Assembly (NCBI RefSeq): GCF_003944755.1
Contig: NZ_RWGU01000043.1
Location: forward strand, 1 to 64,000
Length of the DNA stretch: 64,000 nucleotides
Source of the DNA: Rhodovulum robiginosum
GTDB lineage: Bacteria > Pseudomonadota > Alphaproteobacteria > Rhodobacterales > Rhodobacteraceae
Direction of reading: 5' to 3'
This document shows positions 1 to 64,000 of this stretch, piece by piece (positions within the stretch are counted from its first letter, which is position 1; each line of letters opens with the position of its first letter). Under the pieces are notes generated by a model. It was given only the letters and a program-made list of their open reading frames with translations, did not search any database and was not told the DNA's origin. The position numbers and the translations under genes are program-made.

Positions 1-142
1 CGGCGAGTGTCAGGGCGCTCTCGCCGCCCTGCCCCGCGCCCCCCGGCGCGCCCCCTTGCGGCGCACCGGCCAGCCCGAACGCGGCCAGGTGCAGCCCCGC
101 GGCCAGCGGCGCGATCAGCGACAACTCGGCCAGCGCCCTCAT
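1..142 (-). CDS. tonB: TonB-like energy transducer, N-terminal part (cut by window edge)
   Basis: Only the first 47 codons lie in the window. The ATG overlaps the stop codon of the upstream exbD gene (ATGA), so the two are translationally coupled. The visible part is a short basic start (MRALAEL), one hydrophobic segment of about 20 residues and then a Gly/Ala/Pro-rich stretch. This is how TonB proteins begin: an inner-membrane anchor followed by a periplasmic linker. The C-terminal TonB domain would lie outside the window. The assignment rests mainly on position after exbB-exbD-exbD in a B12 uptake operon. A different anchored periplasmic protein cannot be excluded. Confidence 0.6.
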   Translation of the reverse strand, partial: MRALAELSLIAPLAAGLHLAAFGLAGAPQGGAPGGAGQGGESALTLA

Positions 143-519
143 TTCGGTACCGTCACGAGGCTGACGCGGGTCTGGCCCGCCTCGGCGAGGCGGCGCAGTA
201 TCCCGGCGAGCGCGCGCGCCTCGAGCCCGGCATCGGCGCGCAGGATCAACGGCGCCCCGGTGTCGCGCGCGGCAAGCGCTGCAAACACCGCATCGCCGCG
301 CGCCGTGCCGTAGGCAAGCCCGCCCTGCGCATCGGCGTAGAGCGTATCGGCCTCGGGCAGGGCCGCGCCCGGCGCTGTGGGCGGGCTCACCTCGACCGGG
401 TCGGGCGGGGCGATCTGCGCCGTCATCAGGAAGAAGACGAGCAACAGGAAGACGACGTTGATCATCGGCACCACGCTTTCGCGGGGCCGGCGGGGGCGCG
501 AGAGGGGGGCAAACTGCAT
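139..519 (-). CDS. exbD: ExbD-type biopolymer transport protein (second copy)
   Basis: 126 residues, the usual length for ExbD/TolR. A short cytoplasmic N-terminus (residues 1-15) leads into one membrane helix containing PMINVVFLLLVFFLM, followed by a periplasmic domain. The family normally has an Asp in this helix (PMIDVVF) that takes part in proton conduction; here the same place is Asn (INVVF). The neighbouring ExbD copy keeps the Asp. The two ExbD proteins may therefore form a mixed complex in which only one carries the proton-binding residue. It lies 6 bases after the first exbD and overlaps the tonB start by 4 bases. The ExbD-type assignment is firm; the functional effect of the Asn is inference. 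Confidence 0.88.
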   Translation of the reverse strand: MQFAPLSRPRRPRESVVPMINVVFLLLVFFLMTAQIAPPDPVEVSPPTAPGAALPEADTLYADAQGGLAYGTARGDAVFAALAARDTGAPLILRADAGLEARALAGILRRLAEAGQTRVSLVTVPK

Positions 520-525
520 CGGCCT

Positions 526-903
526 CTACTCCACCAGCGCGAGGGCGGAAAACCCCGCCGCCCGGAGCGCGGCCAGCACGTCGGCCAGCCGTTGCAGGTC
601 GGTGCCCGGGGCGGGGCGGATCACGATCGGGTCGGCCGGGCTGTCGGTCAGCCGGCCGAGCCCGGCGACGAGGCCCGGCATGTCGACCGCGACCCCGTTC
701 AGCCGAGATTCATCGGGCGTCAGTTCGACCAGACGCGGCGGGCCGGACCACGCCCCGCCGCCCCCTGCGAGGCCAAGCTCGATCCCCGCGTCCTGGCCGA
801 ACCGCGCGGCCAGCATGAAGAACACGAGCAGCAGGAAGACCACGTCGATCATCGGGGTCAGGCTGGGCCGGCGGCGCCGGCGGGGGGCGGCGAAGGCGAA
901 CAT
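526..903 (-). CDS. exbD: ExbD-type biopolymer transport protein (first copy)
   Basis: 125 residues. The N-terminus is basic (PRRRRRPSLTP) and leads into a single membrane helix with the canonical MIDVVFLLLVFF motif, including the conserved Asp needed for proton-driven energisation of TonB. The rest is a periplasmic domain of the ExbD/TolR fold. The ATG overlaps the stop of exbB (ATGA), showing tight coupling, and a second exbD follows after 6 bases. Together with exbB and tonB it should power the B12 receptor encoded at the head of this operon. TolR is an alternative by sequence alone, but no tolA, tolB or pal gene is present. Confidence 0.9.
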   Translation of the reverse strand: MFAFAAPRRRRRPSLTPMIDVVFLLLVFFMLAARFGQDAGIELGLAGGGGAWSGPPRLVELTPDESRLNGVAVDMPGLVAGLGRLTDSPADPIVIRPAPGTDLQRLADVLAALRAAGFSALALVE

Positions 904-1520
904 CAGCCGGCCCCCTCGGCGACGAAGATGCGGGTGGCCAGATCCTCCATGTCGCGGCGGTTGCGGTCGACCACCGCCTCGAACCAGCTGAGCGCCATGG
1001 CCGCCGGGATCGCCACGGCCATGCCCGCGGCGGTGGTCAGCAGCGCCTCCCAGATACCGCCCGCCAGATCGGCCGGGTCGGCGCGGGCGCCGGTGGCCTC
1101 GAGCGTCTGGAATGCTTCGATCATGCCCATGACGGTGCCCAGAAGGCCCAGGAGCGGCGCGATGGCGGCGATGAGCTCCAGCGCGCGCAGCCCCGTCTCG
1201 GCCTCGGAGAGCAGACCGCGGGCGACGCGGGTGGTTTCCTCGCGGGCCTTGGCCTCGGACAGGCGGGCGCGGGCGGCGAGTGCTGCGCGCACGACCTGCG
1301 CGCGCAGCCCCGCGCGTCCGGCCACCGCCGCCTCGGCACCCGCCCGGTCGCCGGCCTGGTAAAGCGCAACCGCCCGTTCGGCGCGCGCCCCGGCCCAGGC
1401 CCCGGCGGACAAGAGCCGCCAGAGTTTCCACAAGATCAGCGTGAGCGTTGCGACCGACAGCGCCGCGATCGCCCAGATCGCGGGGCCGCCTTGATCCAGA
1501 AACCGTGTCAGCGCGTCCAT
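903..1520 (-). CDS. exbB: ExbB/MotA/TolQ-type proton channel protein
   Basis: 205 residues. Three hydrophobic segments are visible: near residues 12-35, and two toward the C-terminus containing LELIAAIAPLLGLLGTVMGMI and the TTAAGMAVAIPAAMAL stretch typical of MotA/ExbB/TolQ. ExbB forms the pentameric inner-membrane channel that, with ExbD, converts proton flux into TonB movement. The start was placed at MDALTRF because the longer frame upstream has no similarity to the family. The gene lies 43 bases after btuD and overlaps exbD by the ATGA arrangement. Context assigns it to the cobalamin uptake system rather than to the Tol system. Confidence 0.9.
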   Translation of the reverse strand: MDALTRFLDQGGPAIWAIAALSVATLTLILWKLWRLLSAGAWAGARAERAVALYQAGDRAGAEAAVAGRAGLRAQVVRAALAARARLSEAKAREETTRVARGLLSEAETGLRALELIAAIAPLLGLLGTVMGMIEAFQTLEATGARADPADLAGGIWEALLTTAAGMAVAIPAAMALSWFEAVVDRNRRDMEDLATRIFVAEGAG

Positions 1521-1563
1521 GTGCGGGCTCCTCTTTCGGGGCCGGGGGGGCGGGATGCCGGGC

Positions 1564-2319
1564 TCATCGGACCACCTCGACGGGCTGGAAGACCGGGCCG
1601 TCGGGGGTGTCGGCCTGGTAGGCCCGCACCCCGAAGACATGCGCGAGGTTGGCCTCGGTCAGCACGTCCTTCGGGGCCCCGTCGGCCACCAGCCGGCCCC
1701 GGTCAAGCATCACCAGCCGCGTGCAGTAACGCGCGGCGAGGCCCAGATCGTGCAGCGCGGTCACGACCAGCCGCCCCTCGCGGGCAAGATCGGCAAAAAG
1801 CGCCATGGTCGAAATCTGGTGCGCGGGGTCGAGCCCGGCAATGGGTTCGTCGGCCAAAAGGATCGGCGCTTCCTGCGCCAGCGCGCGGGCGATCAGCACG
1901 CGCGCCTGTTCGCCACCCGACAGGCGGGTGGCGATGCGCGGGGCGAAACCCGACAGCTCCATCCGGTCGAGCGCCGCGGCGACGGCCTGCCGGTCGGCGT
2001 CGGACGGGCCGCCTGCGGCCAGGTGGGGCGTGCGGCCGAGGGCCACCAGTGTTGCCACCGAAACCGGCCAGGCGATCTCGCGCATCTGCGGCAGCCAGGC
2101 GGCGATGCGGGCACGCCGCGCCGGGGCGAGGCGCGCCAGGCTGCTGGTGCCGGCGTGGGGCAAAAGGCCCAGCGCGGCGCGCAACAGCGTGGTCTTGCCC
2201 GCGCCATTGGGGCCGATCAGCCCGACGCATTCGCCGGGGCCAAGCGCCAGGCTCAGGTCGTCGACCACCGGGCAAGGCCCCCGGCGCACCGTGATATGCG
2301 ACAGCGTCAGCCCGGTCAT
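1564..2319 (-). CDS. btuD: Cobalamin ABC transporter ATP-binding protein
   Basis: 251 residues with all ABC ATPase motifs in order: Walker A GPNGAGKTTLL (about residues 36-46), signature LSGGEQARV, Walker B ILLADEP and the H-loop ALHDLGLA. The family (FecE/BtuD/HmuV) energises import of iron chelates, heme or cobalamin. Cobalamin is chosen because the genes upstream encode a permease, a binding protein and a TonB receptor, all read from a cobalamin riboswitch. The ATG overlaps the btuC stop by 4 bases. By sequence alone, siderophore or heme transport would be equally possible. Confidence 0.9.
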   Translation of the reverse strand: MTGLTLSHITVRRGPCPVVDDLSLALGPGECVGLIGPNGAGKTTLLRAALGLLPHAGTSSLARLAPARRARIAAWLPQMREIAWPVSVATLVALGRTPHLAAGGPSDADRQAVAAALDRMELSGFAPRIATRLSGGEQARVLIARALAQEAPILLADEPIAGLDPAHQISTMALFADLAREGRLVVTALHDLGLAARYCTRLVMLDRGRLVADGAPKDVLTEANLAHVFGVRAYQADTPDGPVFQPVEVVR

Positions 2320-3302
2320 TGCGCCGCCCGCGTCTTGTAGATGAGATGCAGAAACAGCGGCGCGCCGACGATCGCGGTCAGCACCCCCAGCTTGAGGTCG
2401 CGCTCGGGCACGATCAGGCGCACGGCGATATCGGCGGCGAGCAAGAGCGCCGCACCCCCAAGCGCCGAGGCCGGCAACAGCCGCCCGGGACGGGCGCCCA
2501 CCAGCGGGCGCAACAGGTGCGGCACGATCAGCCCGACGAACCCGATGGCCCCGGCCACCGCGACCCCGGCGCCGACGCAGGCCGCCACGCCCACCACCAG
2601 CGTCACCCTGAGCCGCGCCAGCCGCACGCCCAGCGCGGCCGCCGCGTCCTCGCCCAATGTCAGCGCATCGAGGCCGCGGACCAGCGGCAGGATCAGCGCC
2701 CAGCCGATCAGCGTCAGCGGCAGGGCCAGCCAGACATGGGTAAAGGACCGGTCGGTAAGCGAGCCCATCATCCAGAACACGATTTCGGCCGCGGCATAGG
2801 GGTTGGGCGACAGGTTCAGCACCAGCGAGGTCAGCGCGCCGGCCAGCGCCGACAGCGCAATGCCCGCCAGGATCAGCGTCAGCGCCCCGCCGCGCGGCCC
2901 GGCCAGACCCAGCAGGATCAGCACGGCGATCAGGGCACCGGCCAGCGCCATCAGCGGCAGGGCAAGGGCGAAGGCCCCGGCAAGTCCGGTTTGCAGGGCG
3001 ATGACGGCGCCCAAGGCGGCAGAGGAAGAAACCCCGATCAGGCCCGGCTCGGCCAGCGGGTTGCGCAGGTAGCCCTGCAGCGCGGCGCCCGAGAGCCCCA
3101 GGCTCGCGCCCACCAGCGCGCCCAGGATCGCCCGCGGCAGGCGGATCTCGCGCATCACCAGCGCCGCGGCCTCGCCCCGCCCCGCGATCAGCGCGGCCAG
3201 GCTGTCCGACGGCGACAGCCCCGCCGGGCCGATCAGCAGCGAGGCGGCAAAGAGCGCCGCGACCAACAGCCCGAGGGCCCAGAGCAGCGCGCGAAAGCTC
3301 AT
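2316..3302 (-). CDS. btuC: Cobalamin ABC transporter permease
   Basis: 328 residues, rich in hydrophobic segments (about ten), as expected for the FecCD/BtuC family. Recognisable stretches include REIRLPRAILGALVGASLG after the first periplasmic loop, the GYLRNPLAEPGLIGVSSSA motif, and the conserved GAIGFVGLIVPHLLRPLVG near the C-terminus that contacts the ATPase. It forms the inner-membrane channel with BtuD. Starts and stops of btuF, btuC and btuD overlap by 4 bases each, so the three transporter genes are translated as a coupled unit. Confidence 0.92.
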   Translation of the reverse strand: MSFRALLWALGLLVAALFAASLLIGPAGLSPSDSLAALIAGRGEAAALVMREIRLPRAILGALVGASLGLSGAALQGYLRNPLAEPGLIGVSSSAALGAVIALQTGLAGAFALALPLMALAGALIAVLILLGLAGPRGGALTLILAGIALSALAGALTSLVLNLSPNPYAAAEIVFWMMGSLTDRSFTHVWLALPLTLIGWALILPLVRGLDALTLGEDAAAALGVRLARLRVTLVVGVAACVGAGVAVAGAIGFVGLIVPHLLRPLVGARPGRLLPASALGGAALLLAADIAVRLIVPERDLKLGVLTAIVGAPLFLHLIYKTRAAQ

Positions 3303-4123
3303 GGCGCCTCCAGCGCATCGCCCAGGGCGGAGAGAGCGGCAATCGCCTTGAGCACATGGGGCGTGCCGCACACCCAGTCGCCGCCGGTCTCGGGCCGGAG
3401 CGGCAGGTCCGCCATCAGCGCGGCCAGTGCCGGGTGGTCCAGCAGCGCCTCGGCCCGCGAGGCGCCGGGGTAGCGCGCGCCGGTGATCACCAGATCGGGC
3501 GCGGCGGTCACCAGCAGTTCCAGCGGCAACGGCCCGCCGCCCGCGCGCCCCACCTCGGCGGCGATGTTGCGCAAGCCCGCGGCCGAGAGGATGTCGTCGG
3601 ACAGCGTGCCCTGCCCCGTCGTGTAGCCGTTGGCCGAGTAGAGCGCGGCGCGCGGCCCGTCCTCGGGCGCGCGGCGCAGCGCGGCGAGCCCCGCCTCGAA
3701 CTCGGCGATCAGGCGGCCGGCCTTCTCCTCCCGCCCCAGCAGCCGGCCCATCCGCTCCAGATACGCGGGCACGTCCGACAGCGCGCGCGCGGGCGCAAAC
3801 TCGACCACCTCGATGCCCAGCCGGCGCAGCATCGCCACCGAGGCCTGCGCGGTATAGGTGCCGGCCAGCACCAGGTCGGGGCGCATCAGGAACACCTCTT
3901 CGGCCTGGCCGCGGTTGGCCGGGTAGTCCCGCGCCCGCGCGGGCATCGCCGACAACCGCGGGTCGCCCGACAGGAACGAGACCGAAACCAATTGCCCCTC
4001 GTCCGCCAGCAGCATCGCCAGCTGGTCGGTACACAGATTGACCGACACCACGCGCTGCGGCGCCGCCGTCGCGGGCTGCGCCGCGCAAAGCCCGAAGGCC
4101 AGCGCGGCGGCAAGGGCGCGCAT
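3299..4123 (-). CDS. btuF: Periplasmic cobalamin-binding protein
   Basis: 274 residues. The start was set at MRALAAALAFGLCAAQPATAA, which gives a clean Sec signal peptide and lies 4 bases after the btuB stop. The mature protein begins APQRVVSVNLCTDQLAMLLA, typical of BtuF-like class III binding proteins with two lobes joined by a helix. The text NLCTDQ, SYLSGDP-like and VWVCGTPH-like segments are seen in cobalamin- and metal-chelate-binding members. It should hand cobalamin from the outer-membrane receptor to BtuCD. Substrate is inferred from the riboswitch. Confidence 0.88.
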   Translation of the reverse strand: MRALAAALAFGLCAAQPATAAPQRVVSVNLCTDQLAMLLADEGQLVSVSFLSGDPRLSAMPARARDYPANRGQAEEVFLMRPDLVLAGTYTAQASVAMLRRLGIEVVEFAPARALSDVPAYLERMGRLLGREEKAGRLIAEFEAGLAALRRAPEDGPRAALYSANGYTTGQGTLSDDILSAAGLRNIAAEVGRAGGGPLPLELLVTAAPDLVITGARYPGASRAEALLDHPALAALMADLPLRPETGGDWVCGTPHVLKAIAALSALGDALEAP

Positions 4124-4127
4124 GCGC

Positions 4128-6032
4128 CTAGAAGTTCTGCCGAAGACCGACATAGACCGCCCTGTCCGAGGTGCCGTAGCCCGAGACATACTGGTACTGC
4201 TCGTCAAAGAGGTTCTCGACCCGCAGATACGCCTCGGTATTCTCGGCCACCTGATAGCGGATCGTGCCGTTGACAACCGCGAAATCGTCCAGCCCGTCGC
4301 GGTCGGCGGCGTAAAGCGCGGTGAGCCCGCCCGACAGGTTGTGCGCGATATCGGCCTCAAGGCCCAGCGACACGGTGTGGCGCGGCACGCTCGACCAGCT
4401 CGCCGAGGCGTTCGTCGAACTGTCGATATAGGTATAGGCCGCGCTCAGCACGGCCCGGTCGCCGAGGCTGTAGGCGCCCTCCAGCTCGACCCCCGACCGG
4501 CGCGAGGTGCCAGAGACCTGCGCGTAGGACGAGGTGGCAAAGGAATAGTCGATCAGGTCGTCCACCTCGAGGTAGAACGCCGTCGCGCGCAGGCTGGCCC
4601 GGTCGCCAAAGCGTTTCTCGACGCCCAGCTCGGCGGTGAGGCTTTCCTCGGGCTCAAGGGTCGGGTCGCCGTAGAAACTGTTGAGCTCGTAAAGCGACGG
4701 CGCCCGGTAGCCGGTGCCGAGCGCGCCGCGGATGGTCAGATCGTCGACCGGCCGGAACGCCACGGCGACACGCCCCGTCGTCTGCCCGCCGAACTCGGAA
4801 TGGTCGTCGTGGCGCGCCGCCAGGGTGACGTCCAGCCGCTCGGAGGGCGCCCAGGCAAGCTCGGCGAAGACGCCCGAGGTGTGGCTGTCGGCGTCGAGGT
4901 CTCCATAGGTGCCGGTCTGGTCATACGCTTCGCGTTCCGTATCGGCGCCGAAGGAAAGCCGGCTGTCGAGCCCCAGCGCGAGGGTGCCCTGGTAGCGCAG
5001 CTTGGTGCGGGTGCCGGTGTACCTGGTGGCAGAGCTGGCGTAGTAGCTGCCCGACACGGCGTAGGTGACAGGATCGTAGCTGAGGAAGGTCTCGCCGTCC
5101 TGGTAGCGCCGCTCGATCTCGTAGACGCTGGCCGAGACCTCGTGCTCGACCGCGCCGGTGGCGAACTCGGCAAAGACGCGCAGGCCGCGCTTGTCGACCT
5201 TGGCCACCTCGTCGTAGGTCTCGCCGTCGCCGAGCGCGACCGAAAAGCTGCGCGTCGGGTCGGCGTAGAATTGCGGGTCGTACTCGCCGCGCGATTCTTC
5301 GGCGAAGGCCGAAAAGCCCAGCCGCAGCCCATTGTCGAAATCGCGGTGGCCGTAGACGCTCAGCCGCGAGGCGCGGTAGCCGTCTTCCTCGGTATTGCCG
5401 TCGTTCTCGTCGGCGGCGGAGAACCCGCCGGTGTAGATATGCGACAGCGTGAAGGCCAGTTCCGCGTTCTCGGTCCTGGTGGCCAGCCCGTAGCTGGCGC
5501 GCAGGGTGTCATAGCTGCCGGCCTCGATGGCGACGCTCTGCTCGGTGCCGATCTCGGTCGCGCGCCGGGTGGTGATGTCGATCACGCCGCCGATGGCCGA
5601 AGAGCCGTAAAGCGCCGATTGCGAGCCCTTGAGCACCTCGATCCGGCTGATATCGGCGGTGGTCAGCCCGCCGAAATCATAAGCGACCTGGGTCAGCGAG
5701 GGGTCGTTGACCTCGATCCCGTCGATCCGCACGGCCACGTAGTTCTGGCTCGCGCCTCGCAGCGAGAGGCCGGTGCGCGCGCCGACCGGGCCATTGGGGG
5801 TGATCGTCACCCCCGGCAGCCGGGCGAGGTAGTCGGTCAGCCGCGCATCGCCCGCGGCCCGAAGCTCGTCTTCGGTGACGACGGTCACGGTGCTGCCCGA
5901 GCGTTCGATCTCGGTCGCCTGCAGGTTGGCGCTGGCGGTGATCTCGTCCAGCAGGAACGTGTCTTGCGCGGCGGCCGATAGCGGCGCGAGGCCCGCCACG
6001 AGTGCGGTGGCGGAGGTGAGGGTGCATTTCAT
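4128..6032 (-). CDS. btuB: TonB-dependent outer-membrane cobalamin receptor
   Basis: 634 residues, close to BtuB of enterobacteria. A signal peptide ends near AAAQD, followed by a TonB-box-like segment (FLLDEITASAN), a plug domain (LTDYLARLPGVTI, LRGASQNYVAVRIDG, IEVLKGSQSALYGSSAIGG), and a beta-barrel rich in aromatic residues that ends in F (VGLRQNF), the usual outer-membrane insertion signal. It imports cobalamin across the outer membrane using energy from TonB/ExbBD. It is the first gene of the operon, with a 5' leader of about 340 bases containing a cobalamin riboswitch. Regulation by B12 is therefore expected. Confidence 0.93.
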   Translation of the reverse strand: MKCTLTSATALVAGLAPLSAAAQDTFLLDEITASANLQATEIERSGSTVTVVTEDELRAAGDARLTDYLARLPGVTITPNGPVGARTGLSLRGASQNYVAVRIDGIEVNDPSLTQVAYDFGGLTTADISRIEVLKGSQSALYGSSAIGGVIDITTRRATEIGTEQSVAIEAGSYDTLRASYGLATRTENAELAFTLSHIYTGGFSAADENDGNTEEDGYRASRLSVYGHRDFDNGLRLGFSAFAEESRGEYDPQFYADPTRSFSVALGDGETYDEVAKVDKRGLRVFAEFATGAVEHEVSASVYEIERRYQDGETFLSYDPVTYAVSGSYYASSATRYTGTRTKLRYQGTLALGLDSRLSFGADTEREAYDQTGTYGDLDADSHTSGVFAELAWAPSERLDVTLAARHDDHSEFGGQTTGRVAVAFRPVDDLTIRGALGTGYRAPSLYELNSFYGDPTLEPEESLTAELGVEKRFGDRASLRATAFYLEVDDLIDYSFATSSYAQVSGTSRRSGVELEGAYSLGDRAVLSAAYTYIDSSTNASASWSSVPRHTVSLGLEADIAHNLSGGLTALYAADRDGLDDFAVVNGTIRYQVAENTEAYLRVENLFDEQYQYVSGYGTSDRAVYVGLRQNF

Positions 6033-6184
6033 GTCTTGGCCCTTCGGCTGGGCGGCACCGGGACGGGTGCCGCACGACTCGGATCAGGATGTCCTAGGAC
6101 GGGCCAGGCCCGACCACAGACGGTGCTTTGACGTCACCACTGCGGTCTTGCCGCCTCCGGGACGCGCCCCGCGCCCGGAAAGGG

Positions 6185-6378
6185 TGATCTCGCCTTGGCA
6201 GGTCTCCTGGCTTGCGGGTCTTAGCTTGGCTGGCCTTCCCGGGGCATTTGCCCAGTGGCGTTGTCAGCCGCGCTCTCCGCCTACAGTTGCGGGGGCAGCC
6301 GCGGATTGGCCCGTCTCCGGGTGCACCGCGTTCCCTATTCATCCGTCCCGAAGGGCGGAACCAAAGCGACACCGGGAT
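6185..6378 (-). ncRNA. Cobalamin (AdoCbl-type) riboswitch
   Basis: On the minus strand the leader contains AGCCAGGAGACCTGCC at 6197-6212, the classic B12 box, the CGCCACTGGG element at 6251-6260, a GGTTCC-AATAGGGAA segment and a CCCCCGCAACTGTAGGCGG segment in the expected order and spacing. These are the conserved core pieces of the cobalamin riboswitch. It sits between a good promoter and btuB, so bound cobalamin would lower expression of the whole uptake operon. The expression platform lies between 6184 and 6033; its mechanism cannot be read by eye. Confidence 0.95.
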
Positions 6379-6401
6379 AGCGCATCGGGCGGCGGTGTCA
6401 A
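6374..6401 (-). promoter_or_regulatory. Sigma-70-type promoter of the btu operon
   Basis: On the minus strand a TTGACA hexamer (6396-6401) is followed after 16 bases by TATCCC (6374-6379), just ahead of the riboswitch 5' end. The -35 is perfect, the -10 is moderate. Position and spacing make this the likely start of the leader RNA. Confidence 0.5.
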
Positions 6402-6422
6402 ACCTGAATTACGTCATCATTG

Positions 6423-7574
6423 TCACAGCACCCTGACGCCGCCGCGCCAGACCGCCACGATATGGGTGCGACCCGCCACCCGGCGCAGGCGCAGCAGATC
6501 GGCCCGCCGGCCCGGCGCGATCTCGCCCCGGTCGGCCAGCCCCGTCAGCCGCGCCGGCGCCCGGCTGACCATGGCGATCATCGCTGGCAGGTCCTGCGGC
6601 AGCGCGGGGTCCTCGGCCATGGCAAAGGCCGCGTCGATCGGGCTGCGCGGAACGTAGTCGGATGCCAGCACGTCGACCAGTCCTTCGGCCATCAGATCGC
6701 GCACAGCGACATTGCCCGATTGCGACCCGCCGCGCAGGTAGTTGGGCGCGCCGGCCACCACGGTCTGGCCCCGTTGCCTGGCGTCGCGCGCGGCCTCCAG
6801 CGTGCAGGGAAACTCCGACACGGCGATCCCCTCGCGGTGGGATTGCGCCACATGGGCCGGCGTCCGATCGTCATGGGTCATCAGCGGCAGCCCGCGCGCC
6901 TGCGCCGCGGCCACCACATGGGCGCGCACGCCCGGCCCCACCCTGCGGGAGCGGGCGAACAGCTCTTCGCGCTGCACCGCCATCTCGTCCAGGCTGACAT
7001 GCATCGCCTCGGCCATGCGCCGCGTCCAGCGGTCCACGTCGAGGCTTTGGCGGTCGCCCGGCGTGTGGTCCATCACCGAAACCAGCCGCGCGATCGGCCG
7101 GGCGATGTTGGCATCGGTCAGCGCGATGGTCTCGGGGTCGGACACCTCGCAGCGCATGTGCAGGAAATGTTCGGCCCGGAAGAGGCCCGCCCCGACCCCC
7201 TGCTCCAGCGCATCCACCAAAGGCCCGAGGATCTCGCGCCGCTCGGGCCGTTTCATCGAGGCGCCCACCGAAAGACTGTCGAACACGGTCGTCGTGCCCG
7301 CGCCGATCACCACCGCGTCATGGGCCATCAGCGCGGTCAGGAAATCCCACTGGACGGACGTGCGGGGGAAGACATGGGTCTCCACATGGTCGGTATGGAT
7401 GTCCACCACGCCCGGCGTGATGAAATCGCCCCCGCAATCGAACCCGTTGGCCGCGCCCGGCGCGATCTCGGCGATGCGGCCGCCCTCGACGGCCAGCGCG
7501 CCCTCCAGCACCCGGTCGGGCAGCACGAGGCGGGCGTTGGTCAGGCGGAAATCGGCAGGCGCGTGGTCGAACAT
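6423..7574 (-). CDS. phnM: Alpha-D-ribose 1-methylphosphonate 5-triphosphate diphosphatase
   Basis: 383 residues, an amidohydrolase-superfamily protein. The metal-binding segments FITPGVVDIHTDHVETH (near residue 50), LMTHDDRTPAHV and VLASDYVPRS are the ones typical of PhnM. The enzyme removes pyrophosphate from ribose 1-methylphosphonate 5-triphosphate, giving the substrate of the C-P lyase PhnJ. It follows phnJ by 15 bases. In most C-P lyase operons phnK and phnL stand between these two genes; here there is no room for them. The stop lies directly before the btu promoter, with both operons reading in the same direction. Confidence 0.95.
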   Translation of the reverse strand: MFDHAPADFRLTNARLVLPDRVLEGALAVEGGRIAEIAPGAANGFDCGGDFITPGVVDIHTDHVETHVFPRTSVQWDFLTALMAHDAVVIGAGTTTVFDSLSVGASMKRPERREILGPLVDALEQGVGAGLFRAEHFLHMRCEVSDPETIALTDANIARPIARLVSVMDHTPGDRQSLDVDRWTRRMAEAMHVSLDEMAVQREELFARSRRVGPGVRAHVVAAAQARGLPLMTHDDRTPAHVAQSHREGIAVSEFPCTLEAARDARQRGQTVVAGAPNYLRGGSQSGNVAVRDLMAEGLVDVLASDYVPRSPIDAAFAMAEDPALPQDLPAMIAMVSRAPARLTGLADRGEIAPGRRADLLRLRRVAGRTHIVAVWRGGVRVL

Positions 7575-7589
7575 GGGCTCTCCGGTCGG

Positions 7590-8456
7590 TCAGGTCTGGG
7601 GCGCCGGGCCGGTTTGGCCCTCGGCGCGGCGGCGGGCGCAGAAATCGCTGTCGGAACAGACGAACATCTTGGCCCCCGTGTCGTCGAGCAGGATCTCGTC
7701 CTGATAGACGCCGCGCGCCCCGCAAAGGGCGCAGGGGTCGGGGAACTGCTGGGGCGTGAAGGGGTGATCCTCGAAATCGAGGCTTTTCACCGAGGTGTAG
7801 GGCGGCAGCGCGTAGATGCGCCGCTCGCGCCCGGCGCCGAAGAGCATCAGCGCGGCGCTGAACTCCATCTTGGGGTTGTCGAAGCGCGGGATCGGCGTGG
7901 GCGACATCACGTAACGCCCGTTCACCAGCACCGGGTAGGAATGGTTGATCGTGATCCGCCCCGTCTGGGCGACGGACTCGTAAAGCCGCAGGTGCATCAG
8001 CCCGTATTCGCCCCAGGCGTGGATCTTGCGGCACTCGGTCTCGCGCGGCTCCAGCCGGCGCATAGGCTCGGGCTGGGGCACTTGCAGCACCAGCGTCTGG
8101 CCCTCGCGCAGCGGCGTCTCGGGGATGCGGTGGCGGGTCTGGATCAGCGTGGCCTCGGCGGTCGCCTCGGTGGTGGCGGTGCCGGCCACCTTGGCGAAGA
8201 ACCGGCGGATGTTGACCGCGTTGGTGGTGTCGTCGGCGCCCTGGTCGATGACCTTGAGCCGGTCCCCGGGGGTGATCAACGAAGCGGTGATCTGCATGCC
8301 GCCGGTGCCCCAGCCGTAGGGTATGGGCATTTCGCGCGAGCCGAACGGGACCTGGTAGCCGGGGATCGCCACGGCCTTCAGGAGCGCGCGGCGGACCATC
8401 CGCTTGGTGCCCTCGTCGAGATAGCCGAAATTGTAGCGGCGCGGGGCGTGGGTCAT
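7590..8456 (-). CDS. phnJ: Carbon-phosphorus lyase catalytic subunit (radical SAM-type)
   Basis: 288 residues, the normal PhnJ length. The C-terminal cysteine cluster is present: CALC near residue 241, then CSDSDFC, matching the Cys-x2-Cys ... Cys-x5-Cys arrangement that binds the Fe-S cluster. The conserved PYGWGTGGMQIT and HAWGEYGLMHLRLYE segments are also intact. PhnJ cleaves the C-P bond of ribose 1-methylphosphonate 5-phosphate as part of the PhnGHIJ complex. The gene looks intact, but the partner subunit PhnH and the ATPase PhnK are not encoded nearby. Confidence 0.96.
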   Translation of the reverse strand: MTHAPRRYNFGYLDEGTKRMVRRALLKAVAIPGYQVPFGSREMPIPYGWGTGGMQITASLITPGDRLKVIDQGADDTTNAVNIRRFFAKVAGTATTEATAEATLIQTRHRIPETPLREGQTLVLQVPQPEPMRRLEPRETECRKIHAWGEYGLMHLRLYESVAQTGRITINHSYPVLVNGRYVMSPTPIPRFDNPKMEFSAALMLFGAGRERRIYALPPYTSVKSLDFEDHPFTPQQFPDPCALCGARGVYQDEILLDDTGAKMFVCSDSDFCARRRAEGQTGPAPQT

Positions 8457-8504
8457 GGGCGCATCTCCCCAACCGGTCGCCGGGGCCCGAGCGGCGCGCC
8501 GTTG

Positions 8505-8530
8505 GGTATTTTGGCCAAGAAGAAGCAGGG
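8505..8530 (-). repeat. Short intergenic motif of the phnI-phnJ gap
   Basis: The 85-base gap between phnI and phnJ contains, on the minus strand, CTTCTTCTTGGCCAAAATAC. I remember very similar CTTCTTCTTGGCCAAAATA strings between genes in many Rhodobacterales genomes, so this may be a dispersed element rather than a local signal. Nothing else in the gap is recognisable, apart from the phnJ ribosome binding site (GGGGAG before the ATG). Confidence 0.35.
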
Positions 8531-8541
8531 GGCCGGGCGCG

Positions 8542-9633
8542 TCATTCGGCGGCCTCCTGTTCGGTCGCGCGGCGCGCGGCGCGCATCTCGCGCAGCATGC
8601 GCAACTCGGCCTGGAAATCGACGTAATGGGGCAGTTTCAGATGTTGCACGAAGCCTGAGCTTTCGACGTTGTCGCTGTGGTAAAGAACGAATTCCGCGTC
8701 CTGGGCGGGGTAGCGGGGCTCTTCGGCGAATTCGTCCGCCCTGAGCGCCCTGTCGACCAGGGCCATCGACATGGCCTTTCGCTCGCAATGGCCGAAGGCG
8801 AGGCCATAGCCCCTTGTGAATTTTGGATTTTCGCCGGAGGCGCCCTTGACCGAGGTGATCATCTGACTTTCGGTCAGCGTGACCTCGCCGATCTCGATGG
8901 CGAAGCCCAGCTCCTCGGGCACCACCTCGACCGGCACCTCGCCCATGCGGATCTCGCCTGCGTAGGGGTGGTTGGAGCCGAAGCCGCGCTGGGTGGAATA
9001 GGCCAGCCCCAAGAGAAACCCCTCGTCGGCGCGGGCGAGGTTTTGCAGCCGGATGTCGCGCGGCGCGGGAAAGGCCAGCGGGTCGCGCGTGAGATCGCCC
9101 GGCGCGGGGTCGCCCGCGGGGGGCTCTGACGGTTCCATGAAGCCCTCGTTGCCGACGAGGTCGGGCACGCGGGGCATCTGCGCCGCCACCGGCGCCTCGG
9201 CGCGCGGGGCCGTTGGCGCGCCCTCGCCCGCGAGGTCGAAATCGAGCATCCGGTGGGAGTAATCGACCGAGGGGCCCAGCACCTGCCCGCCCGGCAAATC
9301 CTTGTAACAGGCCGAGATGCGGCGGCGGATCGCCATGCGGTCGGTTTCCAGCGGCCTGGCACGGGCGAATTGTTCCAGCGTGGTGCGGTAGGCGCGCAGG
9401 AGGAACGCCGCCTCGGTGGCATCGCCCTGGGCCTGCTTCAGCGCCAGCGCCGCGAGGTCGGGGTCGTAGAGCGACCCCTCGGCCATCACCCGGTCGACGG
9501 CGCGGGCCTGTTGCGTACGGATCTGGGCGAGGGTCAACTCGGGGTCGGCCGGGTCGCCGCGGCGCTCTTCTGCAACGAGGTCGAGCGCGTTCAGAATCGC
9601 CGCTTCGCCGCCCTTGACGGGGACATAGGCCAT
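8542..9633 (-). CDS. phnI: C-P lyase complex subunit PhnI
   Basis: 363 residues, close to the E. coli protein (354). It begins MAYVPVKGGEAAI and carries the family landmarks AVDRVMAEGSLYD, LALKQAQGD, FLLRAYRTTLEQ, YKDLPGGQVLGP, LALAYSTQRG-like (LGLAYSTQRGFGSNHPYAGEIR) and LKLPHYVDFQAELRML at the C-terminus. PhnI, with PhnG, H and L, forms the ribose-phosphonate from MgATP and the phosphonate. Its ATG directly follows the phnG stop (TAGATG on the coding strand), where phnH normally sits. Confidence 0.95.
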   Translation of the reverse strand: MAYVPVKGGEAAILNALDLVAEERRGDPADPELTLAQIRTQQARAVDRVMAEGSLYDPDLAALALKQAQGDATEAAFLLRAYRTTLEQFARARPLETDRMAIRRRISACYKDLPGGQVLGPSVDYSHRMLDFDLAGEGAPTAPRAEAPVAAQMPRVPDLVGNEGFMEPSEPPAGDPAPGDLTRDPLAFPAPRDIRLQNLARADEGFLLGLAYSTQRGFGSNHPYAGEIRMGEVPVEVVPEELGFAIEIGEVTLTESQMITSVKGASGENPKFTRGYGLAFGHCERKAMSMALVDRALRADEFAEEPRYPAQDAEFVLYHSDNVESSGFVQHLKLPHYVDFQAELRMLREMRAARRATEQEAAE

Positions 9634-10074
9634 CTAGCTGCTCCTCGGGCCGGTTTCGCGGGACATGGTGAAGAACTCCACCGTCGTGGCAGCCGCGGCG
9701 CGGGCGCGGTCGGTGCGGGCGGCGACCTGCGCCGCCTCCTGGGGCGCGATCAGCGCGGCGTGCAGCGCCGGGCCGTCGGGGCCTTGCAGCACCGCGTCGG
9801 CCAGCGCCATCAGCTCGGCGCGGCGCGGGAAATGGCCCATCAGGTAGCCCACCCCCACGTCGGCGCCCATCCGACAGGTGGCCCGCGTCACCGTGGCCTG
9901 ACCGAGCGAGAACCGCTGGCCCGTACCGCCCGCCCGGCCCTCGAGCATGACCATCCCGGTTTCGGGACGGCGCAACCATTCGGCCGCGCCGGTGTCGTGC
10001 CCGGCAAGCGCGGCCTCAAGCGCCGCCTCGGGGCAGCGCGCCAGAACCTTCAGCCATTCGGCCCGCGCGCGCAT
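9634..10074 (-). CDS. phnG: C-P lyase complex subunit PhnG
   Basis: 146 residues from the ATG at 10074, matching PhnG (about 150). The diagnostic segment is EWLRRPETGMVMLEGRAGGTG followed by FSLGQATVTRATCR. A longer start is possible (33 bases upstream) but would lie inside the preceding frame. The ATG overlaps the stop of the upstream degenerate gene (TAATG), which suggests the pair were once translationally coupled. PhnG is part of the core PhnGHIJ complex. phnI follows without a gap, leaving no phnH. Confidence 0.92.
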   Translation of the reverse strand: MRARAEWLKVLARCPEAALEAALAGHDTGAAEWLRRPETGMVMLEGRAGGTGQRFSLGQATVTRATCRMGADVGVGYLMGHFPRRAELMALADAVLQGPDGPALHAALIAPQEAAQVAARTDRARAAAATTVEFFTMSRETGPRSS

Positions 10075-10850
10075 TACCGCCGCGCCCATTTCATGGTCGC
10101 CTCCCATTCCACCTCGAACGCGGCGGCGCCTGCCTCTTCGTCACAGATCGGCTGGAGCGCCTGAAGCACGACTTCCAGCCCTGCTGCCGCACCACGCCGG
10201 CCACGGTGGCGCGTGTCAGGAAGAGGTCGATCGGGCGGCGGCCGTCCATCCGTTCCGACCGGGGCATGGTGCAGAGCTTTGCCACCTTGAAATTGGGCAG
10301 CGCCGCCAGGTCGCGCACCGAGGGGTCCTTGCGCCGCTCGCGTTTCTCGTAGCCCGAAACCTCGAGCGACCGCTTTTCGATGACGGCGTCGAAACGGCGT
10401 CTTGGCCCCGGCGCAGCCGTGCCAGTCCTCGCCAACGCGCATCTGAAGGCGCCGTTTCAGCGCGGCACAGGCTTTGGCGGTGTCGGGATGGGTGCGCAGG
10501 ATATCTCGACACCGCAAATGCCGGGCGATGCCGCGGTGACCGGCGGGATAGAAAAGCAGGCGATGCCGGTCGCGGCCAAAACAGGTGCGCCCCGGGATGC
10601 CGGCCGCGCGCCGCGCCTCATGGCGCTGGCGCCTCGGCAGCGGCGCGCAGTCCCGCGCGGTGGCGCCGCCGGCAAGAATGCCGATTGCGTCGATCACGGG
10701 CTTGGAGGGCAGCCCCGCAACGGCAGTGGAGCAGATAGGGTCCTGCACCTTTAGCTTGCCCGACAAAAGCTCGGTCAGCGCGGTGCGCGCGCCCTCGAAG
10801 GACAAGGCCCGGTCCGGATCGCGGTCGACGATCTCTCCTGGCCGGCTCAT
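10074..10850 (-). pseudogene. Decayed GrpB-family (UPF0157) nucleotidyltransferase-like gene plus unknown C-terminal part
   Basis: This frame has no stops over 258 codons, but the protein similarity jumps between frames. In the first frame I see STAVAGLPSKPVIDAIG, GIPGR-CFGRD and ARHLRCRDILRTHPDTAKA, the signature of GrpB-family proteins (usual forms STAVPGLPAKPVID and HLAFRDYLRAHPD). Near 10390 the similarity moves to another frame (FDAVIEKRSLEVSGYEK, SVRDLAALPNFKVAK, MDGRRPIDLFLTRATV) and near 10180 returns to the first (VLQALQPICDEEAG). Two compensating indels are implied. Several normally conserved GrpB residues are replaced by Cys. The start overlaps the upstream gene (ATGA) and the end overlaps phnG (TAATG). 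The part after about 10370 is not recognised. Confidence 0.6.
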
Positions 10851-11665
10851 TGCGCCAGCCCCTCGGCCACGAGAAACGCGTGCGAGGGCAGGATGTCTTC
10901 GACATCGCGCAGCTCCAGCACCAGATGGGGCGCCGCGCCGGTGGCCGCAAGCGCGGAAAAGACGGCGGGCCAGCGAATGCGCCCGAGCCCGAGCCGCCAA
11001 TGCCGGTCGGCATGGCCGTCGGCGTCTTGCAGGTGAACATGCGCCAGGTCGGCCCCGGCCAGCGCCACGAACACGTCCACCGGCGGCGCACCGGTCGAGC
11101 CGTGCGCGAAGTCCGCGTGGCCGGTGTCGATCGACAGCTTCACCGCGTCCGAGCCGAAGCTGTGGGCCAGATGCGCCCGGTCGCGTGGGTCCACGTCCTC
11201 GATGTTCTCGATCACCAGCGTGATCCCTGCGGCCTCGGCACGGGTCACGGCCTCGGCCAGCGTGTCCTGCACACGGGCGATCATACCGTCGCGGGCGCCC
11301 GGCAGCGTGTCGAGGTTCTGGTGCTTCCACAAAGTGTAGGGCGAGTGCAGCACCATTTGCCGCGCCTCCAGCGCCTCGGCGATCTCCAGCGCGGTCAGGA
11401 TGCGCCGGCGCGCCAGCGCGCGTGCCTCGGGGTCGCGGGCGTCCAGCACCAGCCCGGCATAGGGGCCGTGCATCCCCAGCCGTCCCGACCAGCCATCGAG
11501 CGCGGCCCGCGTCTCGGCGACGGCCGCGCGCCAGTCGCCGCCGAGCATCTCGGGCCTGTCGAAGCCCTGAAGCTCCAGATCGCGGTCGTGCTCGGCCAGC
11601 CAGGGCAGGAAACGTGGCAGGTCGCGCGGGCGCAGGGCGGCGCCGATCACGGGGCGCTCTTGCAT
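10847..11665 (-). CDS. Sugar phosphate isomerase/epimerase-like TIM-barrel protein
   Basis: 272 residues from the ATG at 11665, which has a strong ribosome binding site (AGGAGGAGGC) 4-10 bases upstream. A start 18 bases earlier would lie inside that site. The protein shows the AP endonuclease 2-type barrel pattern: MHGPYAGL, LHSPYTLWKHQN, ITLVIENIEDVDP, LSIDTGHADFAHG, HVHLQDADG and LVLELRDVEDIL, with Glu, Asp and His metal ligands in place. Family members are isomerases, epimerases or endonuclease IV. It opens the minus arm of the phosphonate region and is coupled to the decayed GrpB-like gene. A role in phosphonate-derived sugar metabolism is only an inference. Confidence 0.75.
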   Translation of the reverse strand: MQERPVIGAALRPRDLPRFLPWLAEHDRDLELQGFDRPEMLGGDWRAAVAETRAALDGWSGRLGMHGPYAGLVLDARDPEARALARRRILTALEIAEALEARQMVLHSPYTLWKHQNLDTLPGARDGMIARVQDTLAEAVTRAEAAGITLVIENIEDVDPRDRAHLAHSFGSDAVKLSIDTGHADFAHGSTGAPPVDVFVALAGADLAHVHLQDADGHADRHWRLGLGRIRWPAVFSALAATGAAPHLVLELRDVEDILPSHAFLVAEGLAQ

Positions 11666-11796
11666 CGGGGGCCTCCTCCTCAATTCGATTTTCGCTGGGC
11701 CTACTCAAAGTTTATGGCGGCTGGGTGACGGATTGGCCCCAGCCAAAAAACTTTGCCGCCGCCAGCGCGCCGAGATGCGGCGCAGGCGCACCCGAC

Positions 11797-11815
11797 GTGT
11801 CACCATTCCGTTACC
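11797..11815. promoter_or_regulatory. Candidate Pho box in the divergent phn promoter region
   Basis: GTCAC at 11799-11803 and GTTAC at 11810-11814 are separated by exactly 11 bases start to start (TGTCACCATTCCGTTACC). This is the direct-repeat layout of PhoB-binding Pho boxes (CTGTCAT-N4-CTGTCAT type). It lies 56 bases before phnC and 132 bases before the divergent minus-arm operon, and may induce one or both under phosphate limitation. Confidence 0.5.
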
Positions 11816-11869
11816 GGGCAGAGACAGAAAATTCACGCCAGCGACAGCGGGAGGTTACGAAGCGCGCCG

Positions 11870-12688
11870 ATGGTCCGCGCCATGTCGCATCAAGACCTGA
11901 CCCTGACGGGCCTCAGCAAGGCCTTCTCCGAAACCCGCGCCGTCGACCGCGTCTCGCTGACCGTCAAGTCGGGCCAGTTCGTCGGCGTGATCGGCCGCTC
12001 GGGCGCGGGGAAATCCACGCTGCTGCGCCTGGTCAACCGGCTGATCGACCCGACCGAGGGCTCGGTCAGCTTCGGCACACAGGAGATCACCGCGCTCAGG
12101 GGCCGGCCCCTGCGCCGCTGGCGGGCCGAATGCGCGATGATCTTTCAGCAGTTCAACCTCGTCGAGCGGCTGGATGTCCTGACCAACGTGCTGATCGGTC
12201 GGCTTGCCCATCACGGCTTCGTCTCGTCTATGGCGATGCGCTTTACCGATGCCGAGCGCGCCATGGCGCTGGAGGCGCTCGACCGGCTGTCGCTGGTGCC
12301 CCAGGCGCTGCAGCGCGCCGGCACGCTGTCGGGCGGCCAGCAACAGCGGGTGGCGATTGCCAAGGCGCTGGTGCAGCAGCCCAAGATCATGCTCGCCGAC
12401 GAACCCATCGCCAGCCTCGACCCCGCGAACGCCACGCTGGTGATGGAGGCGCTGAAGACGATCAACAGCGAAGACGGGCTGACCGTGCTGGTCAACCTGC
12501 ACACGCTGGATACCGCCCGCGCCTATTGCGACCGCATCGTCGCGATGCGCGACGGCCGCGTGATGTTCGACGGCACCGCCCGGCAACTGACCGACGACGT
12601 GGTGCGCGACATCTACGGGATCGAAGGTTTGCAAGAGTTCAACGAGGCCGTCACCTCCACCGCCGCGCGCGTGAAGGTCCCGGCCTAA
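11870..12688 (+). CDS. phnC: Phosphonate ABC transporter ATP-binding protein
   Basis: 272 residues from 11870, or 268 from the in-frame ATG at 11882; a GGGAGG site at 11849-11854 is nearer to the first. ABC motifs are complete: Walker A GRSGAGKSTLL, Q-loop FQQFNLVERL, signature LSGGQQQRVAIAKAL, Walker B IMLADEPIASLDP and H-loop LVNLHTLDTA. The FNLV and HTLD forms are characteristic of PhnC. It energises uptake of phosphonates (possibly also phosphate or phosphite) with PhnD and two PhnE permeases encoded downstream in the same operon. A Pho-box-like repeat lies just upstream. Confidence 0.94.
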   Translation: MVRAMSHQDLTLTGLSKAFSETRAVDRVSLTVKSGQFVGVIGRSGAGKSTLLRLVNRLIDPTEGSVSFGTQEITALRGRPLRRWRAECAMIFQQFNLVERLDVLTNVLIGRLAHHGFVSSMAMRFTDAERAMALEALDRLSLVPQALQRAGTLSGGQQQRVAIAKALVQQPKIMLADEPIASLDPANATLVMEALKTINSEDGLTVLVNLHTLDTARAYCDRIVAMRDGRVMFDGTARQLTDDVVRDIYGIEGLQEFNEAVTSTAARVKVPA

Positions 12689-12716
12689 CCCCCCCCAGAG
12701 AGAAGGAAGACCACCC

Positions 12717-13634
12717 ATGCGTCTGCTCGCAACCACTGCCCTGGCCACCCTCGTGGCCCTGCCCGCCCTCGCCGAAGGCTGGAAAGACGACTACAAGGTC
12801 GTCAAGTTCGGCATTCTGTCGAGCGAGAACGAAAAAGACCGCCTGATGCGCAACGAACCCCTGCGCGCCTTCCTGGAACAGAAGCTGGGCGTCGAGGTCG
12901 AGATCTTCACCGCCGGCAACTACGACGGCGTGATCCAGGCCGTCGCCGCCGACCAGATCGAGGTGGCCCGCTTCGGCTCGTCCTCCTACGCGGCCGTCTA
13001 CACCGCCACCGACGGCGGCGTGGTGCCGACCCTGACGACCATCAAGAAGAACGGCAACACCGGCTACCGCTCGATCGTCGTGACCCGCTGCGACAGCGGC
13101 ATCAAGAGCCTCGACGACGCCAAAGGCAAGGTCCACGCCTTCGCCGACCCCGACTCGACCAGCGGTTACGCGGTGCCCTTCTTCAACATGAAGGAACGCC
13201 TGGACATCGACCCGGCCACCTATTTCGCGGCGACCCCGTTCTCGGGCAGCCACGAGGCCGGCGTGCAGGGTGTGGCCAACGGCACCTTCGACACCGCCTC
13301 GACCTACCAGAACAACGATGTCGACGGCATCCCGCAGCGCATGGTCTCGAAGGGCATGCTGGAAGAGGGCGTGGTCTGCACGATCTGGGAAAGCCCCGAA
13401 ATCACCTCGGGCCCCTGGACCTTCCGCAAGAACCTGCCCGCCGAGATGATCGAGGACATCACCGCCGCGATCGAGGAATTCCCGACCGCCGACCCCGAGG
13501 GCTACACGCTCTACTCCTCGTTCGACCCGGCCGACGAAAACCCCGATGTGGGCTTCACCCGCGTCGACCACGACCGCTACCAGTGGATCGTCGACATGCG
13601 CGCCTGGATCAAGGAACAGCGCCGCGGCTCGTAA
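12717..13634 (+). CDS. phnD: Phosphonate ABC transporter periplasmic binding protein
   Basis: 305 residues. The signal peptide is MRLLATTALATLVALPALA, then EGWKDDYKVVKFGILSSEN opens the mature protein. The PhnD landmarks are DRLMRNEPLRAFLEQKLGVEV, FGSSSYAAVYTATDGG, YRSIVVTRCDSGI, FADPDSTSGYAVP and VWESPEI-like (TIWESPEITSGPW). The ribosome binding site is AGAAGGAAGA. It follows phnC after 28 bases. A hairpin right after its stop probably keeps binding-protein transcript levels above those of the permeases. Confidence 0.95.
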   Translation: MRLLATTALATLVALPALAEGWKDDYKVVKFGILSSENEKDRLMRNEPLRAFLEQKLGVEVEIFTAGNYDGVIQAVAADQIEVARFGSSSYAAVYTATDGGVVPTLTTIKKNGNTGYRSIVVTRCDSGIKSLDDAKGKVHAFADPDSTSGYAVPFFNMKERLDIDPATYFAATPFSGSHEAGVQGVANGTFDTASTYQNNDVDGIPQRMVSKGMLEEGVVCTIWESPEITSGPWTFRKNLPAEMIEDITAAIEEFPTADPEGYTLYSSFDPADENPDVGFTRVDHDRYQWIVDMRAWIKEQRRGS

Positions 13635-13648
13635 GCCCCGGTGCATGG

Positions 13649-13676
13649 AAGGGCGGTCCCCCGGGGCCGCCCTTTT
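13649..13676 (+). terminator. Intercistronic hairpin terminator after phnD
   Basis: AAGGGCGG and CCGCCCTT pair around a C/G-rich loop and are followed by TTTT. It stands between phnD and phnE1, only 15 bases after the phnD stop. As the downstream genes have no separate promoter that I can see, it is best read as a partial terminator or mRNA-stabilising hairpin. Confidence 0.7.
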
Positions 13677-13685
13677 CGCACATCC

Positions 13686-14612
13686 ATGACAGCCACAGCC
13701 GATATCGACGCCCTGCCGCCCCGTGCCGCCTTCGAGCGCGATTTCGCGGCGCAACGCCGCCGCGCCCGCCTCGGCTGGGCCATCGGCAGCATTCTGTTCT
13801 TCGCGGCCTTCCTGGCCACGTCCTATATAGGCGATTTCTTCAAGGTCACCCAGGTGACCCTGCCCGACGGCAGCCGGGCGGAACGCTGGATCGTGCCCGC
13901 CGGCATCCCGCGGCTGGGCGAATACATCTCGCAGACCATCCCCGTGCTGCGCTGGGACAGCCTGGGCGCCGATCTGGCCGAATGGTTCTGGCGCTGGAAG
14001 GTCTGGGCGAAGCTCTTGCTGGAAACCATCCTGATCGCCTTCATGGCCACCACGATGGGCGTGGTCGGCGGGTTCCTTCTGTCCTTTCCCGCCGCGCGCA
14101 ACCTCGCGCCCAACCGGTGGGTGCTCTGGATCACCCGGCGGTTTCTGGAAATCGTCCGCACCGTGCCCGACCTCGTCTGGGCGCTGATCTTCGTCTTCTG
14201 CTTCTCTGTGGGCCCGCTGGCCGGCGTCCTGGCGATTGCCACCCATGCCACCGGCGCGCTGGGCAAGCTTTATTCCGAGGTCAACGAGAATATCGACATG
14301 AAGCCGCTGGAGGGCGTCAAGGCCGCCGGCGGCTCCTGGTTCGACCAGATCCGCTATGGCGCCGTGCCCCAGGTGCTGCCCAACATCATCAGCTACACGC
14401 TGCTCAGGTTCGAGATCAACGTGCGGTCCTCGTCGATCATCGGCTATGTGGGCGCCGGCGGGCTGGGCCAGGAATTCCGCGTGGCCATGAGTTTTCAGGA
14501 ATATACCGACCTCTCGGCGCTGTTCCTGATCATCCTCGCCACGGTGATCGTGATCGACTACGGGTCCGAACGGCTGCGCCACCGGGTGATCGGCATGGAG
14601 AAGGACGGATGA
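13686..14612 (+). CDS. phnE: Phosphonate ABC transporter permease (first)
   Basis: 308 residues from MTATADIDALPPR; the longer GTG-started frame begins inside the upstream hairpin and is rejected. Six or so hydrophobic segments and the binding-protein-dependent permease motif are visible, the latter around EGVKAAGGSWFDQIRYGAVPQVLP with its EAA-type loop. The segments VRTVPDLVWALIF and FEINVRSSSIIGYVGAGGLG are typical of PhnE. It forms the membrane channel with the second PhnE. The stop overlaps the start of the second phnE by 4 bases. Confidence 0.93.
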   Translation: MTATADIDALPPRAAFERDFAAQRRRARLGWAIGSILFFAAFLATSYIGDFFKVTQVTLPDGSRAERWIVPAGIPRLGEYISQTIPVLRWDSLGADLAEWFWRWKVWAKLLLETILIAFMATTMGVVGGFLLSFPAARNLAPNRWVLWITRRFLEIVRTVPDLVWALIFVFCFSVGPLAGVLAIATHATGALGKLYSEVNENIDMKPLEGVKAAGGSWFDQIRYGAVPQVLPNIISYTLLRFEINVRSSSIIGYVGAGGLGQEFRVAMSFQEYTDLSALFLIILATVIVIDYGSERLRHRVIGMEKDG

Positions 14613-15469
14613 CCGACATCCCCCCGGAACGCATCGCCCAACTGCGCGCCGCCCACCCGCTGGCCTTTCGCGCGCCCCTTTCCGTGCGGCTGCGCCGCTG
14701 GGCGCTATGGGCCGCCTTCGCGGCCCTCATCGTCTATTGCCTGATCGCCTTCGACGCCTCGCCCGAGCGGATCTGGACCGGGCTTGGCCGGCTGGGCCGG
14801 GTGCTGAGCTTCATGTTCCCGCCCCATATCTGGGAGACCTGGTACGAGTGGCGGGAAATCCTGAAAGGTCTGGGCGAGACCCTGTCGATGGCCTTTCTCG
14901 GCACGCTGATCGGCGCGGTCATCGCCTTTCCGCTGTCCTTCCTCGGCGCGCAGAACATCAACCGGCTGCTGTTCTTCCGCCTGTCGGTCCGCCGCGGCTA
15001 TGACATCATCCGCGCCTTCGAGACGCTGATCCTGGCGCTGATCTTCATCCGCGCCTTCGGCCTCGGCCCCCTGCCCGGCATCCTGGCCATCGCGGTCTCC
15101 GAGATCGGCACCTTCGCCAAGCTCTTCTCCGAGGCCATCGAGAACACCTCGAAGAAACCGGTCGAGGGGGTGGTTGCCTCTGGCGGGTCCGGGATGCAGT
15201 CGATCCGCTTCGGGGTGATGCCCCAGGTGATGCCGGTGATCCTGTCCATCGTGCTCTACAATTTCGAATCCAATGTCCGCTCGGGCACGATCCTGGGGAT
15301 CGTGGGCGCCGGCGGCATCGGGTTTCTGCTGTCGGACCGGATCAGCGCCTATCGCTGGGATGAGGCCTGGTCGATCATCTTCCTGATCATCGCCATGGTC
15401 TATGTTATCGACTGGCTGTCCGCGCAGATCCGCCGCCGCCTGATCGGCAAATGGGACGGCGCACAATGA
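14609..15469 (+). CDS. phnE: Phosphonate ABC transporter permease (second)
   Basis: 286 residues, starting in the ATGA overlap with the first phnE. It has the same layout: membrane helices, [25 protein letters not shown] as the coupling loop to the ATPase, and [20 protein letters not shown]. The two PhnE proteins are paralogues and presumably form a heterodimer. The stop overlaps the start of the acyltransferase gene by 4 bases, so translation is coupled along the operon. Confidence 0.93.
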
Positions 15470-16086
15470 AACGCCTGTCGGAAGCCCCGACGATCCACGA
15501 CACCGCCACCGTCATCGACTGCGATTTGGGCCCGTGGACAGAGATCTACGCCCACGTGACGATGAAGGAGAGCCGGTTCGGCGCATATTCCTACATCACC
15601 AAATCCGGCAACGTGATCTGGTCCGATATCGGCAAGTTCTGCTCCATCGCCGAGGGCGCGCGGATCAACCCCGGCAACCATGCCACCTGGCGCGCGGCGC
15701 AGCACCATTTCACCTACCGCGCGGCACAATACGAACTGGGCGAGGACGATGCCGCGTTCTTCGGTTGGCGCAAGGCGCATCCGGTCAGGATCGGCCACGA
15801 TGTATGGGTCGGCCACGGCGTGACGGTGCTGGCCGGCGTCACCGTGGGCGACGGCGCGGTGATCGGTGCAGGCGCGGTCGTGGCGCGTGACGTGGCGCCC
15901 TACACGGTGGTCGGAGGGGTGCCGGCCCGGGTGCTCAAGCGCCGCTTTTCCGAAACCCAGGCCGAGGCGCTGCACGAGATCGCCTGGTGGGACTGGTCGC
16001 ACGACCGCCTGAAGGCGGCGCTGCCCGAGATCCGTCGGCTGAGCATCGACGGGTTTATCGGTGCCTGCAAACGTGGCGCGCTCTGA
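15466..16086 (+). CDS. Hexapeptide-repeat acyltransferase of phosphonate gene clusters
   Basis: 206 residues. The left-handed beta-helix repeats are plain: [47 protein letters not shown], then [36 protein letters not shown] and [13 protein letters not shown]. Such XAT-type transferases are frequent in phn operons (a family of its own, sometimes called the DapH/PhnO-like phosphonate transferase), probably acetylating an aminophosphonate or a ribose-phosphonate intermediate. The exact substrate is not known to me. It is coupled to phnE2 by a 4-base overlap. Confidence 0.85.
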
Positions 16087-16132
16087 CTCCTTGGGTTTGC
16101 GCCCGGCCGGCCCGCATGCCAAACCGTCGGCC

Positions 16133-16687
16133 ATGCAGGACAAGGACACATCCGCGCCCGGCGGCAGCATGCCGCACAAGCTGATCGACGGCTCGTTCCT
16201 GTTCATCCTTGCCATCGCGGTCGTCTCGGGCATCGCCGTCTACCTGCTGAAGGGGCCAGAGACCTTCTGGGCGATCTTCCGCCGCGATGCGGGCTTTGCC
16301 GTGTTCCTGCTGCCCAAGATCCTGGCCGGCGTGCTGATCGCCTCGGCCCTGCCCTTTCTGCTGCCGCGCGAGCGGGTGCTGCGTCTGGTGGGGCCCGAAA
16401 GCGGCGTGAGGGGTCTGGCCATCGCCACCGCAGCCGGCGCGATCTTTCCCGGCGGGCCCTCGGTCACCTACCCGCTGACAATCGGGCTGATGGCGGCGGG
16501 GGCCGACCTCGGCGCGGGGGTAGCGCTGGTCTCGGGCTGGGTGCTGGTCGGGCTGAACCGCACCCTGATCTGGGAGCTGAGCTTTCTGCCGCCGGAATTC
16601 GTGGCGCTGCGGGTCGCGCTGTCGCTGCCCGCGCCGATCGTCTTCGGGCTGGTCGTGCGGCACCTGATGGCGAAAGGGCGGGCATGA
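16133..16687 (+). CDS. Half-size membrane permease-like protein A
   Basis: 184 residues from MQDKDTSAPG (or 172 from the ATG at 16169); neither start has a good ribosome binding site. About four to five hydrophobic segments. The core LPKILAGVLIASALPFLL ... GPESGVRGLAIATAAGAIFPGGPSVTYPL ... LNRTLIWELSF has the same pattern as the next gene and as each half of larger predicted permeases (COG0701/DUF318 type), where ESG-G and PGGP are the conserved spots. The stop overlaps the next start (ATGA). It is a hypothetical transporter subunit; a link to phosphonate or phosphate products is suggested only by the operon. Confidence 0.65.
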   Translation: MQDKDTSAPGGSMPHKLIDGSFLFILAIAVVSGIAVYLLKGPETFWAIFRRDAGFAVFLLPKILAGVLIASALPFLLPRERVLRLVGPESGVRGLAIATAAGAIFPGGPSVTYPLTIGLMAAGADLGAGVALVSGWVLVGLNRTLIWELSFLPPEFVALRVALSLPAPIVFGLVVRHLMAKGRA

Positions 16688-17172
16688 ACATCGCGATCGG
16701 CACCGTGCTGCTATGGGCGCTGGCGCTCGAACTGCTGCGACGGCTGCGCCGGCAAGACCCGGCCAGGCTTGTCCCCGTCTACGCCCGCACCCGCGCGATG
16801 ATGGTCTTCATGATCCCGCGTATCTTCGTCGGGCTGGTGGGCGCAGGGTTTCTGGCCGCATTGCTGCCCGTGGACCAGATCGAGCGCTTTTTCGGCGCGG
16901 AGTCCGGCGTGGCCGGCATGGGGCTGGCCACGATCCTTGGCGCGGTCACGCCGGGCGGCCCTTTCGTGGCCTTCGCCATCGGCGCGGCGGCGCTGAAGGC
17001 CGGCGCCGGCTGGGCGGCGCTGATGGCCTATGTCACGGCGTGGTCTGTGGTGAACCTCAACCGCTCCATCGCCTACGAGCTGCCGCTGATGGGCCGGCGT
17101 TTTTTGATGATCCGCGCGCTGGTCTCGCTGCCGCTGCCGCTGGTCCTGGGCGGGATCATGCTGCTGGTGTGA
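16684..17172 (+). CDS. Half-size membrane permease-like protein B
   Basis: 162 residues, a paralogue of the preceding protein. Matching blocks are IPRIFVGLVGAGFLAALLP, GAESGVAGMGLATILGAVTPGGPFVAF and LNRSIAYELP, followed by a conserved L-RALVSLPLPLVLGG end that mirrors ALSLPAPIVFG in protein A. The two genes are coupled by a 4-base overlap, so they probably form an obligatory heterodimer equal to one full-length permease. Last gene of the plus-arm phosphonate operon. The substrate is unknown. Confidence 0.65.
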   Translation: MNIAIGTVLLWALALELLRRLRRQDPARLVPVYARTRAMMVFMIPRIFVGLVGAGFLAALLPVDQIERFFGAESGVAGMGLATILGAVTPGGPFVAFAIGAAALKAGAGWAALMAYVTAWSVVNLNRSIAYELPLMGRRFLMIRALVSLPLPLVLGGIMLLV

Positions 17173-17345
17173 GGGCGCCCCGTGCGATTGGCCGTGCGGC
17201 GCCCGCCCCGGCCTGCCATTCCAGCCGGCGACACCGACAGCCGCGCAGCAAGGGCGCACCTGAACCGCCCGCACTTGACCCGCCGGCCTCGCGGCGAAAG
17301 AAATGCCCCCCAGACGATGTGCCCAGCCCCGCCCGCAGGAGGCCG

Positions 17346-18047
17346 ATGGAACCGCCCGACACCCCGCCAACCCCCGAAGCCTGCCTCGCCGCCCTGCGCG
17401 ACCGCGCGGTGCCCGGCAAGGCCGAAGACATGGCCGCCTATCACAAGGCCCCCCGTCCCTATCTGGGCGTCGCCAATCCCGATATCGACGCGCTGACGAA
17501 GGACTGGCGCAAGGCCCTGTCGCTGGAGGACCGCCTGAGCCTCGCCGACGCCTTGTGGCAGACGAACATCCACGAGGCCCGGATCGCCGCGGCCAAGCTG
17601 TTGACCCAGGCGCGCATCCGGCCCGACGACGCGGGCGCCTGGGCGCTGATTGCCGGATGGGTGCCCGATTTCGACGCCTGGGCCATCGCCGATCATGCCT
17701 CCATCGCCGGGCAGAAACGGCTGGTGGCCGACCCGTCACGGCTCGACATCGTGGAGGGCTGGACCGTCAGCCCGCATATGTGGAGCCGCCGCGCCGCGCT
17801 GGTGATGACGCTGCCCTGGACGAAACAGCGCCATCCCGGCCCCGCGGAGCTCGCCGTGCGAGAACGCGTGCTGGGCTGGGCCGCAGGGTACGTGGACGAC
17901 CGCGAATGGTTCATCCAGAAAGCAGTGGCCTGGTGGCTGCGCGACCTGTCGAAACGCGATCCCGCGCGGGTGCGGGCCTTTCTCGAGGCCCATGGCGAGC
18001 GGATGAAACCCTTCGCCCGGAAAGAGGCCGGCCGCGCGATGGGCTGA
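17346..18047 (+). CDS. DNA alkylation repair protein (AlkD-like HEAT-repeat glycosylase)
   Basis: 233 residues, the common size of the AlkD/COG4912 family. The protein is helical and contains the family signatures AYHKAPRPYLGV, LWQTNIHEARIAAAKLLT, WALIAGWVPDFDAWAIADHAS and SPHMWSRRAALVMTLPW, then FIQKAVAWWLRDLSKRDPARV. These proteins excise N3- and N7-alkylpurines without base flipping. The start ATG lies in CGATGG after a weak GGAGG-like site. It stands 173 bases after the permease genes and converges with dusA, with 2 bases between the two stops. Confidence 0.85.
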   Translation: MEPPDTPPTPEACLAALRDRAVPGKAEDMAAYHKAPRPYLGVANPDIDALTKDWRKALSLEDRLSLADALWQTNIHEARIAAAKLLTQARIRPDDAGAWALIAGWVPDFDAWAIADHASIAGQKRLVADPSRLDIVEGWTVSPHMWSRRAALVMTLPWTKQRHPGPAELAVRERVLGWAAGYVDDREWFIQKAVAWWLRDLSKRDPARVRAFLEAHGERMKPFARKEAGRAMG

Positions 18048-18049
18048 AC

Positions 18050-19060
18050 TCAGGCCGCCGCGGCCTCGGGCACCGCGGCCAGTGCCGCGTCCAGCACGTC
18101 AAGCCCCGCGCCGGGCGCCACCGCCCCCTCAGACAGCACCCGCCGCCAGGCCCGCGCGCCGGGCCGGCCCGAAAAGAGCCCCAGCATGTGCCGCGTGACA
18201 TTGTGCAGCCGCCCGCCGGCCGCAAGATGACGCGCGATATAGGGGCGCATCTCTTCGGCCACCTGCCGCGCGGTCTTGCGCCCCGGCCGGCCGAAAATCT
18301 CTTCGTCCGCGGGCAGCAGGATGTCGGCCGGGCTGTGATAGGCCGCCCGCCCGATCATCACCCCGTCGAGCCCGGACGCGAGAAACCGCCTCGCCTCGTC
18401 CAGCGACTGAACCCCGCCATTGACCGAGATATGCAGACCGGGAAAGGCCCGCTTGATCTCGTGCACGAGCGCGTAGTCGAGCGGCGGGATATCGCGGTTT
18501 TCCTTGGGGCTGAGCCCCTGCAGCCAGGCCTTGCGCGCGTGGATGGTAAAGCGCGTGACACCGGCGGCCGACACGGTCTCCACGAAGCCGGGCAGCACCG
18601 CGCGCGGCTCCTGCTCGTCGACGCCGATGCGGCATTTCACCGTCACGTCGACCGAGGACGCCTCCCGCATCGCCGCCACGCAGTCCGCGACCAACCCCGG
18701 CGTCTTCATCAGCACCGCCCCGAAGGTGCCCGACTGCACCCGGTCGGACGGGCAGCCAACGTTGAGGTTCACCTCGTCATAGCCTTCGTCGCAGGCGATC
18801 CGGGTGGCCTGGGCCAGTTCCTGCGGGTCCGACCCGCCCAGTTGTACCGCAACCGGGTGTTCGGCCGGATCGAAAGCCAGAAGGTGCCGCGCGTCGCCAC
18901 GCACCAGCGCGGGCGCCGTGACCATCTCGGTGTAAAGCAGCGTCTCGGCGCTCATCAGCCGGTGGAAATACCGGCAATGGCGGTCGGTCCAGTCCATCAT
19001 CGGGGCTACAGATAGCCGTGAAGCAGTTGAAATGTCTGTTTTTAATATATTTTCTGCCAT
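18050..19060 (-). CDS. dusA: tRNA-dihydrouridine synthase A
   Basis: 336 residues. The FMN barrel motifs are intact: SVAPMMDWTDRHCRYFHR, TEMVTAPALVRGD, VQLGGSDP, the catalytic Cys in VNLNVGCPSDRVQSGTFGAVLM, TVKCRIGVD, FTIHARKAWLQG and VNGGVQSLDEA, GLDGVMIGRAAYHSP. DusA reduces U20/U20a in tRNA. The first residues (MAENILKTDISTAS) are encoded by AT-rich DNA unlike the rest of the gene and abut an integrase gene. dusA 5' ends are a known attachment site for integrative elements that rebuild the reading frame, and that is the likely case here. Confidence 0.96.
   Translation of the reverse strand: MAENILKTDISTASRLSVAPMMDWTDRHCRYFHRLMSAETLLYTEMVTAPALVRGDARHLLAFDPAEHPVAVQLGGSDPQELAQATRIACDEGYDEVNLNVGCPSDRVQSGTFGAVLMKTPGLVADCVAAMREASSVDVTVKCRIGVDEQEPRAVLPGFVETVSAAGVTRFTIHARKAWLQGLSPKENRDIPPLDYALVHEIKRAFPGLHISVNGGVQSLDEARRFLASGLDGVMIGRAAYHSPADILLPADEEIFGRPGRKTARQVAEEMRPYIARHLAAGGRLHNVTRHMLGLFSGRPGARAWRRVLSEGAVAPGAGLDVLDAALAAVPEAAAA
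18985..19057. other. Probable attachment-site junction in the 5' end of dusA
   Basis: From 18985 to about 19017 the sequence is GC-rich conserved dusA coding DNA (the WTDRHCRYF region). From about 19018 it becomes AT-rich (TTTTTAATATATTTTC), still in the dusA frame, and runs into the integrase promoter region. This composition break marks the left end of the element. The matching second copy of the core was searched for by eye toward 35.5 kb and not found. Confidence 0.5.
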
Positions 19061-19064
19061 ACTG

Positions 19065-19156
19065 GAGTCATACCATTTTTGCTCATTTTGGCCTGTTTAC
19101 GCCTTTTTTTGCATCCAGTATGACTCAGAGTCATACGAAGTAACCCGGAGTCATAC
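19065..19156. repeat. GAGTCATAC repeats in the integrase promoter region
   Basis: GAGTCATAC occurs at 19065-19073, 19128-19136 and 19148-19156, and its inverse GTATGACTC at 19118-19126. The middle pair forms a perfect 19-base palindrome, GTATGACTCAGAGTCATAC. The last copy ends 4 bases before the integrase ATG. These may be integrase arm sites or an operator controlling int and the new dusA leader. Confidence 0.6.
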
Positions 19157-19160
19157 GAAA

Positions 19161-20246
19161 ATGGCCACCATCACAGAGCGAACACTTAAGGACGGCAGCA
19201 AGCGGTTTCTAGCGCAGATCACGCGCAGAGGCCACATGAAGCCGGTAAGCCGCACCTTCGACAAACGCAAGACCGCCGAAGCATGGGCGAAGAAACGAGA
19301 GAAGGAGATTGACGCAGACATTGCCGCCGGACGGAAGGTCCAAAACCGAAGCGCAAAGAAGGTGACGTTGGGCGACGCCATAGACAGGTACATCACCGAG
19401 TCCATGCGAGAGATCGGCAAGACGAAGGCGCAAGTGCTGCGCACGATCCGGGAAGAGTATGACATAGCGGACATGCCCTGCGACCGGATTGAGTCTTCGG
19501 ACATTGTGTCTTTCGTGAAGGAGCTACACAACCGCCCCGGCCTCAACTCCGCGTCCACCGCCCTCAACTACCTGTCGCACCTGTCGGCGGTATTTACGGA
19601 TGCGCGCCCCCTGTGGGGGTTCCCGCTAGATGAGCAGACTATGAAAGATGCGCAAAAAGTCTGCATGCGCCATGGCTTTGTTAGCAAATCGGAGGGGCGC
19701 GACCGTCGCCCCACCCTTGAAGAGCTTGACCAACTTATGAAGTACTTTGAGCGGGCCACTGCAGCGAACCCGCGAACCATGCCGATGCATAAGGTCTTGG
19801 CATTCGCGATTTTCAGCACCCGCCGTCAGGCAGAGATTTGCAGGATCACGTGGGACGATTACGAACCCCAGCACCAGCGCATTTTAGTACGGAAGATGAA
19901 GAACCCCGGCGAGAAAGGTGGCGTCGATACATGGGTAGAACTGCCCGACCCGTGCTGCGCCATTATCGAAGCCATGCCGCAAAAAAGGGCTGAGATTTTC
20001 CCTTTCAACTCAGACACAGTCAGCCGCCGCTTCACCGAAGCCTGCAAATTTCTAGGTATCGACGATTTGCACTTCCACGACATGCGCCACGAAGGCACTT
20101 CGCGACTATTCGAAATGGGGCGCACAGTGCCGCAGGCGGCGTCCGTGACCGGTCACAAGTCTTGGAAGAGCTTGGAGGGGTATACTCATATCCGTCAGCA
20201 AGGCGACCGGTATGAAGATTGGCCATGGATTGAAAAGGTGACCTAG
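19161..20246 (+). CDS. int: Tyrosine-type site-specific recombinase (integrase)
   Basis: 361 residues from the ATG at 19161; the upstream extension is only repeat DNA. The N-terminal arm/SAM-like part includes KDGSKRFLAQITRRG and LGDAIDRYITE. The catalytic domain shows Arg in FSTRRQAEICRITWDD (about residue 220), His-x-x-Arg in HDMRHEGTSRLFE (about 305), His in TGHKSWKSLEGY and the nucleophile Tyr in GYTHI (about 340). All catalytic residues are present. It should integrate and excise the element at the 5' end of dusA. It resembles the DusA-associated integrase group in location. A terminator follows 40 bases after the stop. Confidence 0.95.
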   Translation: MATITERTLKDGSKRFLAQITRRGHMKPVSRTFDKRKTAEAWAKKREKEIDADIAAGRKVQNRSAKKVTLGDAIDRYITESMREIGKTKAQVLRTIREEYDIADMPCDRIESSDIVSFVKELHNRPGLNSASTALNYLSHLSAVFTDARPLWGFPLDEQTMKDAQKVCMRHGFVSKSEGRDRRPTLEELDQLMKYFERATAANPRTMPMHKVLAFAIFSTRRQAEICRITWDDYEPQHQRILVRKMKNPGEKGGVDTWVELPDPCCAIIEAMPQKRAEIFPFNSDTVSRRFTEACKFLGIDDLHFHDMRHEGTSRLFEMGRTVPQAASVTGHKSWKSLEGYTHIRQQGDRYEDWPWIEKVT

Positions 20247-20285
20247 CCGCCCTGCCCGCTGGCGCGGGGCACCCACCAACACTCT

Positions 20286-20310
20286 GGCCCGCCAAATCGG
20301 CGGGCCTTTT
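20286..20310 (+). terminator. Rho-independent terminator after int
   Basis: GGCCCGCC and GGCGGGCC form an 8-base stem with a 5-base loop, followed by TTTTCCTT. It separates the integrase from the small-gene operon. The rest of 20247-20505 contains no gene that I can support. Confidence 0.8.
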
Positions 20311-20505
20311 CCTTGCCTGCGCCACGAAATCACCTTACGCGAATCACGCACCAGACCACGCAACCGTGTAAATTTGCAATGTCAAGCAAAATATGCTAGT
20401 GCTGACAATATCAGAGATGCAACCTTAGACCGGTCATATGTAGCCGCCGGGGTTGCCAAATTTCCCGACCATTGAGAGCGCCCGTGAGGGCGCAAGGAGT
20501 CGACC

Positions 20506-20802
20506 ATGAACCCTATCACCGCAACCTTGCGGTCAACCGACCTGTGCGCGCTTTTGAATGTCTGCGACCGGTCAATCTGGCGCTGGATGGACGGCGTCGC
20601 TGCCTTCCATGATTTTGGCCGTGCTCCGCGCGGACATATGTACGCCCTTCCCGAAGTCATTTCGCTCTTGCGCGCAAGGCGTAGGGCTGGACTTTCCGAC
20701 GACGAACTGGCCAGCGTCGTAACCCACGATACCGCCGAACGCGCAGAGCGGGCGGATACGCTTGGTTACCCCGATGACATTTGGCTTGGTGGTAGCCCTT
20801 AG
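20506..20802 (+). CDS. Helix-turn-helix protein, AlpA/MerR-like (ends at an in-frame TAG)
   Basis: 98 residues up to TAG, with a good ribosome binding site (AAGGAG, 7 bases ahead). The N-terminal half reads LRSTDLCALLNVCDRSIWRWMDG ... GHMYALPEVISLLRARR, the winged-helix pattern of AlpA/excisionase-type proteins. In phage satellites such proteins often control excision or early transcription. The same frame continues after the TAG for 90 more codons without a stop and with reasonable codon use (see next entry). The gene may thus be the front part of a 189-residue protein interrupted by an amber codon. Confidence 0.7.
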   Translation: MNPITATLRSTDLCALLNVCDRSIWRWMDGVAAFHDFGRAPRGHMYALPEVISLLRARRRAGLSDDELASVVTHDTAERAERADTLGYPDDIWLGGSP

Positions 20803-21075
20803 GCCCGCGCAGACGCCTTCAGGGCATCACTGGTTGGCAAGGAACTGGAGCGCGCGCGATCCGTCCAGAAGGCCGTGACCGGCGCTGCAATCGCCGCTGG
20901 CCTGCCGCGCGTCGAGCGCTTGCGTCAGATTACTCTGATCCATCCTGCCTGCGTCCGGTTTATCCTCGCGGGCGAAGCCAACGAATTGCCTGTAGGTGAG
21001 GCCGGATGGGCGGCGTGGATCAAGGCAATCGACGTTGTGAACATCCCCACCACTATCGAACAGGAGGCCGCATAA
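20803..21075 (+). pseudogene. In-frame continuation after the TAG (C-terminal half, possible restart at GTG 20875)
   Basis: Directly after the TAG at 20800-20802 the same frame runs ARADAFRASLVGKELERA, then GLPRVERLRQITLIHPAC and VRFILAGEANELPVGEAG, ending at TAA 21073-21075, one base before the next ATG. The tight junction with the next gene suggests this is the true end of the gene. Either a point mutation (for example CAG to TAG) split it, or the second half is made separately from the GTG at 20875, or the TAG is a sequence error. The function is unknown. Confidence 0.5.
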
Positions 21076-21531
21076 ATGGCCATTGAAGACATTCTTACCC
21101 ACCTTGATGACGAAGACCGTGAGCGCTTCACGCAGGCCGTGAGCGCCATTGGTAAGGCCTTTGAGGCGCAGACCTCAGTTGCCGTCCAGCCGGAGTCTAT
21201 CGTCGGCCTGAATGCCGTTAGGGACTATGTCTTGACCGGTGGCGAGATCGAATTGGACCTGAGCGCCGCAATCACCGAATTGCAGGAAGACCCCAAGGTC
21301 AGCAACGCCCTGATTGCCGCTCAGGCGAAGGTTGCTGAAGCGAACAAGATTGCCAGCGACACCGCGAACATGAGCCGAACCGAACGCATGAATTATGCAC
21401 GCGCAAACGGCCTCGACAAGCCGCGACCGGATACCACCAGCAGCATGACCCGAAACGAACATGACGCCGTTCTGGCGGGCCTCAGCCCGATCCAGCGTAT
21501 GAACTATGCCCGCCGCCACGGCCTGACGTGA
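21076..21531 (+). CDS. Hypothetical protein with repeated MNYAR motif
   Basis: 151 residues, not recognised. An acidic N-terminus (MAIEDILTHLDDEDRERF) is followed by a helical middle rich in Ala. The C-terminal third holds two copies of the same motif: SRTERMNYARANGL and SPIQRMNYARRHGL, 38 residues apart. Such R-M-NYAR-G-hinge repeats resemble short motifs in phage structural or scaffold-like proteins, but I cannot name a family. Its start follows the previous stop immediately and its end overlaps the GTG/ATG region of the next gene, so it belongs to one operon. Confidence 0.6.
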   Translation: MAIEDILTHLDDEDRERFTQAVSAIGKAFEAQTSVAVQPESIVGLNAVRDYVLTGGEIELDLSAAITELQEDPKVSNALIAAQAKVAEANKIASDTANMSRTERMNYARANGLDKPRPDTTSSMTRNEHDAVLAGLSPIQRMNYARRHGLT

Positions 21532-21542
21532 GGAAGCCCAAG

Positions 21543-21779
21543 ATGACCGTTGAAGACATTATTCAGACGATCCGCAAGGATCACGCCGGGGCGTGGCACA
21601 TGCTTTTCCAGATCACCGAAGGCGGGCACAAGTTTCTGCCGAGTGGCCACGTCTTGACCCCGGCGGCATACTTGGCAGTGGCACGTGCGTTTGGATCCCA
21701 CGAAAACCCGGTGGAACTGTCCGCCGAAGACCGTAAGCGGAACGAGCTTCAGGCGAAGGCGGAGGCAAAGAATGGCTAG
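21543..21779 (+). CDS. Hypothetical small protein
   Basis: 78 residues from the ATG at 21543 (AGGA 8 bases upstream); a GTG start at 21528 overlapping the previous stop is the alternative. The sequence starts MTVEDIIQTIRKDHAGAWHML, similar in opening to the gene before it (MAIEDILTHL), and ends in a charged helix (DRKRNELQAKAEAKNG). It overlaps the next gene by 8 bases. Not recognised; operon position suggests a phage-like accessory role. Confidence 0.5.
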   Translation: MTVEDIIQTIRKDHAGAWHMLFQITEGGHKFLPSGHVLTPAAYLAVARAFGSHENPVELSAEDRKRNELQAKAEAKNG

Positions 21780-21987
21780 CATTCTCGACGAAAACCCCGG
21801 ATTTGTCGGCAGTTTTTGCGATGACAAGCCCAGTAAGGAAGAAAAGCTCCACCGCCGCCACCGTCGCGAGAAGCTGGAAAAGGCGATGGAAAAGCGGGCG
21901 AATTTCTCTGAGGCCGATTTCGCTGCCGAAGAGGCGCGCATCGCCGAACAGATTGCCGAATGGGAGCGCACCCGCGATGCCGCGTAG
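21772..21987 (+). CDS. Hypothetical small coiled-coil protein
   Basis: 71 residues, overlapping the previous gene by 8 bases. After MASILDENPGFVGSF it is almost entirely charged and helical (KEEKLHRRHRREKLEKAMEKR, then FSEADFAAEEARIAEQIAE). It may be a small coiled-coil or nucleic-acid-associated protein. No family is recognised. Confidence 0.5.
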   Translation: MASILDENPGFVGSFCDDKPSKEEKLHRRHRREKLEKAMEKRANFSEADFAAEEARIAEQIAEWERTRDAA

Positions 21988-22180
21988 CGTTACCCTGCGT
22001 AATACCCCTGCAACTTTCGACGCGGCCAAGTATCTGCGCGGGCGTGAACGTATGCAGCGCCGAGCCGCCCTCTGGCACGCCGCACGTCTGGCTTGCGACG
22101 AGGAAGGGCAGTTCCGTGCCTCTTGGCCTGCCATCGGTCGCGCCGTCGCAGCCCAGCTTCAGCGCGAGGGATTGGGCTAA
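21977..22180 (+). CDS. Hypothetical small basic protein
   Basis: 67 residues, overlapping the previous gene by 11 bases. It is basic (RGRERMQRRAALWHAARLA) and ends QLQREGLG. No family is recognised. The next gene starts 116 bases later. Confidence 0.4.
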   Translation: MPRSVTLRNTPATFDAAKYLRGRERMQRRAALWHAARLACDEEGQFRASWPAIGRAVAAQLQREGLG

Positions 22181-22296
22181 GCCCCTTCAAATGAACCGGC
22201 GGCGGTTGCCCACGACCGCCGCTCATACCGCCGGGGCAGGTTTTTGCGATACGCGCCCCGGCGGACCTATCAGCAGCAAAGGACAGGACTACCAAA

Positions 22297-22746
22297 ATGA
22301 TCCACATGACGCTCAAGATGCGCGCGCAGCTTTACCTCGCCATGACGCAGGCGCTGGACGTGACCGACGATCCGCAGACCCCGGAAGAAGCGCAGCGATT
22401 GGCCCTGTGCGAGCTTGTCGCCGACTACAGCGGCGGTGACGGACCGTATGCGCTGCACGAAGCTTTCCGACTGGCGGATGCGATGGACTACTACCTGACC
22501 GAACACGCGGAGGCAGGTCCCCACGGGTTCAGCGTGGCGAACGTCGCCCGTCTTGTTGGCGGCGACCGGGATACCGCGAAGGCGGCGTTGCGACTTCTGG
22601 GGGCGCGACCGACTTATGATCCGGAAGGGCCGGACGATTGGTCGACCGGTCCTAGGCAGAGGGACGATTCGATTCGTTTTCCGCGCGACCTTCTTGCTGA
22701 GTACATCCGACTCGAATTGGAAGAGGCCGAGGGGTTCGCCGCCTGA
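22297..22746 (+). CDS. Hypothetical protein with a possible helix-turn-helix
   Basis: 149 residues, acidic overall. The segment FSVANVARLVGGDRDTAKAALRLLGA near residues 74-100 has the look of a helix-turn-helix, which would fit a DNA-binding accessory replication or control protein. The ribosome binding site AAAGGA is rather far (about 13 bases) from the ATG. A 6-base inverted repeat with a 5-base loop (GCCTGA/TCAGGC) overlaps the stop but has no T-run. Not recognised. Confidence 0.5.
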   Translation: MIHMTLKMRAQLYLAMTQALDVTDDPQTPEEAQRLALCELVADYSGGDGPYALHEAFRLADAMDYYLTEHAEAGPHGFSVANVARLVGGDRDTAKAALRLLGARPTYDPEGPDDWSTGPRQRDDSIRFPRDLLAEYIRLELEEAEGFAA

Positions 22747-22949
22747 TTGCTTCAGGCTGTAACATTCCGTTACCTCCGAAAGCTCAGCTTGAAGCAAAAT
22801 AGAGGTGTCATGGCACCCCATGTGCGATGGGTAAATTCGGCTTCAAGCACAATTATACAGCCTTATCAATTACTTGACCTGTGAGGTCCATTGCCGAGGG
22901 GCGCGAGTCCGAGTAGTCTGCGGGCATCTCAATGAAAGGTGACAAACAC

Positions 22950-23420
22950 ATGAACGACCGCGACACGGCCCTGATTTTGGCCACCAACATGATGAAGGAA
23001 ACTGCGGAGAAGAGCGCGACGAAGAGCTGCGCCACCTTGCATGCAAGGTTACGGAACTGGCGGGCGAAAGCAATGATCCACACTAGGCCCAAGGAAAGCG
23101 ACGACTTTGCGAGCGCCGAAATTGCCGTGTGGCAAGCGACTGGGTGTCCGTTGCCGCGCGAGGTGTTCGAAGAATTTCGGGACGTCGCTGACCCCGAGGC
23201 CCGGATTCATCATATGTGTGCCGCAGCTATTGCCACGGCAGATTGCGAACTGGAAACGCTGATCGAAAACAAGATCGACGCGTATCTGGAAGACTGCGCG
23301 GCGGCGCATGCGCGCGGTGACCATCTCGACAAGTTGGCTAATCTGGCAGCGAACGCGGAGGACAAGCCTGTCTTCCGTGGGCGGAGGAAGCGCGTACAGG
23401 TGTCGGGAGTACCTGTTTGA
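22950..23420 (+). CDS. Hypothetical protein before the replication gene
   Basis: 156 residues from the ATG at 22950, preceded by AAAGGTG; an in-frame ATG 18 bases earlier is the alternative. It contains an MNDRDTALILATNMMKETAEK helix and a long helical acidic middle (CELETLIENKIDAYLEDC), ending with a basic tail (FRGRRKRVQ). Nothing in it is recognised. It lies just upstream of the replication ATPase gene and could be a loader or cofactor, which is inference only. Confidence 0.5.
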   Translation: MNDRDTALILATNMMKETAEKSATKSCATLHARLRNWRAKAMIHTRPKESDDFASAEIAVWQATGCPLPREVFEEFRDVADPEARIHHMCAAAIATADCELETLIENKIDAYLEDCAAAHARGDHLDKLANLAANAEDKPVFRGRRKRVQVSGVPV

Positions 23421-23512
23421 ACTGGTGAAGGCCCGCGTGACGCGGGCCACCGCCAACCAAGGAAAGGAGCCGAACCGATGCTAACCAACTGACTGTGAGA
23501 AGGAGAAGCAAA

Positions 23513-25600
23513 TTGGAGAAGACTGAAACTGGGCAGATTACGATTGTCGGCAACGTGCGCGCGTCTGATGGCACGAAGAAGGTTCTGAACGAACTGACCG
23601 ACAAGCACTGTGAGAAGATCAAGAAGTGCGAACCGCTGACCTATGCCGATACGATGGCCAAGGAGTGGAAGGCGACGCCCCAGACCGTTGACCTCGCGGT
23701 CATGCTGGCGGGATTGATCAAGAGTGGCGAAGGCGAGGTTTCCATTCGCAATTTCATGACCACCATGAAGGCTCGTTGGCCCGCGCTGGACATGCCGTAC
23801 CTCAAGAACGTTCGGGGCGCGGCAAACGTAATCCTCGACGCTGAGAGGCGCGCAGCAGCGAAGGGCGGCGACACGAATGTTATTGACGAAGACGACTTTC
23901 AGGCCCTCTGCAACTACGCTCTGACCACCATTGAGCGCGATAACCGCTGGACGCCGAAGCTCTTCAAGCGTGACGGCCAGTGGGTGGAAATCCAGTACAT
24001 GGGTGAGACGGGTACCGCGACGACCGTTCCGTTGGATCGTGATACGTTTGCGGCGCGTTTGAACCTTTCAACGTTTTGGCGCAAGCGCGTGGGCGACGGC
24101 ACGTCGTTTCGGTATGTTAGTGCGCCTAAGGACGTGGTGAACCAGATTTTCTATCACGCGGAAAAGCCGGTTCCTGAGCTGTATGGCGTAATCTATGCGC
24201 CCGTGTTCACGGCGGAGGGCGATTTGATCATTACGCCGGGGTACCACAAGTCAGGCTTCTATTACGCTCCGCCGGAAGGTTTGGATGTGCCGCGTCCGCC
24301 GCGCAAGATCACCGAAGAGCATCTTGCCGAAGCCCGCGAGACCATTCTCGACATCTTCGTTAACTTTGAAATGGACGGCGTTAGCCGTGCCGAACTGGAA
24401 GAGGCTGTGCTGCGCCTCCTTGGCAATAAGAAGTGGGGAAGCGGTGAAGGTGCGACTGCCGTACCGCCGTCCTTCCTGTCCGCAGTCGGCTTCCTGCTGG
24501 AACAGATCGTGCGCCCGATGATCAACGGTCCGGTTATGCCGCTTCTGATTTCCAAGACGGCACGGCGCGCAGGTGGGGGGCTGCTGGCGACGGTGATGCA
24601 GACGGTAATCCGTGGAACCGCCGGGATGCGTCCGCTTGCCGGGAACGAAGAGGAACGGCGCAAGGCGATCTTGGCCGCGCTTTCGTCGGGGACTTCCGTC
24701 ATCGCTTGGGACAATCTCCCCACGGGACGGACCATCAATTCCCCGACCTTGGCGACCCTTTTCACGGAGGGCCTGTATATCGACCGCGAGCTTAAGACGA
24801 GCGTCGAACGGGCAATCCCGGTTCGCGCATCCTTCATGCTTGTGGGTAACCGCCCGCCCTTCAGTGATGAACTGATGCAGCGTCTGTCGCTCTTGGAACT
24901 GTTGCCCCAGACGGCAGCACCGGAAAAGCGTACTGGATGGAAGCATCCTGACTTGCAGGCTCACGTAGAAGAAAACCGTGGGCGTATCCTTGGCGCGCTT
25001 TTGGTTCTGGTGAAGCATTGGCTGAACGAGGGACAGCCGAAGCCGAAGCACCCGCCCGTGATCGGTCGTTTTGAGCGGTATCGTCATGTGATTGGTGGCA
25101 TCCTTGAAGCGGCGTCGCCTAACTGGACGAGCTGGCAGAGCAATCGTGATAAGCTGGCGAAGGTCGCCAAGGATGATGAAGAGGACGGTTGGACCGATCT
25201 GTTCGAAGCATGGGCGGACGAACGCGGACTCGGCCTTGCAGGAAAGATCGAGGTCAACGAATTGGCCCAGATCGCACAGGAAAACGAAACGCCGCTGGAT
25301 GTAGCTCGCGTCAAGGAAGGCGGAGCGTTCGAGTACAATACTCGGTCACTGAGCCGGTCACTGTCTGGGATGCAGGAACGCATCTTTGATCTGGGCAAGC
25401 ACGGCGAAGCAAAGCTCATGCAGTCGGAAAAGCGGGGCAAGGGTGGTTACCCTTGGTACCTCGAAAAGGTGGAGACTCGCAGTGAACCTGTGCAGAGCGA
25501 ACAGGTAGAGCCGACGCGTGTTGGGCGCGGTCGCAGGCGTAGGGTATCAAAGAATGTCCTTGACGCGTGTAAGTACGATGGAGGGGACAAGGCGGCGTAA
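23513..25600 (+). CDS. Phage/satellite replication ATPase (AAA+ helicase-like)
   Basis: 695 residues if it starts at TTG 23513, which has AGGAG 7 bases upstream; GTG 23495 gives 701. A four-codon ORF (ATG-CTA-ACC-AAC-TGA, 23478-23492) with its own AAAGGAG lies just before it. Around residues 340-460 an AAA+-like core is seen: ISKTARRAGGGLL in the Walker A place (degenerate, no GKT), VIAWDNLP in the Walker B place and FMLVGNRPPFSDEL as sensor 1. This is the pattern of the helicase part of primase-helicase proteins of phages and integrative elements. The N-terminal half is not recognised. It probably replicates the excised element; a cluster of iterons follows. Confidence 0.65.
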   Translation: MEKTETGQITIVGNVRASDGTKKVLNELTDKHCEKIKKCEPLTYADTMAKEWKATPQTVDLAVMLAGLIKSGEGEVSIRNFMTTMKARWPALDMPYLKNVRGAANVILDAERRAAAKGGDTNVIDEDDFQALCNYALTTIERDNRWTPKLFKRDGQWVEIQYMGETGTATTVPLDRDTFAARLNLSTFWRKRVGDGTSFRYVSAPKDVVNQIFYHAEKPVPELYGVIYAPVFTAEGDLIITPGYHKSGFYYAPPEGLDVPRPPRKITEEHLAEARETILDIFVNFEMDGVSRAELEEAVLRLLGNKKWGSGEGATAVPPSFLSAVGFLLEQIVRPMINGPVMPLLISKTARRAGGGLLATVMQTVIRGTAGMRPLAGNEEERRKAILAALSSGTSVIAWDNLPTGRTINSPTLATLFTEGLYIDRELKTSVERAIPVRASFMLVGNRPPFSDELMQRLSLLELLPQTAAPEKRTGWKHPDLQAHVEENRGRILGALLVLVKHWLNEGQPKPKHPPVIGRFERYRHVIGGILEAASPNWTSWQSNRDKLAKVAKDDEEDGWTDLFEAWADERGLGLAGKIEVNELAQIAQENETPLDVARVKEGGAFEYNTRSLSRSLSGMQERIFDLGKHGEAKLMQSEKRGKGGYPWYLEKVETRSEPVQSEQVEPTRVGRGRRRRVSKNVLDACKYDGGDKAA

Positions 25601-25700
25601 GTGCTGCGGTGCCGCGTTCGCGGCTGCCACCCGGCAGGCGTTCGCGGCCTTCTGCATGTCAGGCCCGCAAGAAACTAGCGAGGGGCGTCAAGCCCCTTCA

Positions 25701-25959
25701 ATACGGCCCTAATACGGTGAGAATCCGGTGCCTAATACGGTAATGAATTTCCTTTAATTATAAGCCGTTATGCCTTTCGACCGTATTCACCGTATTAGAA
25801 TCATCAATCATCCCCTAAAGAAAAACACTTTTCCTGCTAGAGTCTTCGATCCCAAAGGGCCGATCCACGCTCGAACATCGCGCCAAATACGAAATTTCGC
25901 ATAAGGCACGGATTTTATTAAGATTTTCGACCGTACCCGGAGCCGTATTTAGACCGTAT
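25701..25959. repeat. Iteron-like cluster of CCGTAT/ATACGG repeats, candidate replication origin
   Basis: CCGTAT or its complement occurs at 25701, 25712, 25735, 25781, 25791-, 25943 and 25954, with a degenerate copy (CCGTAC) at 25931. Longer forms are CCTAATACGGT at 25708-25718 and 25731-25741 and ACCGTATTAG at 25789-25798, so the first three face the next two across an AT-rich stretch (25741-25770). A second AT-rich stretch (about 25875-25930) precedes the last three. The layout of oriented short repeats flanking AT-rich DNA right after a replication gene fits an origin. There is no gene in 25601-26085. Confidence 0.55.
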
Positions 25960-26085
25960 CACGGGCTTCGCCCTTCGTCGCTGGCCCGCTACGCCGTGAG
26001 GTTGGCGCAGAGAGATCGGCGTGCACAAATTTTTCAATTCCCACCACTTGACGTCACGGCCACGCATACCCACCATATATTGTGT

Positions 26086-26218
26086 GTCCATGGTCGCCAT
26101 GGCGTCATACGTGAAGCTGGACCTGTCCATGCGGATCGCGCGCCAAGGGGATCACGCCAAGGTGGCGGTTGCCGCCGAGGTGTCTGTCGTCGCGGCCCTG
26201 CCGTGCGCAGTGGATGGG
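26086..26218 (+). repeat. 133-bp direct repeat, copy 1
   Basis: Identical to 26441-26573 except for one base (C at 26197, A at 26552). It begins GTCCATGGTCGCCATGGCG and ends GTGCGCAGTGGATGGG. One frame is open through it (MVAMASYVKLDLSMRIARQG...), with GC-rich third positions as in a coding sequence, and continues about 50 codons beyond in this copy. Sequence similarity weakens but is still visible for about 15 bases after the repeat. It could be coding, structural RNA, or both. Confidence 0.9.
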
Positions 26219-26440
26219 CCAAGCCTGACCGTTGGCTTCGATGCTGTGAATACACCGTCAGATGGCGGACCCCAAGCAGCGGATAAGCTTTCGACGCGGC
26301 GGGTGCGGCCGGGGCGGAAAGCGCTTGACATTGCCAAAAACCTGTTAGGGTGGAAGGTGGAGAAATGTGTGAACTTGCCCCGAAAAACCGGCTCGCCTGA
26401 GCTGGCTTTCCGGCGTGTGCGCTTGCGTATTCGCCGCAGC

Positions 26441-26573
26441 GTCCATGGTCGCCATGGCGTCATACGTGAAGCTGGACCTGTCCATGCGGATCGCGCGCCA
26501 AGGGGATCACGCCAAGGTGGCGGTTGCCGCCGAGGTGTCTGTCGTCGCGGCACTGCCGTGCGCAGTGGATGGG
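26441..26573 (+). repeat. 133-bp direct repeat, copy 2, just upstream of the reverse transcriptase
   Basis: Second copy, 355 bases downstream of the first and ending 51 bases before the ATG of the reverse transcriptase. The open frame of the repeat is here in frame with the reverse transcriptase, so a start at 26446 would add a 60-residue N-terminal extension. The only difference from copy 1 is a third-position change (GCC to GCA, both Ala). Several short hairpins are possible (for example GGCGGTTGCCGCC). The segment between copies (26219-26440) holds no recognised gene. Confidence 0.9.
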
Positions 26574-26624
26574 TGCCCGTCAACGGTCGGGTTTGTATGT
26601 ACGGGGAACCCGAGCGGAGAACAT

Positions 26625-27959
26625 ATGAAGACGCTCTTCCAAGAAGTACGTAGTGAGCAGAACATTTTTTCAGCTTGGAGACACGTCAAGCGAAGTGCGC
26701 TTACGTCCGGCAACCCAGATATTCGTGGAAAAGCGGCGGAGTTCGAGCATTCCCACCAAAGGCACCTGAAACGGATCATTGCCCAACTGCGCGAAGGCCG
26801 CTTCCAATTCGACCCCGTAGAAGGAGTCCTAAAAGATAAAAAGAAACGCCTTGCCATGGGCAAAGACCCACGTCCGATTGCTATCGCGACGATTCAAAAT
26901 CGCGTCGTTCAACGGGCTATTCTGCAGGTTTTGCAGCCTCGGATAGCACGGGACGTTCGAAATCCTGAAACTCGGTACGAAACGACTAGGGATGATCGGC
27001 TTGGTAAGATCAACGATGTGAACCGGTCAAAGTATGGCGTCGGCGGATTGATCTACCCATATGGCGGCGTGAGACCTGCTATTGAGCGCATCACAGAAGC
27101 AATCGACAATGGGGCTAAGTATTTTTACCAGTCCGACATCCGGTCATTCTTTACGAAGATCCCCACCGGGGACGTGGTGGGGTTCGTCAGGCGTGAAACG
27201 AGAGATGACGAACTCGCCGATTTGTTCCGAAGTGGTCTGGAAGTTCATCTTGGAAATGAAGACGAGCTGATCGGATACACCGACCTCTTCCCGAAGGGCG
27301 GAATAGGGGTGGCTCAGGGATCATCGCTTTCGGCATTCGCAGGAAACGTTCTTCTTTTCGATATGGACCAGCGGTTGAACGCGATGGGCGTGACTTCGGT
27401 CCGATACATCGACGACATTCTAATGGTTGCTCCCGATGAGACAACGCTGGACACCGCAAAAGACTTCGCAGAGACGACGCTGACCGAACTTGGTTTTGGC
27501 CTGTACAGGCCAGAAGATGGTCCAGACAAGGCGGCACGCGGTGAGTGCAGCAAAGCTATCAACTTCTTGGGCTGTACGATCCAACCGAAACGGTGCGTTC
27601 CCAGCCGCACTTCGATTGAGAATATCAAGGCGAGTGTCCGGGAGGCACTGTCGACGTCAAAGGCCGCGATCAAGGAAGCCACACGAAAAGGCGGCGGTCT
27701 GAACCCGAGCCGGTCACAGAGCGCGACTCTAGCCGCATTAGGAAAGCGGGTGTACGGGTGGCAGAAATCTTTCGCGTTCTGTAACCAAAGGCAGCCTTTT
27801 CAGCACGTTGACGACTTTGTTTCCTCTCAAGTCGTCGACTATCAGGGGTTCGTCTCACGCCAACTGTCAAAGGTGGGGCCGATTGAGAAAATGATGATCC
27901 TAGGCGTACCTTCGACAGCGCAGATGTTCGATCAGGGCCTGCCGCCAGAAGGTGACTAA
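26625..27959 (+). CDS. Reverse transcriptase (stand-alone, unassigned class)
   Basis: 444 residues from the ATG at 26625 (GGAG 6-9 bases ahead). The fingers/palm motifs are intact: RPIAIATIQNRVVQRAILQVLQP, catalytic Asp in YQSDIRSFF (about residue 170), GVAQGSSLSAFAGNVLL (about 230) and YIDD (about 261) followed by the INFLGCTIQP block. After the palm there is a 120-residue helical thumb-like region and no maturase or HNH endonuclease domain, so it is not a group II intron protein. The fourth motif reads QGSSLS rather than the S-Q form of diversity-generating retroelements. It may belong to the defence-related (DRT/UG) or retron-like groups. An unusual duplicated sequence lies upstream. Confidence 0.85.
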   Translation: MKTLFQEVRSEQNIFSAWRHVKRSALTSGNPDIRGKAAEFEHSHQRHLKRIIAQLREGRFQFDPVEGVLKDKKKRLAMGKDPRPIAIATIQNRVVQRAILQVLQPRIARDVRNPETRYETTRDDRLGKINDVNRSKYGVGGLIYPYGGVRPAIERITEAIDNGAKYFYQSDIRSFFTKIPTGDVVGFVRRETRDDELADLFRSGLEVHLGNEDELIGYTDLFPKGGIGVAQGSSLSAFAGNVLLFDMDQRLNAMGVTSVRYIDDILMVAPDETTLDTAKDFAETTLTELGFGLYRPEDGPDKAARGECSKAINFLGCTIQPKRCVPSRTSIENIKASVREALSTSKAAIKEATRKGGGLNPSRSQSATLAALGKRVYGWQKSFAFCNQRQPFQHVDDFVSSQVVDYQGFVSRQLSKVGPIEKMMILGVPSTAQMFDQGLPPEGD

Positions 27960-28327
27960 CCGTCCCGGCGACCTCCTCTAAGGCATTTTGCAACACTCTC
28001 GTGCTCAACGCGTGGCATTGATAATGCCTAAAGCGCTTGATCTGCATTTGAGATCGCCATGCCCCAATGACTCTGCGCCGTTTTTTGCCACAGGCATCGC
28101 CCTAGTGACTCTCGCCCGTTTTTCGTTTTCGTGGAGCATTTCAGCCGATTAAAGCTGTGCATGGAATTGGGCAGCACGCCGCGTTGGTCCGTTCCTTGGC
28201 ATCTGACCGAAGGGGTTCTGGTGAAGCTGACATTTACTTAAGATACTGAAAAGACTCGCGAATCCTCTAATTTGGCGTTACAAATTGGACTACCGTTCCC
28301 TAGGCCATTTTGGAAATGAGGCATAGC
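27960..28327. other. Non-coding gap between reverse transcriptase and serine recombinase with repeats
   Basis: No gene is visible. It contains a perfect 15-base palindrome GGCATTGATAATGCC at 28014-28028 and, further on, two related strings about 40 bases apart, TGACTCTGCGCCGTTTTTT and TGACTCTCGCCCGTTTTTC. These might be recombination (res-like) sites for the adjacent serine recombinase, or an RNA terminator region for the reverse transcriptase. The evidence is only the repeats and their position. Confidence 0.35.
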
Positions 28328-29005
28328 ATGAAGATCGTGACGTACATCCGGGTCAGCACCGACAAGCAAGGCCGCAGTGGGTTGGGTTTGGAGGCGCAGC
28401 GCGCCGCAATCGCGGCCTATGCTAAGGCTACCAGCGCTGTCACGGTGTCGGAATTTCAAGAGGTGGAGTCGGGGCGAAAGAACACACGCCCTGAGCTACA
28501 GAAAGCCCTCAAGCATGCTCGTGTGACCGGCTCGCGGCTTGTCATCGCCAAGCTGGACCGTCTTAGCCGGAATGCGGCCTTTCTTCTGAACCTGCAGGAG
28601 TCCGGGGTTGATTTCGTCGCCTGCGACATGCCGGAAGCCAATGCTATGACCGTGGGCATCATGGCAGTGGTGGCGCAGGCTGAGGCAAAGGCGATCAGCG
28701 ACCGCACCAAAGCTGCGATGAGGGCCGCTAGAGAGCGCGGACAGACGTTCGGCAACCCTTATGGCGCAGCTCCCCTGCGTTGCGCTGGGAAGGGGAACGC
28801 AGCATCTGTACAAGCGATGCAGGAGCGGGCTGACGCCCGCGCGCATGACCTTGCAGAAGTATTGGAAGACCTTGAAGCCTGCGGGTTCACGACGCTACAG
28901 GCGCAGGCGAACGAACTTAACAAGCGCGGTATCAGGACAGCGCGCGGTGGACGCTGGCACGCATCCAGCGTTTCGAACCTCCGGAAACGGCTTGAGGCAG
29001 CATAA
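28328..29005 (+). CDS. Serine recombinase (resolvase/invertase family)
   Basis: 225 residues from MKIVTYIRVSTDKQG, with the catalytic Ser at residue 10. The further landmarks of the resolvase domain are GLGLEAQRAAI, EVESGRKNTRPELQKAL, LVIAKLDRLSRNAAF and the long helix region AEAKAISDRTKAAMRAARERG. The C-terminus has a recombinase-type DNA-binding segment (LQAQANELNKRGIRTARGGRWHASSVSNL). The gene looks intact. It is either a second integration/resolution function of this element or the mark of a second element nested in it. Confidence 0.93.
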   Translation: MKIVTYIRVSTDKQGRSGLGLEAQRAAIAAYAKATSAVTVSEFQEVESGRKNTRPELQKALKHARVTGSRLVIAKLDRLSRNAAFLLNLQESGVDFVACDMPEANAMTVGIMAVVAQAEAKAISDRTKAAMRAARERGQTFGNPYGAAPLRCAGKGNAASVQAMQERADARAHDLAEVLEDLEACGFTTLQAQANELNKRGIRTARGGRWHASSVSNLRKRLEAA

Positions 29006-29030
29006 GGCGACATGGCGCGTAGGTGGGACG

Positions 29031-29321
29031 ATGCTGCCTGCGTCAGCAGGCAGTGATCTACCAGCCTTCGATGTGTGTAAGGTCTCGTTTTTGTTTGAGC
29101 TTCCGGGGACCCAGAGACGGGGTATACGTCATTCTTCGGAGCACTTGCAGTGCCTGCCGACAGACGTGCAACCAGATTTGGCAACTATTGTTGCTCTGGG
29201 CACAAGATATGCCCATTGGGTTGCAAGCTCTGAATTGATCGTCGGTGTTAGGAATGCGCTCAAGAGGGACCCGCCGGACACGACTAGGGGCCTGTTTGAA
29301 ATTCGAATGCGCCGAAAGTAA
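29031..29321 (+). CDS. Hypothetical protein after the serine recombinase
   Basis: 96 residues from the ATG at 29031, with AGGTGG 6 bases upstream and 25 bases after the recombinase stop. The sequence starts MLPASAGSDLPAFDVCKVSF and ends in a basic tail (GLFEIRMRRK). No family is recognised. A terminator 157 bases downstream closes this transcription unit, which supports a real gene, but a chance frame is possible. Confidence 0.4.
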   Translation: MLPASAGSDLPAFDVCKVSFLFELPGTQRRGIRHSSEHLQCLPTDVQPDLATIVALGTRYAHWVASSELIVGVRNALKRDPPDTTRGLFEIRMRRK

Positions 29322-29477
29322 GTTCCAGATTTCCGTCGAATAGAGTTGCGCTGCGCCGCAGAAACCGCACCGCGCGTTCGCTAGGTGCAGCGCCTGTCCC
29401 GTGGTAGAATGTGAGGGCAGTCAGCGGCCTGTCTACGGGCCGTCGCGCGGTGTCTTCTCCATCTTCCGCGCATCACT

Positions 29478-29515
29478 AGCGGGGCGGCGTTTTCTGTCCG
29501 CCGTCCCGCTTTTTC
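29478..29515 (+). terminator. Rho-independent terminator
   Basis: AGCGGGGCGGCG and CGCCGTCCCGCT form a 12-base stem with one G-T pair, a 9-base loop and a following TTTTT. It separates the recombinase unit from the convergent restriction-modification gene. Confidence 0.8.
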
Positions 29516-29555
29516 TCATCGGTTCAGATAGGCCTTCGACGCCCCCACAAGCGGT

Positions 29556-32420
29556 CTACTGCTTCGCCGCCCGCTCCTGATTGAGACGGAAGAGGCGGGC
29601 AAGGATTTCGTCGTCGGTCAGCTTGCCGTCGCGCCAGTCGTCGCCCCAGCCGTAGGCCTCTGCGACGGCTTCACCCAGCTTCTTATGGGCATGGTCCAGC
29701 CATGCGGGGCGGGCGTTATAGAGGTTGGTCAGGGTGCGCTTCTTGAGTTCCTTTGCGGCCTTGTCGTCTTTCGGTATCAGCCGGTCAGGGTAGCCTTCGA
29801 CCACCTCCGGGACCTTGTCCACGAGGTCAGGCGGGTTCAGCCAGTTTTCGCGCAGGCGGTTCAGCTCTGCGGCGGCTTCGGCGATCTTTTGGGCGCGGGG
29901 GTCGTCTGCATAGTCGGTTGCGGGAATATCTGGGGTCAAGCCTTCCGGAAATGGGAAGGTTTCGAAGGTCGTGGATGGTGTGTAGCGCGGGTCGTTTCCT
30001 TTGCCGAGGAAAGTTCCCATGCGAAGTGCCCATAGTTCGTGAAACTTCGAATGGAGAATACCGAAACTTGTGTCGTCGTCTCGGCCGATCCCGATGGCTC
30101 CATCATCAAGGGAGGCACCTTCATGGAGCCAGCTATAAAGCCGGTACTTCGCCACACGAGGCGTTGCAATAAACCTTGGTCTTCCCAGCACCGCAGCACG
30201 CAGACCGGGTGCGGTTTCTGAGTGTAGCCAATAGTGAATCCGCCGCCACTCACGGCGGTTCTTGTCTCGTATCGGCTTCACGTGCTCAAGAACATGCTGG
30301 AAAGGGCCTTCGAATAAGGCAGCATCTCCTTCGGATACGCCGTGGCCGAAGTCGATGACCCACCGGTCTTCGAAGCGACGTGCGAGGTCTGTGCCCGTAA
30401 AACGTCGGTGGATCACCTCTGCATTACGCTTTCCGTTAGGATTGGTCGGCATTGCGATGAAGGCACGAGCGGTTGCGCCGTCAAGGTCGAAAGGCCCCCC
30501 CTTCTTTGTACCGAGAAATGCGACACGCTTATTCTCATTGAGACGGGACGCTCGTGTGAGGTCGATGCCGCCGTCGCTCGCAGATAGATCGGAATAGATT
30601 TCCTTGACTGGAAGGCCGTTGAGTTTCGGCGCGCGGTCAATCCTGTTACCGAAGCAGATCATTGAGACGCGGACGGCTGCGCCTTCAACAGTCCATTCCT
30701 CGTCGCTCCAAGCTTCGAAGATTTCACCGTTAGAGACTATCGGTTTGAGCGTTTCCCGATTTGCACCACCGCGAATAGAATTGGTGGTAACCAATCCGGC
30801 AGCCGTGAGCGTTCCCTCTTCGATCATTTGCCAAGCCTTGGCGACCCAGTAGACAACTAGATCGGTTGCGCCGGACACCTCTGGCCAAGCCTTTGTTAAG
30901 GCGGCATTGTAATCCTCACCCAACTCCGACAATCGTTTATACACTCCGAGAAACGGCGGGTTCCCGACGACAACGTCCGCATCGGGCCAGTCTGCTTTGG
31001 AGCCGTCCGGGGCAAGCACCGCGTCCCGGTTCTCGATAGTGCCCAATGGACGAAGGATTGGATTTCGAGCGGCGTCGAAACCGTTGCGGCGCATCCACTG
31101 GATTTCTCCGACCCAGACTGACACACGCGCCAGCTCGGCGGCGTAGGGGTTGAGTTCGATCCCCTTTACGCATTCCGGACCGATGGTCGGGAAGCCGCGT
31201 GGAAGACCCAAGGCCTCGGCCTCAAGGTTTGTGCGGTGTTCGATGTCCTTGAGCGCCAAGAGAGACAGGTACAGGAAGTTGCCGGACCCGCAAGCCGGGT
31301 CCAGCACGCGGAAGCCCCTCAGACGCTCCAGAAACGCCGCGTGAAGGCGCTCCGCCTCTTTCTCGGCCTTGGTTCGGGCAGAGCGCGACTTAGCGCTCTC
31401 CGCCTTGCTCAGCGCCGCTTCGATTTGGCCTTTCACCTCGGCCCATTCGGCAAGCAACGGCTCCACCACCACCGGGTTGACGATTTGCATGATCTTGTCG
31501 CGGTCGGTGTAGTGCGCGCCAAGCTGCGAGCGCTTGTCCGGGTCAAGCCCGCGTTCAAACAGGGTTCCCAGAATGGAGGGGTCGATTTCGGACCAGTCGA
31601 GCTTGGCGGCGGCAAGAAGGTCCGCCAAGTCGTCCTTTTCGAGCGGCAGGGCGGTATCGTCATCGAAGAGACCACCGTTAAACCATTCGACTTTTTCGAA
31701 GCCGACGCGCCCGCCAGACTGCATCGCGGCGAAGAGGTCCTTGGCGAAGGGCTGGAATTCGGTCGGGTCCTTCTGGCACAGTTCCAGCATTTTCTGGAAC
31801 ATCTTATTCGGCAGAAGGTCCACGTCTTCGGCGAACATGCAGAACACAAGCCGGTTCACGAAATGCGCGACGGTTTCCGGGTCGTGACCGCGCTCGCGCA
31901 GACGCTGGGCGAGCGACGCGAATTTCTGCGCCGCCTCTTCGGTCAGGGCCTGCCGCGTTTTGGCGGGGCGCAGGCTTTCGGGATCGGTGAAGCAGGCGCG
32001 CAGGAGGTCGCGCTTGCTGGCGTCCAAAAGGTCGGGCGTGGTGATTTCATGGACTTGCTGAACGGTGTTCGTCCAGTTCGTCTGAATCCGGATGCGCGTC
32101 ATGTCCGACACGATCAGGAGCGGCGGGTTTTCCAGCGCGATGGAATATTGCAGGAGTTGGTCGAAGGCTTTGTCGAGGTCCTTCTTTTTGCCCTTGTACT
32201 CCCATGCGAAGCAGCCCTTGCGCCAGACGTCTGCCCAGCCTTCGCCGCCCGAGGTCTTGGACGCGCCACGTTCGAAGGTGAACCAATCGCCCTTTGGATC
32301 GGCGGATACCGGGTCTTCAATGCCAAGGAGCGCGCAGAGGTCGAGGAAATGCGCCTGCGATGCGCTCCGTTCCTTCAGCTCCGCCGCTTCCCATTTTTTG
32401 ATAAAATCCGCCGCCTGCAT
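29556..32420 (-). CDS. Type II single-chain restriction-modification enzyme (MmeI/type IIL-like)
   Basis: 954 residues from MQAADFIKKWEAAEL, with GGGTGAGCG ahead of the ATG. An N-terminal PD-(D/E)XK nuclease is seen in GWADVWRKGCFAWEYKGKKKDL (Asp and Glu-Tyr-Lys near residues 60-76). A helical linker follows, then an amino-methyltransferase with motif I LDPACGSGNFL (about 373) and motif IV NPPF (about 486), and a C-terminal target-recognition region with FPFPEGLTPD. One protein thus both methylates and cuts DNA. No separate specificity or restriction subunit is nearby. The gene looks complete. Defence against phage is the likely role on this element. Confidence 0.88.
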   Translation of the reverse strand: MQAADFIKKWEAAELKERSASQAHFLDLCALLGIEDPVSADPKGDWFTFERGASKTSGGEGWADVWRKGCFAWEYKGKKKDLDKAFDQLLQYSIALENPPLLIVSDMTRIRIQTNWTNTVQQVHEITTPDLLDASKRDLLRACFTDPESLRPAKTRQALTEEAAQKFASLAQRLRERGHDPETVAHFVNRLVFCMFAEDVDLLPNKMFQKMLELCQKDPTEFQPFAKDLFAAMQSGGRVGFEKVEWFNGGLFDDDTALPLEKDDLADLLAAAKLDWSEIDPSILGTLFERGLDPDKRSQLGAHYTDRDKIMQIVNPVVVEPLLAEWAEVKGQIEAALSKAESAKSRSARTKAEKEAERLHAAFLERLRGFRVLDPACGSGNFLYLSLLALKDIEHRTNLEAEALGLPRGFPTIGPECVKGIELNPYAAELARVSVWVGEIQWMRRNGFDAARNPILRPLGTIENRDAVLAPDGSKADWPDADVVVGNPPFLGVYKRLSELGEDYNAALTKAWPEVSGATDLVVYWVAKAWQMIEEGTLTAAGLVTTNSIRGGANRETLKPIVSNGEIFEAWSDEEWTVEGAAVRVSMICFGNRIDRAPKLNGLPVKEIYSDLSASDGGIDLTRASRLNENKRVAFLGTKKGGPFDLDGATARAFIAMPTNPNGKRNAEVIHRRFTGTDLARRFEDRWVIDFGHGVSEGDAALFEGPFQHVLEHVKPIRDKNRREWRRIHYWLHSETAPGLRAAVLGRPRFIATPRVAKYRLYSWLHEGASLDDGAIGIGRDDDTSFGILHSKFHELWALRMGTFLGKGNDPRYTPSTTFETFPFPEGLTPDIPATDYADDPRAQKIAEAAAELNRLRENWLNPPDLVDKVPEVVEGYPDRLIPKDDKAAKELKKRTLTNLYNARPAWLDHAHKKLGEAVAEAYGWGDDWRDGKLTDDEILARLFRLNQERAAKQ

Positions 32421-32668
32421 TCGCTCACCCGAAATCTTTTCGGGATTTCTAGCACTTGGAAGGAAGAGAAACCAGAAACACTTCGCGGCCAACGCGAGCG
32501 CTCAGGGAGCAACGAGGTATGACAACCAACGGGTTCCGGGAAGACGAAACCGACCCGTTGGAAGCTGACAAGCGGCCATCTACAAGCGTGCCGATGCGCA
32601 TCTGCCCCTCGGCATCGGTGGCCCTCCTGCGGCTGACACAGCGTCTGACGACAACGCGGAATGAATTG
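32421..32668. other. Gap between the TIR gene and the restriction-modification gene
   Basis: The 248 bases hold the leader of the restriction-modification gene. Short frames here have no family resemblance and no ribosome binding site. I see no RNA gene or repeat. Confidence 0.5.
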
Positions 32669-33385
32669 CTAAAGGTCGCTCAGCAATTCAGCGAGCTTCA
32701 CCGCGACATTTGCCATGGGGTCTTCTGTTGTGCTTAGGCCGCTTCGCGAACCAAGCATTGGGCTGATTTCGCGGAGCGCTTCATACGTAGTTTCATGCAC
32801 GATAGGAACGAGCAAGTCGCGCGCAAGGAGCACAGAAAGCTCTTTGTCTGCAATACCCTCACCTCTTATGCGCTCTAGGAACTTAGGTGTTACAAGCACG
32901 ATCCCGACGCGCGACTTCGCAAGACCTTTGTCGATTTCGCGTAGCAATGAAGAGCCAAGAAGCACGTCTTTCTCGCTGAACCATACAGTTACGCCGCGAG
33001 CCTCAAGCAAATCATGCAGTTCCTTAGCCGCCCCGCCCCGATCATCCCAAGCGTGACATAGAAATACGTCCCGAGACTCAGCCGGGGGCGTGCGTGTCTC
33101 GACGCTACGGCGGATCGGTGTGAGTGCTTGCACCTCAGCAGGCGTGTAACTTACTGACGAACCCGCTGGCGACCAGCGTGGTTTACTCCTACCAGAGCCG
33201 CCGCCACTCCGACCGCTGCTACTTACCGACCGGGCGCTGCTGTAGCCCGATGAGGAATAGCCCGGAGAGTACCCATAGCTGCGGTAACCGCCGCCGTATC
33301 CGCCATAGCGATTACGACATGCAGGGCATCTCGCCGCTGCGGCTGCTGAACGGTGACCGTTCACTGGTGCTGTACATCTAGCCAT
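32669..33385 (-). CDS. TIR-domain protein with Zn-motif and Gly/Tyr/Ser-rich N-terminus
   Basis: 238 residues from MARCTAPVNGHRS; a start 39 bases upstream is also open. The N-terminus has C-x6-H ... CPAC, a probable zinc site, followed by about 60 residues of low-complexity Gly, Tyr and Ser (YGGYGGGYRSYGYS...). The C-terminal TIR domain reads DVFLCHAWDDR, ELHDLLEARGVTVWFSEKDVLLGSSLLREIDKGL, VGIVLVTPKFL and the KELSVLL block holding the expected Glu. Bacterial TIR domains cleave NAD+ or make cyclic nucleotides in anti-phage defence. I see no obvious sensor gene beside it, so it may act alone. It is read in the same direction as the restriction-modification gene. Confidence 0.85.
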   Translation of the reverse strand: MARCTAPVNGHRSAAAAARCPACRNRYGGYGGGYRSYGYSPGYSSSGYSSARSVSSSGRSGGGSGRSKPRWSPAGSSVSYTPAEVQALTPIRRSVETRTPPAESRDVFLCHAWDDRGGAAKELHDLLEARGVTVWFSEKDVLLGSSLLREIDKGLAKSRVGIVLVTPKFLERIRGEGIADKELSVLLARDLLVPIVHETTYEALREISPMLGSRSGLSTTEDPMANVAVKLAELLSDL

Positions 33386-33610
33386 ACCACTACCATAAAT
33401 GGTGCCCCCGAAAGCATCAAGCACAAGTTGTAGAAGCAGGTGGTCACTTCGGCAACTCTGATTGAAAGTGGATTTTCAGCTTCAAGCCAACTTTTATCAC
33501 GCAAAATCAAATACTTGCAAGATGCTTCTCATGCTGCTACAAGGTTCACACCGAAACGCCAATGAAAGGAGAAAGAGCGATGAAACGAAACTGAGTAACG
33601 AGAAACAGAC

Positions 33611-33871
33611 ATGAAGACATTTTGGATGCTGGTGGCGCAGTACGAGGGGAAGACCGTTATCCCGGTGGACGTGGTAGTCAGTGACTACTTCCACCACCTC
33701 ACTCTGCCCAAGTTCTTGCGCAAGGTCTCCGATGGCAACATCAAGCTTCCGATAATGCGCATGGAAGATAGTCAGAAAAGCGCGAAGGGCGTAGATGTAC
33801 GCGACCTTGCCGCCTATCTCGACGAACGCCGCGAAGAGGGATTGCGCGAGTTTCGCCAGCTACATGACTGA
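33611..33871 (+). CDS. Pyocin activator PrtN-family protein
   Basis: 86 residues. The sequence follows the PrtN family closely: MKTFWMLVAQYEGKTVIPVD, SDYFHHLTLPKFLRKVSDGNI-LP and DSQKSAKGVDVRDLAAYLDERR. PrtN of Pseudomonas activates pyocin gene promoters; small PrtN-like proteins are also common in prophages and satellites as regulators. Its target here is unknown. It stands divergent from the TIR gene with a strong terminator right after it, so it is a single-gene unit. Confidence 0.85.
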   Translation: MKTFWMLVAQYEGKTVIPVDVVVSDYFHHLTLPKFLRKVSDGNIKLPIMRMEDSQKSAKGVDVRDLAAYLDERREEGLREFRQLHD

Positions 33872-33896
33872 CCAGACCGACCAGAAAGACCCTGAG

Positions 33897-33930
33897 AAAA
33901 AACGCCGCCGTTTTGGCGGCGTTTTTCTTT
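33897..33930 (+). terminator. Rho-independent terminator after the PrtN-like gene
   Basis: AAACGCCGCC and GGCGGCGTTT form a 10-base stem with a 5-base loop and a T-rich tail (TTTTTCTTT). Confidence 0.9.
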
Positions 33931-34297
33931 GCCGCCTGCTCTACCAAACCCACATCGGCAAAACAATCGTATGACTCGGGCGGACGAAAATTCATATCGT
34001 ATTGAAATTGCTTATATGTTTCGAGGATCAATCCAATCCATCATCGGTGCCGTAGATAACCGCGCCGCCTGAGTGGCTGCGTTTAAGGGCATTCAGCGAT
34101 CTCCTCGGGGCTGCTGACGGCGCAACGGACCGGTAGTGCACACCATACGCACACGATACTCGGTCCGCCACCCTGCCCCGTGCGAAGACAGGTTGTCGGC
34201 AGTGTTTGGGTGGGGTTGTCCATTGGCGCGGCCATTGCCGGACCTCGAATCTCCAACAAATGTTGTAATGTGGGACACGCTCGACTGTTGTTCCATC
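33931..34297. other. Gap before the antitoxin gene
   Basis: No gene, RNA or repeat could be supported in these 367 bases. Frames that cross it have no recognisable content. The promoter of the antitoxin gene must lie at its right end. Confidence 0.5.
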
Positions 34298-34564
34298 ATG
34301 CCCCGACTCTCGATCGACATCTCCCCGGAAGAACACCAGAAACTCAAAGCCATCGCTGCTCTCAAGGGGCAGAGTATCAAGGAGTACGTTCTGAACCGAG
34401 CTCTTGGCGACACCCCTGCCCTCGACGGCATGAGCGAAGGCGAAGCGTTCAAAGCGCTGTCGAACGTCCTGGAGCCGAGGATCGAGCAGGCGCGGCGCGA
34501 CCGAGTTTTCGGGAAATCCCTTGACGACATCCGGCGCGAAGAACGCAAGCGAGCTGGGGTCTAA
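34298..34564 (+). CDS. ParD-like antitoxin
   Basis: 88 residues. The N-terminus MPRLSIDISPEEHQKLKAIAALKGQSIKEYVLNRAL is a ribbon-helix-helix DNA-binding domain (beta-strand, two helices). The C-terminal half (FKALSNVLEPRIEQARRDRV) is the toxin-binding tail. Longer upstream extensions of the frame have no resemblance to the family. It lies 8 bases before the start of a ParE-type toxin gene, the usual order for parDE. The toxin gene is broken, so the antitoxin is orphaned and may only serve as a repressor or as protection against related toxins. Confidence 0.85.
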   Translation: MPRLSIDISPEEHQKLKAIAALKGQSIKEYVLNRALGDTPALDGMSEGEAFKALSNVLEPRIEQARRDRVFGKSLDDIRREERKRAGV

Positions 34565-34572
34565 CCTGCTCG

Positions 34573-34871
34573 ATGTCCAGTTTTGAAATCGCCCTCGCCG
34601 CAGAGGAGGATCTCCGGGCATCTGGCGGCACGCTTTCGAGTCTTGGAGCCCGGAACAGGCGGACATGTACTAGGGTCAGATAGGGGATTGCCTTGACGCA
34701 ATCGCAGCGGGCCAGGTGCGGTCAAGATCATACCCGCAGTTGCCTGAGGACGTCTGCGTCCATCGGTGCCAGCATCACTACATCTTCTGGATATTCATCG
34801 ACCGTCCCGTCATGGTCGCCGTTCTGCACGAGAAGATGGATGTCCTTCAAAGGCTCAAAGACCGGATCTGA
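34573..34871 (+). pseudogene. ParE-type toxin gene, broken by a frameshift and a stop codon
   Basis: The ATG frame gives MSSFEIALAAEEDLRA, then the similarity moves to the next frame at about 34619 (one base missing): WRHAFESWSPEQADMY, a TAG at 34671-34673, and after it GQIGDCLDAIAAGQVRSRS, LPEDVCVHRCQHHYIFW, VMVAVLHEKMDVLQRL, KDRI and TGA at 34869-34871. This is a complete RelE/ParE-family toxin apart from the two lesions. The rest of the gene is well conserved, so the inactivation is recent or the lesions are sequence errors. Confidence 0.85.
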
Positions 34872-35100
34872 TGGGCTTTATCGAGAGCCAGAAACACACT
34901 TGCGTTCAGCGCGTCAGCTAATTTGCCCCGCTCGGCGACAAGCGGTCGGCGATGATTAAATCGGACCGATTTCGGTCATACTGTGAATCGGCATGGCACA
35001 GCCTTCCTTATCATGTCATGCGCAAAGCATCGACGTATGTGCTTCCGAATGTGCGCATGTCGGCGCGCACGGAATGGTGCGGACTGTCTTACATCGGCAC
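34872..35100. other. Gap between the toxin remnant and IS debris
   Basis: Nothing that I can support: no ORF with family resemblance, no repeat and no RNA signature. It is probably debris from insertion and deletion events. Confidence 0.4.
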
Positions 35101-35235
35101 CTGTGAGCCTGATTGAGGGATTTGCATAGTGGAAGGTTTCTGGCTCATCTGAACCGTAAAGGAGTGAAGATGAGACGGAAAGCTGGAACCTACAAACCGA
35201 CGGCCGATCGGGTCGTCAAGGACATCCGCCGCTCG
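35101..35235 (+). mobile_element. Remnant of the left end of an IS3-family element
   Basis: From ATG 35170 the frame gives MRRKAGTYKPTADRVVKDIR, the usual first residues of an IS3-family OrfA protein (the form continuing RATRKHYSAEEKIRIVLDG). The similarity ends at about 35232. A ribosome binding site AAGGAG precedes it and the region 35101-35169 may be the terminal repeat and leader of the IS. The rest of the IS is missing: the next bases belong to an unrelated gene fragment on the other strand. Confidence 0.6.
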
Positions 35236-35381
35236 GCGAGGTTGCCCGCCACCATCCGGTTGCGCGGGCTCATTCGGCTGCTGCCGCTGCCATAGGCAAA
35301 GACGACCAGCCCCTTCGCCGCTTCGGGCAGGGTCAGATGTCGGGCAACTGCTCCCGGTTGCCCCGGGAGCAACATCGCCAC
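35236..35381 (-). pseudogene. Fragment of a dienelactone hydrolase-like alpha/beta hydrolase gene
   Basis: On the minus strand the frame reads HLTLPEAAKGLVVFAYGSGSSRMSPRN then RMVAGNLAERRM. This matches the N-terminal part of the dienelactone hydrolase family, in which the usual form is LVLFAHGSGSSRHSPRNR; His is replaced by Tyr. The gene is cut at the IS3 junction, so only about 45 codons remain. The stretch 35382-35510, up to the stop of the glucan synthase, is not recognised. Confidence 0.5.
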
Positions 35382-35510
35382 CGATGCAAGGGGGCATTTT
35401 TGGCGCCGATCGCCCCGCTATGGGGTCGGTCTTCCATGCCGAACCACACCCACAGGGCCTTCTTCCATTCCTGCCAAAGGATCGCACCATGAAACCTTGG
35501 GATCAAAAAC

Positions 35511-38500
35511 CTAGCCGATGGTCGCCTCTTGCGGCTCGATCCGGGCGCGCACGACGCGCTCGCTGTTGACGGGAAACGGGATCGGCCCGCCGCCCCATGG
35601 CGCGCCGTCGACCTCGACCCGGAGCGCGCCGCCGGCGAGTCCCTCCGGGTTCTCGATCGTCAGCTTCAGCCGTCCGCGCCCGAGCGACAGGGTCGCCTCC
35701 GCCCCCGGCCAGTCCCGCGGCAGGCAGGGCCGCAAATCCAGCGCGCCCGCCACGATCCGGATCCCGAGGATGCCTTCGACGGCGAGTGTCCAGGCCCAGC
35801 CCGCGGCACCGGTGTACCAGGTCCACCCGGCGCGGCCGGTGTGCGGCGGGGCGCCGAGCACGTCTCCGGGCAGCGCGTAGGGCTCTCCCCGGTAATGTGC
35901 GGCCTTCGCCGCCGTATCGGTCCGCCGCACCGGGTTGATGATGTCGAAGACCTGCCAAGCCCGGTCGCCGTCGCCGAGGGCGGCGAAGGCGAGTCCCGCC
36001 CAGGCGGCGGCATGGGTGTACTGCCCGCCGTTCTCGCGCACCCCCGGCGGATAGGCGCGGATATAACCCGGGTTGCGCGGCGTCTCGTCGAAGGGCGGGG
36101 ACAGCAGGCGGACGAGCCGCGCCTCGGGATGGATGAGGTGCCGGGCGAGGCTCTCCATCGCTTCTCGCGCATGCGGCGCAGGCTCGGCGCCCGAGAGTAC
36201 CGACCACGACTGGGCGATCGAGTCGATCCGGCATTCGTCGTTCTCGGCTGAGCCCCAGGGGATGCCGTCGTCATCGAATGCGCGCATGTACCAGGCGCCG
36301 TCCCATCCGGCGCGGTCGGCCGTCTCGCGCAACTGCGTCGCCCGGTCCCGCCAGAGCCCGGCGAGGACCGCGCGCTCGGAGCCCTCGGCCAGATCGGCGA
36401 AGCCCTCGGCCGTCGCCGCGGCGAACCAGGCGAGCCACACGCTCTCGCCGCGGCCGTGCCGGCCGACGGCGTCCATGCCGTCGTTCCAGTCGCCGCCGCC
36501 GATAAGCGGCAGGCCGTGCTGGCCCGAGGTCACGCCGCGCTCGAGCGCTCGGAGGCAATGGTCGAAGAGCGGCGCGACCTTTTCCCCGGTCTCGTAGACG
36601 GCATAGCGGTCCTCCTCCTCGGGCCGCAACTCCGGCGCCGAGAGGTAGGCTACCCGCTCGTCGAGGACGCTCCGGTCGCCGGTCGCCGCGACGTAGCGGG
36701 CGGTCACGAACGGCAGCCACAGCAGGTCGTCCGAGCACCGCGTTCGCACCCCGCGTCCCGAGGGCGGGTGCCACCAGTGCAGGACGTCGCCCGCCTCGAA
36801 CTGGTGCGCGGCGCATTCGAGAAGGTGCGCCCTGACCCGGTCCGGATCGACATGCAGGATCGCCAGCATGTCCTGCAGCTGGTCGCGGAACCCGTAGGCC
36901 CCGCCGGACTGCTGAAAGCCCGACCGCGCGAGGATGCGCGAGGCGAAGTCCTGGTAGAGAAGCCAGCGGTTCACCATCAGGTCGAAGGCCGGATCGGGTG
37001 TCCGGACCTCGATCGCGCCGAGCCGGCGGGCCCAGACCGCCTCGACCTCGGCCCTCGCCGCCTCGGCCCGCTCGACGCTCTGCCATTCCGCCGCGAGCGC
37101 CCGGGCGTCGGCGAGGCCCTCGCCCTGGCCAAGCGCGAAGACCACCCGCTCGGTCGCGCCCGGCGCGAGGTCGAGATGCACCTGATAGGCCGCGCAGGGC
37201 TCGGTTACGTCGCGCACCCGCCCGCCGAGATCCCAGGCGAGCAGACCGGCGGGCCGGTCGCGGCGGCCCGCCTCGCCGATGAAGGCGCGCCGGTCCGAGG
37301 TCAGGCTGTGCGGCGGGTGGCTCGCTGTGAGGAACGCGGTTCGCGCGGCGAATTCCGGGTTCCACGCGCTGCGGGCGAGAAGCGCCCGGCTGCCGGGGTC
37401 ATAGTCGCAGACGACGTGGGGGCGCGCGGTCTCGTTCACGGCGCCCAGCACCCATTCGGCATAGCAGGTCGCGGTGACCCGGCGGACATGGTTTCCGGGG
37501 TTCTCGAGGCTCATCACGAAGAGCTTGACCGGCGCCTCGGGCGCGACGAGCACGCTCAGGGTCTGAACCAGGCCGTGGCTCGCGCGGCGCCATTCAGTGA
37601 CGCCGGGGGAATGGGTCACCCGGCATCGCGTCTCCGCGCCGCAGGGGTTGGGGGTCACGCTCCAGAGCGCCGCGGTCTCCTCATCGCGGAGGTAGATCAC
37701 CTCGCCCGGCGGGTCCGCCAAGGGGTCGTTGCTCCAGGGGGTGAGCCGGTTTTCGCCGCTGTTGACCGCCCAGCTGAAGCCGCCGCCCGCCTCGGTGACG
37801 ACGGTCCCGAACCGGTCGTTAGCCAGCACGTTGCTCCAGGCCTGCGGGGTTCGACCGCCCGGTCCCGCCTCTATGACGTAGCCCGACCCGTCCGGGGCAA
37901 AGCCGCCGAGGCCGTTGTCGAAGGCGAGATCGTCCCGACGCGGCAGTTCGGCGACCGGGGCGGCCACCGGCCCGGGCACCGGCACGAAGGGCGGCACCGG
38001 CTCGCGGCCCTCCGGCGCGATCCGCACCGCGTCGGCGAGGCTGCCGCGGCTGCCGTCGATCCAGAGCCGCGCAGCGCCGCGGAGCGCCCGCAGCGCGGCG
38101 GCGCCGATCTGCCCGGAGGTGCACAGGTGGATGCCGGCGCGCTCGCCGACGCCTTCGACGATGCCGGCCTCGCGCATCGCCGCGGTGAGTTGCTGGCGGA
38201 TAGGTTCCTCGTAGCCCGCCGCGCCCTCGCGCAGCACCACGAGGTCCACGGAAAACTCGCGCCGGCGCCACCAGCGGTGGATCTGCACAAGCTTGGTCAG
38301 CATCGCCTCGGTGACGTCGTCCGCCTTGCCGAGGACCAGGATGGGCAAGTCACCCGACAGCCCCATGCTCCAGAGGTCCGGCTGCCCGCCGAGGTCGTCC
38401 CACGGCACCGGCCGTGGCGCCCTGAGCTGCGGCTCGCTGATCAGGAGGCGGCTGCCGAGGGTCTGGGCGAGCACGAGGTCGTCGTGGCTGAGGGACAGCT

Positions 38501-41500
38501 CGCCCGCCTCGACCGCCGCCGCCCGCCGCGCCGCGTCGAGCGTCCAGTCGAAGGCGGCGTGGTCGCCGTAGCGCCGGGACAGCTCGAGCGCCGTCTCGCG
38601 CGATCCGGCCGCGATGGTGGTGAAGGCGATCCGGCAGCGGGCGCCCGGGTCGAGCCGGACGCGACCCTGCAGCGCCATCACCGGATCGAGGCTGTAGCCT
38701 TCAGTGCCGCCGAGGCCCTCGTTGCGGCCCCACGCCAGCGCCTCGGGCAACGCCGCGCTCCCCTCGCGGCCGAGGAAGGTGGCGCGGTCGGTCTCGAAGC
38801 TCACGTCGAGCGGAGTGGTGCCGTCGCCGTGGATGCGGTGCAGGAGAATCGGCGGCCGGTCCTGCGCCCGTCGCGGACGGCGAGAGAAGAGAAGCGCGCG
38901 CTCGTCCGGGAGATACTCCCCCCTGACAAAGAGACGGCTGAAGGCCGGGTGGCGCTCGTGGTCCTCGCGTCGCGCCAGCACGACCTCGGCGGCGCTCGTG
39001 ACGGCGATCTCGCGCATGTCGTCGGAGGCGTTGACCAGCGTGAGGCGCCGGACCTCCACATCGTCGCGCGGCGCCACGTAGATCTCGAGCGTGGCGCCAA
39101 TCCCGGCCTCGCGATGGTGGAGTTCGACCATGTGGGCGTGGAATGCCGCCCGCGCCGCGCCGCCCTTGCCCAGCCGCCAGATCGCGCCCGCGCCCAGGTC
39201 CTGGAGGTACAGGACTCCCGCGCTGTCCTCCACCGCGCCATGGGTGAGGCTCCGGGTCAGCGCATGACCGGGCCACGACAGCGCGCTGGCGCCCTCGGTG
39301 GTGACGGTCGACAACAGCCGCCCGTTGCCGAGAAACTGGCTCTCTGGCGGGAAGCTGCGCCGCGGCTCCCAGACCTCGAGGTCCGGCAGCGGCGCGCCAC
39401 GGGCCAGCTCGGGCACTTCGACCGCCTCCTCGCGCGCGGGCTCGCGCGGGGCTTCCCAGGGCACGCGCTCCTGCAGGAGAAGCTTGATCGACCGCATCCG
39501 CCGGTCGGAGAGGAAGCGCCGCTGCAACGCGTCGCCGGTCAGTCGGTTGCCGATCGCCGCCAGCATCATCCCCTGGTGATGCGCCATGTGGCTCTCGACC
39601 GGGGTGAAGCGTTCGCCGGCGCGCTGCCGCTCGGGCGTGAAGTCGACCGCCTCGAAGAGTCCGTAGGGCCCGAGTATCCCCATCGCGGCCAGCGCACGCA
39701 GGTTCCGAACCGCCTCGCGTGGCGCCACGGCTAGCGCGAGGCCGCTCGCGTAGGGTGCCACCACGTAGTCGTCGCCGAGACCGCGCTTCAGCCCCAGCCC
39801 GGGAACGCCGAAAGCCTGGTACTGGTAGGTCTGCGCGCTGTCGCGAAGGGCGAAGGCCGACTCCGAGACGCCCCAGGGCAGGCCGAGCCGGTCCGCATAG
39901 GCCTTCTGCACCGCGACCGCCGCCCGTTCGCTGCGCCCGATGAGCCGGCCCTCCTCGCTCCTGAGGAAGAGCGGCGGCATCAGGAACTCGAACATCGATC
40001 CGTTCCACGATAGCGCGGTCAGCTCGCCCGCGACGCCGCTGACCGGGCGGCCGAGGTGGAACCAGTGCTCGGCCGGCACGTCGCGCTTGGCGATAGCGAA
40101 GTAGCTCGCGAGGCGCGCCTCGCTGAGGAGAAGGTCGTAGTAGTGCGGATCGAGCTGGTCGGAGCCGAGGATGTAGCCGATGTTGAAAAGCCGCCGCTCG
40201 CGGTCGAAGAGCATCCCGAAATCCATCCCGTCGGCGGCGGATGTGGCGCGGGCGGCCACGGCCTCGAGGTCCTGCAGGAGCCCGACCTGCGCCGCGCCCC
40301 CGGCATCGAGCGCGGCATCGAGCCGGTCGAGCCAGGCCTGCCCCCCGGCGTCGGTCTCCGCCCGCGCCGTCGCGACGTCGCGACGCGCCTCGGCGATCCG
40401 CGCGTTGATGCCGCGCAGCGGTCGGTCGGGACCCAGCGCCTCCGCAAGACGCCGGGCCAGCGCATCGAGACCGGGCAGCGGCCTCTCCAGCGGCTCGAGC
40501 CAGGGAAGCAGGGCCTCGACCTCGCTCCGCATCATGTCCAGGTGATGCTCGATGCGCTCGATCCAGATTCTGGCCTCCTCGAGGACCGCGGCCGGCGCCG
40601 GCCCTGAATCGGGCAACGCCTCAAGTAGCAGCGGTTTCAGCCCCGAGACGTCGTCCCGCAGCGCGTCGATCACCGCGAGTGAGGCGGGCGGCCCGGCTTC
40701 AAGCCCGGCAACCCGGCGCCTGATCAGGGCGACCCGCGCGCCGACTTCTCCGGCATCGCGGTCAGAAACATCGGCCAAGGCCTCGTCAAGCAGGTCGACC
40801 GCGTCCGCGAGCCCTGCCCAGAGGGCCCCTGGCAACACGGCCCGGCCGGCCAGGTCCCGGCAGCCTTCCGCCAGCGTCACCAGCGAGACCGCCAGGTTGC
40901 CGCTGTCCACCGTCGAGACGTAGCGCGGCGCGAGCGGCGCGAGCGACCGGGTGTCGTACCAGTTGAGCCAGTGGCCCCGGTGCCGCTCCATCCGCTCCAT
41001 CGAATCGAGTACCGCGCGGACGCGCACGGCGAAATCGCGCAGGCCAGAATAGCCCAGGTCCCGCGCCGTCAACGCCGACACAAGCAGCATCCCGGTATTG
41101 GTGGGCGAGGTGCGGTGGGCGATCTCGGGCCGGGGGTCGAACTGGACATTGTCCGGCGGCAGCCAGTTGTCCTCAGGGCCCGAGAAGGCCTCGAAGAAGT
41201 ACCAGGTCCGCCGCGCGAGCCGGCGCAGGAAGGCGCGCTCCTCCGCGTCCAGCTCGGCGGCCGGGGCGGCGAAGGGCCGGCCGATCCGGGCCGCGATCGC
41301 AGGCGAGGCGAACCACAGGGCAAGAAGCGGCAGCGCGCCCGGGACGGCGGCGGGCGCGACCGCGAGGATGTAGAGCCCGATCACCAGCGCGAGGAACGGC
41401 GTGGCCCGCATCTCGCGCCAGTAGCCGGCTGCGCCGCGCGCGTTCGCCCGCGCCGCATGGGCGGCTGTCGTCCATTCGAGCATCTGGCGCCGCGACCCGT

Positions 41501-43934
41501 AGGTCCGCCAGAGCGACCGGATGATCGCGTCGAGCGCAAGGACCGCCTCGTCGAGCATGAAGGCAACCGCAAGCGCCCATCGCCCGGCCTGATCGGCCTG
41601 CGCGCGCAGCCGCCCCCGGACCGCGCCGCGCCGCCGCCCGCGGGCGAGGCCGGTCACCAGGTCGGTCAACAGATAGGCGCCGGGTGCCGCGATCGTGAGC
41701 AGCGTCCAGAGCCAGGCCGGCCCGGGCAGCGCGAGCCAGCCCGCCACGGCAAGCAGCACCAGCCCTGGCGCGATCAGGCTCCGGCGCAGATTGTCGGCGA
41801 TGCGCCAGCGGTCGAGAAGGCCGAACCGGCTGGCATGCCGCTCGCCTTCCGCTCCCGGCACCCGCCCCGCAAGCCAAGGCAGGAGCTGCCAGTCGCCCCG
41901 GATCCAGCGGTGGGCGCGCCGCGCGTAGCCGAGGTAGCCGGACGGGAAGTCCTCGTAGAGCACGATGTCGCTGGCGAGCGCCGTCCGGCCGTGCAGGCCC
42001 TCGAACAGGTCGTGGCTCAGGATCGCGTTCTCCGGCACGCGACCCTCGGTCGCCCGCCTGTATGCGGCGACGTCGTAGCCGCCCTTTCCGGTGAAGATCC
42101 CCTCGCCGAACAGGTCCTGGTAGACGTCCGAGACGGCCCGGCTGTAGATGTCGATCGCCGTATCGCCGGTGTAGAGCCGGGTGAAGAGCGACCGGATGCC
42201 CGCCTCCGGCGCGATCTCGACCCGCGGCTGGATGAAGGTGTAGCCTTCCGTCACCTTGCCGCTCTCGTCCGCGAATTTGGCGCGGTTCAGCGGATGGGCC
42301 AGCGCCCCGAGCAGGCGCTGCGCGGCGCCCGGCGGCAGGACCGTGTCGGCGTCCGTCGTAATGACGAAACGCGTGCCGACGAGCGCGTCGGCGTCGCCGG
42401 CGCGAAGCGGGAAAGCCGAGCCGTCGCCGGAGGCCAGAAAGTCGTTGAATTCCGAAAGCTTGCCCCGTTTGCGCTCCCATCCCATCCAGATCCCGTCGGC
42501 GGTGTTGAGCCGCCGCTGACGATGCAATAGGACGAAGGGCCGGCGGTCGGGGTAGCGGCCGTTCAGCCGCTCGATCCCCGAACGCAGTGCAGCGAGGATG
42601 GCCGCGTCCTCCGGCAGCGAGGCCGTCGGGGCATCGGCGAAATCGCCGAGGATCACGAAGCCCAGGTTCGCGACCGGGTTGGTGAGCCAGTTCGTCTCGA
42701 TCTGGTCGAGAAGCCGGCCCACCTCTCCCGCGGTGCGGAAGATCACCGGGACCGCGACCGCGGCGTGAAACGCCTCGGGGAGGCCGTCGGCGAAGTCGAG
42801 CTTGGGCAGGATGCGCGGCGGCAGGATCAGCGTAACGAGCCAATGGGTGAACGTCACCGAGATGATGCCTGCGGGGACGAGCGACAGCAGCTGCCCGCCC
42901 ACAAAGGCCGGAGCCCCGGCTCCGCGGCTCCACAGGATCGCGGCCGGCAGGACGAGCGCGGCGAGGGCGAAGACGACGAGGGCGCCGAAGTAGACCTGTC
43001 TCGGCCGCGCCGCCATGCCGCGCCGGATCCACGTGGACGGCGGCGCGCGGTAGCCGAGTTCGGCCTCGAGCGCTCCCCGTCCCGAGCCGACCAGCCAGTG
43101 CCCGACATGGCCACGCCTCGGATCGTCCCGGCATCGGGTCGATCTGGCGATGGCCTGCTCCACCACCTCGGTCTCGCCCCGGCGGCTGCCGCGTGCCAGG
43201 TCCTCGACCGCCCGGCGGTAGAGATCGCGGCTTTCGAAGTCCATCTCGGCGTAGACACCGGTCGGATCGCGCCGGAGCGCGGCATCGACCAGGCTCGTGC
43301 GGTCGAAGAAATCCTTCCAGGGGATCGCGGAGAGCGCGGAGAGCGCGGTGATCGCCCGCACCACGCATTCGGTGCAGTCGTGTCCGGCCAGCCAGTTGCT
43401 GCGGGCCGCGGCCTTGGCCGGGGCTTCGAGGCCCGGAAGGAGCTCGCCACAGGCCGACACCAGCGTCTCGAGACAGGCGAGCCGCAGCATGGTCGGAAAC
43501 GCCCAGAGCTCGGCGATCGTCAGCGCGCCGCCCTCCTGGTAGGCCGAGACGAACGCGGCGAGGGACTCGAGCCCGGGATGGATCTCGGTCGCGTCGAGCG
43601 CGCCATGGGCGACGAGGTAGATCCGCGGCAGGCTGCCGTGCTCGGGCTGGGCGAGGCGCGGCAGCTTGCGATAGAAGCGCGCCGGCATGTCCCGGCGCAC
43701 TTCGCGGATCGCGCGGCGAATGACATATTCGTTGTCGGTGATCCATTCCACGGCCTTGGCGGCCTCGGGCGGCGGGTCCGAGGCCTGCCTGCGCGCCTCC
43801 GCGAACCAGCGCGACAGCGCGTCGCCCCGCGCCAGGATCGGCAGCGGTGCGGGCGGTCCGGATTCGATGCGGTGGTGCCGCTGCAACTCCCGGGCGGCGC
43901 GGCGCGCGGGATCGTCAGGGCCCGGGCCGTCCAT
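35511..43934 (-). CDS. Cyclic beta-1,2-glucan synthase (GT84 plus GH94)
   Basis: 2807 residues, the usual size of NdvB/ChvB. An N-terminal helical region leads to membrane helices (VYFGALVVFALAALVLPA near residue 310). The GT84 domain follows with VITTDADTVLPP, LFEGLHGRTALASD and HRWIRGDWQLLPW (about 490-690). More membrane helices lie at about 740-860. The long C-terminal half is made of glucan-length control and GH94 phosphorylase-like domains with GGGDWNDGMDAVG (about 2480) carrying the catalytic Asp. The protein makes periplasmic cyclic glucans from UDP-glucose. It begins 5 bases after a universal stress protein gene, so an FNR-type promoter upstream of that gene should control it. Confidence 0.95.
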   Translation of the reverse strand: MDGPGPDDPARRAARELQRHHRIESGPPAPLPILARGDALSRWFAEARRQASDPPPEAAKAVEWITDNEYVIRRAIREVRRDMPARFYRKLPRLAQPEHGSLPRIYLVAHGALDATEIHPGLESLAAFVSAYQEGGALTIAELWAFPTMLRLACLETLVSACGELLPGLEAPAKAAARSNWLAGHDCTECVVRAITALSALSAIPWKDFFDRTSLVDAALRRDPTGVYAEMDFESRDLYRRAVEDLARGSRRGETEVVEQAIARSTRCRDDPRRGHVGHWLVGSGRGALEAELGYRAPPSTWIRRGMAARPRQVYFGALVVFALAALVLPAAILWSRGAGAPAFVGGQLLSLVPAGIISVTFTHWLVTLILPPRILPKLDFADGLPEAFHAAVAVPVIFRTAGEVGRLLDQIETNWLTNPVANLGFVILGDFADAPTASLPEDAAILAALRSGIERLNGRYPDRRPFVLLHRQRRLNTADGIWMGWERKRGKLSEFNDFLASGDGSAFPLRAGDADALVGTRFVITTDADTVLPPGAAQRLLGALAHPLNRAKFADESGKVTEGYTFIQPRVEIAPEAGIRSLFTRLYTGDTAIDIYSRAVSDVYQDLFGEGIFTGKGGYDVAAYRRATEGRVPENAILSHDLFEGLHGRTALASDIVLYEDFPSGYLGYARRAHRWIRGDWQLLPWLAGRVPGAEGERHASRFGLLDRWRIADNLRRSLIAPGLVLLAVAGWLALPGPAWLWTLLTIAAPGAYLLTDLVTGLARGRRRGAVRGRLRAQADQAGRWALAVAFMLDEAVLALDAIIRSLWRTYGSRRQMLEWTTAAHAARANARGAAGYWREMRATPFLALVIGLYILAVAPAAVPGALPLLALWFASPAIAARIGRPFAAPAAELDAEERAFLRRLARRTWYFFEAFSGPEDNWLPPDNVQFDPRPEIAHRTSPTNTGMLLVSALTARDLGYSGLRDFAVRVRAVLDSMERMERHRGHWLNWYDTRSLAPLAPRYVSTVDSGNLAVSLVTLAEGCRDLAGRAVLPGALWAGLADAVDLLDEALADVSDRDAGEVGARVALIRRRVAGLEAGPPASLAVIDALRDDVSGLKPLLLEALPDSGPAPAAVLEEARIWIERIEHHLDMMRSEVEALLPWLEPLERPLPGLDALARRLAEALGPDRPLRGINARIAEARRDVATARAETDAGGQAWLDRLDAALDAGGAAQVGLLQDLEAVAARATSAADGMDFGMLFDRERRLFNIGYILGSDQLDPHYYDLLLSEARLASYFAIAKRDVPAEHWFHLGRPVSGVAGELTALSWNGSMFEFLMPPLFLRSEEGRLIGRSERAAVAVQKAYADRLGLPWGVSESAFALRDSAQTYQYQAFGVPGLGLKRGLGDDYVVAPYASGLALAVAPREAVRNLRALAAMGILGPYGLFEAVDFTPERQRAGERFTPVESHMAHHQGMMLAAIGNRLTGDALQRRFLSDRRMRSIKLLLQERVPWEAPREPAREEAVEVPELARGAPLPDLEVWEPRRSFPPESQFLGNGRLLSTVTTEGASALSWPGHALTRSLTHGAVEDSAGVLYLQDLGAGAIWRLGKGGAARAAFHAHMVELHHREAGIGATLEIYVAPRDDVEVRRLTLVNASDDMREIAVTSAAEVVLARREDHERHPAFSRLFVRGEYLPDERALLFSRRPRRAQDRPPILLHRIHGDGTTPLDVSFETDRATFLGREGSAALPEALAWGRNEGLGGTEGYSLDPVMALQGRVRLDPGARCRIAFTTIAAGSRETALELSRRYGDHAAFDWTLDAARRAAAVEAGELSLSHDDLVLAQTLGSRLLISEPQLRAPRPVPWDDLGGQPDLWSMGLSGDLPILVLGKADDVTEAMLTKLVQIHRWWRRREFSVDLVVLREGAAGYEEPIRQQLTAAMREAGIVEGVGERAGIHLCTSGQIGAAALRALRGAARLWIDGSRGSLADAVRIAPEGREPVPPFVPVPGPVAAPVAELPRRDDLAFDNGLGGFAPDGSGYVIEAGPGGRTPQAWSNVLANDRFGTVVTEAGGGFSWAVNSGENRLTPWSNDPLADPPGEVIYLRDEETAALWSVTPNPCGAETRCRVTHSPGVTEWRRASHGLVQTLSVLVAPEAPVKLFVMSLENPGNHVRRVTATCYAEWVLGAVNETARPHVVCDYDPGSRALLARSAWNPEFAARTAFLTASHPPHSLTSDRRAFIGEAGRRDRPAGLLAWDLGGRVRDVTEPCAAYQVHLDLAPGATERVVFALGQGEGLADARALAAEWQSVERAEAARAEVEAVWARRLGAIEVRTPDPAFDLMVNRWLLYQDFASRILARSGFQQSGGAYGFRDQLQDMLAILHVDPDRVRAHLLECAAHQFEAGDVLHWWHPPSGRGVRTRCSDDLLWLPFVTARYVAATGDRSVLDERVAYLSAPELRPEEEDRYAVYETGEKVAPLFDHCLRALERGVTSGQHGLPLIGGGDWNDGMDAVGRHGRGESVWLAWFAAATAEGFADLAEGSERAVLAGLWRDRATQLRETADRAGWDGAWYMRAFDDDGIPWGSAENDECRIDSIAQSWSVLSGAEPAPHAREAMESLARHLIHPEARLVRLLSPPFDETPRNPGYIRAYPPGVRENGGQYTHAAAWAGLAFAALGDGDRAWQVFDIINPVRRTDTAAKAAHYRGEPYALPGDVLGAPPHTGRAGWTWYTGAAGWAWTLAVEGILGIRIVAGALDLRPCLPRDWPGAEATLSLGRGRLKLTIENPEGLAGGALRVEVDGAPWGGGPIPFPVNSERVVRARIEPQEATIG

Positions 43935-43939
43935 CCCGC

Positions 43940-45022
43940 TCAGGCCCGGCCGCGGATCGGGTTCCCGCTGTGGCTGGCGGCGGTGGTCGCGGCGGCGGAG
44001 GACGGCTTGCGGCCGGTTTCAGGCCGGACGATCAGGGTCGGCTTGCCGAGATGGGTGACGAGGAACTCGGCCACGCTGCCAATCGCTTGGTCAGCATAGC
44101 CGCCCACCCCTTTCGCCGCGAGGACGACCATGTCAGGCGCCTCGTCGGCCGCAGCGGTCAGCAGCCGGTGGCGCGGGTCGGCGCCGCTCAAGATCAGCGT
44201 TCGGATCGGTCGGCGCTCCATCGCCATCCGGGCATGCAGCCGGCTCATGTATCGCTCGGCGGCCTTGCGGTTGTGTTCGGCACATTTGCCGCGCAGCGCG
44301 ACTCCCGCCTCTTCCGGTGGGCCGATCTCGGTGATCGCGGGCTCGGGCACCGCATGTGCCAAGATGACCTCCGAGCCGAATGCGTCGGCAATCGCGATTG
44401 CGGCGGACAGCGCGGTCTCGGCCCTTCTCGAGCAGTCGAGCGGCACCAGCAACCGGCGCACATCGGGGGCGAGCCGGCCGGTGTCGCCCGCCAACCCCGG
44501 GGGCACGATGAGCACCGAGCATCCGGCCGTCTCGACGATGCGCCGCGCGGTGTCGCCGATCGGGTGGTCGGCATGCGCGGATTCGCCCACCGAGCCGATC
44601 ACGCAGAGGTCCACGGTGCCATTGGCGAGAACCGCCTGAAGCCTTTCGTGCAACCGCCCCATGACGACCTCGCACCCGGCCTCTCCGATCTCGCCGGCGC
44701 CGGCCTCGTCGAGCAGATCATCGAGCCGGCTCTGCGCCTTCCGCCGCCTGAGGTCCCATGCGACCGGGTCCTGGGGCGCGGCACTCTCCTGCGGCAGGTC
44801 GAGAACGCGGAGCGCCTGCAAGGATGCGTGCATCTGGCGGGCGATTGCGATCGCCCAGGCCAACACCTCTGTCGCATGGGGCGAGCCGTCGACGCAGGCA
44901 AGCACGTTCGAAAACCCCGCCGTGCGCTGCCCATCCGGCGCTGCAATCCCGCCGGTCCCGGTGCTGGCGCTGTCCGGGCTCGTCGCGATGTTTACAATTG
45001 TCATCCCATGCATGCTGGCCAT
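43940..45022 (-). CDS. Tandem universal stress protein (UspA family)
   Basis: 360 residues from the ATG at 45022, which has AGGAGG 6 bases upstream; a 42-base longer frame begins before that site and is rejected. There are two Usp domains. The first starts FSNVLACVDGSPHATEVLAWA and ends with DLCVIGSVGES ... SVLIVPPG. The second starts VRRLLVPLDCSRRAETALSAA and ends with DMVVLAAKGVGGYADQAIGSVAEFLVTH-LGKPTLIVRP, where the ATP-binding pattern G-x2-G-x9-G-S is recognisable. Tandem Usp proteins are often induced by low oxygen or stress. The cyclic glucan synthase gene follows in the same operon. Confidence 0.92.
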   Translation of the reverse strand: MASMHGMTIVNIATSPDSASTGTGGIAAPDGQRTAGFSNVLACVDGSPHATEVLAWAIAIARQMHASLQALRVLDLPQESAAPQDPVAWDLRRRKAQSRLDDLLDEAGAGEIGEAGCEVVMGRLHERLQAVLANGTVDLCVIGSVGESAHADHPIGDTARRIVETAGCSVLIVPPGLAGDTGRLAPDVRRLLVPLDCSRRAETALSAAIAIADAFGSEVILAHAVPEPAITEIGPPEEAGVALRGKCAEHNRKAAERYMSRLHARMAMERRPIRTLILSGADPRHRLLTAAADEAPDMVVLAAKGVGGYADQAIGSVAEFLVTHLGKPTLIVRPETGRKPSSAAATTAASHSGNPIRGRA

Positions 45023-45146
45023 CACTGACCTCCTCCCGGTTGTGAAGTGGAAACGAATGCCCACGCCCCTGATTCCCCGGCCGGCGCGAACACATCGTCA
45101 CGGTGAGCATTGTCGGCCCCTCTGCGAGCCGGCCCCCATCAAAACA

Positions 45147-45187
45147 ATTATACACGATAAGGCCGATTGTGTCTTGATTGCGATCAA
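45147..45187 (-). promoter_or_regulatory. Class II FNR-type promoter of the usp-glucan synthase operon
   Basis: TTGATTGCGATCAA at 45174-45187 is a perfect FNR/FnrL box. On the minus strand a perfect TATAAT (45147-45152) lies so that the FNR box is centred at about -41.5 from the expected transcription start near 45140. This is the ideal geometry for FNR activation. The remaining leader to the usp start is about 118 bases. Confidence 0.85.
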
Positions 45188-45751
45188 TCAACAAGCGACT
45201 CCGAGGCGCCGTAAATCCGGGTGTCTGTCTGGACAGCAGAGGTTTCCGGACCGGACCGCGGCCCTCCATCCATGCGGAACCGACAGCAACACGCCCCGAC
45301 ACGACATTGCGCGATCCAAACATGAACATGTGCTGCACACGACATCACGCAACGCATTAAAATCACGCCTGAATCGCCACCATCCATCATAGGGGCCGCA
45401 GACAATCTAGAATTCTGGTTTATTTACGTTTTTTTGTGTATCTTCAAATCGATGGCGGCGGATGTGGCTCACGCTGGACTACGCCCCAGTATCCCCGAGT
45501 TTGCCCCTCTACGACGACTCATTGCACACATGAGCCGTACACGAAAACGGCCTCCATCACCAAACCTCCCTCCGGTGCCTGACCTGCGTCCAGATCAGAC
45601 GAAAGGGTGGCTCACACGAGCGAGACGCCCCGAAGCCGCGACGACGCCCCTCGTTGGGCCCTGCCCGAGCGGAGACCCGGGTCGATCAGGGGCTGGGGCC
45701 TACAGGCACGTCCCTATCCCGCCTCCAGACCTTTGGCGACCTCATCGGCCT
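45188..45751. other. Gap between the usp promoter and the nar operon end
   Basis: About 560 bases with no gene that I can support. Open frames (for example at 45434-45874) have no ribosome binding site and no resemblance to any family. A T-rich stretch at 45420-45445 may belong to a terminator or AT-rich spacer. Confidence 0.5.
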
Positions 45752-45964
45752 TCATATAACCGATATGTGCGAGGTATCCATCGCGACCGCCTCGGCGACC
45801 ACGTAGCGGAACCCCCGTCCCGCGGCTTCGTGCTTGCCAAACTTGTTGACGATCAACAGGTCCGCACCGGATGACAGGCCGGCCGCGACCAGTCCGACAG
45901 CCGTTTCGAGCGCCGCGGGATCGAGGCGGCAGGCAACGTTGCGTGCCGGAAGATCATTCAGCAT
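45752..45964 (-). pseudogene. Remnant of a DUF2478-family gene
   Basis: The frame reads CRLDPAALETAVGLVAAGLSSGADLLIVNKFGKHEAAGRGFRYVV. This is the centre of DUF2478 proteins (nucleoside-triphosphatase-like, often with molybdenum transport or nitrate genes). Full proteins are about 170 residues; here the N-terminal P-loop part is missing and the last residues are unrelated (DTSHISVI). The start overlaps the hemerythrin gene by 11 bases. It is best read as a deletion remnant, although a 70-residue product could be translated. Confidence 0.6.
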
Positions 45965-46523
45965 CGGTCGTCTCCGGGACATCTGGCAGCCCGCGTCTTG
46001 ACCGCATGTGTTTCGACAGGGTCCGCAGATCGGCCCGAGTCAGCCTGGCGCGCGCAATCGGCAAGAGGATCGCGTTTTCGGCGACGAGGTGGCGGCGCAC
46101 ATGCCCCGCAAACCCAGACAACGCTGCGCGCTCCTTGGCGGTCAGATCGGCCCCCGTATCGAGGCAACCAGCCAGAATCGCACGCACGTCAGGCAGCAGA
46201 CGCATCGCCTCATCCTGATCGGCCCTGATCCGGTCGATCGCACCCTCGATCGCATCCTCTACCGTGCAACGCCGGGCAAGTAGCGGGAACAGATCCTCTG
46301 CCTCGTCGCGCAGGTGGACATTCAGTTCCTCGTTCAGAAAGCGCAGCACCGTTGTTGCTGCTTGGCGATCGAGAGCGTCCGCCGTTGCCAGCCCGTCGAT
46401 CACTGCGCAGATCTGACGTTCGCGCACGTGGTCTTCGCTGATGAAATCCAGAGGATTTGCGAGCAGGCTCGGGCTTGTCGGTTTGCCACCGCTGCCACGC
46501 AGCACTGGCCCTGACGGTTGCAT
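45954..46523 (-). CDS. Hemerythrin HHE-domain protein
   Basis: 189 residues. Metal-ligand segments of the four-helix bundle are seen as FISEDHVRERQI, LNVHLRDEAEDLFPLLA, RADQDEAMRL and FAGHVRRHLVAENAILLPIAR. A di-iron centre for O2 or NO sensing or binding is likely. It is in the nar operon, 20 bases after the isomerase gene, which suggests protection of nitrate respiration from O2 or NO. The protein is distinct from the DnrN-type protein encoded at 60744-61229. Confidence 0.88.
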   Translation of the reverse strand: MQPSGPVLRGSGGKPTSPSLLANPLDFISEDHVRERQICAVIDGLATADALDRQAATTVLRFLNEELNVHLRDEAEDLFPLLARRCTVEDAIEGAIDRIRADQDEAMRLLPDVRAILAGCLDTGADLTAKERAALSGFAGHVRRHLVAENAILLPIARARLTRADLRTLSKHMRSRRGLPDVPETTDAE

Positions 46524-46543
46524 GACACGTCCTTTCGCGTGGT

Positions 46544-47338
46544 TCAGATCGGCGCAAGGCTTGCGCCGGTGATCTGCGCGCCTTGAGCCAGGGTTTCGAC
46601 GAATTCCCGTGAGGCCCTTGCCCAGGCCGCCTTTTCGAGGGCCTGCGCGATCTTGGGGCGGACGGTTTCATATGGCAGAATCTGATCCGGCGCGGTGGCG
46701 TTGAGGCGGATGATGTGCCAGCCGTGCCGAGAGAGAACGGGTGCGGGGCTGATGCCGCCCTCGGTCAGGGTTCGCAGCGCCGCCTCGAACTCGGGCACGG
46801 TGTCACCCGGACCAAGTTGGCCCAGATGCCCGCCGGACGCCTTGGAGCCGCAATCGCTTTCACGGGCGGCGGCGGCGAACCCCTTGGCGTCACCGTCAAG
46901 CCGCGCCAGCAGGGCAACGGCCCGCGCCTCGGCCAACCCACGCTCAGCGTCGTCGCGCGGATCGCAGGCACACAGGATATGCGAGACATCCCACAGCGGC
47001 GCCGAGCGGTAGCGGTCGGGGTCATTTTCCCATTCCGCACGCACCGCGTCCTCCGCGACAGGCGCGATTGCCAGCGCTTCATCCAGAAGGGCGCGGATCA
47101 GGGCTTCGTCCTCGGTCTCGAAGCGGTTCGGCGCCAGTTCCAGCGGGTCGGGCGTCAGCCCGCGTCGCTTCGCCTCCTGCAGCAGTAGCGCGCGGATGGC
47201 CAGCGCCTGCGCCGCCTTGCGCCAGGCGATGCCGGGCTTGTCCTTGGGGCCGGTGTGGTTCTGGGCCTCGGCGGCGATTGCCACCGAGGGGATGGTTTCA
47301 CCGTTCACGACGACATCGGGGAAAAGGGCCATGTTCAT
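46544..47338 (-). CDS. Parvulin-type peptidyl-prolyl isomerase of the nar operon
   Basis: 264 residues. The C-terminal rotamase domain reads WDVSHILCACDP, ARAVALLARLDGDAKGFAAAARESDCGSKASGGHLGQLGPG, FEAALRTLTEGGIS-PVLSRHGWHIIRL. The N-terminal half is helical (VVNGETIPSVAIAAEAQNH, AAQALAIRALLLQEAKRRGL) like NifM and SurA-type chaperones. No signal peptide is visible, so it probably acts in the cytoplasm, perhaps in NarGHI assembly. It begins 5 bases after narI. Genes of this type after narI are found in other denitrifying bacteria (my recollection). Confidence 0.88.
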   Translation of the reverse strand: MNMALFPDVVVNGETIPSVAIAAEAQNHTGPKDKPGIAWRKAAQALAIRALLLQEAKRRGLTPDPLELAPNRFETEDEALIRALLDEALAIAPVAEDAVRAEWENDPDRYRSAPLWDVSHILCACDPRDDAERGLAEARAVALLARLDGDAKGFAAAARESDCGSKASGGHLGQLGPGDTVPEFEAALRTLTEGGISPAPVLSRHGWHIIRLNATAPDQILPYETVRPKIAQALEKAAWARASREFVETLAQGAQITGASLAPI

Positions 47339-47343
47339 CTGGC

Positions 47344-48129
47344 TTACTCCGCTGGCGTTGTGGCGGTGGGACCGCGCTTGGCCTGCAGCGTGTCGAAGTC
47401 GCGGCGGCGTTCTTCGATCGGACGATGCCGGCGCGAGCGCACGATCTGGTAGCCGGGCCGCGTCAGCAGGTAGCGGAACGGAGCGGCAAAGCCCGACCAG
47501 ATGTGCACGAGCCGCGTGAACGGAAACAGCGCCGTTATGATCAGGCCCAGGAAGATGTGCAGCTTGTAGAGCCAGTGCACGTCAACCACCGTGACCCAGG
47601 CGTTGATGTTCCAGCTGACCACACTCTGCGACCAGGTCATGAAGCGGACCATTTCCGACCCGTCCATGTGCTGAAGCGTCTGGGTGATCGTCAGAAGGCC
47701 GATGGCCAGCTGCAGCCAGATCAGGACCATGATCAGGATATCGCCGAACGTCGATGTCACCCGGATGCGTGGATCGACAAGGCGGCGGTGGAGAAGCATG
47801 GTCGATCCGATCAGGGCCGCGATGCCCGCCGGGCCGCCGATCAGGACTGCCATCCACTGCTTGAGCGCATAGGGAATGCCGATGGCATCTAGCGCCCAGA
47901 CCGGCGTGAACAGGCCGACGAGGTGGCCGAAGAACACGGTCAGGATACCGACGTGGAACAGGATCGAGCCCCAGATCAGCTGTTTGCGGCGCAAGAGCTG
48001 GCTCGAAGAACTCTTCCAGGTAAAGGGGTCCCGTTCATAGCGCACGATCGACCCCACGAGGAAGATCGTCAGCGCGACATAGGGCATGACCCCGAAGATG
48101 ACGAAGTTGATGTCGAAGTCGCCGAACAT
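47344..48129 (-). CDS. narI: Respiratory nitrate reductase gamma subunit (cytochrome b)
   Basis: 261 residues with five membrane helices. The heme-ligating histidines appear in HVGILTVFFGHLVG (about residues 57-67) and DVHWLYKLHIFLG (about 190-200). The C-terminus is positively charged (RSRRHRPIEERRRDF). NarI takes electrons from quinol at the periplasmic side and delivers them to NarH. Length is somewhat above the common 225-245. It starts 1 base after narJ. Confidence 0.95.
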   Translation of the reverse strand: MFGDFDINFVIFGVMPYVALTIFLVGSIVRYERDPFTWKSSSSQLLRRKQLIWGSILFHVGILTVFFGHLVGLFTPVWALDAIGIPYALKQWMAVLIGGPAGIAALIGSTMLLHRRLVDPRIRVTSTFGDILIMVLIWLQLAIGLLTITQTLQHMDGSEMVRFMTWSQSVVSWNINAWVTVVDVHWLYKLHIFLGLIITALFPFTRLVHIWSGFAAPFRYLLTRPGYQIVRSRRHRPIEERRRDFDTLQAKRGPTATTPAE

Positions 48130-48130
48130 C

Positions 48131-48835
48131 TCATGCGCTCCTATTCAATGGTTTCGGGGTCGGTTCGTCCATCGCCGCGAGCATGTCGCGGACTTGCGGG
48201 CAACCTGCGTTCGGATCGGAGCCGAAGGTAACCTCGGTTTCCTCCCAGACGGCGTCGAGCGCCACGAGGTCGGTCGGGTCATCATCCGGCTGGGCCAGCA
48301 TGTCGGCCACCGCTTCGGCGTCGGCGCGGGTTCCGGAGAGCTGCAAAAGGGCGGCGAACGCAGCAGCATATCCGCTGTCGCGCCGCCCAAGCCGGGCAGC
48401 GAGAGCGTCAAGGATATGTGCCGCGTCCGCCAAGGTTTCCTGCGCTTCCGCGAAGGGACGCGTCGACAGGAATTCCAGCAGCACCGGCAGGTGGTCCGGC
48501 AGTTCCGAGGTGACGGGTTCGAACCTGCCCGCCCGGTAGGTCTCGATCAGGTTGACCATCGCGCCACCCCGGTCACGGCTCTCGCCATGAACGTGCTCGA
48601 AGAGATTGAGCGACAGAGTCCGCGACCGGTCGAAGAGCATCACATAGCTTTCCTGCAGGTCGTAGAGGTCCGCTTTTGCGAAGCCATCGGCCAGCGTGCG
48701 CAGCGCAGCCCGTGTGTCGGCGGCGATACGGAGATCCGCGTCGATGACGCCCCCGATTTCGGACATCGCCTGCTGCCATTCCCGCGAGGGATAACTCAGG
48801 ATCAGCGACAGGGCCTTGAGTGTGCGGTCCATCAT
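48131..48835 (-). CDS. narJ: Nitrate reductase molybdenum cofactor assembly chaperone
   Basis: 234 residues, starting in an ATGA overlap with narH (an in-frame ATG 3 bases later is equally possible). It opens MMDRTLKALSLILSYPSREW and carries the NarJ/TorD features YDLQESYVMLFDRSRTLSLNLFEHVHGESRDRGGAM, with LPDHLPVLLEFLS. NarJ binds the N-terminus of NarG and helps to insert the cofactor and attach the complex to NarI. Next gene is narI after 1 base. Confidence 0.94.
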   Translation of the reverse strand: MMDRTLKALSLILSYPSREWQQAMSEIGGVIDADLRIAADTRAALRTLADGFAKADLYDLQESYVMLFDRSRTLSLNLFEHVHGESRDRGGAMVNLIETYRAGRFEPVTSELPDHLPVLLEFLSTRPFAEAQETLADAAHILDALAARLGRRDSGYAAAFAALLQLSGTRADAEAVADMLAQPDDDPTDLVALDAVWEETEVTFGSDPNAGCPQVRDMLAAMDEPTPKPLNRSA

Positions 48836-50361
48836 CAGAATGTCTCCTGCGGAAGCGCGAATTTCTTTTTCTTGCCGCCGAACAGGGTGGTCTTGCCGGC
48901 CTCGCCGGTGGAACAGCCGTTGCCATCGGTAAAGCCGCAGCCGCCACGTATGTCGGCGCCATGCTCGTTCTGTTCTCGGTGTGCCGTGGGGATCGCGAAG
49001 CGGTCCTCGTAATCGGCGATGGCCATGATCTTGTACATGTCCTCGATCACCCGGCCCGACATGCCGACCCGGGCGGCGATCGCCTCGTCCCGGACCCCGT
49101 CCACGCTGAGCGCCCGCATGTAGAGCCGCATCGCGGACATGCGTTCGAGGGCGTGAACGATGGGCTCCTCGTCGCCCGCCGTCAGCATGTTGGCGAGGTA
49201 TTTGACGGGGATGCGCAGAGACCGCACATCGGGCATCTGGTCGCTCATCGCGATCTGGCCCGCCTGGGCCGCGTTCTGGATCGGCGACAGCGGCGGGATG
49301 TACCACACCATCGGCAGCGTCCGGTATTCGGGATGCAGCGGGAAGGCGACCTTCCAATCCATCGCCATCTTCCAGACCGGGCTGACCTTGGCCGCCTCGA
49401 TCCAGTCCTCGGGCACACCGTCGCGGCGGGCCGCGGCGATCACTTCGGGATCGTTCGGATCGAGGAACACATCCAGTTGCGCGCCGTAGAGGTCGGTCTC
49501 GCGCTCGGCACTGGCCGCCGCCTCGATCTTGTCGGCGTCATAAAGGATCACGCCCAGATAGCGGATACGGCCGACGCAGGTTTCCGAGCAGACCGTCGGC
49601 TGGCCGCTTTCGATGCGCGGATAGCAGAAGGTGCATTTCTCGGATTTGCCGGTGTCCCAGTTGTAATAGACCTTCTTGTAAGGACAGCCCGAGATGCACA
49701 TCCGCCAGCCGCGGCATTTCTCCTGGTCGATCAGGACGATCCCGTCCTCCTCGCGCTTGTAGATTGCGCCCGAGGGACAGGAGGCCGAACAGGTCGGGTT
49801 GAGACAATGCTCGCAGAGCCGCGGCAGGTACATCATGAAGGTATTTTCATACTCTCCATAGATCTCCTTCTGTACGTCCTCGAAGTTGTAATCCTGCGAC
49901 CGCTTGGCGAATTCGCCGCCCAGGATCTCTTCCCAGTTCGGCCCCTTCTCGATCTTCTCCATCCGCTCGCCGGTGATCTTGGACCGGGGTCGCGCGCTGG
50001 GAAAGGCGTTCATGTCGGGCGCCGATTTCAGGTGGTCATAGTCGAAATCGAACGGCTCGTAGTAGTCGTCTATCTCAGGCATCGACGGGTTGGCGAAGAT
50101 GTTCGCCAGGATCCGCCACTTCGACCCCTGCTTGGGGTGCAGTTTACCGCTGGCCGACCGTGCCCAACCGCCGTTCCACCGTTTCTGGTTCTCCCAATCC
50201 GTCGGATAGCCTGTGCCCGGCTTCGTTTCGACGTTGTTGAACCACGCGTATTCGACGCCTTCGCGCGTCGTCCACACGTTCTTGCAGGTGACCGAGCAGG
50301 TGTGACACCCGATGCATTTGTCGAGGTTCAGAACCTTGCCGATTTGTGCGCGAACTCTCAT
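48835..50361 (-). CDS. narH: Respiratory nitrate reductase beta subunit (iron-sulfur)
   Basis: 508 residues. Four cysteine clusters are present: CIGCHTCSVTCKN (residue 16 on), CEHCLNPTCSASCPSG, CRGWRMCISGCPYKK, and CTFCYPRIESGQPTVCSETC. The third has Trp in the place of one Cys (C-R-G-W), the known NarH feature giving a [3Fe-4S] cluster. NarH passes electrons from NarI heme b to NarG. It overlaps narG and narJ by 4 bases each. The C-terminus is unusually Lys-rich (GGKKKKFALPQETF). Confidence 0.97.
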   Translation of the reverse strand: MRVRAQIGKVLNLDKCIGCHTCSVTCKNVWTTREGVEYAWFNNVETKPGTGYPTDWENQKRWNGGWARSASGKLHPKQGSKWRILANIFANPSMPEIDDYYEPFDFDYDHLKSAPDMNAFPSARPRSKITGERMEKIEKGPNWEEILGGEFAKRSQDYNFEDVQKEIYGEYENTFMMYLPRLCEHCLNPTCSASCPSGAIYKREEDGIVLIDQEKCRGWRMCISGCPYKKVYYNWDTGKSEKCTFCYPRIESGQPTVCSETCVGRIRYLGVILYDADKIEAAASAERETDLYGAQLDVFLDPNDPEVIAAARRDGVPEDWIEAAKVSPVWKMAMDWKVAFPLHPEYRTLPMVWYIPPLSPIQNAAQAGQIAMSDQMPDVRSLRIPVKYLANMLTAGDEEPIVHALERMSAMRLYMRALSVDGVRDEAIAARVGMSGRVIEDMYKIMAIADYEDRFAIPTAHREQNEHGADIRGGCGFTDGNGCSTGEAGKTTLFGGKKKKFALPQETF

Positions 50362-53300
50362 TCCGCTGCCTCCACTTTCGGGGTTGCGGACCGGCTTGCA
50401 GGTTCATCGAGCCAGTCGATCTTCTGCATTTTCCGCACGATCACGAACTCGTCACGGTTGCTGCCCACGGTGCCGTAGTAGTTGAAGCCGTAGGACAGCT
50501 GCGCATAGCCGCCGATCATGTGTGTGGGTTTCAGCGTGGCGCGGGTCACCGAGTTGTGGATGCCGCCGCGATTGCCGGTCTTTTCCGAGCCGGGGGTGTT
50601 CACGATCTTTTCCTGGGCGTGGTACATGAACAACGTGCCCTGCTTGATCCGCTGAGATACCACCACCCGCGCGGTCAACGCGCCGTTGGTGTTGTAGGCC
50701 TCGACCCAGTCGTTATCGACAAGGCCCGCCTTCTGCGCGTCCACCTCGGACATCCAGACCACCGGTCCGCCCCTGTTCAGCGTCAGCATCAGCAGGTTGT
50801 CGGTATAGGTGCTGTGAATGCCCCATTTCTGGTGCGGCGTGATGAAGTTCAGCACAACGTGCGGGTTGCCCTCTGCCGCGTCGTTGTTGACGGCCGCGGT
50901 GATCGTCTTGAGGTCGACCGGCGGGCGGTAGCTGACGAAACCCTCGCCGAAGGCCCGCATCCATTCATGATCCTGGTAGAGCTGCTGGCGACCCGTCAGG
51001 GTGCGCCACGGGATCAGTTCGTGGACGTTGGTGTAGCCCGCGTTATAGCAGACCTCCTCGCTCTCGATCCCCGACCAAGTCGGCGACGAGATGATCTTGC
51101 GCGGTTGCGCCGCGATATCGCGGAAGCGGATCTTGGTGTGGTGCGCGCCCTCGGCCAGATGGGCATGATGGCGGCCGGTGGGTTTTTCCAACTCCTCCCA
51201 CGCCTTCACGGCCACCTCGCCGTTGGTTTCGGGCGCAAGCATCAGGATCATCTCGGCCGCATCGATGGCGGTTTCGAGTTTCGCGTGCCCCTTCGAAACA
51301 CCCTCGTCCTGAACGACGCCGTTCAAGTCGCGCAGGTGTTTCACCTCGACCTTGGTATCCCAGTTGATCCCCTTGCCGCCATTTCCGAGTTTCTCGAGAA
51401 GCGGACCCACGGACGTGAACTTCTTGTAGAGGTTGGGATAATCCCGCTCGACCGCGATGTAGTTCGGCGCGGTCTTGCCGGGGATCAGGTCGCATTCGCC
51501 CTTCTTCCAGTCCCTGACATGGGCCTGCGCAAGTTCCGCGGCCGTGTCATGCAGCAGCGGAAGCTGGACGATGTCGGTCTCGACATCCAGTACCTCGGGT
51601 GCCACTTCCGAGAACTTGGCCGCGATCGACTTGAAGATCTCCCAGTCCGACTTGCTTTCGTAGGCCGGGTCCACCGCCGCCTGCAGCGGGTGGATGAAGG
51701 GATGCATGTCCGAGGTGTTGAGATCGTCCTTTTCGTACCAGGACGCGGTCGGCAGAACGATGTCGGAATAGACCGCCGTTGTGGACATCCGGAAATCGAT
51801 GCAGACCAGCAGGTCGAGCTTTCCCTTCGGCGCCTCGTCATGCCAGACGGCCTCCTTCGGCATCACGCCGCCTTCCTCGCCCAGGTCCTTGCCCATCACG
51901 CCGTGATCGGTGCCCAAGAGGTGCTTGAGGAAGTATTCATGCCCCTTGCCGCTGGACCCCAGCAGGTTCGAGCGCCAGACGAACAGGTTACGCGGCCAGT
52001 TTTCCGGTGCGTCCGGGTCCTGGCAGGACATTTCCAGATCGCCCGACTTCAGCTGTTCGGCAACGAAATCCCTGATCTCCTTGCCGGCCGCCTTGGCCTG
52101 TTTCGACACCTCGAGCGGATTTGTCTTGAGCTGCGGGGCGGACGGCAGCCAGCCCATGCGCTCGGCCCGGATGTTGTAGTCGATCAGGGAAATGTCCCAG
52201 TCGCCCTCGGGCGCGGTCGGCGACAGGATCTCACCTGCACGCAGCGTCTCGTAGCGCCATTGGTCGGTGTGGGCATACCAGCAGGAGGTCGAATTCATGT
52301 GCCGCGGCGGACGGTTCCAGTCGAGCGCGAAGGCCAGCGGCTGCCAGCCGGTCTGCGGGCGCAGTTTCTCCTGTCCCACGTAATGCGACCAGCCGCCGCC
52401 CTCCTGCCCGATGCAGCCGCACATCACCAGCATGTTGATGATGCCGCGGTAGTTCATGTCCATGTGGTACCAGTGGTTCAGACCGGCCCCGAGTATGACC
52501 ATGGACTTGCCATGGGTCTTTTCGGCGTTGCCCGCGAATTCCCGCGCGACCGCGACGATCTTCTCGCGCTCGACGCCGGTGATCTTTTCGGCCCAAGCTG
52601 GGGTGTAGGGGCTGTCGTCGTTGAAGTCCTTGGACACCCAGTTACCGCCAAGGCCCCGGTCGAGACCGTAATTGGCGCAGAACAGGTCGAACACAGTGGC
52701 AACGAGAACCTCCTTGCCATCGGCCAGTTTCACGCGTCGTGCCGGAATGTTCCGGGTCAGCACCTCGGGGTGGTCGCACCTGACGAAATCGCCGGTGGCC
52801 GCACCACCGAAATAGGGGAAGTCGACGCCCACGACCTCGTCGTGATCCTCGTCCATGATCTGGCTTAGTCGCAGCTTGGCCTCTGTCCCTTTCGCCTGCT
52901 CTTCGAGATTCCACTTGCCCTCTTCGCCCCAGCGGAACCCGATGGACCCGTTGGGCGCCACGATCTGGCCCGAGGCCTTGTCATAGGCGACGGTCTTCCA
53001 GTCGGGGTTGTTGGCCTCGCCCAGCTTGCCGTCGAAGTCGTCAGCGCGCAGCATTCGGCCCGGCACAAGGTGCCCGTCCCTTTCATCCAGACGCACCAGC
53101 ATAGGCATGTCCGTGTACTTGCGAGTATACTCCTCGAAATACTCGGCCTGCCGGTCGAGGTGGAATTCGCGCAGGATCACGTGGCCCATGGCCATCGCCA
53201 GCGCCGCATCGGTGCCCGCCTGCGGGTTCAGCCAGATATCGCCGAATTTGGCCGCCTCGGAATAGTCGGGGCTGACCACGGCGGATTTGGTGCCGCGATA

Positions 53301-54116
53301 GCGCACCTCGGTATAGAAATGGGCGTCGGGCGTGCGGGTCTGCGGCACGTTCGAGCCCCAGAGCATCAGGAAGCCCGCATTGTACCAGTCGGCCGATTCC
53401 GGCACGTCCGTCTGTTCGCCCCAGGTTTGGGGCGAGGCGGGGGGCAGGTCGCAATACCAGTCGTAAAAGGACATGCAGGTGCCGCCCAGAAGTGACAGGT
53501 AGCGCGAGCCGGCGGCGTAGCTCACCATCGACATGGCCGGGATGGGCGAGAAGCCGAACACCCGGTCGGGCCCGTAGGTTTTCGCGGTGTAGGCGTTGGC
53601 GGCGGCGACGATCTCGGTCGCTTCGTCCCAGCTTGCCCGCACGAACCCGCCCTTGCCACGCGTCTTGGTATACGAGGTACGCAGGATCGGATCGTTCTGG
53701 ATCGCGGCCCAGGCTGCGACCGGCGTCATCGTCTCGCGCATCTTGCGCCAAGCGCGCATCAGGGCGCCCCGGATCAGCGGGTTCTTCACCCGGTTCGCGG
53801 AATAGAGATACCAGCTGTAGGACGCCCCCCGCGCGCAGCCGCGCGGCTCATGGTTGGGCAGGCCCGCGCGGGTGCGCGGGTAATCGGTCTGCTGCGTCTC
53901 CCAGCTCACGATCCCGGACTTGACGTAGATCTTCCAGGAACACGACCCGGTGCAGTTCACCCCATGCGTCGAACGGACGATCTTGTCGTGTCGCCAGCGG
54001 TTTCTGTAGGTGTCCTCCCAGTCGCGGTTCTCGCGGGTGGTCTGACCCCAACCGTCCGAGAATTGCTCCAGTTCCTTGCTCTGGAAGAAGTTCAGTTTGT
54101 CGAGCAGATGGCTCAT
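50358..54116 (-). CDS. narG: Respiratory nitrate reductase alpha subunit (molybdenum, catalytic)
   Basis: 1252 residues from MSHLLDKLNFFQSKELEQFS, with AAGGA 8 bases ahead; a 168-base longer frame includes the spacer from narK and is rejected. The [4Fe-4S] site appears near residue 50 as HGVNCTGSCSWKI, with the distinctive His first ligand. Typical NarG segments follow: YPRTRAGLPNHEPRGCARGAS, SYAAGSRYLSLLGG, DFRMSTTAVYSDIVLPTASWYEK and NRGGPVVWMSEVDAQKAGL. It reduces nitrate to nitrite in the cytoplasm. It lies 64 bases after narK. Confidence 0.97.
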   Translation of the reverse strand: MSHLLDKLNFFQSKELEQFSDGWGQTTRENRDWEDTYRNRWRHDKIVRSTHGVNCTGSCSWKIYVKSGIVSWETQQTDYPRTRAGLPNHEPRGCARGASYSWYLYSANRVKNPLIRGALMRAWRKMRETMTPVAAWAAIQNDPILRTSYTKTRGKGGFVRASWDEATEIVAAANAYTAKTYGPDRVFGFSPIPAMSMVSYAAGSRYLSLLGGTCMSFYDWYCDLPPASPQTWGEQTDVPESADWYNAGFLMLWGSNVPQTRTPDAHFYTEVRYRGTKSAVVSPDYSEAAKFGDIWLNPQAGTDAALAMAMGHVILREFHLDRQAEYFEEYTRKYTDMPMLVRLDERDGHLVPGRMLRADDFDGKLGEANNPDWKTVAYDKASGQIVAPNGSIGFRWGEEGKWNLEEQAKGTEAKLRLSQIMDEDHDEVVGVDFPYFGGAATGDFVRCDHPEVLTRNIPARRVKLADGKEVLVATVFDLFCANYGLDRGLGGNWVSKDFNDDSPYTPAWAEKITGVEREKIVAVAREFAGNAEKTHGKSMVILGAGLNHWYHMDMNYRGIINMLVMCGCIGQEGGGWSHYVGQEKLRPQTGWQPLAFALDWNRPPRHMNSTSCWYAHTDQWRYETLRAGEILSPTAPEGDWDISLIDYNIRAERMGWLPSAPQLKTNPLEVSKQAKAAGKEIRDFVAEQLKSGDLEMSCQDPDAPENWPRNLFVWRSNLLGSSGKGHEYFLKHLLGTDHGVMGKDLGEEGGVMPKEAVWHDEAPKGKLDLLVCIDFRMSTTAVYSDIVLPTASWYEKDDLNTSDMHPFIHPLQAAVDPAYESKSDWEIFKSIAAKFSEVAPEVLDVETDIVQLPLLHDTAAELAQAHVRDWKKGECDLIPGKTAPNYIAVERDYPNLYKKFTSVGPLLEKLGNGGKGINWDTKVEVKHLRDLNGVVQDEGVSKGHAKLETAIDAAEMILMLAPETNGEVAVKAWEELEKPTGRHHAHLAEGAHHTKIRFRDIAAQPRKIISSPTWSGIESEEVCYNAGYTNVHELIPWRTLTGRQQLYQDHEWMRAFGEGFVSYRPPVDLKTITAAVNNDAAEGNPHVVLNFITPHQKWGIHSTYTDNLLMLTLNRGGPVVWMSEVDAQKAGLVDNDWVEAYNTNGALTARVVVSQRIKQGTLFMYHAQEKIVNTPGSEKTGNRGGIHNSVTRATLKPTHMIGGYAQLSYGFNYYGTVGSNRDEFVIVRKMQKIDWLDEPASRSATPKVEAAE

Positions 54117-54180
54117 TGGGCTGTCCTTTCGGGTGTCTGGGTCCGGGCGGCGATCTGTGACGCACAGAAAACCGGTTGGG

Positions 54181-56904
54181 TCATTGTGCAGGCTGGGCTG
54201 CGGTGCCTTGCGGTGTGCGCCCATGCTCGATGTCGTGGAGAAGGCCGCCGGCGCGCGTGTAGACCGCCCAGGTGATGACGACACAGATCACGTAGAAGAT
54301 CAGGAAGCCCCAGAGCGCCCCAACGGCGGACCCGGTCATCGCGATCGATGTCCCGTAGGCCTTGGGGATGAAGAAGGCGCCGTAAGCCGCGATGGCCGAG
54401 GTGAAGGCCACGATCGCGCCCGATTCCATCGCGATCTGCCGCTTGCGTTCCTCTACACCCAAGTGCGGCATCAGGCGCGGTACTTCGCGGCCCATGATGA
54501 CCGGGATCATCTGGAAGGTGGAGGCGTTGCCGACACCGGTCAGGAAGAAGAGCGCCATGAAACAGGCGAAGAAGCCGACGAAGGAGCCGAGCCCGAGGAA
54601 GGTGATCACGCCAAAGGTGGCCGCGATCATCGCCGCGAAGGTCCAGAAGGTCACGCGACCACCGCCGAACTTGTCCGAGACCCAGCCAGTCCCGGCACGG
54701 CTGAGCGCGCCCACCAGCGGCCCGAGGAACACGTAGCTCAGCGCGTTCACGTCCGGAAAAGCGAGCCGCGTCAGCAGCGGGAATCCTGCGGAATAACCGA
54801 TGAAGCTGCCGAAGGTGCCAGTATAAAGGATGCACATCAGCCAATTCTGCTTGCGTCCGAAGATCACCGCCTGATTGGCCAAGCTGGCACGCGCATCGGC
54901 GATATCGTTCATGCCCAGCCACGCCGCGATGGTCGCAGCGAGAATGAAGGGCACCCAGACGAAGCCGGCATTCTGCATCCAAAGCTGGCCGCCGTCGGAC
55001 AAGGTCACGGGCTCACCGCCAATGGCCCCGAACACACCCGCCGTGATGACGATGGGCACGAGGAACTGCATGACCGACACGCCCAGGTTGCCCAAGCCTG
55101 CGTTCAGCGCCAGCGCGTTGCCCTTTTCGGCCTTCGGGAAGAAGTAACCGATATTGGCCATCGATGAGGCAAAGTTACCGCCGCCGAACCCGCACAGAAG
55201 TGCCAGGACGAGGAATATCAGATACGGCGTCTCGGGGTTCTGCACCGCATAGCCGATGCCCAGCGCGGGCAAGAGCAGCGAGGCGGTCGACAGCGTCGTC
55301 CAGAGCCGCCCGCCGAATATCGGCACCATGAAGCTGTAGAAGATCCGCAGCGTCGCGCCCGACAGGCCGGGCAAGGCCGCCAGCCAGAACAACTGGCCTG
55401 AGGTGAAGTCGAACCCGATGGCGGGCAGACGCGCCACGACCACCGACCACACCATCCAGACCGAGAAGGCCAGAAGCAGCGCCGGGATCGAGATCCAGAG
55501 GTTGCGGCGTGCGACGGCGCGGCCCTTTTCGGCCCAGAATTGCGCGTCCTCGGGCCGCCAGTCCTCCAGCACGCGCGGCATGGCCGTGCGTTCGGGGTGA
55601 TGGATGTCCTCCATCTCGGGCAGTTGCGGCAGCTGGTCGAGCACTTCGCCATGCGCCGCACGCTCCATCGCCCGGATCGACAGGTGCATCCAGCTCAGCG
55701 CGATGGCGACCAGTCCGAACAGCAGGGCAAAGCACGATGTATAGATGCCCGTCAGGTCCAGCAGCGCACCGAAGGCGATTGGCAGGACGAACCCGCCAAG
55801 TGCCCCGATCATGCCGACAAGCCCGCCGACCGCACCCACGTGGCCCGGATAATAGACCGGGATGTGCTTGAAGACCGCGGCCTTGCCCAGGCTCATGAAG
55901 AAGCCCAGCGCGAAGAGCGTGACGATGAAGGGCCACAGACCCATCTGGGTCGAAAACGAGATCGCGCCGTCCTTGCTCTGGATGACGTAGTCCGTGGGCG
56001 GGTAGCTCAGCATGAACAGGAACAGCAGCGAAAAGCCGAAGGTCCAGTACATGACCCGGCGCGCGCCGAACTTGTCCGACAGCACGCCGCCATAGGCGCG
56101 GAACAGCGAAGCCGACAGGCTGAACGAAGCCGCCGCCATGCCGGCGAAGCGAACGTCGATGCCGTAGACGTCGATCAGGTAGTGCGGCAACCAGAGCGCC
56201 AGCGCGACGAACGCGCCGAACACGAAGAAGTAATAGAGCGAAAAACGCCAGACCTGCAGGTTCTTCAGCGGTGCGAATTGCTGCGCCAGCGAAGGGGCCT
56301 CGGCGCCCGTCTTGCGGCGTTCGACCAGTTCGGGGTCGTCCTTGGCCAGAAGGAAGAACAGCACGCCGATGATTGCCAGGCCCGCTGCCCAGACATGGGC
56401 CACGCCATGCCAGCCATAGGCGACCATGACGAAGGGGGCCACGAACTTGGTGACCGCCGCACCGACGTTGCCCGCGCCGAAGATACCCAGCGCCGTCCCC
56501 TGGTGGCCCGCGTCATACCAGCGGCTGACATAGGCCACGCCGATGATGAACGACCCGCCCGCGAGGCCAATGCCCAGCGCTGCGATCAGGTACATGATAT
56601 AGCTGTCCGCCAGTGTCAGCGCCCAGGTCGCAAGCGCGGTCAGGATCATCTGGCTGGAAAATACCAGCCGCCCGCCGTATTTCTCGGTCCAGACGCCGAG
56701 AAACAGGCGGGTGATGGAACCGGTCAGGATCGGCGTCGCAACCAGCAGGCCGAACTGGGTGTCATTCAGACCAAGCTCGGCCTTGATGGCGACACCGATG
56801 ATGGAGAATATCGTCCAGACCGCGAAACAGGCGGTGAAGGCGATCGTACTCAGGCTCAAGGCCCGTGTCTGATCGGCGCGCGAGGCTGTTGCTACGGTCT
56901 GCAT
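54181..56904 (-). CDS. narK: Fused NarK1-NarK2 nitrate/nitrite transporter
   Basis: 907 residues, twice the size of one NarK. The first MFS unit (about 15-435) and the second (about 470-890) each have about 12 helices and nitrate-signature glycine motifs: GVAYVSRWYDAGHQGTALGIFGAGNVGAAVTKF-type in the first, GGGNFASSMANIGYFFPKAEKG and ALNAGLGNLG in the second. A hydrophilic linker of about 40 residues (LPQLPEMEDIHHPERTAM) joins them. Such fusions are known from Paracoccus, in which NarK1 is a nitrate/proton symporter and NarK2 a nitrate/nitrite antiporter. First gene of the nar operon, behind an FNR-type site. Confidence 0.96.
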   Translation of the reverse strand: MQTVATASRADQTRALSLSTIAFTACFAVWTIFSIIGVAIKAELGLNDTQFGLLVATPILTGSITRLFLGVWTEKYGGRLVFSSQMILTALATWALTLADSYIMYLIAALGIGLAGGSFIIGVAYVSRWYDAGHQGTALGIFGAGNVGAAVTKFVAPFVMVAYGWHGVAHVWAAGLAIIGVLFFLLAKDDPELVERRKTGAEAPSLAQQFAPLKNLQVWRFSLYYFFVFGAFVALALWLPHYLIDVYGIDVRFAGMAAASFSLSASLFRAYGGVLSDKFGARRVMYWTFGFSLLFLFMLSYPPTDYVIQSKDGAISFSTQMGLWPFIVTLFALGFFMSLGKAAVFKHIPVYYPGHVGAVGGLVGMIGALGGFVLPIAFGALLDLTGIYTSCFALLFGLVAIALSWMHLSIRAMERAAHGEVLDQLPQLPEMEDIHHPERTAMPRVLEDWRPEDAQFWAEKGRAVARRNLWISIPALLLAFSVWMVWSVVVARLPAIGFDFTSGQLFWLAALPGLSGATLRIFYSFMVPIFGGRLWTTLSTASLLLPALGIGYAVQNPETPYLIFLVLALLCGFGGGNFASSMANIGYFFPKAEKGNALALNAGLGNLGVSVMQFLVPIVITAGVFGAIGGEPVTLSDGGQLWMQNAGFVWVPFILAATIAAWLGMNDIADARASLANQAVIFGRKQNWLMCILYTGTFGSFIGYSAGFPLLTRLAFPDVNALSYVFLGPLVGALSRAGTGWVSDKFGGGRVTFWTFAAMIAATFGVITFLGLGSFVGFFACFMALFFLTGVGNASTFQMIPVIMGREVPRLMPHLGVEERKRQIAMESGAIVAFTSAIAAYGAFFIPKAYGTSIAMTGSAVGALWGFLIFYVICVVITWAVYTRAGGLLHDIEHGRTPQGTAAQPAQ

Positions 56905-56985
56905 GGCGGGTCTCCGGCAAAAATAGTGCTGTCACCCCTGTATGGGGTTCAGTGCCAGACCTGACGCCGCAGCGACGCTCGTGAC

Positions 56986-56999
56986 TTGATCTAGATCAC
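56986..56999 (-). promoter_or_regulatory. FNR/NarR-type site upstream of narK
   Basis: TTGATCTAGATCAC (GTGATCTAGATCAA on the minus strand) has one mismatch from the FNR consensus TTGAT-N4-ATCAA and lies 82 bases before narK. A good -10 is not seen at the class II distance, which would fit dependence on NarR. A second palindrome, ATCAAATGATTTGAT, lies at 57109-57123, close to narR. Confidence 0.7.
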
Positions 57000-57159
57000 G
57001 ATATTGAGAAAAGTCTAACTAAATAAATGACTTACAGAAATTTGTCAGCCGGTGCGCGGTGGTAGATCAAGGCTGCTGCGGCAGAGGTCAACTGCCAAAT
57101 TGGCTTTTATCAAATGATTTGATGATAATTGTTAAGTGACCGAAGTCAGGGGGGCCGAC

Positions 57160-57858
57160 ATGCCCGATTCAGAATACCGGGATATTCGAAAACTCGATCT
57201 CTTCGCGCAGATGGCGGATGAAAATTTCACATCCTTGATGCGTGGCGCCTATGTGCAGAATTTCCCTGCGCAGATTGAATTGATCACCGAAGGAGAGCCG
57301 AGCGACTTTCTTCACATTGTTATTTCGGGCTCGGTCGATCTGTTTTCGGCCTGGAATGGGCGGGACACCAGTATGGCGACTGTCCGCCCCATCTCGACCT
57401 TCATTCTTGCCGCGACCATCAAGGATGCGCCCTACCTGATGTCTGCACGCACGCTGGAGAAAAGCCGGATCGCGCTGATCCCCAGTCAGGACGTTCGCGC
57501 GATTTTCGACGCCGACGGCAGCTTTGCCCGTGCGATCGTCACGGAGCTGGCGCAGTGCTATCGCTCTGTCATCAAGGCGCAGAAGGATCTCAAGCTTAGA
57601 ACCTCGCTGGAGCGGCTCGCGAATTACTTGCTCAGGCAACAAAGGTACGCCGGCGGCGGGGCTGCGTTCGAGCTTGATTTCGAGAAGCGGCGCCTGGCCT
57701 CTGTGCTGGGCATGACCCCCGAAAACCTCAGCCGCGCCTTCAAGGGCCTGCAACCCTATGGTGTTACCGTGACCGGCACCCGCATCACCATCGACAATCA
57801 GGCGGACCTCGAACACTTCGCAAAACCCAACCCACTGATTGATGACTTTTTGACCTGA
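57160..57858 (+). CDS. narR: NarR-like Crp/Fnr-family nitrate/nitrite regulator
   Basis: 232 residues from the ATG at 57160, which follows AGGGGGG by 7 bases; the GTG at 57136 is rejected because that site would be inside the gene. An N-terminal cyclic-nucleotide-like beta-barrel (EGEPSDFLHIVISGSVDLFSAW) and a long dimer helix lead to the helix-turn-helix (KRRLASVLGMTPENLSRAFKGL). The N-terminal cysteines of FNR are missing, as is normal for NarR, so it does not sense O2 by an Fe-S cluster. It is divergent from narK and should activate it in response to nitrate or nitrite. Confidence 0.9.
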   Translation: MPDSEYRDIRKLDLFAQMADENFTSLMRGAYVQNFPAQIELITEGEPSDFLHIVISGSVDLFSAWNGRDTSMATVRPISTFILAATIKDAPYLMSARTLEKSRIALIPSQDVRAIFDADGSFARAIVTELAQCYRSVIKAQKDLKLRTSLERLANYLLRQQRYAGGGAAFELDFEKRRLASVLGMTPENLSRAFKGLQPYGVTVTGTRITIDNQADLEHFAKPNPLIDDFLT

Positions 57859-57881
57859 GGGACAGACAGAGGACAAAATCG

Positions 57882-58181
57882 ATGCCTGGCGCCGCCGGAG
57901 ATCTCGCCGAGGAATATCCCGATGTCTGGAAAGCCTATGCTGCCTTGGGCAAGGCGGCCGCCGACTGTGGCCCGCTGACGCCCCGAGAAAGGCGCCTCGT
58001 CAAGCTGGCGCTCGCCATTGGCGCTGGATCCGAAGGCGCGGTGCACTCCCACACCCGGCGCGCCAGACCGGAGGGGATCGAACCTGCGGCGATGACACAG
58101 GTCGCGATCCTGGCCATCGGCCCGCTTGGCCTGCCACGGGCCGTCGCCGCGAAGACCTGGGTCGAAGACATCAAGGAATAA
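57882..58181 (+). CDS. Carboxymuconolactone decarboxylase-family protein (AhpD fold)
   Basis: 99 residues with AGAGG-type ribosome binding site. The fold is recognised by PLTPRERRLVKLALAIGAGSEGAVHSHTRRARPEGIEP and VAILAIGPLGLPRAVAAKTWV. In peroxidase-active AhpD the helix carries Cys-x2-Cys; here the site reads EGAVHSHT without Cys, so a thiol-based peroxidase role is unlikely. It follows narR by 23 bases and probably shares its transcript. The function is unknown; it converges with nnrU, the stops being 3 bases apart. Confidence 0.85.
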   Translation: MPGAAGDLAEEYPDVWKAYAALGKAAADCGPLTPRERRLVKLALAIGAGSEGAVHSHTRRARPEGIEPAAMTQVAILAIGPLGLPRAVAAKTWVEDIKE

Positions 58182-58184
58182 CAG

Positions 58185-58850
58185 TCAAGGAAGCGGACTG
58201 ACGCCTATGAGAACAGGATGCAGCCAGAGGAGCGTCGCGTAGAGAACAATACCGGCCACGAGCCGCGCAAGGGTGCCTTTTGACCCACGCGAAGACAGGA
58301 GCGGCGCGTCTTCCACAGCCACGCGCAGGCGCTGCCACTCTGCCCCCATTTCACGGCGCTTGCGCCGGTCGATCAGTCGGCCTCCCAGCACCGCGAAGGC
58401 GGCGAAGGTGCCGAACAGGATCACATGGGCCAGATCCCCGTTCGGCACGACATGGGCCGCCGCCCAAAGCGCCAGCGCCAGAAGCAGCGGGTGACGCGAC
58501 CACCGAACGATGCCGGGCCGTGCCGGGTCGAACAGGTCGTTGCGCGCGCCCCCGAAGGAGAACGGATTGGGCCGCCCGATGGACAGCGCAAGGATCAGGC
58601 AAACCGGTCCCATGACAATCAGCGGCACATGGACCTGCCATGGCGCCCAGTCCCATAGGGCCACATACGGCGCGCGGCCTGCCGCCAAGATCAGCCAGGC
58701 CAGCACCCCAACTGACATGGTGGAATAGGCCAAGGTAAAGCCGAAAGGTCCGAGGCGCGCCTGAAGCCAGGGCCGCAGTGGCGGTCGCACCGGCAGGGAA
58801 TGCGACAGGAAGAACACTACATAGGCCACAACGAACTCGAGCCATCCCAT
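58185..58850 (-). CDS. nnrU: NnrU-family membrane protein
   Basis: 221 residues with about six membrane helices. Family marks: FFLSHSLPVRPPLRPWLQARLG near the start, LIVMGPVCLILALSIGRPNPFSFGG and GIVRWSRHPLLLALALWAAAHVVPNGDLAHVILFG, similar to methyltransferase-like NnrU/isoprenylcysteine methyltransferase proteins. NnrU is needed for nitrite or NO reductase activity or expression in Rhodobacter. Last gene of the operon, 11 bases after nnrS. Confidence 0.92.
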   Translation of the reverse strand: MGWLEFVVAYVVFFLSHSLPVRPPLRPWLQARLGPFGFTLAYSTMSVGVLAWLILAAGRAPYVALWDWAPWQVHVPLIVMGPVCLILALSIGRPNPFSFGGARNDLFDPARPGIVRWSRHPLLLALALWAAAHVVPNGDLAHVILFGTFAAFAVLGGRLIDRRKRREMGAEWQRLRVAVEDAPLLSSRGSKGTLARLVAGIVLYATLLWLHPVLIGVSPLP

Positions 58851-58861
58851 GGGCGCGCGCC

Positions 58862-60067
58862 TCAGATACGCTTGGCCGCGGGCAGGCGCAGCAAAAGCGC
58901 ACCGTAGACGACGGCAAAGCCGCCGAAGGCCGCGATCCAGAACAGCCCCGCCACGGTGTTCAATGGGCCGGAGAATTCGGGCCATACGCCGCCCGCGACC
59001 CGCGCAAGCACGGACAGGACCAGGGCCAGGTAGATCGCGACCGTCCCCGCCCCCGCGGTCAGGTCCTGACCGGTATGGCCCAGCGTCGCGCGCGTCATCA
59101 CCGCCAGCGTCATCAAGCCGATTGCGCCGGCCATCCAGAAATGCTGCGCGCCCGCTATCCCGAACGACCCCGGCAGCAGGTTCTCCGCCGCGAGCGCCAG
59201 GGCCCCCAGCGGCACGAAGGCATAGCCAGCGTGCAGCACCGTCACCAGCGGCTCTGCAAATGTCCGGTGCCCGGCCCAACGCCCCAATCGCAGGGCGTGC
59301 AACACGCCTGCCAGCGCAAGCGCCACCCCGGTCAGCGCGCCGAGCGGCAGCGCAACCCACAGCACAAGCGCCATCAGAAGGACCAGCAGCGCCGCCTTGT
59401 CGAAGGACTGCATGGGGGGCACGGGCATGACCGTGCTGCGCCGTTTCACCAGCCAGTTGCGGGTGAAGGACGGCACCACACGACCGCCGATCACGGCAAT
59501 CATCATGATGCCCGCACCGAGACCCAGCCGCAGGCCGTAGCCTTGGGCCGCGTAGTCGCCCTCTGCCGCCTCCCAGTGGAACAGCGCGTTGCCAAGAATG
59601 AAGGCCCCCAGCATCGCCAGCACGATCAGGTTGCGCCAGTTCTTGCCCGCCACGATCTCGCGCCCGATCGCTATCGCGAAGACAACCGGAAAGGCCAGAT
59701 CGACCACGGCTACCAGCTCGGCAGGCAGACCGCCCGAGGCCGCAACCGCCACGCGCCCTGACAGCCACAGTCCCGCCAGAGCCGCCAGCCGCCAGCCGAC
59801 GATCGGCAGGCGCCCGGTCCAGTTCGGCACCGCGGTCAGCAGGAACCCGGCGACAACGGCGCCCAGGTAGCCGAACAGGAATTCATGCGCGTGCCATGAT
59901 ACGGTGTCGAAGGCGATGGGCAGCATCAGGTGCCCCGACAACATCGGCACCCAGAGGACCATGGCCAGCACGGCCCAGACCGCCGCACCGAAAAAGAACG
60001 GGCGAAACCCGAAGGTCAGGATCGCGGGGCCGGTCCAGGCGCGCATCTGCTCGGCGGTCGAGGTCAT
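58862..60067 (-). CDS. nnrS: NnrS-family heme-copper membrane protein
   Basis: 401 residues with about 12 membrane helices. The N-terminal block AILTFGFRPFFFGAAVWAVLAMVLW and SWHAHEFLFGYLGAVVAGFLLTAVPNWTGR is the NnrS signature with the conserved His pair. Further blocks are IGGRVVPSFTRNWL, AQHFWMAGAIGLMTLAVMTRATLGHTG. NnrS relieves nitrosative stress in several bacteria and is commonly controlled by NO-responsive regulators. It overlaps the folate ligase gene by 4 bases. Confidence 0.95.
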   Translation of the reverse strand: MTSTAEQMRAWTGPAILTFGFRPFFFGAAVWAVLAMVLWVPMLSGHLMLPIAFDTVSWHAHEFLFGYLGAVVAGFLLTAVPNWTGRLPIVGWRLAALAGLWLSGRVAVAASGGLPAELVAVVDLAFPVVFAIAIGREIVAGKNWRNLIVLAMLGAFILGNALFHWEAAEGDYAAQGYGLRLGLGAGIMMIAVIGGRVVPSFTRNWLVKRRSTVMPVPPMQSFDKAALLVLLMALVLWVALPLGALTGVALALAGVLHALRLGRWAGHRTFAEPLVTVLHAGYAFVPLGALALAAENLLPGSFGIAGAQHFWMAGAIGLMTLAVMTRATLGHTGQDLTAGAGTVAIYLALVLSVLARVAGGVWPEFSGPLNTVAGLFWIAAFGGFAVVYGALLLRLPAAKRI

Positions 60068-60747
60068 TTGTCTGTCCTTGTGGCCGCCACACCGTCCTCG
60101 GTCAGGATCAGGTCGAGCGGGATGTCATGGGGTTGCGGAAAGATCGTCGGCAGATGTGCAACATCAAGTGCGATGCCGATGGTCAGTGGCCGCGGCGCCA
60201 GCGCGGCCAGCGTCCGATCGAAATAGCCCCCACCCAAGCCCAGGCGGAAACATGCCTCATCCCAACCGAGGCAGGGGGCGAGCGCGATGTCGGGCGTTAG
60301 CGCATTGGCATCGGGCGGGGGAACGGGAATGTTCCAGTCGCCCCGCACCAGTCTGGTTTCGGGTGTCCACTGGCGGAACACCAGTGGAGCCGCGCGGGTC
60401 TCTACCACCGGCAAGGCGATGGTCACGCCCGCGCGATGCAGATCGGCCAAGGCAGGGCGCAGGTCGGGTTCCCCCTTGATCGGCCAATAGCCGGACAGGA
60501 CGCATCCGCGCCTCACCCCGCGTTCTGTCAGCACCCTCCCCAGATGCCCCGCGATCCTGTCCGAGACCTGCGCCCGCCCGGCCTGGCCCAGGCCCTCCCT
60601 CAGCCCGGCCAGCCGTGTCCGTTCCGCCCGGCGCCAGCGCGCCACATCGCGCGCCTGTTGGGGATCAACGCTCAGAGGGTCGAAATACGCAGGATCGACC
60701 TCGGTGGCCATGCAAGGCGGCGAGGCATATGTCCCGCTCTTTATCAT
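60064..60747 (-). CDS. 5-formyltetrahydrofolate cyclo-ligase-family protein
   Basis: 227 residues. Marks: WRRAERTRLAGLREGLGQ, VLSGYWPIKGEPDLRPAL, LPVVETRAAPLVFRQWTP, then LAPCLGWDEACFRLGLGGGYFDRTLA (the GGGYYDR motif, here with Phe) and HDIPLDLILTEDGV. The enzyme converts 5-formyl-THF to 5,10-methenyl-THF using ATP. It is translationally coupled on both sides by 4-base overlaps, to dnrN before and nnrS after, so it really belongs to the NO-response operon. Its link to NO stress is not known to me. Confidence 0.92.
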   Translation of the reverse strand: MIKSGTYASPPCMATEVDPAYFDPLSVDPQQARDVARWRRAERTRLAGLREGLGQAGRAQVSDRIAGHLGRVLTERGVRRGCVLSGYWPIKGEPDLRPALADLHRAGVTIALPVVETRAAPLVFRQWTPETRLVRGDWNIPVPPPDANALTPDIALAPCLGWDEACFRLGLGGGYFDRTLAALAPRPLTIGIALDVAHLPTIFPQPHDIPLDLILTEDGVAATRTDK

Positions 60748-61229
60748 GCTGCGGGCTCAAACCGGGGAAAGAGCACGTCGTTTTCCAGCGCGATGTGATC
60801 GGCCAGCTCGTTGAGCAGCGTTGCCGTGCCCCCGTAAAGCGACCGCCAAGACCCGCAGGCGTGCTCTGGTGGTGTCAGGTCGCCCGTCAGCTTGCGGATC
60901 AGCGCGATGCTCTCGGCGTGATCGTCATGGTCAGCGCGCATCGCTGCGATCGGATGCTCGATGCCCGCACCGCCGCCTGCGCGCATTGCCGGGAAAAGGA
61001 TCATCTCTTCCTTGGCCATGTGATCCTCCATCTCGTGCGCCAGCGTGGTCAGGGCACGGGCAAGACCCCCCGGGGCCTCCGGATCATCGGCGTGGACCTG
61101 TTCGACACGCTCGGCCAAGGGCACCAGAGAAGCCAGGTCGGCCCTGTGCATCGCATGATAATTGGTCAGGATATGGTCGATAAGGGCCCCCGTTTCCTCG
61201 GGTGTGGCAGGGGTGGCATCGTCCTGCAT
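60744..61229 (-). CDS. dnrN: DnrN/YtfE-like di-iron protein for Fe-S cluster repair or NO handling
   Basis: 161 residues, a hemerythrin-like bundle with His/Glu ligands in NYHAMHRADL, LAHEMEDHMAKEEMILFPAM, MRADHDDHAESI and LADHIALENDVLFPRF. Compared with E. coli YtfE (about 220) it lacks the N-terminal ScdA domain with its Cys-Cys pair. DnrN/RIC proteins help to repair iron-sulfur centres after NO damage. It is the first gene of its operon and divergent from nsrR (107 bases between the starts), the most typical NsrR target. Confidence 0.9.
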   Translation of the reverse strand: MQDDATPATPEETGALIDHILTNYHAMHRADLASLVPLAERVEQVHADDPEAPGGLARALTTLAHEMEDHMAKEEMILFPAMRAGGGAGIEHPIAAMRADHDDHAESIALIRKLTGDLTPPEHACGSWRSLYGGTATLLNELADHIALENDVLFPRFEPAA

Positions 61230-61336
61230 GGCACGTCCCTTCTGTGTTGATTCGTCGGAAAAGGACGAATTGGCATTTGATTTGCCGATTAGAGCACAGT
61301 AATACGCATTGTAAATACTAAACCAGGATCGCGACC

Positions 61337-61750
61337 ATGCGCCTCACTTCCTTCACCGACTATGGCTTGCGCGTGCTGATGCGCATGGCGGGCACGCCGG
61401 ATCGCGCTTTCACGGCCGCCGACCTTGCCGCCGAATTCCGCGTCTCGCGCAATCATCTGGCCAAGGTGATCTCGGCGCTGGCCGCGTCAGGTCTTCTGGA
61501 AACCCGGCGCGGCGGCGGGGGCGGCGCGATGCTGGCGCGGGCGCCCGAGGATATCCGGCTAGGCGATGTGGTAACGGTGCTCGAGGCCGATCAGGCGCTG
61601 GTGGAATGCTTTGCCGCCGGGGAGAGTGCCTGCACCCTGACACCGCGATGCCGGTTGAAGGCGCGACTGGCCCATGCCGAAGCGGCCTTCGTGGCCGATC
61701 TCAACCGCAGCACCCTGGCCGATTGCGTCTACCGCCCGGAAAGCGCCTGA
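61337..61750 (+). CDS. nsrR: NsrR-like Rrf2-family NO-sensing repressor
   Basis: 137 residues. The N-terminal winged helix MRLTSFTDYGLRVLMRMA, FTAADLAAEFRVSRNHLAKVISALAASGLLETRRGGGGG is typical of NsrR. Three Cys in ECFAAGESACTLTPRC match the three cluster ligands of NsrR. It should repress dnrN and the rest of that operon until NO destroys the Fe-S cluster. A partly symmetrical AATACGCATTGTAAATACTA at 61300-61320 lies just before the gene and may be its operator; I rate this only weakly. The 3' end overlaps the next gene on the other strand by 22 bases. Confidence 0.92.
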   Translation: MRLTSFTDYGLRVLMRMAGTPDRAFTAADLAAEFRVSRNHLAKVISALAASGLLETRRGGGGGAMLARAPEDIRLGDVVTVLEADQALVECFAAGESACTLTPRCRLKARLAHAEAAFVADLNRSTLADCVYRPESA

Positions 61751-62106
61751 CGCGCCACCAGCGCGATGCCAGCCCATACCGCGCTGCGAAGGGCCATGGC
61801 GAAAACGGTGCGCATCTCGAAGGCCCCACCCTGCGCCACATGCAAACCGAACGCCGTGGAGACCAGCAGCGTTGCCGCGAAGATCGCAAGCGACAGGGGC
61901 CAGGCCCATCGCCGCCCCTGCCAAAGGCCAAGGCCCGCGACGACATAGGCGAATCCGGCCAGCGTGTTGAACCACAAGACGAACAGGACGACCGCACCCA
62001 TCTCGAGCCCGCCAAGAAGCGTGGCCCCGCCTGAAACAACCGTCAAAAGGCCGAAGGCTGTCGCAACACCCCCTGCGATGCGTAGCACGTTACGTTGCTT
62101 CTTCAT
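61729..62106 (-). CDS. Small four-helix membrane protein, unknown function
   Basis: 125 residues with four hydrophobic segments (VATAFGLLTVVSGGATLLGG; AVVLFVLWFNTLAGFAYVVAGL; WAWPLSLAIFAATLLVSTAFG; SAVWAGIALVARQAL). Not recognised. It overlaps the end of the TetR gene by 17 bases and is probably co-transcribed with it. Its stop lies inside the end of nsrR on the other strand. Confidence 0.7.
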   Translation of the reverse strand: MKKQRNVLRIAGGVATAFGLLTVVSGGATLLGGLEMGAVVLFVLWFNTLAGFAYVVAGLGLWQGRRWAWPLSLAIFAATLLVSTAFGLHVAQGGAFEMRTVFAMALRSAVWAGIALVARQALSGR

Positions 62107-62713
62107 CGAAAACGCCCTCCTGCGCCTTCAGCAGCGCCAACTGCACGTCGAGCAGTCGCAACCCCTCGGGCACCAGCGAAAAGCCCCGCGCGCCGAGCGT
62201 CCAGCGGATGGCAACGCCCTGCACCAGCGAGGTCAGCAGGATGGCGACATCCTCCGGGCTGACGTCGCGGCGCAGGTCGCCCGCAGCCTGAAGATCCCGG
62301 ATCACGGCAACAAGGCGGCCCTGAAACGCGCCGAGGAGCCCGCGAAACACGTCACGCAGGGCTTGATTGTCCACCTGCAACTCGCGCGACAACAGGATCG
62401 ACGGCAGGGCGGGCGTTTCGGATATGGCTGACAGCTGCGCAACGATCAGCGCCTTCAGGCGCGCGTGCGGCCCGGTGGCCCCGGCCTCGGCTTCGGCCCA
62501 AGAACTCTGCAACCGGTTCGCGATATCCTCGGCCACCGCCAGCCAGAGCGCGCCCTTGGTGGGGAAATGCCGAAAGATCGCGGGCTGGCTGAGGCCGACG
62601 GCGCGCGCGACATGCGTGGTGCTCAGCCGGTCGGGTCCGATCTCGTCGGCCAGTCGCAGCACCTCGGCCACGATCTGCGCCTTTCGCTCTTCCGCGCTCT
62701 GACGACCTGACAT
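62090..62713 (-). CDS. TetR-family transcriptional regulator
   Basis: 207 residues. The DNA-binding part ERKAQIVAEVLRLADEIGPDRLSTTHVARAVGLSQPAIFRHFPTKGALWLAVAEDI (residues 9-64) is typical TetR. The C-terminal helical domain is of the type seen in regulators of efflux pumps. A perfect palindromic operator is 12 bases upstream of the start, so autoregulation and control of the divergent b561/RND adaptor genes are likely. Confidence 0.93.
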   Translation of the reverse strand: MSGRQSAEERKAQIVAEVLRLADEIGPDRLSTTHVARAVGLSQPAIFRHFPTKGALWLAVAEDIANRLQSSWAEAEAGATGPHARLKALIVAQLSAISETPALPSILLSRELQVDNQALRDVFRGLLGAFQGRLVAVIRDLQAAGDLRRDVSPEDVAILLTSLVQGVAIRWTLGARGFSLVPEGLRLLDVQLALLKAQEGVFDEEAT

Positions 62714-62725
62714 GCAACACCCCTT

Positions 62726-62745
62726 GTTAGTGATAACTCACTAAC
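62726..62745. promoter_or_regulatory. TetR-family operator
   Basis: GTTAGTGATAACTCACTAAC is a perfect palindrome (8-base arms, 4-base centre) between the TetR gene and the divergent efflux-related genes. Size and symmetry match TetR-family operators. Confidence 0.8.
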
Positions 62746-62809
62746 CTATACTGATGACAGCCGCAACCCCTATCCCGAGTCGCGCGCCCAGACCGAAAGG
62801 ACCCCTGCC

Positions 62810-63037
62810 ATGCCCACCGCCCCCACCGGCTATTCCCGACTGCAGATCGCGCTGCACTGGCCCGTCTTCGCGCTGATCGCTCAGAAATACATCCTCAAGG
62901 ATGCGGTGTCGGCTGCCTGGGACCAAGTCACCGATGGGCCGGAGGCGGGTTTCGACCTGCTCGTGCGGGCCCATGCAGCAGGCGGCGCGCTGGCGATGAT
63001 CTTCGCGCTGGTGCGGATGCGCCGGGCGCAGGGCTGA
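62810..63037 (+). pseudogene. Cytochrome b561-family gene, truncated
   Basis: 75 residues: GYSRLQIALHWPVFALIAQKYILKD and LLVRAHAAGGALAMIFALVRMRR. These are the first two membrane helices with two of the His ligands (LHW and RAH) of cytochrome b561 proteins, which normally have four helices and about 180 residues. The reading frame ends cleanly with TGA where the protein should continue, 4 bases before the next gene. It may be a natural short relative, but loss of half of the heme ligands suggests a remnant. Confidence 0.55.
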
Positions 63038-63041
63038 TCCC

Positions 63042-63720
63042 GTGCGTCTGGCCCCCCTCCTCGCGCTGCCGCCCATCGCTTTCGGCATCGCCGCGGCTGT
63101 CTGGATGATCGCCTCGGAGCACGGCCCCGCGCAGGTCGAAGGGGAAGCGCCCGCGCTGCCCGTCCGGGTGCTGACGGTCGCGGAGGAGGACATCCGCCCG
63201 ACCGCATCCGCCTGGGGCAACCTGCGAGCGGCCGAGACGTGGGTCGCCGTGGCCGAGGTGCAGGGCGAGGTGATCTGGCGCCATCCCGACCTGGAGCCGG
63301 GCCGCCTGATCCCGGCAGAGACCGAGGTGTTGCGGATAGACCCGACCGACTACGAGCTGGCACTCACGCAGTCACGGGCCGATCTCGCAGCGCTTGCCGC
63401 CGAAGCCGCACAACTGACTGCCGAGGCGGCCAACACGGGCCGCATACTAGACCTCGAACGCGCCCGACTGGCGCTGGCCGAGGCCGATCTGACACGCACA
63501 CGGACCCTGGCCGAACAGGGCACAGTCCCCCAATCGCGTGCCGACGAGGCCGAGCGCGCCACGCTTCTGGCCCGCCGCACGGTCGCGGAACTGGAAAACA
63601 CCCTGGCGCTCATCCCACCGCGGGAAGCTCGGATCACGGCACAGGTGGCGTGGAGCGAAGCCGCCATTGCGCGCGCGCAGCGATCGCTGGCGCACGCGAC
63701 GCTGGCCGCGCCGTCCGCGT
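63042..63720 (+). pseudogene. RND efflux periplasmic adaptor (HlyD/MFP family), truncated at the 3' end
   Basis: About 226 residues from GTG 63042. There is an N-terminal membrane anchor (LLALPPIAFGIAAAVWMIA), then RVLTVAEEDIRPTASAWGNLRAAETWVAVAEVQGEV, a lipoyl-like part, and a long coiled-coil hairpin (63360-63690) ending ARAQRSLAHATLAAP. Adaptors usually continue from this point (LAHATLTAPFDG-type) with a beta-barrel of more than 100 residues. Here the similarity stops at about 63715, where an opposing gene ends. The frame remains open to 63899, but its residues are only the antisense of that gene. The partner pump gene is not seen. Confidence 0.7.
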
Positions 63721-64000
63721 TCAGCGCGCGGCCAGGGCCTGCCGCCGCGACAGCCGGGCGCTTTTTTCGGCCAGTACCGCCGCGCGGGGATGCCAGACAT
63801 AGCGCGAATCCTCCCGCACCGGCGCCCAGAACAGAACCCCGCCCAGCCGCCACGGGTCCAAGACGATCCCCGCGTCGTAAGGGTCGCCCCGGCGGCTGAC
63901 GATCACGGTGCTGTGGTCGATGCGGAAGGCAACATCGGCATTGGCAATGGCCCGGTGCAGCGCAAGCGTTCGGAAGTCCTCCTGCGCCAGGCGTGCCTCC
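63721..64000 (-). CDS. C-terminal part of an unidentified protein (cut by window edge)
   Basis: 93 codons are visible on the minus strand, ending at TGA 63721-63723. The sequence includes EDFRTLALHRAIANADVAFRI, IVSRRGDPYDAGIVLDPWR and GGVLFWAPVREDSRYVWHPR. Its regular codon use, ordinary composition and continuous frame to the window edge support a real gene. I do not recognise the family. Its end coincides with the abrupt loss of the adaptor gene on the other strand, so a rearrangement border lies here. Confidence 0.6.
   Translation of the reverse strand, partial: EARLAQEDFRTLALHRAIANADVAFRIDHSTVIVSRRGDPYDAGIVLDPWRLGGVLFWAPVREDSRYVWHPRAAVLAEKSARLSRRQALAAR

What the first reader, a model, noticed from the sequence alone, without database searches (positions are those of the whole stretch)
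26086..27959. Stand-alone reverse transcriptase behind a 133-bp near-perfect duplication: candidate new RT-based system
The RT has all catalytic motifs (SDI, QGSSLS, YIDD) but no maturase, endonuclease or other fused domain, and it stands on an element with other defence genes. Upstream are two copies of a 133-bp sequence (26086-26218 and 26441-26573) that differ at one base only. The second ends 51 bases before the RT start and is in frame with it. RT defence systems and retrons use a structured RNA in exactly this place; in DRT2 an upstream RNA is copied repeatedly into concatemeric cDNA. The duplicated unit could be the template, a recent record of RT activity, or a duplicated coding module. 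The single difference is synonymous in the RT frame, which favours coding constraint or very recent origin.
Basis: partly seen in the sequence, partly recalled or inferred. Interest (0 to 1): 0.8.

Follow-up and report, generated by a model that had tools for sequence, protein, structure and literature searches.

The report
Reverse transcriptase beside a repeat-split gene
A bacterial enzyme that copies RNA into DNA sits behind two nearly identical 133-base repeats that are kept in its distant relatives and look like a small membrane-protein gene stored cut and out of order, which the enzyme may put back together.

Summary
The duplication is real: 133 bp, one mismatch, twice in the genome. It is not a recent accident. 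The reverse transcriptase (RT) belongs to the wider clade of G2L4 RTs, known for DNA break repair. In 23 of 30 clade loci with enough upstream sequence the same array, repeat-spacer-repeat (R-S-R), lies just before the RT. RTs only about 30% identical share it; copies are 95% or more identical inside a locus (BLAST), though unrelated between distant loci. The R-to-R distance is 346-384 nt in all 23. R codes for protein. The S-to-R2 junction encodes a hydrophobic segment in 23 of 23; R1-to-S encodes the rest of a small protein. So the genome holds middle-end then start-middle: a permuted gene, whole only in a tandem array or circle of the unit. An Acinetobacter RT taken as an outgroup control also has R-S-R. 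Its three lineages have units divisible by three with one stop-free frame, the two signs used for Neo of DRT2. Best explanation: the RT copies the R-S-R transcript, transfers strands between repeats, and makes (R-S)n cDNA that restores the gene. Architecture and coding are shown; cDNA, function and defence are inferred. Rival: DNA recombination maintains two proteins sharing R.

The parts
26048..26076 (+). promoter-like P1 (TTGACG, 17 nt, CACCAT); predicted start 2 nt before R1
   Evidence: Promoter scoring: mean score 7.1 in 27 loci against 2.8 in 189 control windows, 12 of 27 above the control 95th percentile; predicted start within 4 nt of the first base of R1 in 19 of 23 clade loci (search limited to a 34-nt stretch). 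Prediction only.
26086..26218 (+). R1, first 133-nt repeat
   Evidence: Coding in frame offset 1; the same unit in 13 alpha loci.
26219..26440 (+). S, 222-nt spacer; its start continues the R1 frame, its end begins the membrane-segment frame
26325..26351 (+). promoter-like P2 in S (TTGACA, 15 nt, TAGGGT)
   Evidence: in 20 of 23 clade loci the best site in S has its predicted start 24-33 nt before the AAAAAC motif (not L034, L039, L040). Prediction only.
26365..26400 (+). short ORF 'x' (MCELAPKNRLA), one frame from the membrane-segment frame, running over the AAAAAC motif
   Evidence: Read from sequence; its role (leader or -1 frameshift) is inferred.
26383..26405 (+). AAAAAC motif followed at once by a hairpin (CCGGCTC-GCCT-GAGCTGG)
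   Evidence: A stem begins 0-2 nt after the five A in 22 of 23 clade loci, not in L046 (mean z -1.27, weak in single loci); in L032, L034, L039, L040, L049 and L056 the motif reads (A/T)TGCAAAAACGTGCCA.
26412..26462 (+). hydrophobic segment encoded across the S/R2 junction
   Evidence: hydropathy 2.06 in the R frame, below 0 in the other two.
26441..26573 (+). R2, second 133-nt repeat
26574..26624 (+). 51-nt leader between R2 and the RT, conserved in alpha relatives (0.78-0.83 identity in 11 loci)
26625..27959 (+). RT, 444 aa, wider G2L4 clade, YIDD

Best explanation
It is a cassette of about 1.9 kb: a promoter, R1-S-R2 and a G2L4-clade RT. Shown: (1) R-S-R is a conserved feature of this RT clade, with fixed geometry and homogenised copies; (2) R and the start of S code for protein, and the S/R2 junction encodes a membrane or signal segment, so the genome stores a small gene permuted, as [middle-end] then [start-middle]; (3) the upstream block is more conserved than the RT gene. 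Inferred: transcription from P1 begins at the first base of R1, giving RNA with R at its 5' end and again before the RT. The RT copies R2, S and R1 to the RNA's 5' end, the cDNA's R end re-anneals to R2 (strand transfer, as with the R region of a retrovirus; G2L4 RT is a strong strand annealer), and copying goes on, giving (R-S)n. In that product P2 drives the complete gene: start, membrane segment, R, S tail. By analogy with DRT2 the product would be a harmful membrane protein made on attack. R must stay identical because the transfer needs it.
For: R-S-R in 23 of 30 clade loci with upstream sequence; R 121-152 nt, S 211-247, R2 to RT 36-68 nt. Alpha loci: 0.69 edits between own copies against 7.53 between loci; R1 at least as close to its own R2 as to any other in 13 of 13, four being ties. 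R: nonsynonymous/synonymous 0.31-0.33 of expectation in one frame, above 1 in the others; first 108 nt of S 0.66, no stop in 13 of 13, while the other frames have stops in 13 of 13. Hydrophobic S/R2 junction in 23 of 23. Upstream more conserved than the RT: R 0.88-0.90, S 0.80-0.86, RT 0.67-0.70 nt identity to the window, 11 loci. Predictive test: the S motif alone, searched in IMG/VR, gave 4 stretches; 1 held an RT of the clade with R-S-R. Acinetobacter lineages: units 399, 378/381 and 387, one stop-free frame each; 0 to 0.5% of shuffles reach this. RTs are broken in 4 of 7 loci without R-S-R against 1 of 23 with it, Fisher p 0.0058. L006 (three R) holds the whole gene in its genome.
Against: No RNA, cDNA or phenotype was seen. 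G2L4 RT is reported to act in DNA repair. In 22 of the 23 clade loci the unit is not divisible by three, and in the one where it is (L040) the frame is not stop-free, so there is no endless frame in the clade. A genome copy already encodes [membrane segment-R2] and [R1-S tail], so two separate proteins would give the same coding signal. Homogenised tandem repeats can arise by ordinary recombination. L008 and L038 have an intact RT with one R; L050 has an intact RT and no recognised R. The S end shows no clear codon signal (0.91 of expectation; another frame 0.92) beyond its hydrophobicity. In most alpha loci the S-tail frame does not stop where it does in others, and in L040 it stops early. 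Promoters are predictions; covariation was weak. Loci are related, so counts are not independent.
Confidence: 0.42

Rival explanations
1. Two proteins share the R-coded domain: a cytosolic one (R1-S tail, from P1) and a membrane one (S end-R2, from P2), a regulator and effector pair or similar. DNA slippage and gene conversion keep the R copies alike; the RT is an independent repair enzyme in the same operon.
For: Most R copies have an in-frame ATG in their first 35 nt, so R1 could be translated alone. The number of R varies (1, 2 or 3), as DNA slippage would give. Where own copies differ, the differences show no clear polarity: 6 of 11 clade loci mainly in the 5' part of R, 5 elsewhere.
Against: It does not explain why such repeats were seen only beside RTs of this clade and its Acinetobacter relatives, why R1 begins at the predicted transcript start, why R stays 95% or more identical in all 23 loci, or why RT decay goes with loss of the array. 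L032 has no ATG at the start of R1, and L011 R1 is frame-shifted.
Confidence: 0.26
2. The whole gene is restored by DNA recombination between R1 and R2 (tandem amplification or an excised circle), a phase-variable switch; the RT takes part in the break repair or not at all.
For: L006 carries R-S-R-S-R; four single-R loci (L008, L016, L018, L021) keep the P1 flank and look like deletion products; G2L4 RT does microhomology end joining (PMC12337344, abstract and passages).
Against: Only 1 of 23 array loci has the expanded form. Single-R loci mostly have broken RTs (3 of 5), so deletion looks like decay rather than a switch. R1's coincidence with the predicted transcript start has no role here.
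Confidence: 0.13
3. The upstream region is a scaffold or template RNA of another kind, as in retrons or DRT9/DRT10: the RT binds it and copies a short stretch, and the coding signal is secondary.
For: High nucleotide conservation upstream; the AAAAAC-plus-hairpin motif kept across distant loci; DRT10 uses A-B-A' repeats to make tandem-repeat cDNA (PMC12632851, abstract and passages).
Against: R is clearly protein-coding; covariation is weak; repeats of 121-152 nt are far longer than the 2-4 nt of the DRT10 systems described in the passages; no Rfam match but one at chance level.
Confidence: 0.1
4. A retro-homing system like a diversity-generating retroelement: R1 as template, R2 as the 3' end of a target gene that is rewritten.
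For: Repeat length, adjacency to the RT and R2 at the end of a small ORF resemble the layout of template and variable repeats (recalled).
Against: R1/R2 differences are few and not confined to adenines; the RT has QGSSLS, not the DGR form of that motif (recalled). An Avd gene was not searched for.
Confidence: 0.04

Closest known systems
G2L4 reverse transcriptase of Pseudomonas aeruginosa (PDB 9d5x, 9d4s; PMC12337344, abstract and passages seen)
   Same: Best solved match (E 7e-51); same supported clade (99/99); YIDD; no intron RNA found. A closer relative on a P. aeruginosa plasmid record (L032, 49% to 9d5x) has R-S-R.
   Different: 33% identity; the window's RT is 2 residues shorter in the RT3a plug region and lacks its two conserved arginines. 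The published work deals with DNA repair; the word search of it found no direct repeats. The 9d5x locus itself was not found in IMG/VR nor, through L032, in the plasmid records, so its upstream region was not seen.
DRT2 with Neo (PMC12039810, passages seen)
   Same: Idea of a gene stored permuted before the RT and assembled as tandem-repeat cDNA; the Acinetobacter group meets the two published signs (unit divisible by three, one stop-free frame across junctions).
   Different: Different RT class (Drt2 model 40.6 bits, cut-off 390); long direct repeats in place of a folded template; in the window the unit is 355 nt and the gene finite; the 3' end of the gene, not the promoter, is what the junction restores.
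DRT10 / UG17 (PMC12632851, abstract and passages seen)
   Same: Repeat-flanked template (A-B-A') and re-annealing of the cDNA end; UG17 is the best named DRT model here (120 bits).
   Different: The generic RT model scores higher (127.8); no SLATT gene among the flanking ORFs scanned; repeats 121-152 nt instead of 2-4; YIDD instead of YVDD.

Membership tests
G2L4 RT | YIDD at the active site | tested here: met
   called distinctive in PMC4244168 (passage). Some clade-mates have YVDD (L034, L048), FADD (L049), FIDD (L040) or YLDD (L041).
G2L4 RT | groups with known G2L4 in a tree | tested here: met
   30-row clade with 9d5x, support 99/99; 14 control RTs, no other named RT classes in the tree.
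G2L4 RT | no group II intron RNA | tested here: met
   No group II match in 25600-28300.
G2L4 RT | 9-residue RT3a insertion with two conserved arginines | tested here: not met
   insertion 2 residues shorter, arginines absent. So filed as a member of the wider clade, not of the plug-bearing group.
G2L4 RT | end-joining and snap-back activity | not testable with these tools
   Needs purified protein.
DRT2 | Drt2 RT family | tested here: not met
   NF041746 40.6 bits, cut-off 390.
DRT2 | unit divisible by three, stop-free frame across junctions | tested here: not met
   Window unit 355 nt. Met in the Acinetobacter group L059/L071, L074, L075.
DRT10 / UG17 | UG17 RT with adjacent SLATT gene | tested here: not met
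   UG17 120 bits, below generic RT; the flanking ORFs scanned with Pfam gave no SLATT.
Group II intron | intron RT/maturase and ribozyme RNA | tested here: not met
   TIGR04416 116.7 bits, cut-off 300; no Rfam match.
Retron | retron RT family | tested here: not met
   St85 model 39.1 bits, cut-off 235; other retron types not tested one by one.
DGR | adenine-directed differences between repeats | tested here: not met

The most novel reading that the evidence does not exclude
A large clade of bacterial RTs, including relatives of an enzyme now read as a DNA-repair protein, are gene assemblers: each stores a toxic membrane-protein gene split by long identical repeats and rebuilds it as concatemeric cDNA by retrovirus-like strand transfer between repeats, so that direct repeats do the work that a folded RNA does in DRT2.
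Probability: 0.35. Interest if true: 0.95.

Novelty: new variant of a known kind. Interest (0 to 1): 0.84.

Why it matters
It would give the G2L4 RTs a template and a product, tie them to the RT defence systems, and show a second way of writing a gene through RNA that cannot be read from the chromosome. It makes an open question testable: what a stand-alone group II-like RT copies in the cell. Even if the RT is not the agent, a split gene whose repeats stay identical across RTs about 30% alike needs an explanation.

Tried and rejected
Recent duplication or a one-off record of RT activity: rejected, the array is shared by RTs only about 30% identical. Assembly artefact: unlikely, the array is in many assemblies and in complete plasmid records. 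Endless Neo-like frame in the window itself: tested, not present. Strong RNA covariation in R, S or the leader: not found. Known domain in the small protein: nothing significant in Pfam (one match, E 0.17, L034) or PHROGs (E 0.23 'holin', L056; E 0.1, L049). Structure of the small protein: AlphaFold2 mean pLDDT 56.7, pTM 0.25; only a beta-hairpin in R is fairly confident. Conserved partner gene: among 15 loci compared, no neighbouring ORF of 110 aa or more, besides frames on either strand of the R-S region, was shared by more than 4; those 4 are a small recombinase (L008, L010, L032, L056). Integration-site repeat near dusA: none of 13 nt or more. The first 18 nt of R searched alone in IMG/VR: 8 stretches, one being L005 again, the other 7 without RT or array. 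More relatives of L059, L074 or 9d5x in IMG/VR: none. An early impression that R1/R2 differences gather at the 5' end of R did not hold on recount (6 of 11 clade loci).

Rows dropped: L013, L015, L041 and L048 end before the array could be seen (L013 and L015 show one R at the contig end); L004 is an RT fragment at a contig start; L001-L003, L023, L025, L035, L037, L042-L044, L047 and L052 duplicate other loci. L077 holds a near copy of the L074 array in the opposite orientation to an RT fragment and was left out of the stop-free count; read on its plus strand it is not stop-free. The RT of L075 is frame-shifted although its array is intact. Four of the 14 control RT loci had under 550 nt upstream (L062, L063, L065, L068).

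Full report
OBSERVATION. The RT is 444 aa, with a whole active site and no second Pfam domain.

WHAT THE RT IS. By sequence the best solved relatives are the G2L4 RTs 9d5x and 9d4s (E 7e-51 and 1.5e-50). Among defence models a generic RT scores 127.8 and UG17 120; the models for group II intron RT, Drt2, retron St85 and Drt3a stay far under their cut-offs. In a tree of 44 RTs the window lies in a 30-row clade with 9d5x (support 99/99), apart from 13 of 14 control RTs. It has the YIDD that PMC4244168 calls distinctive of G2L4 (passage), but lacks part of the RT3a insertion and its two arginines (PMC12337344, abstract and passages), so I file it in the wider clade only. The clade is rare: with the window's genome counted, 4 of 398 genomes, 5 of 385 and 6 of 390 have a member at the thresholds used.

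THE ARRAY IS CONSERVED. One viral contig and 17 genome loci came from protein searches, further loci from plasmid and whole-genome searches and one from a motif search. In all, 34 distinct clade loci, the window included; 30 have enough upstream sequence. R-S-R stands in 23: 22 with two R, one (L006) with R-S-R-S-R. Five have a single R (L008, L016, L018, L021, L038) and two none recognised (L050, L051). The R-to-R distance is 346-384 nt, R 121-152, S 211-247, and R2 ends 36-68 nt before the RT (and the coordinates). P. aeruginosa L032, 32-35% identical to the window's RT, has 132 identical nt twice, unrelated in letters to the window's R.

COPIES EVOLVE TOGETHER. In 13 alpha loci own copies differ by 0.69 edits on average, copies of different loci by 7.53 (78 pairs, 6 identical); R1 is at least as close to its own R2 as to any other in 13 of 13, four of them ties. 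In the ten distant loci own copies differ by 0-7 edits. In the 11 clade loci whose copies differ, the differences lie mainly in the 5' part of R in 6 and elsewhere in 5, so I draw nothing from their place.

IT CODES. Among 10 distinct alpha R2 sequences, substitutions in one frame show a nonsynonymous/synonymous ratio 0.31 of expectation, 1.60 and 4.40 in the others. The first 108 nt of S, in the frame of R1, give 0.66 and no stop in 13 of 13, while both other frames have stops in 13 of 13. The S end gives 0.91 in the membrane frame and 0.92 in another, so no clear codon signal; but across the S/R2 junction the R frame encodes a 17-residue hydrophobic stretch (mean hydropathy at least 1.6) in 23 of 23 clade loci; over all 26 loci tested the R frame does so in 24, the other frames in 1 of 52. 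R with the S tail aligns as a protein even for L046, whose RT is 31% identical to the window's. The upstream block is also more conserved than the RT gene: R 0.88-0.90, S 0.80-0.86, RT 0.67-0.70 identity to the window in 11 loci; for L056 and L032 R2 is identical over 132 nt while the RT genes are 0.78. The constraint is therefore probably more than coding.

A PERMUTED GENE. In the genome R1 runs into the S tail, and S begins the membrane segment that runs into R2. The whole, start-membrane segment-R-S tail, is contiguous only where S-R-S exists: in a tandem array, a circle, or L006. In L011, L022, L032, L039, L045, L046, L049 and L056 the S-tail frame, read in the intact R frame, ends within about 20 nt of the start of the short ORF x; in most other alpha loci it reads on, and in L040 it stops early. 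The motif AAAAAC lies 53-69 nt before R2 in 23 of 23, with a hairpin directly behind it in 22. A short ORF with its own start runs over it one frame away from the membrane frame, which might mean a -1 frameshift; in L010 the membrane frame has a stop just at the motif, which fits that but does not prove it.

A BLIND TEST. The motif of the distant loci (ATGCAAAAACGTGCCAR), searched by itself in IMG/VR, gave 4 stretches. One, L056, encodes an RT 86% identical to L032 with a 138-nt repeat pair at 99.3%; the other 3 have neither.

A CONTROL THAT BECAME EVIDENCE. Of 14 RT loci taken as outgroups, 13 have no such repeats (4 with short upstream) and one, Acinetobacter L059, has R126-S273-R126 at 96.8%; the tree puts it next to the clade (96/94, on a long branch that makes the place unsure). 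Its relatives L071, L074 and L075 have it too; five other relatives, L072, L073, L076, L078 and L079, have none before the RT. Units are 399, 378 or 381 (R1- or R2-based) and 387 nt, and in each one frame of the joined unit has no stop; 0 to 0.5% of shuffles do as well. These are the two signs by which Neo was recognised in 42 DRT2 loci (PMC12039810, passages). Caution: part of the frame is an ordinary ORF already, since S carries an ATG and runs into R2.

TRANSCRIPTION. A promoter-like site before R1 scores 7.1 on average against 2.8 in control windows (12 of 27 above their 95th percentile), with a predicted start within 4 nt of R1's first base in 19 of 23. A second site lies in S, its predicted start 24-33 nt before the motif, in 20 of 23. 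Both are predictions.

LINK BETWEEN ARRAY AND RT. With R-S-R the RT is open in 22 of 23 (L046 runs open to its contig end); without it in 3 of 7 (Fisher p 0.0058; loci are related, and the RT of L075, outside this count, is broken beside an intact array). Among 15 loci compared no neighbouring ORF besides the R-S frames was shared by more than 4, so P1-R-S-R-RT looks like the whole cassette. It lies in what I read by eye as a Mu-like prophage contig (L005) and a filamentous-phage contig (L056; L032 is annotated with an inovirus-type protein), and in the window on an island with defence genes.

MECHANISM. A 5' end at R1 and the same R before the RT is the layout of a retroviral R region, which lets cDNA jump from the RNA's end to the other copy. 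G2L4 RT is described as a strong strand annealer and snap-back enzyme (PMC12337344, passages). DRT10 does the same with 2-4 nt (PMC12632851, passages) and DRT2 by jumping back to the start of its template (PMC12039810, passages). This explains the boundary, the identity, the coding across both junctions and the tie to the RT; each step from transcription to product is inferred. Against it: no molecule seen, a recorded repair role for G2L4, single-R loci with an open RT, and a two-protein reading that the coding data do not exclude.

LITERATURE. The 8 papers found with G2L4 and reverse transcriptase and the searches show no mention of these repeats in titles, starts of abstracts or the passages I saw. 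Of the 8 I word-searched five: PMC12337344, PMC13015716, PMC4424553 and PMC6013744 for direct repeats, and PMC4244168 only for group names (it holds 'direct repeats' once, not read). The other three I saw only in the listing. The first G2L4 repair paper (Cell 2022, DOI recalled) is not held and was not read, so a mention there is possible.

Noticed in passing
window 18050-34000: Island beside a dusA-like gene (name recalled): tyrosine integrase 19032-20246, MmeI-like restriction-modification enzyme 29556-32492, Thoeris ThsB-like TIR protein 32669-33424, small serine recombinase 28310-29005, PrtN-like regulator 33611-33871.
   Followed up: partly
L032 6414-8190; L056 3126-3689; window 28310-29005: A small recombinase lies near the RT in window, L032 and L056 (a related one also near L008 and L010), and a TIR gene in window and L032; L072 and L073 (another RT branch) also have an invertase or recombinase beside the RT, L073 a restriction enzyme too.
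   Followed up: partly
L040 1501-3204: Clade RT with a C-terminal extension that looks like RNase H (read by eye; only a defence-model scan was run on it).
   Followed up: no
L050 1092-1231 and 2849-2995: The RT stretch lies between two 82%-identical copies of the end of a neighbouring gene, as if inserted at a gene end.
   Followed up: no
L034, L048, L049, L040, L041: Clade RTs with YVDD, FADD, FIDD or YLDD in place of YIDD, so YIDD does not mark the whole clade.
   Followed up: no
L077 2001-3444: An Acinetobacter record holds an RT fragment with the R-S-R array in the opposite orientation, a rearranged copy.
   Followed up: no
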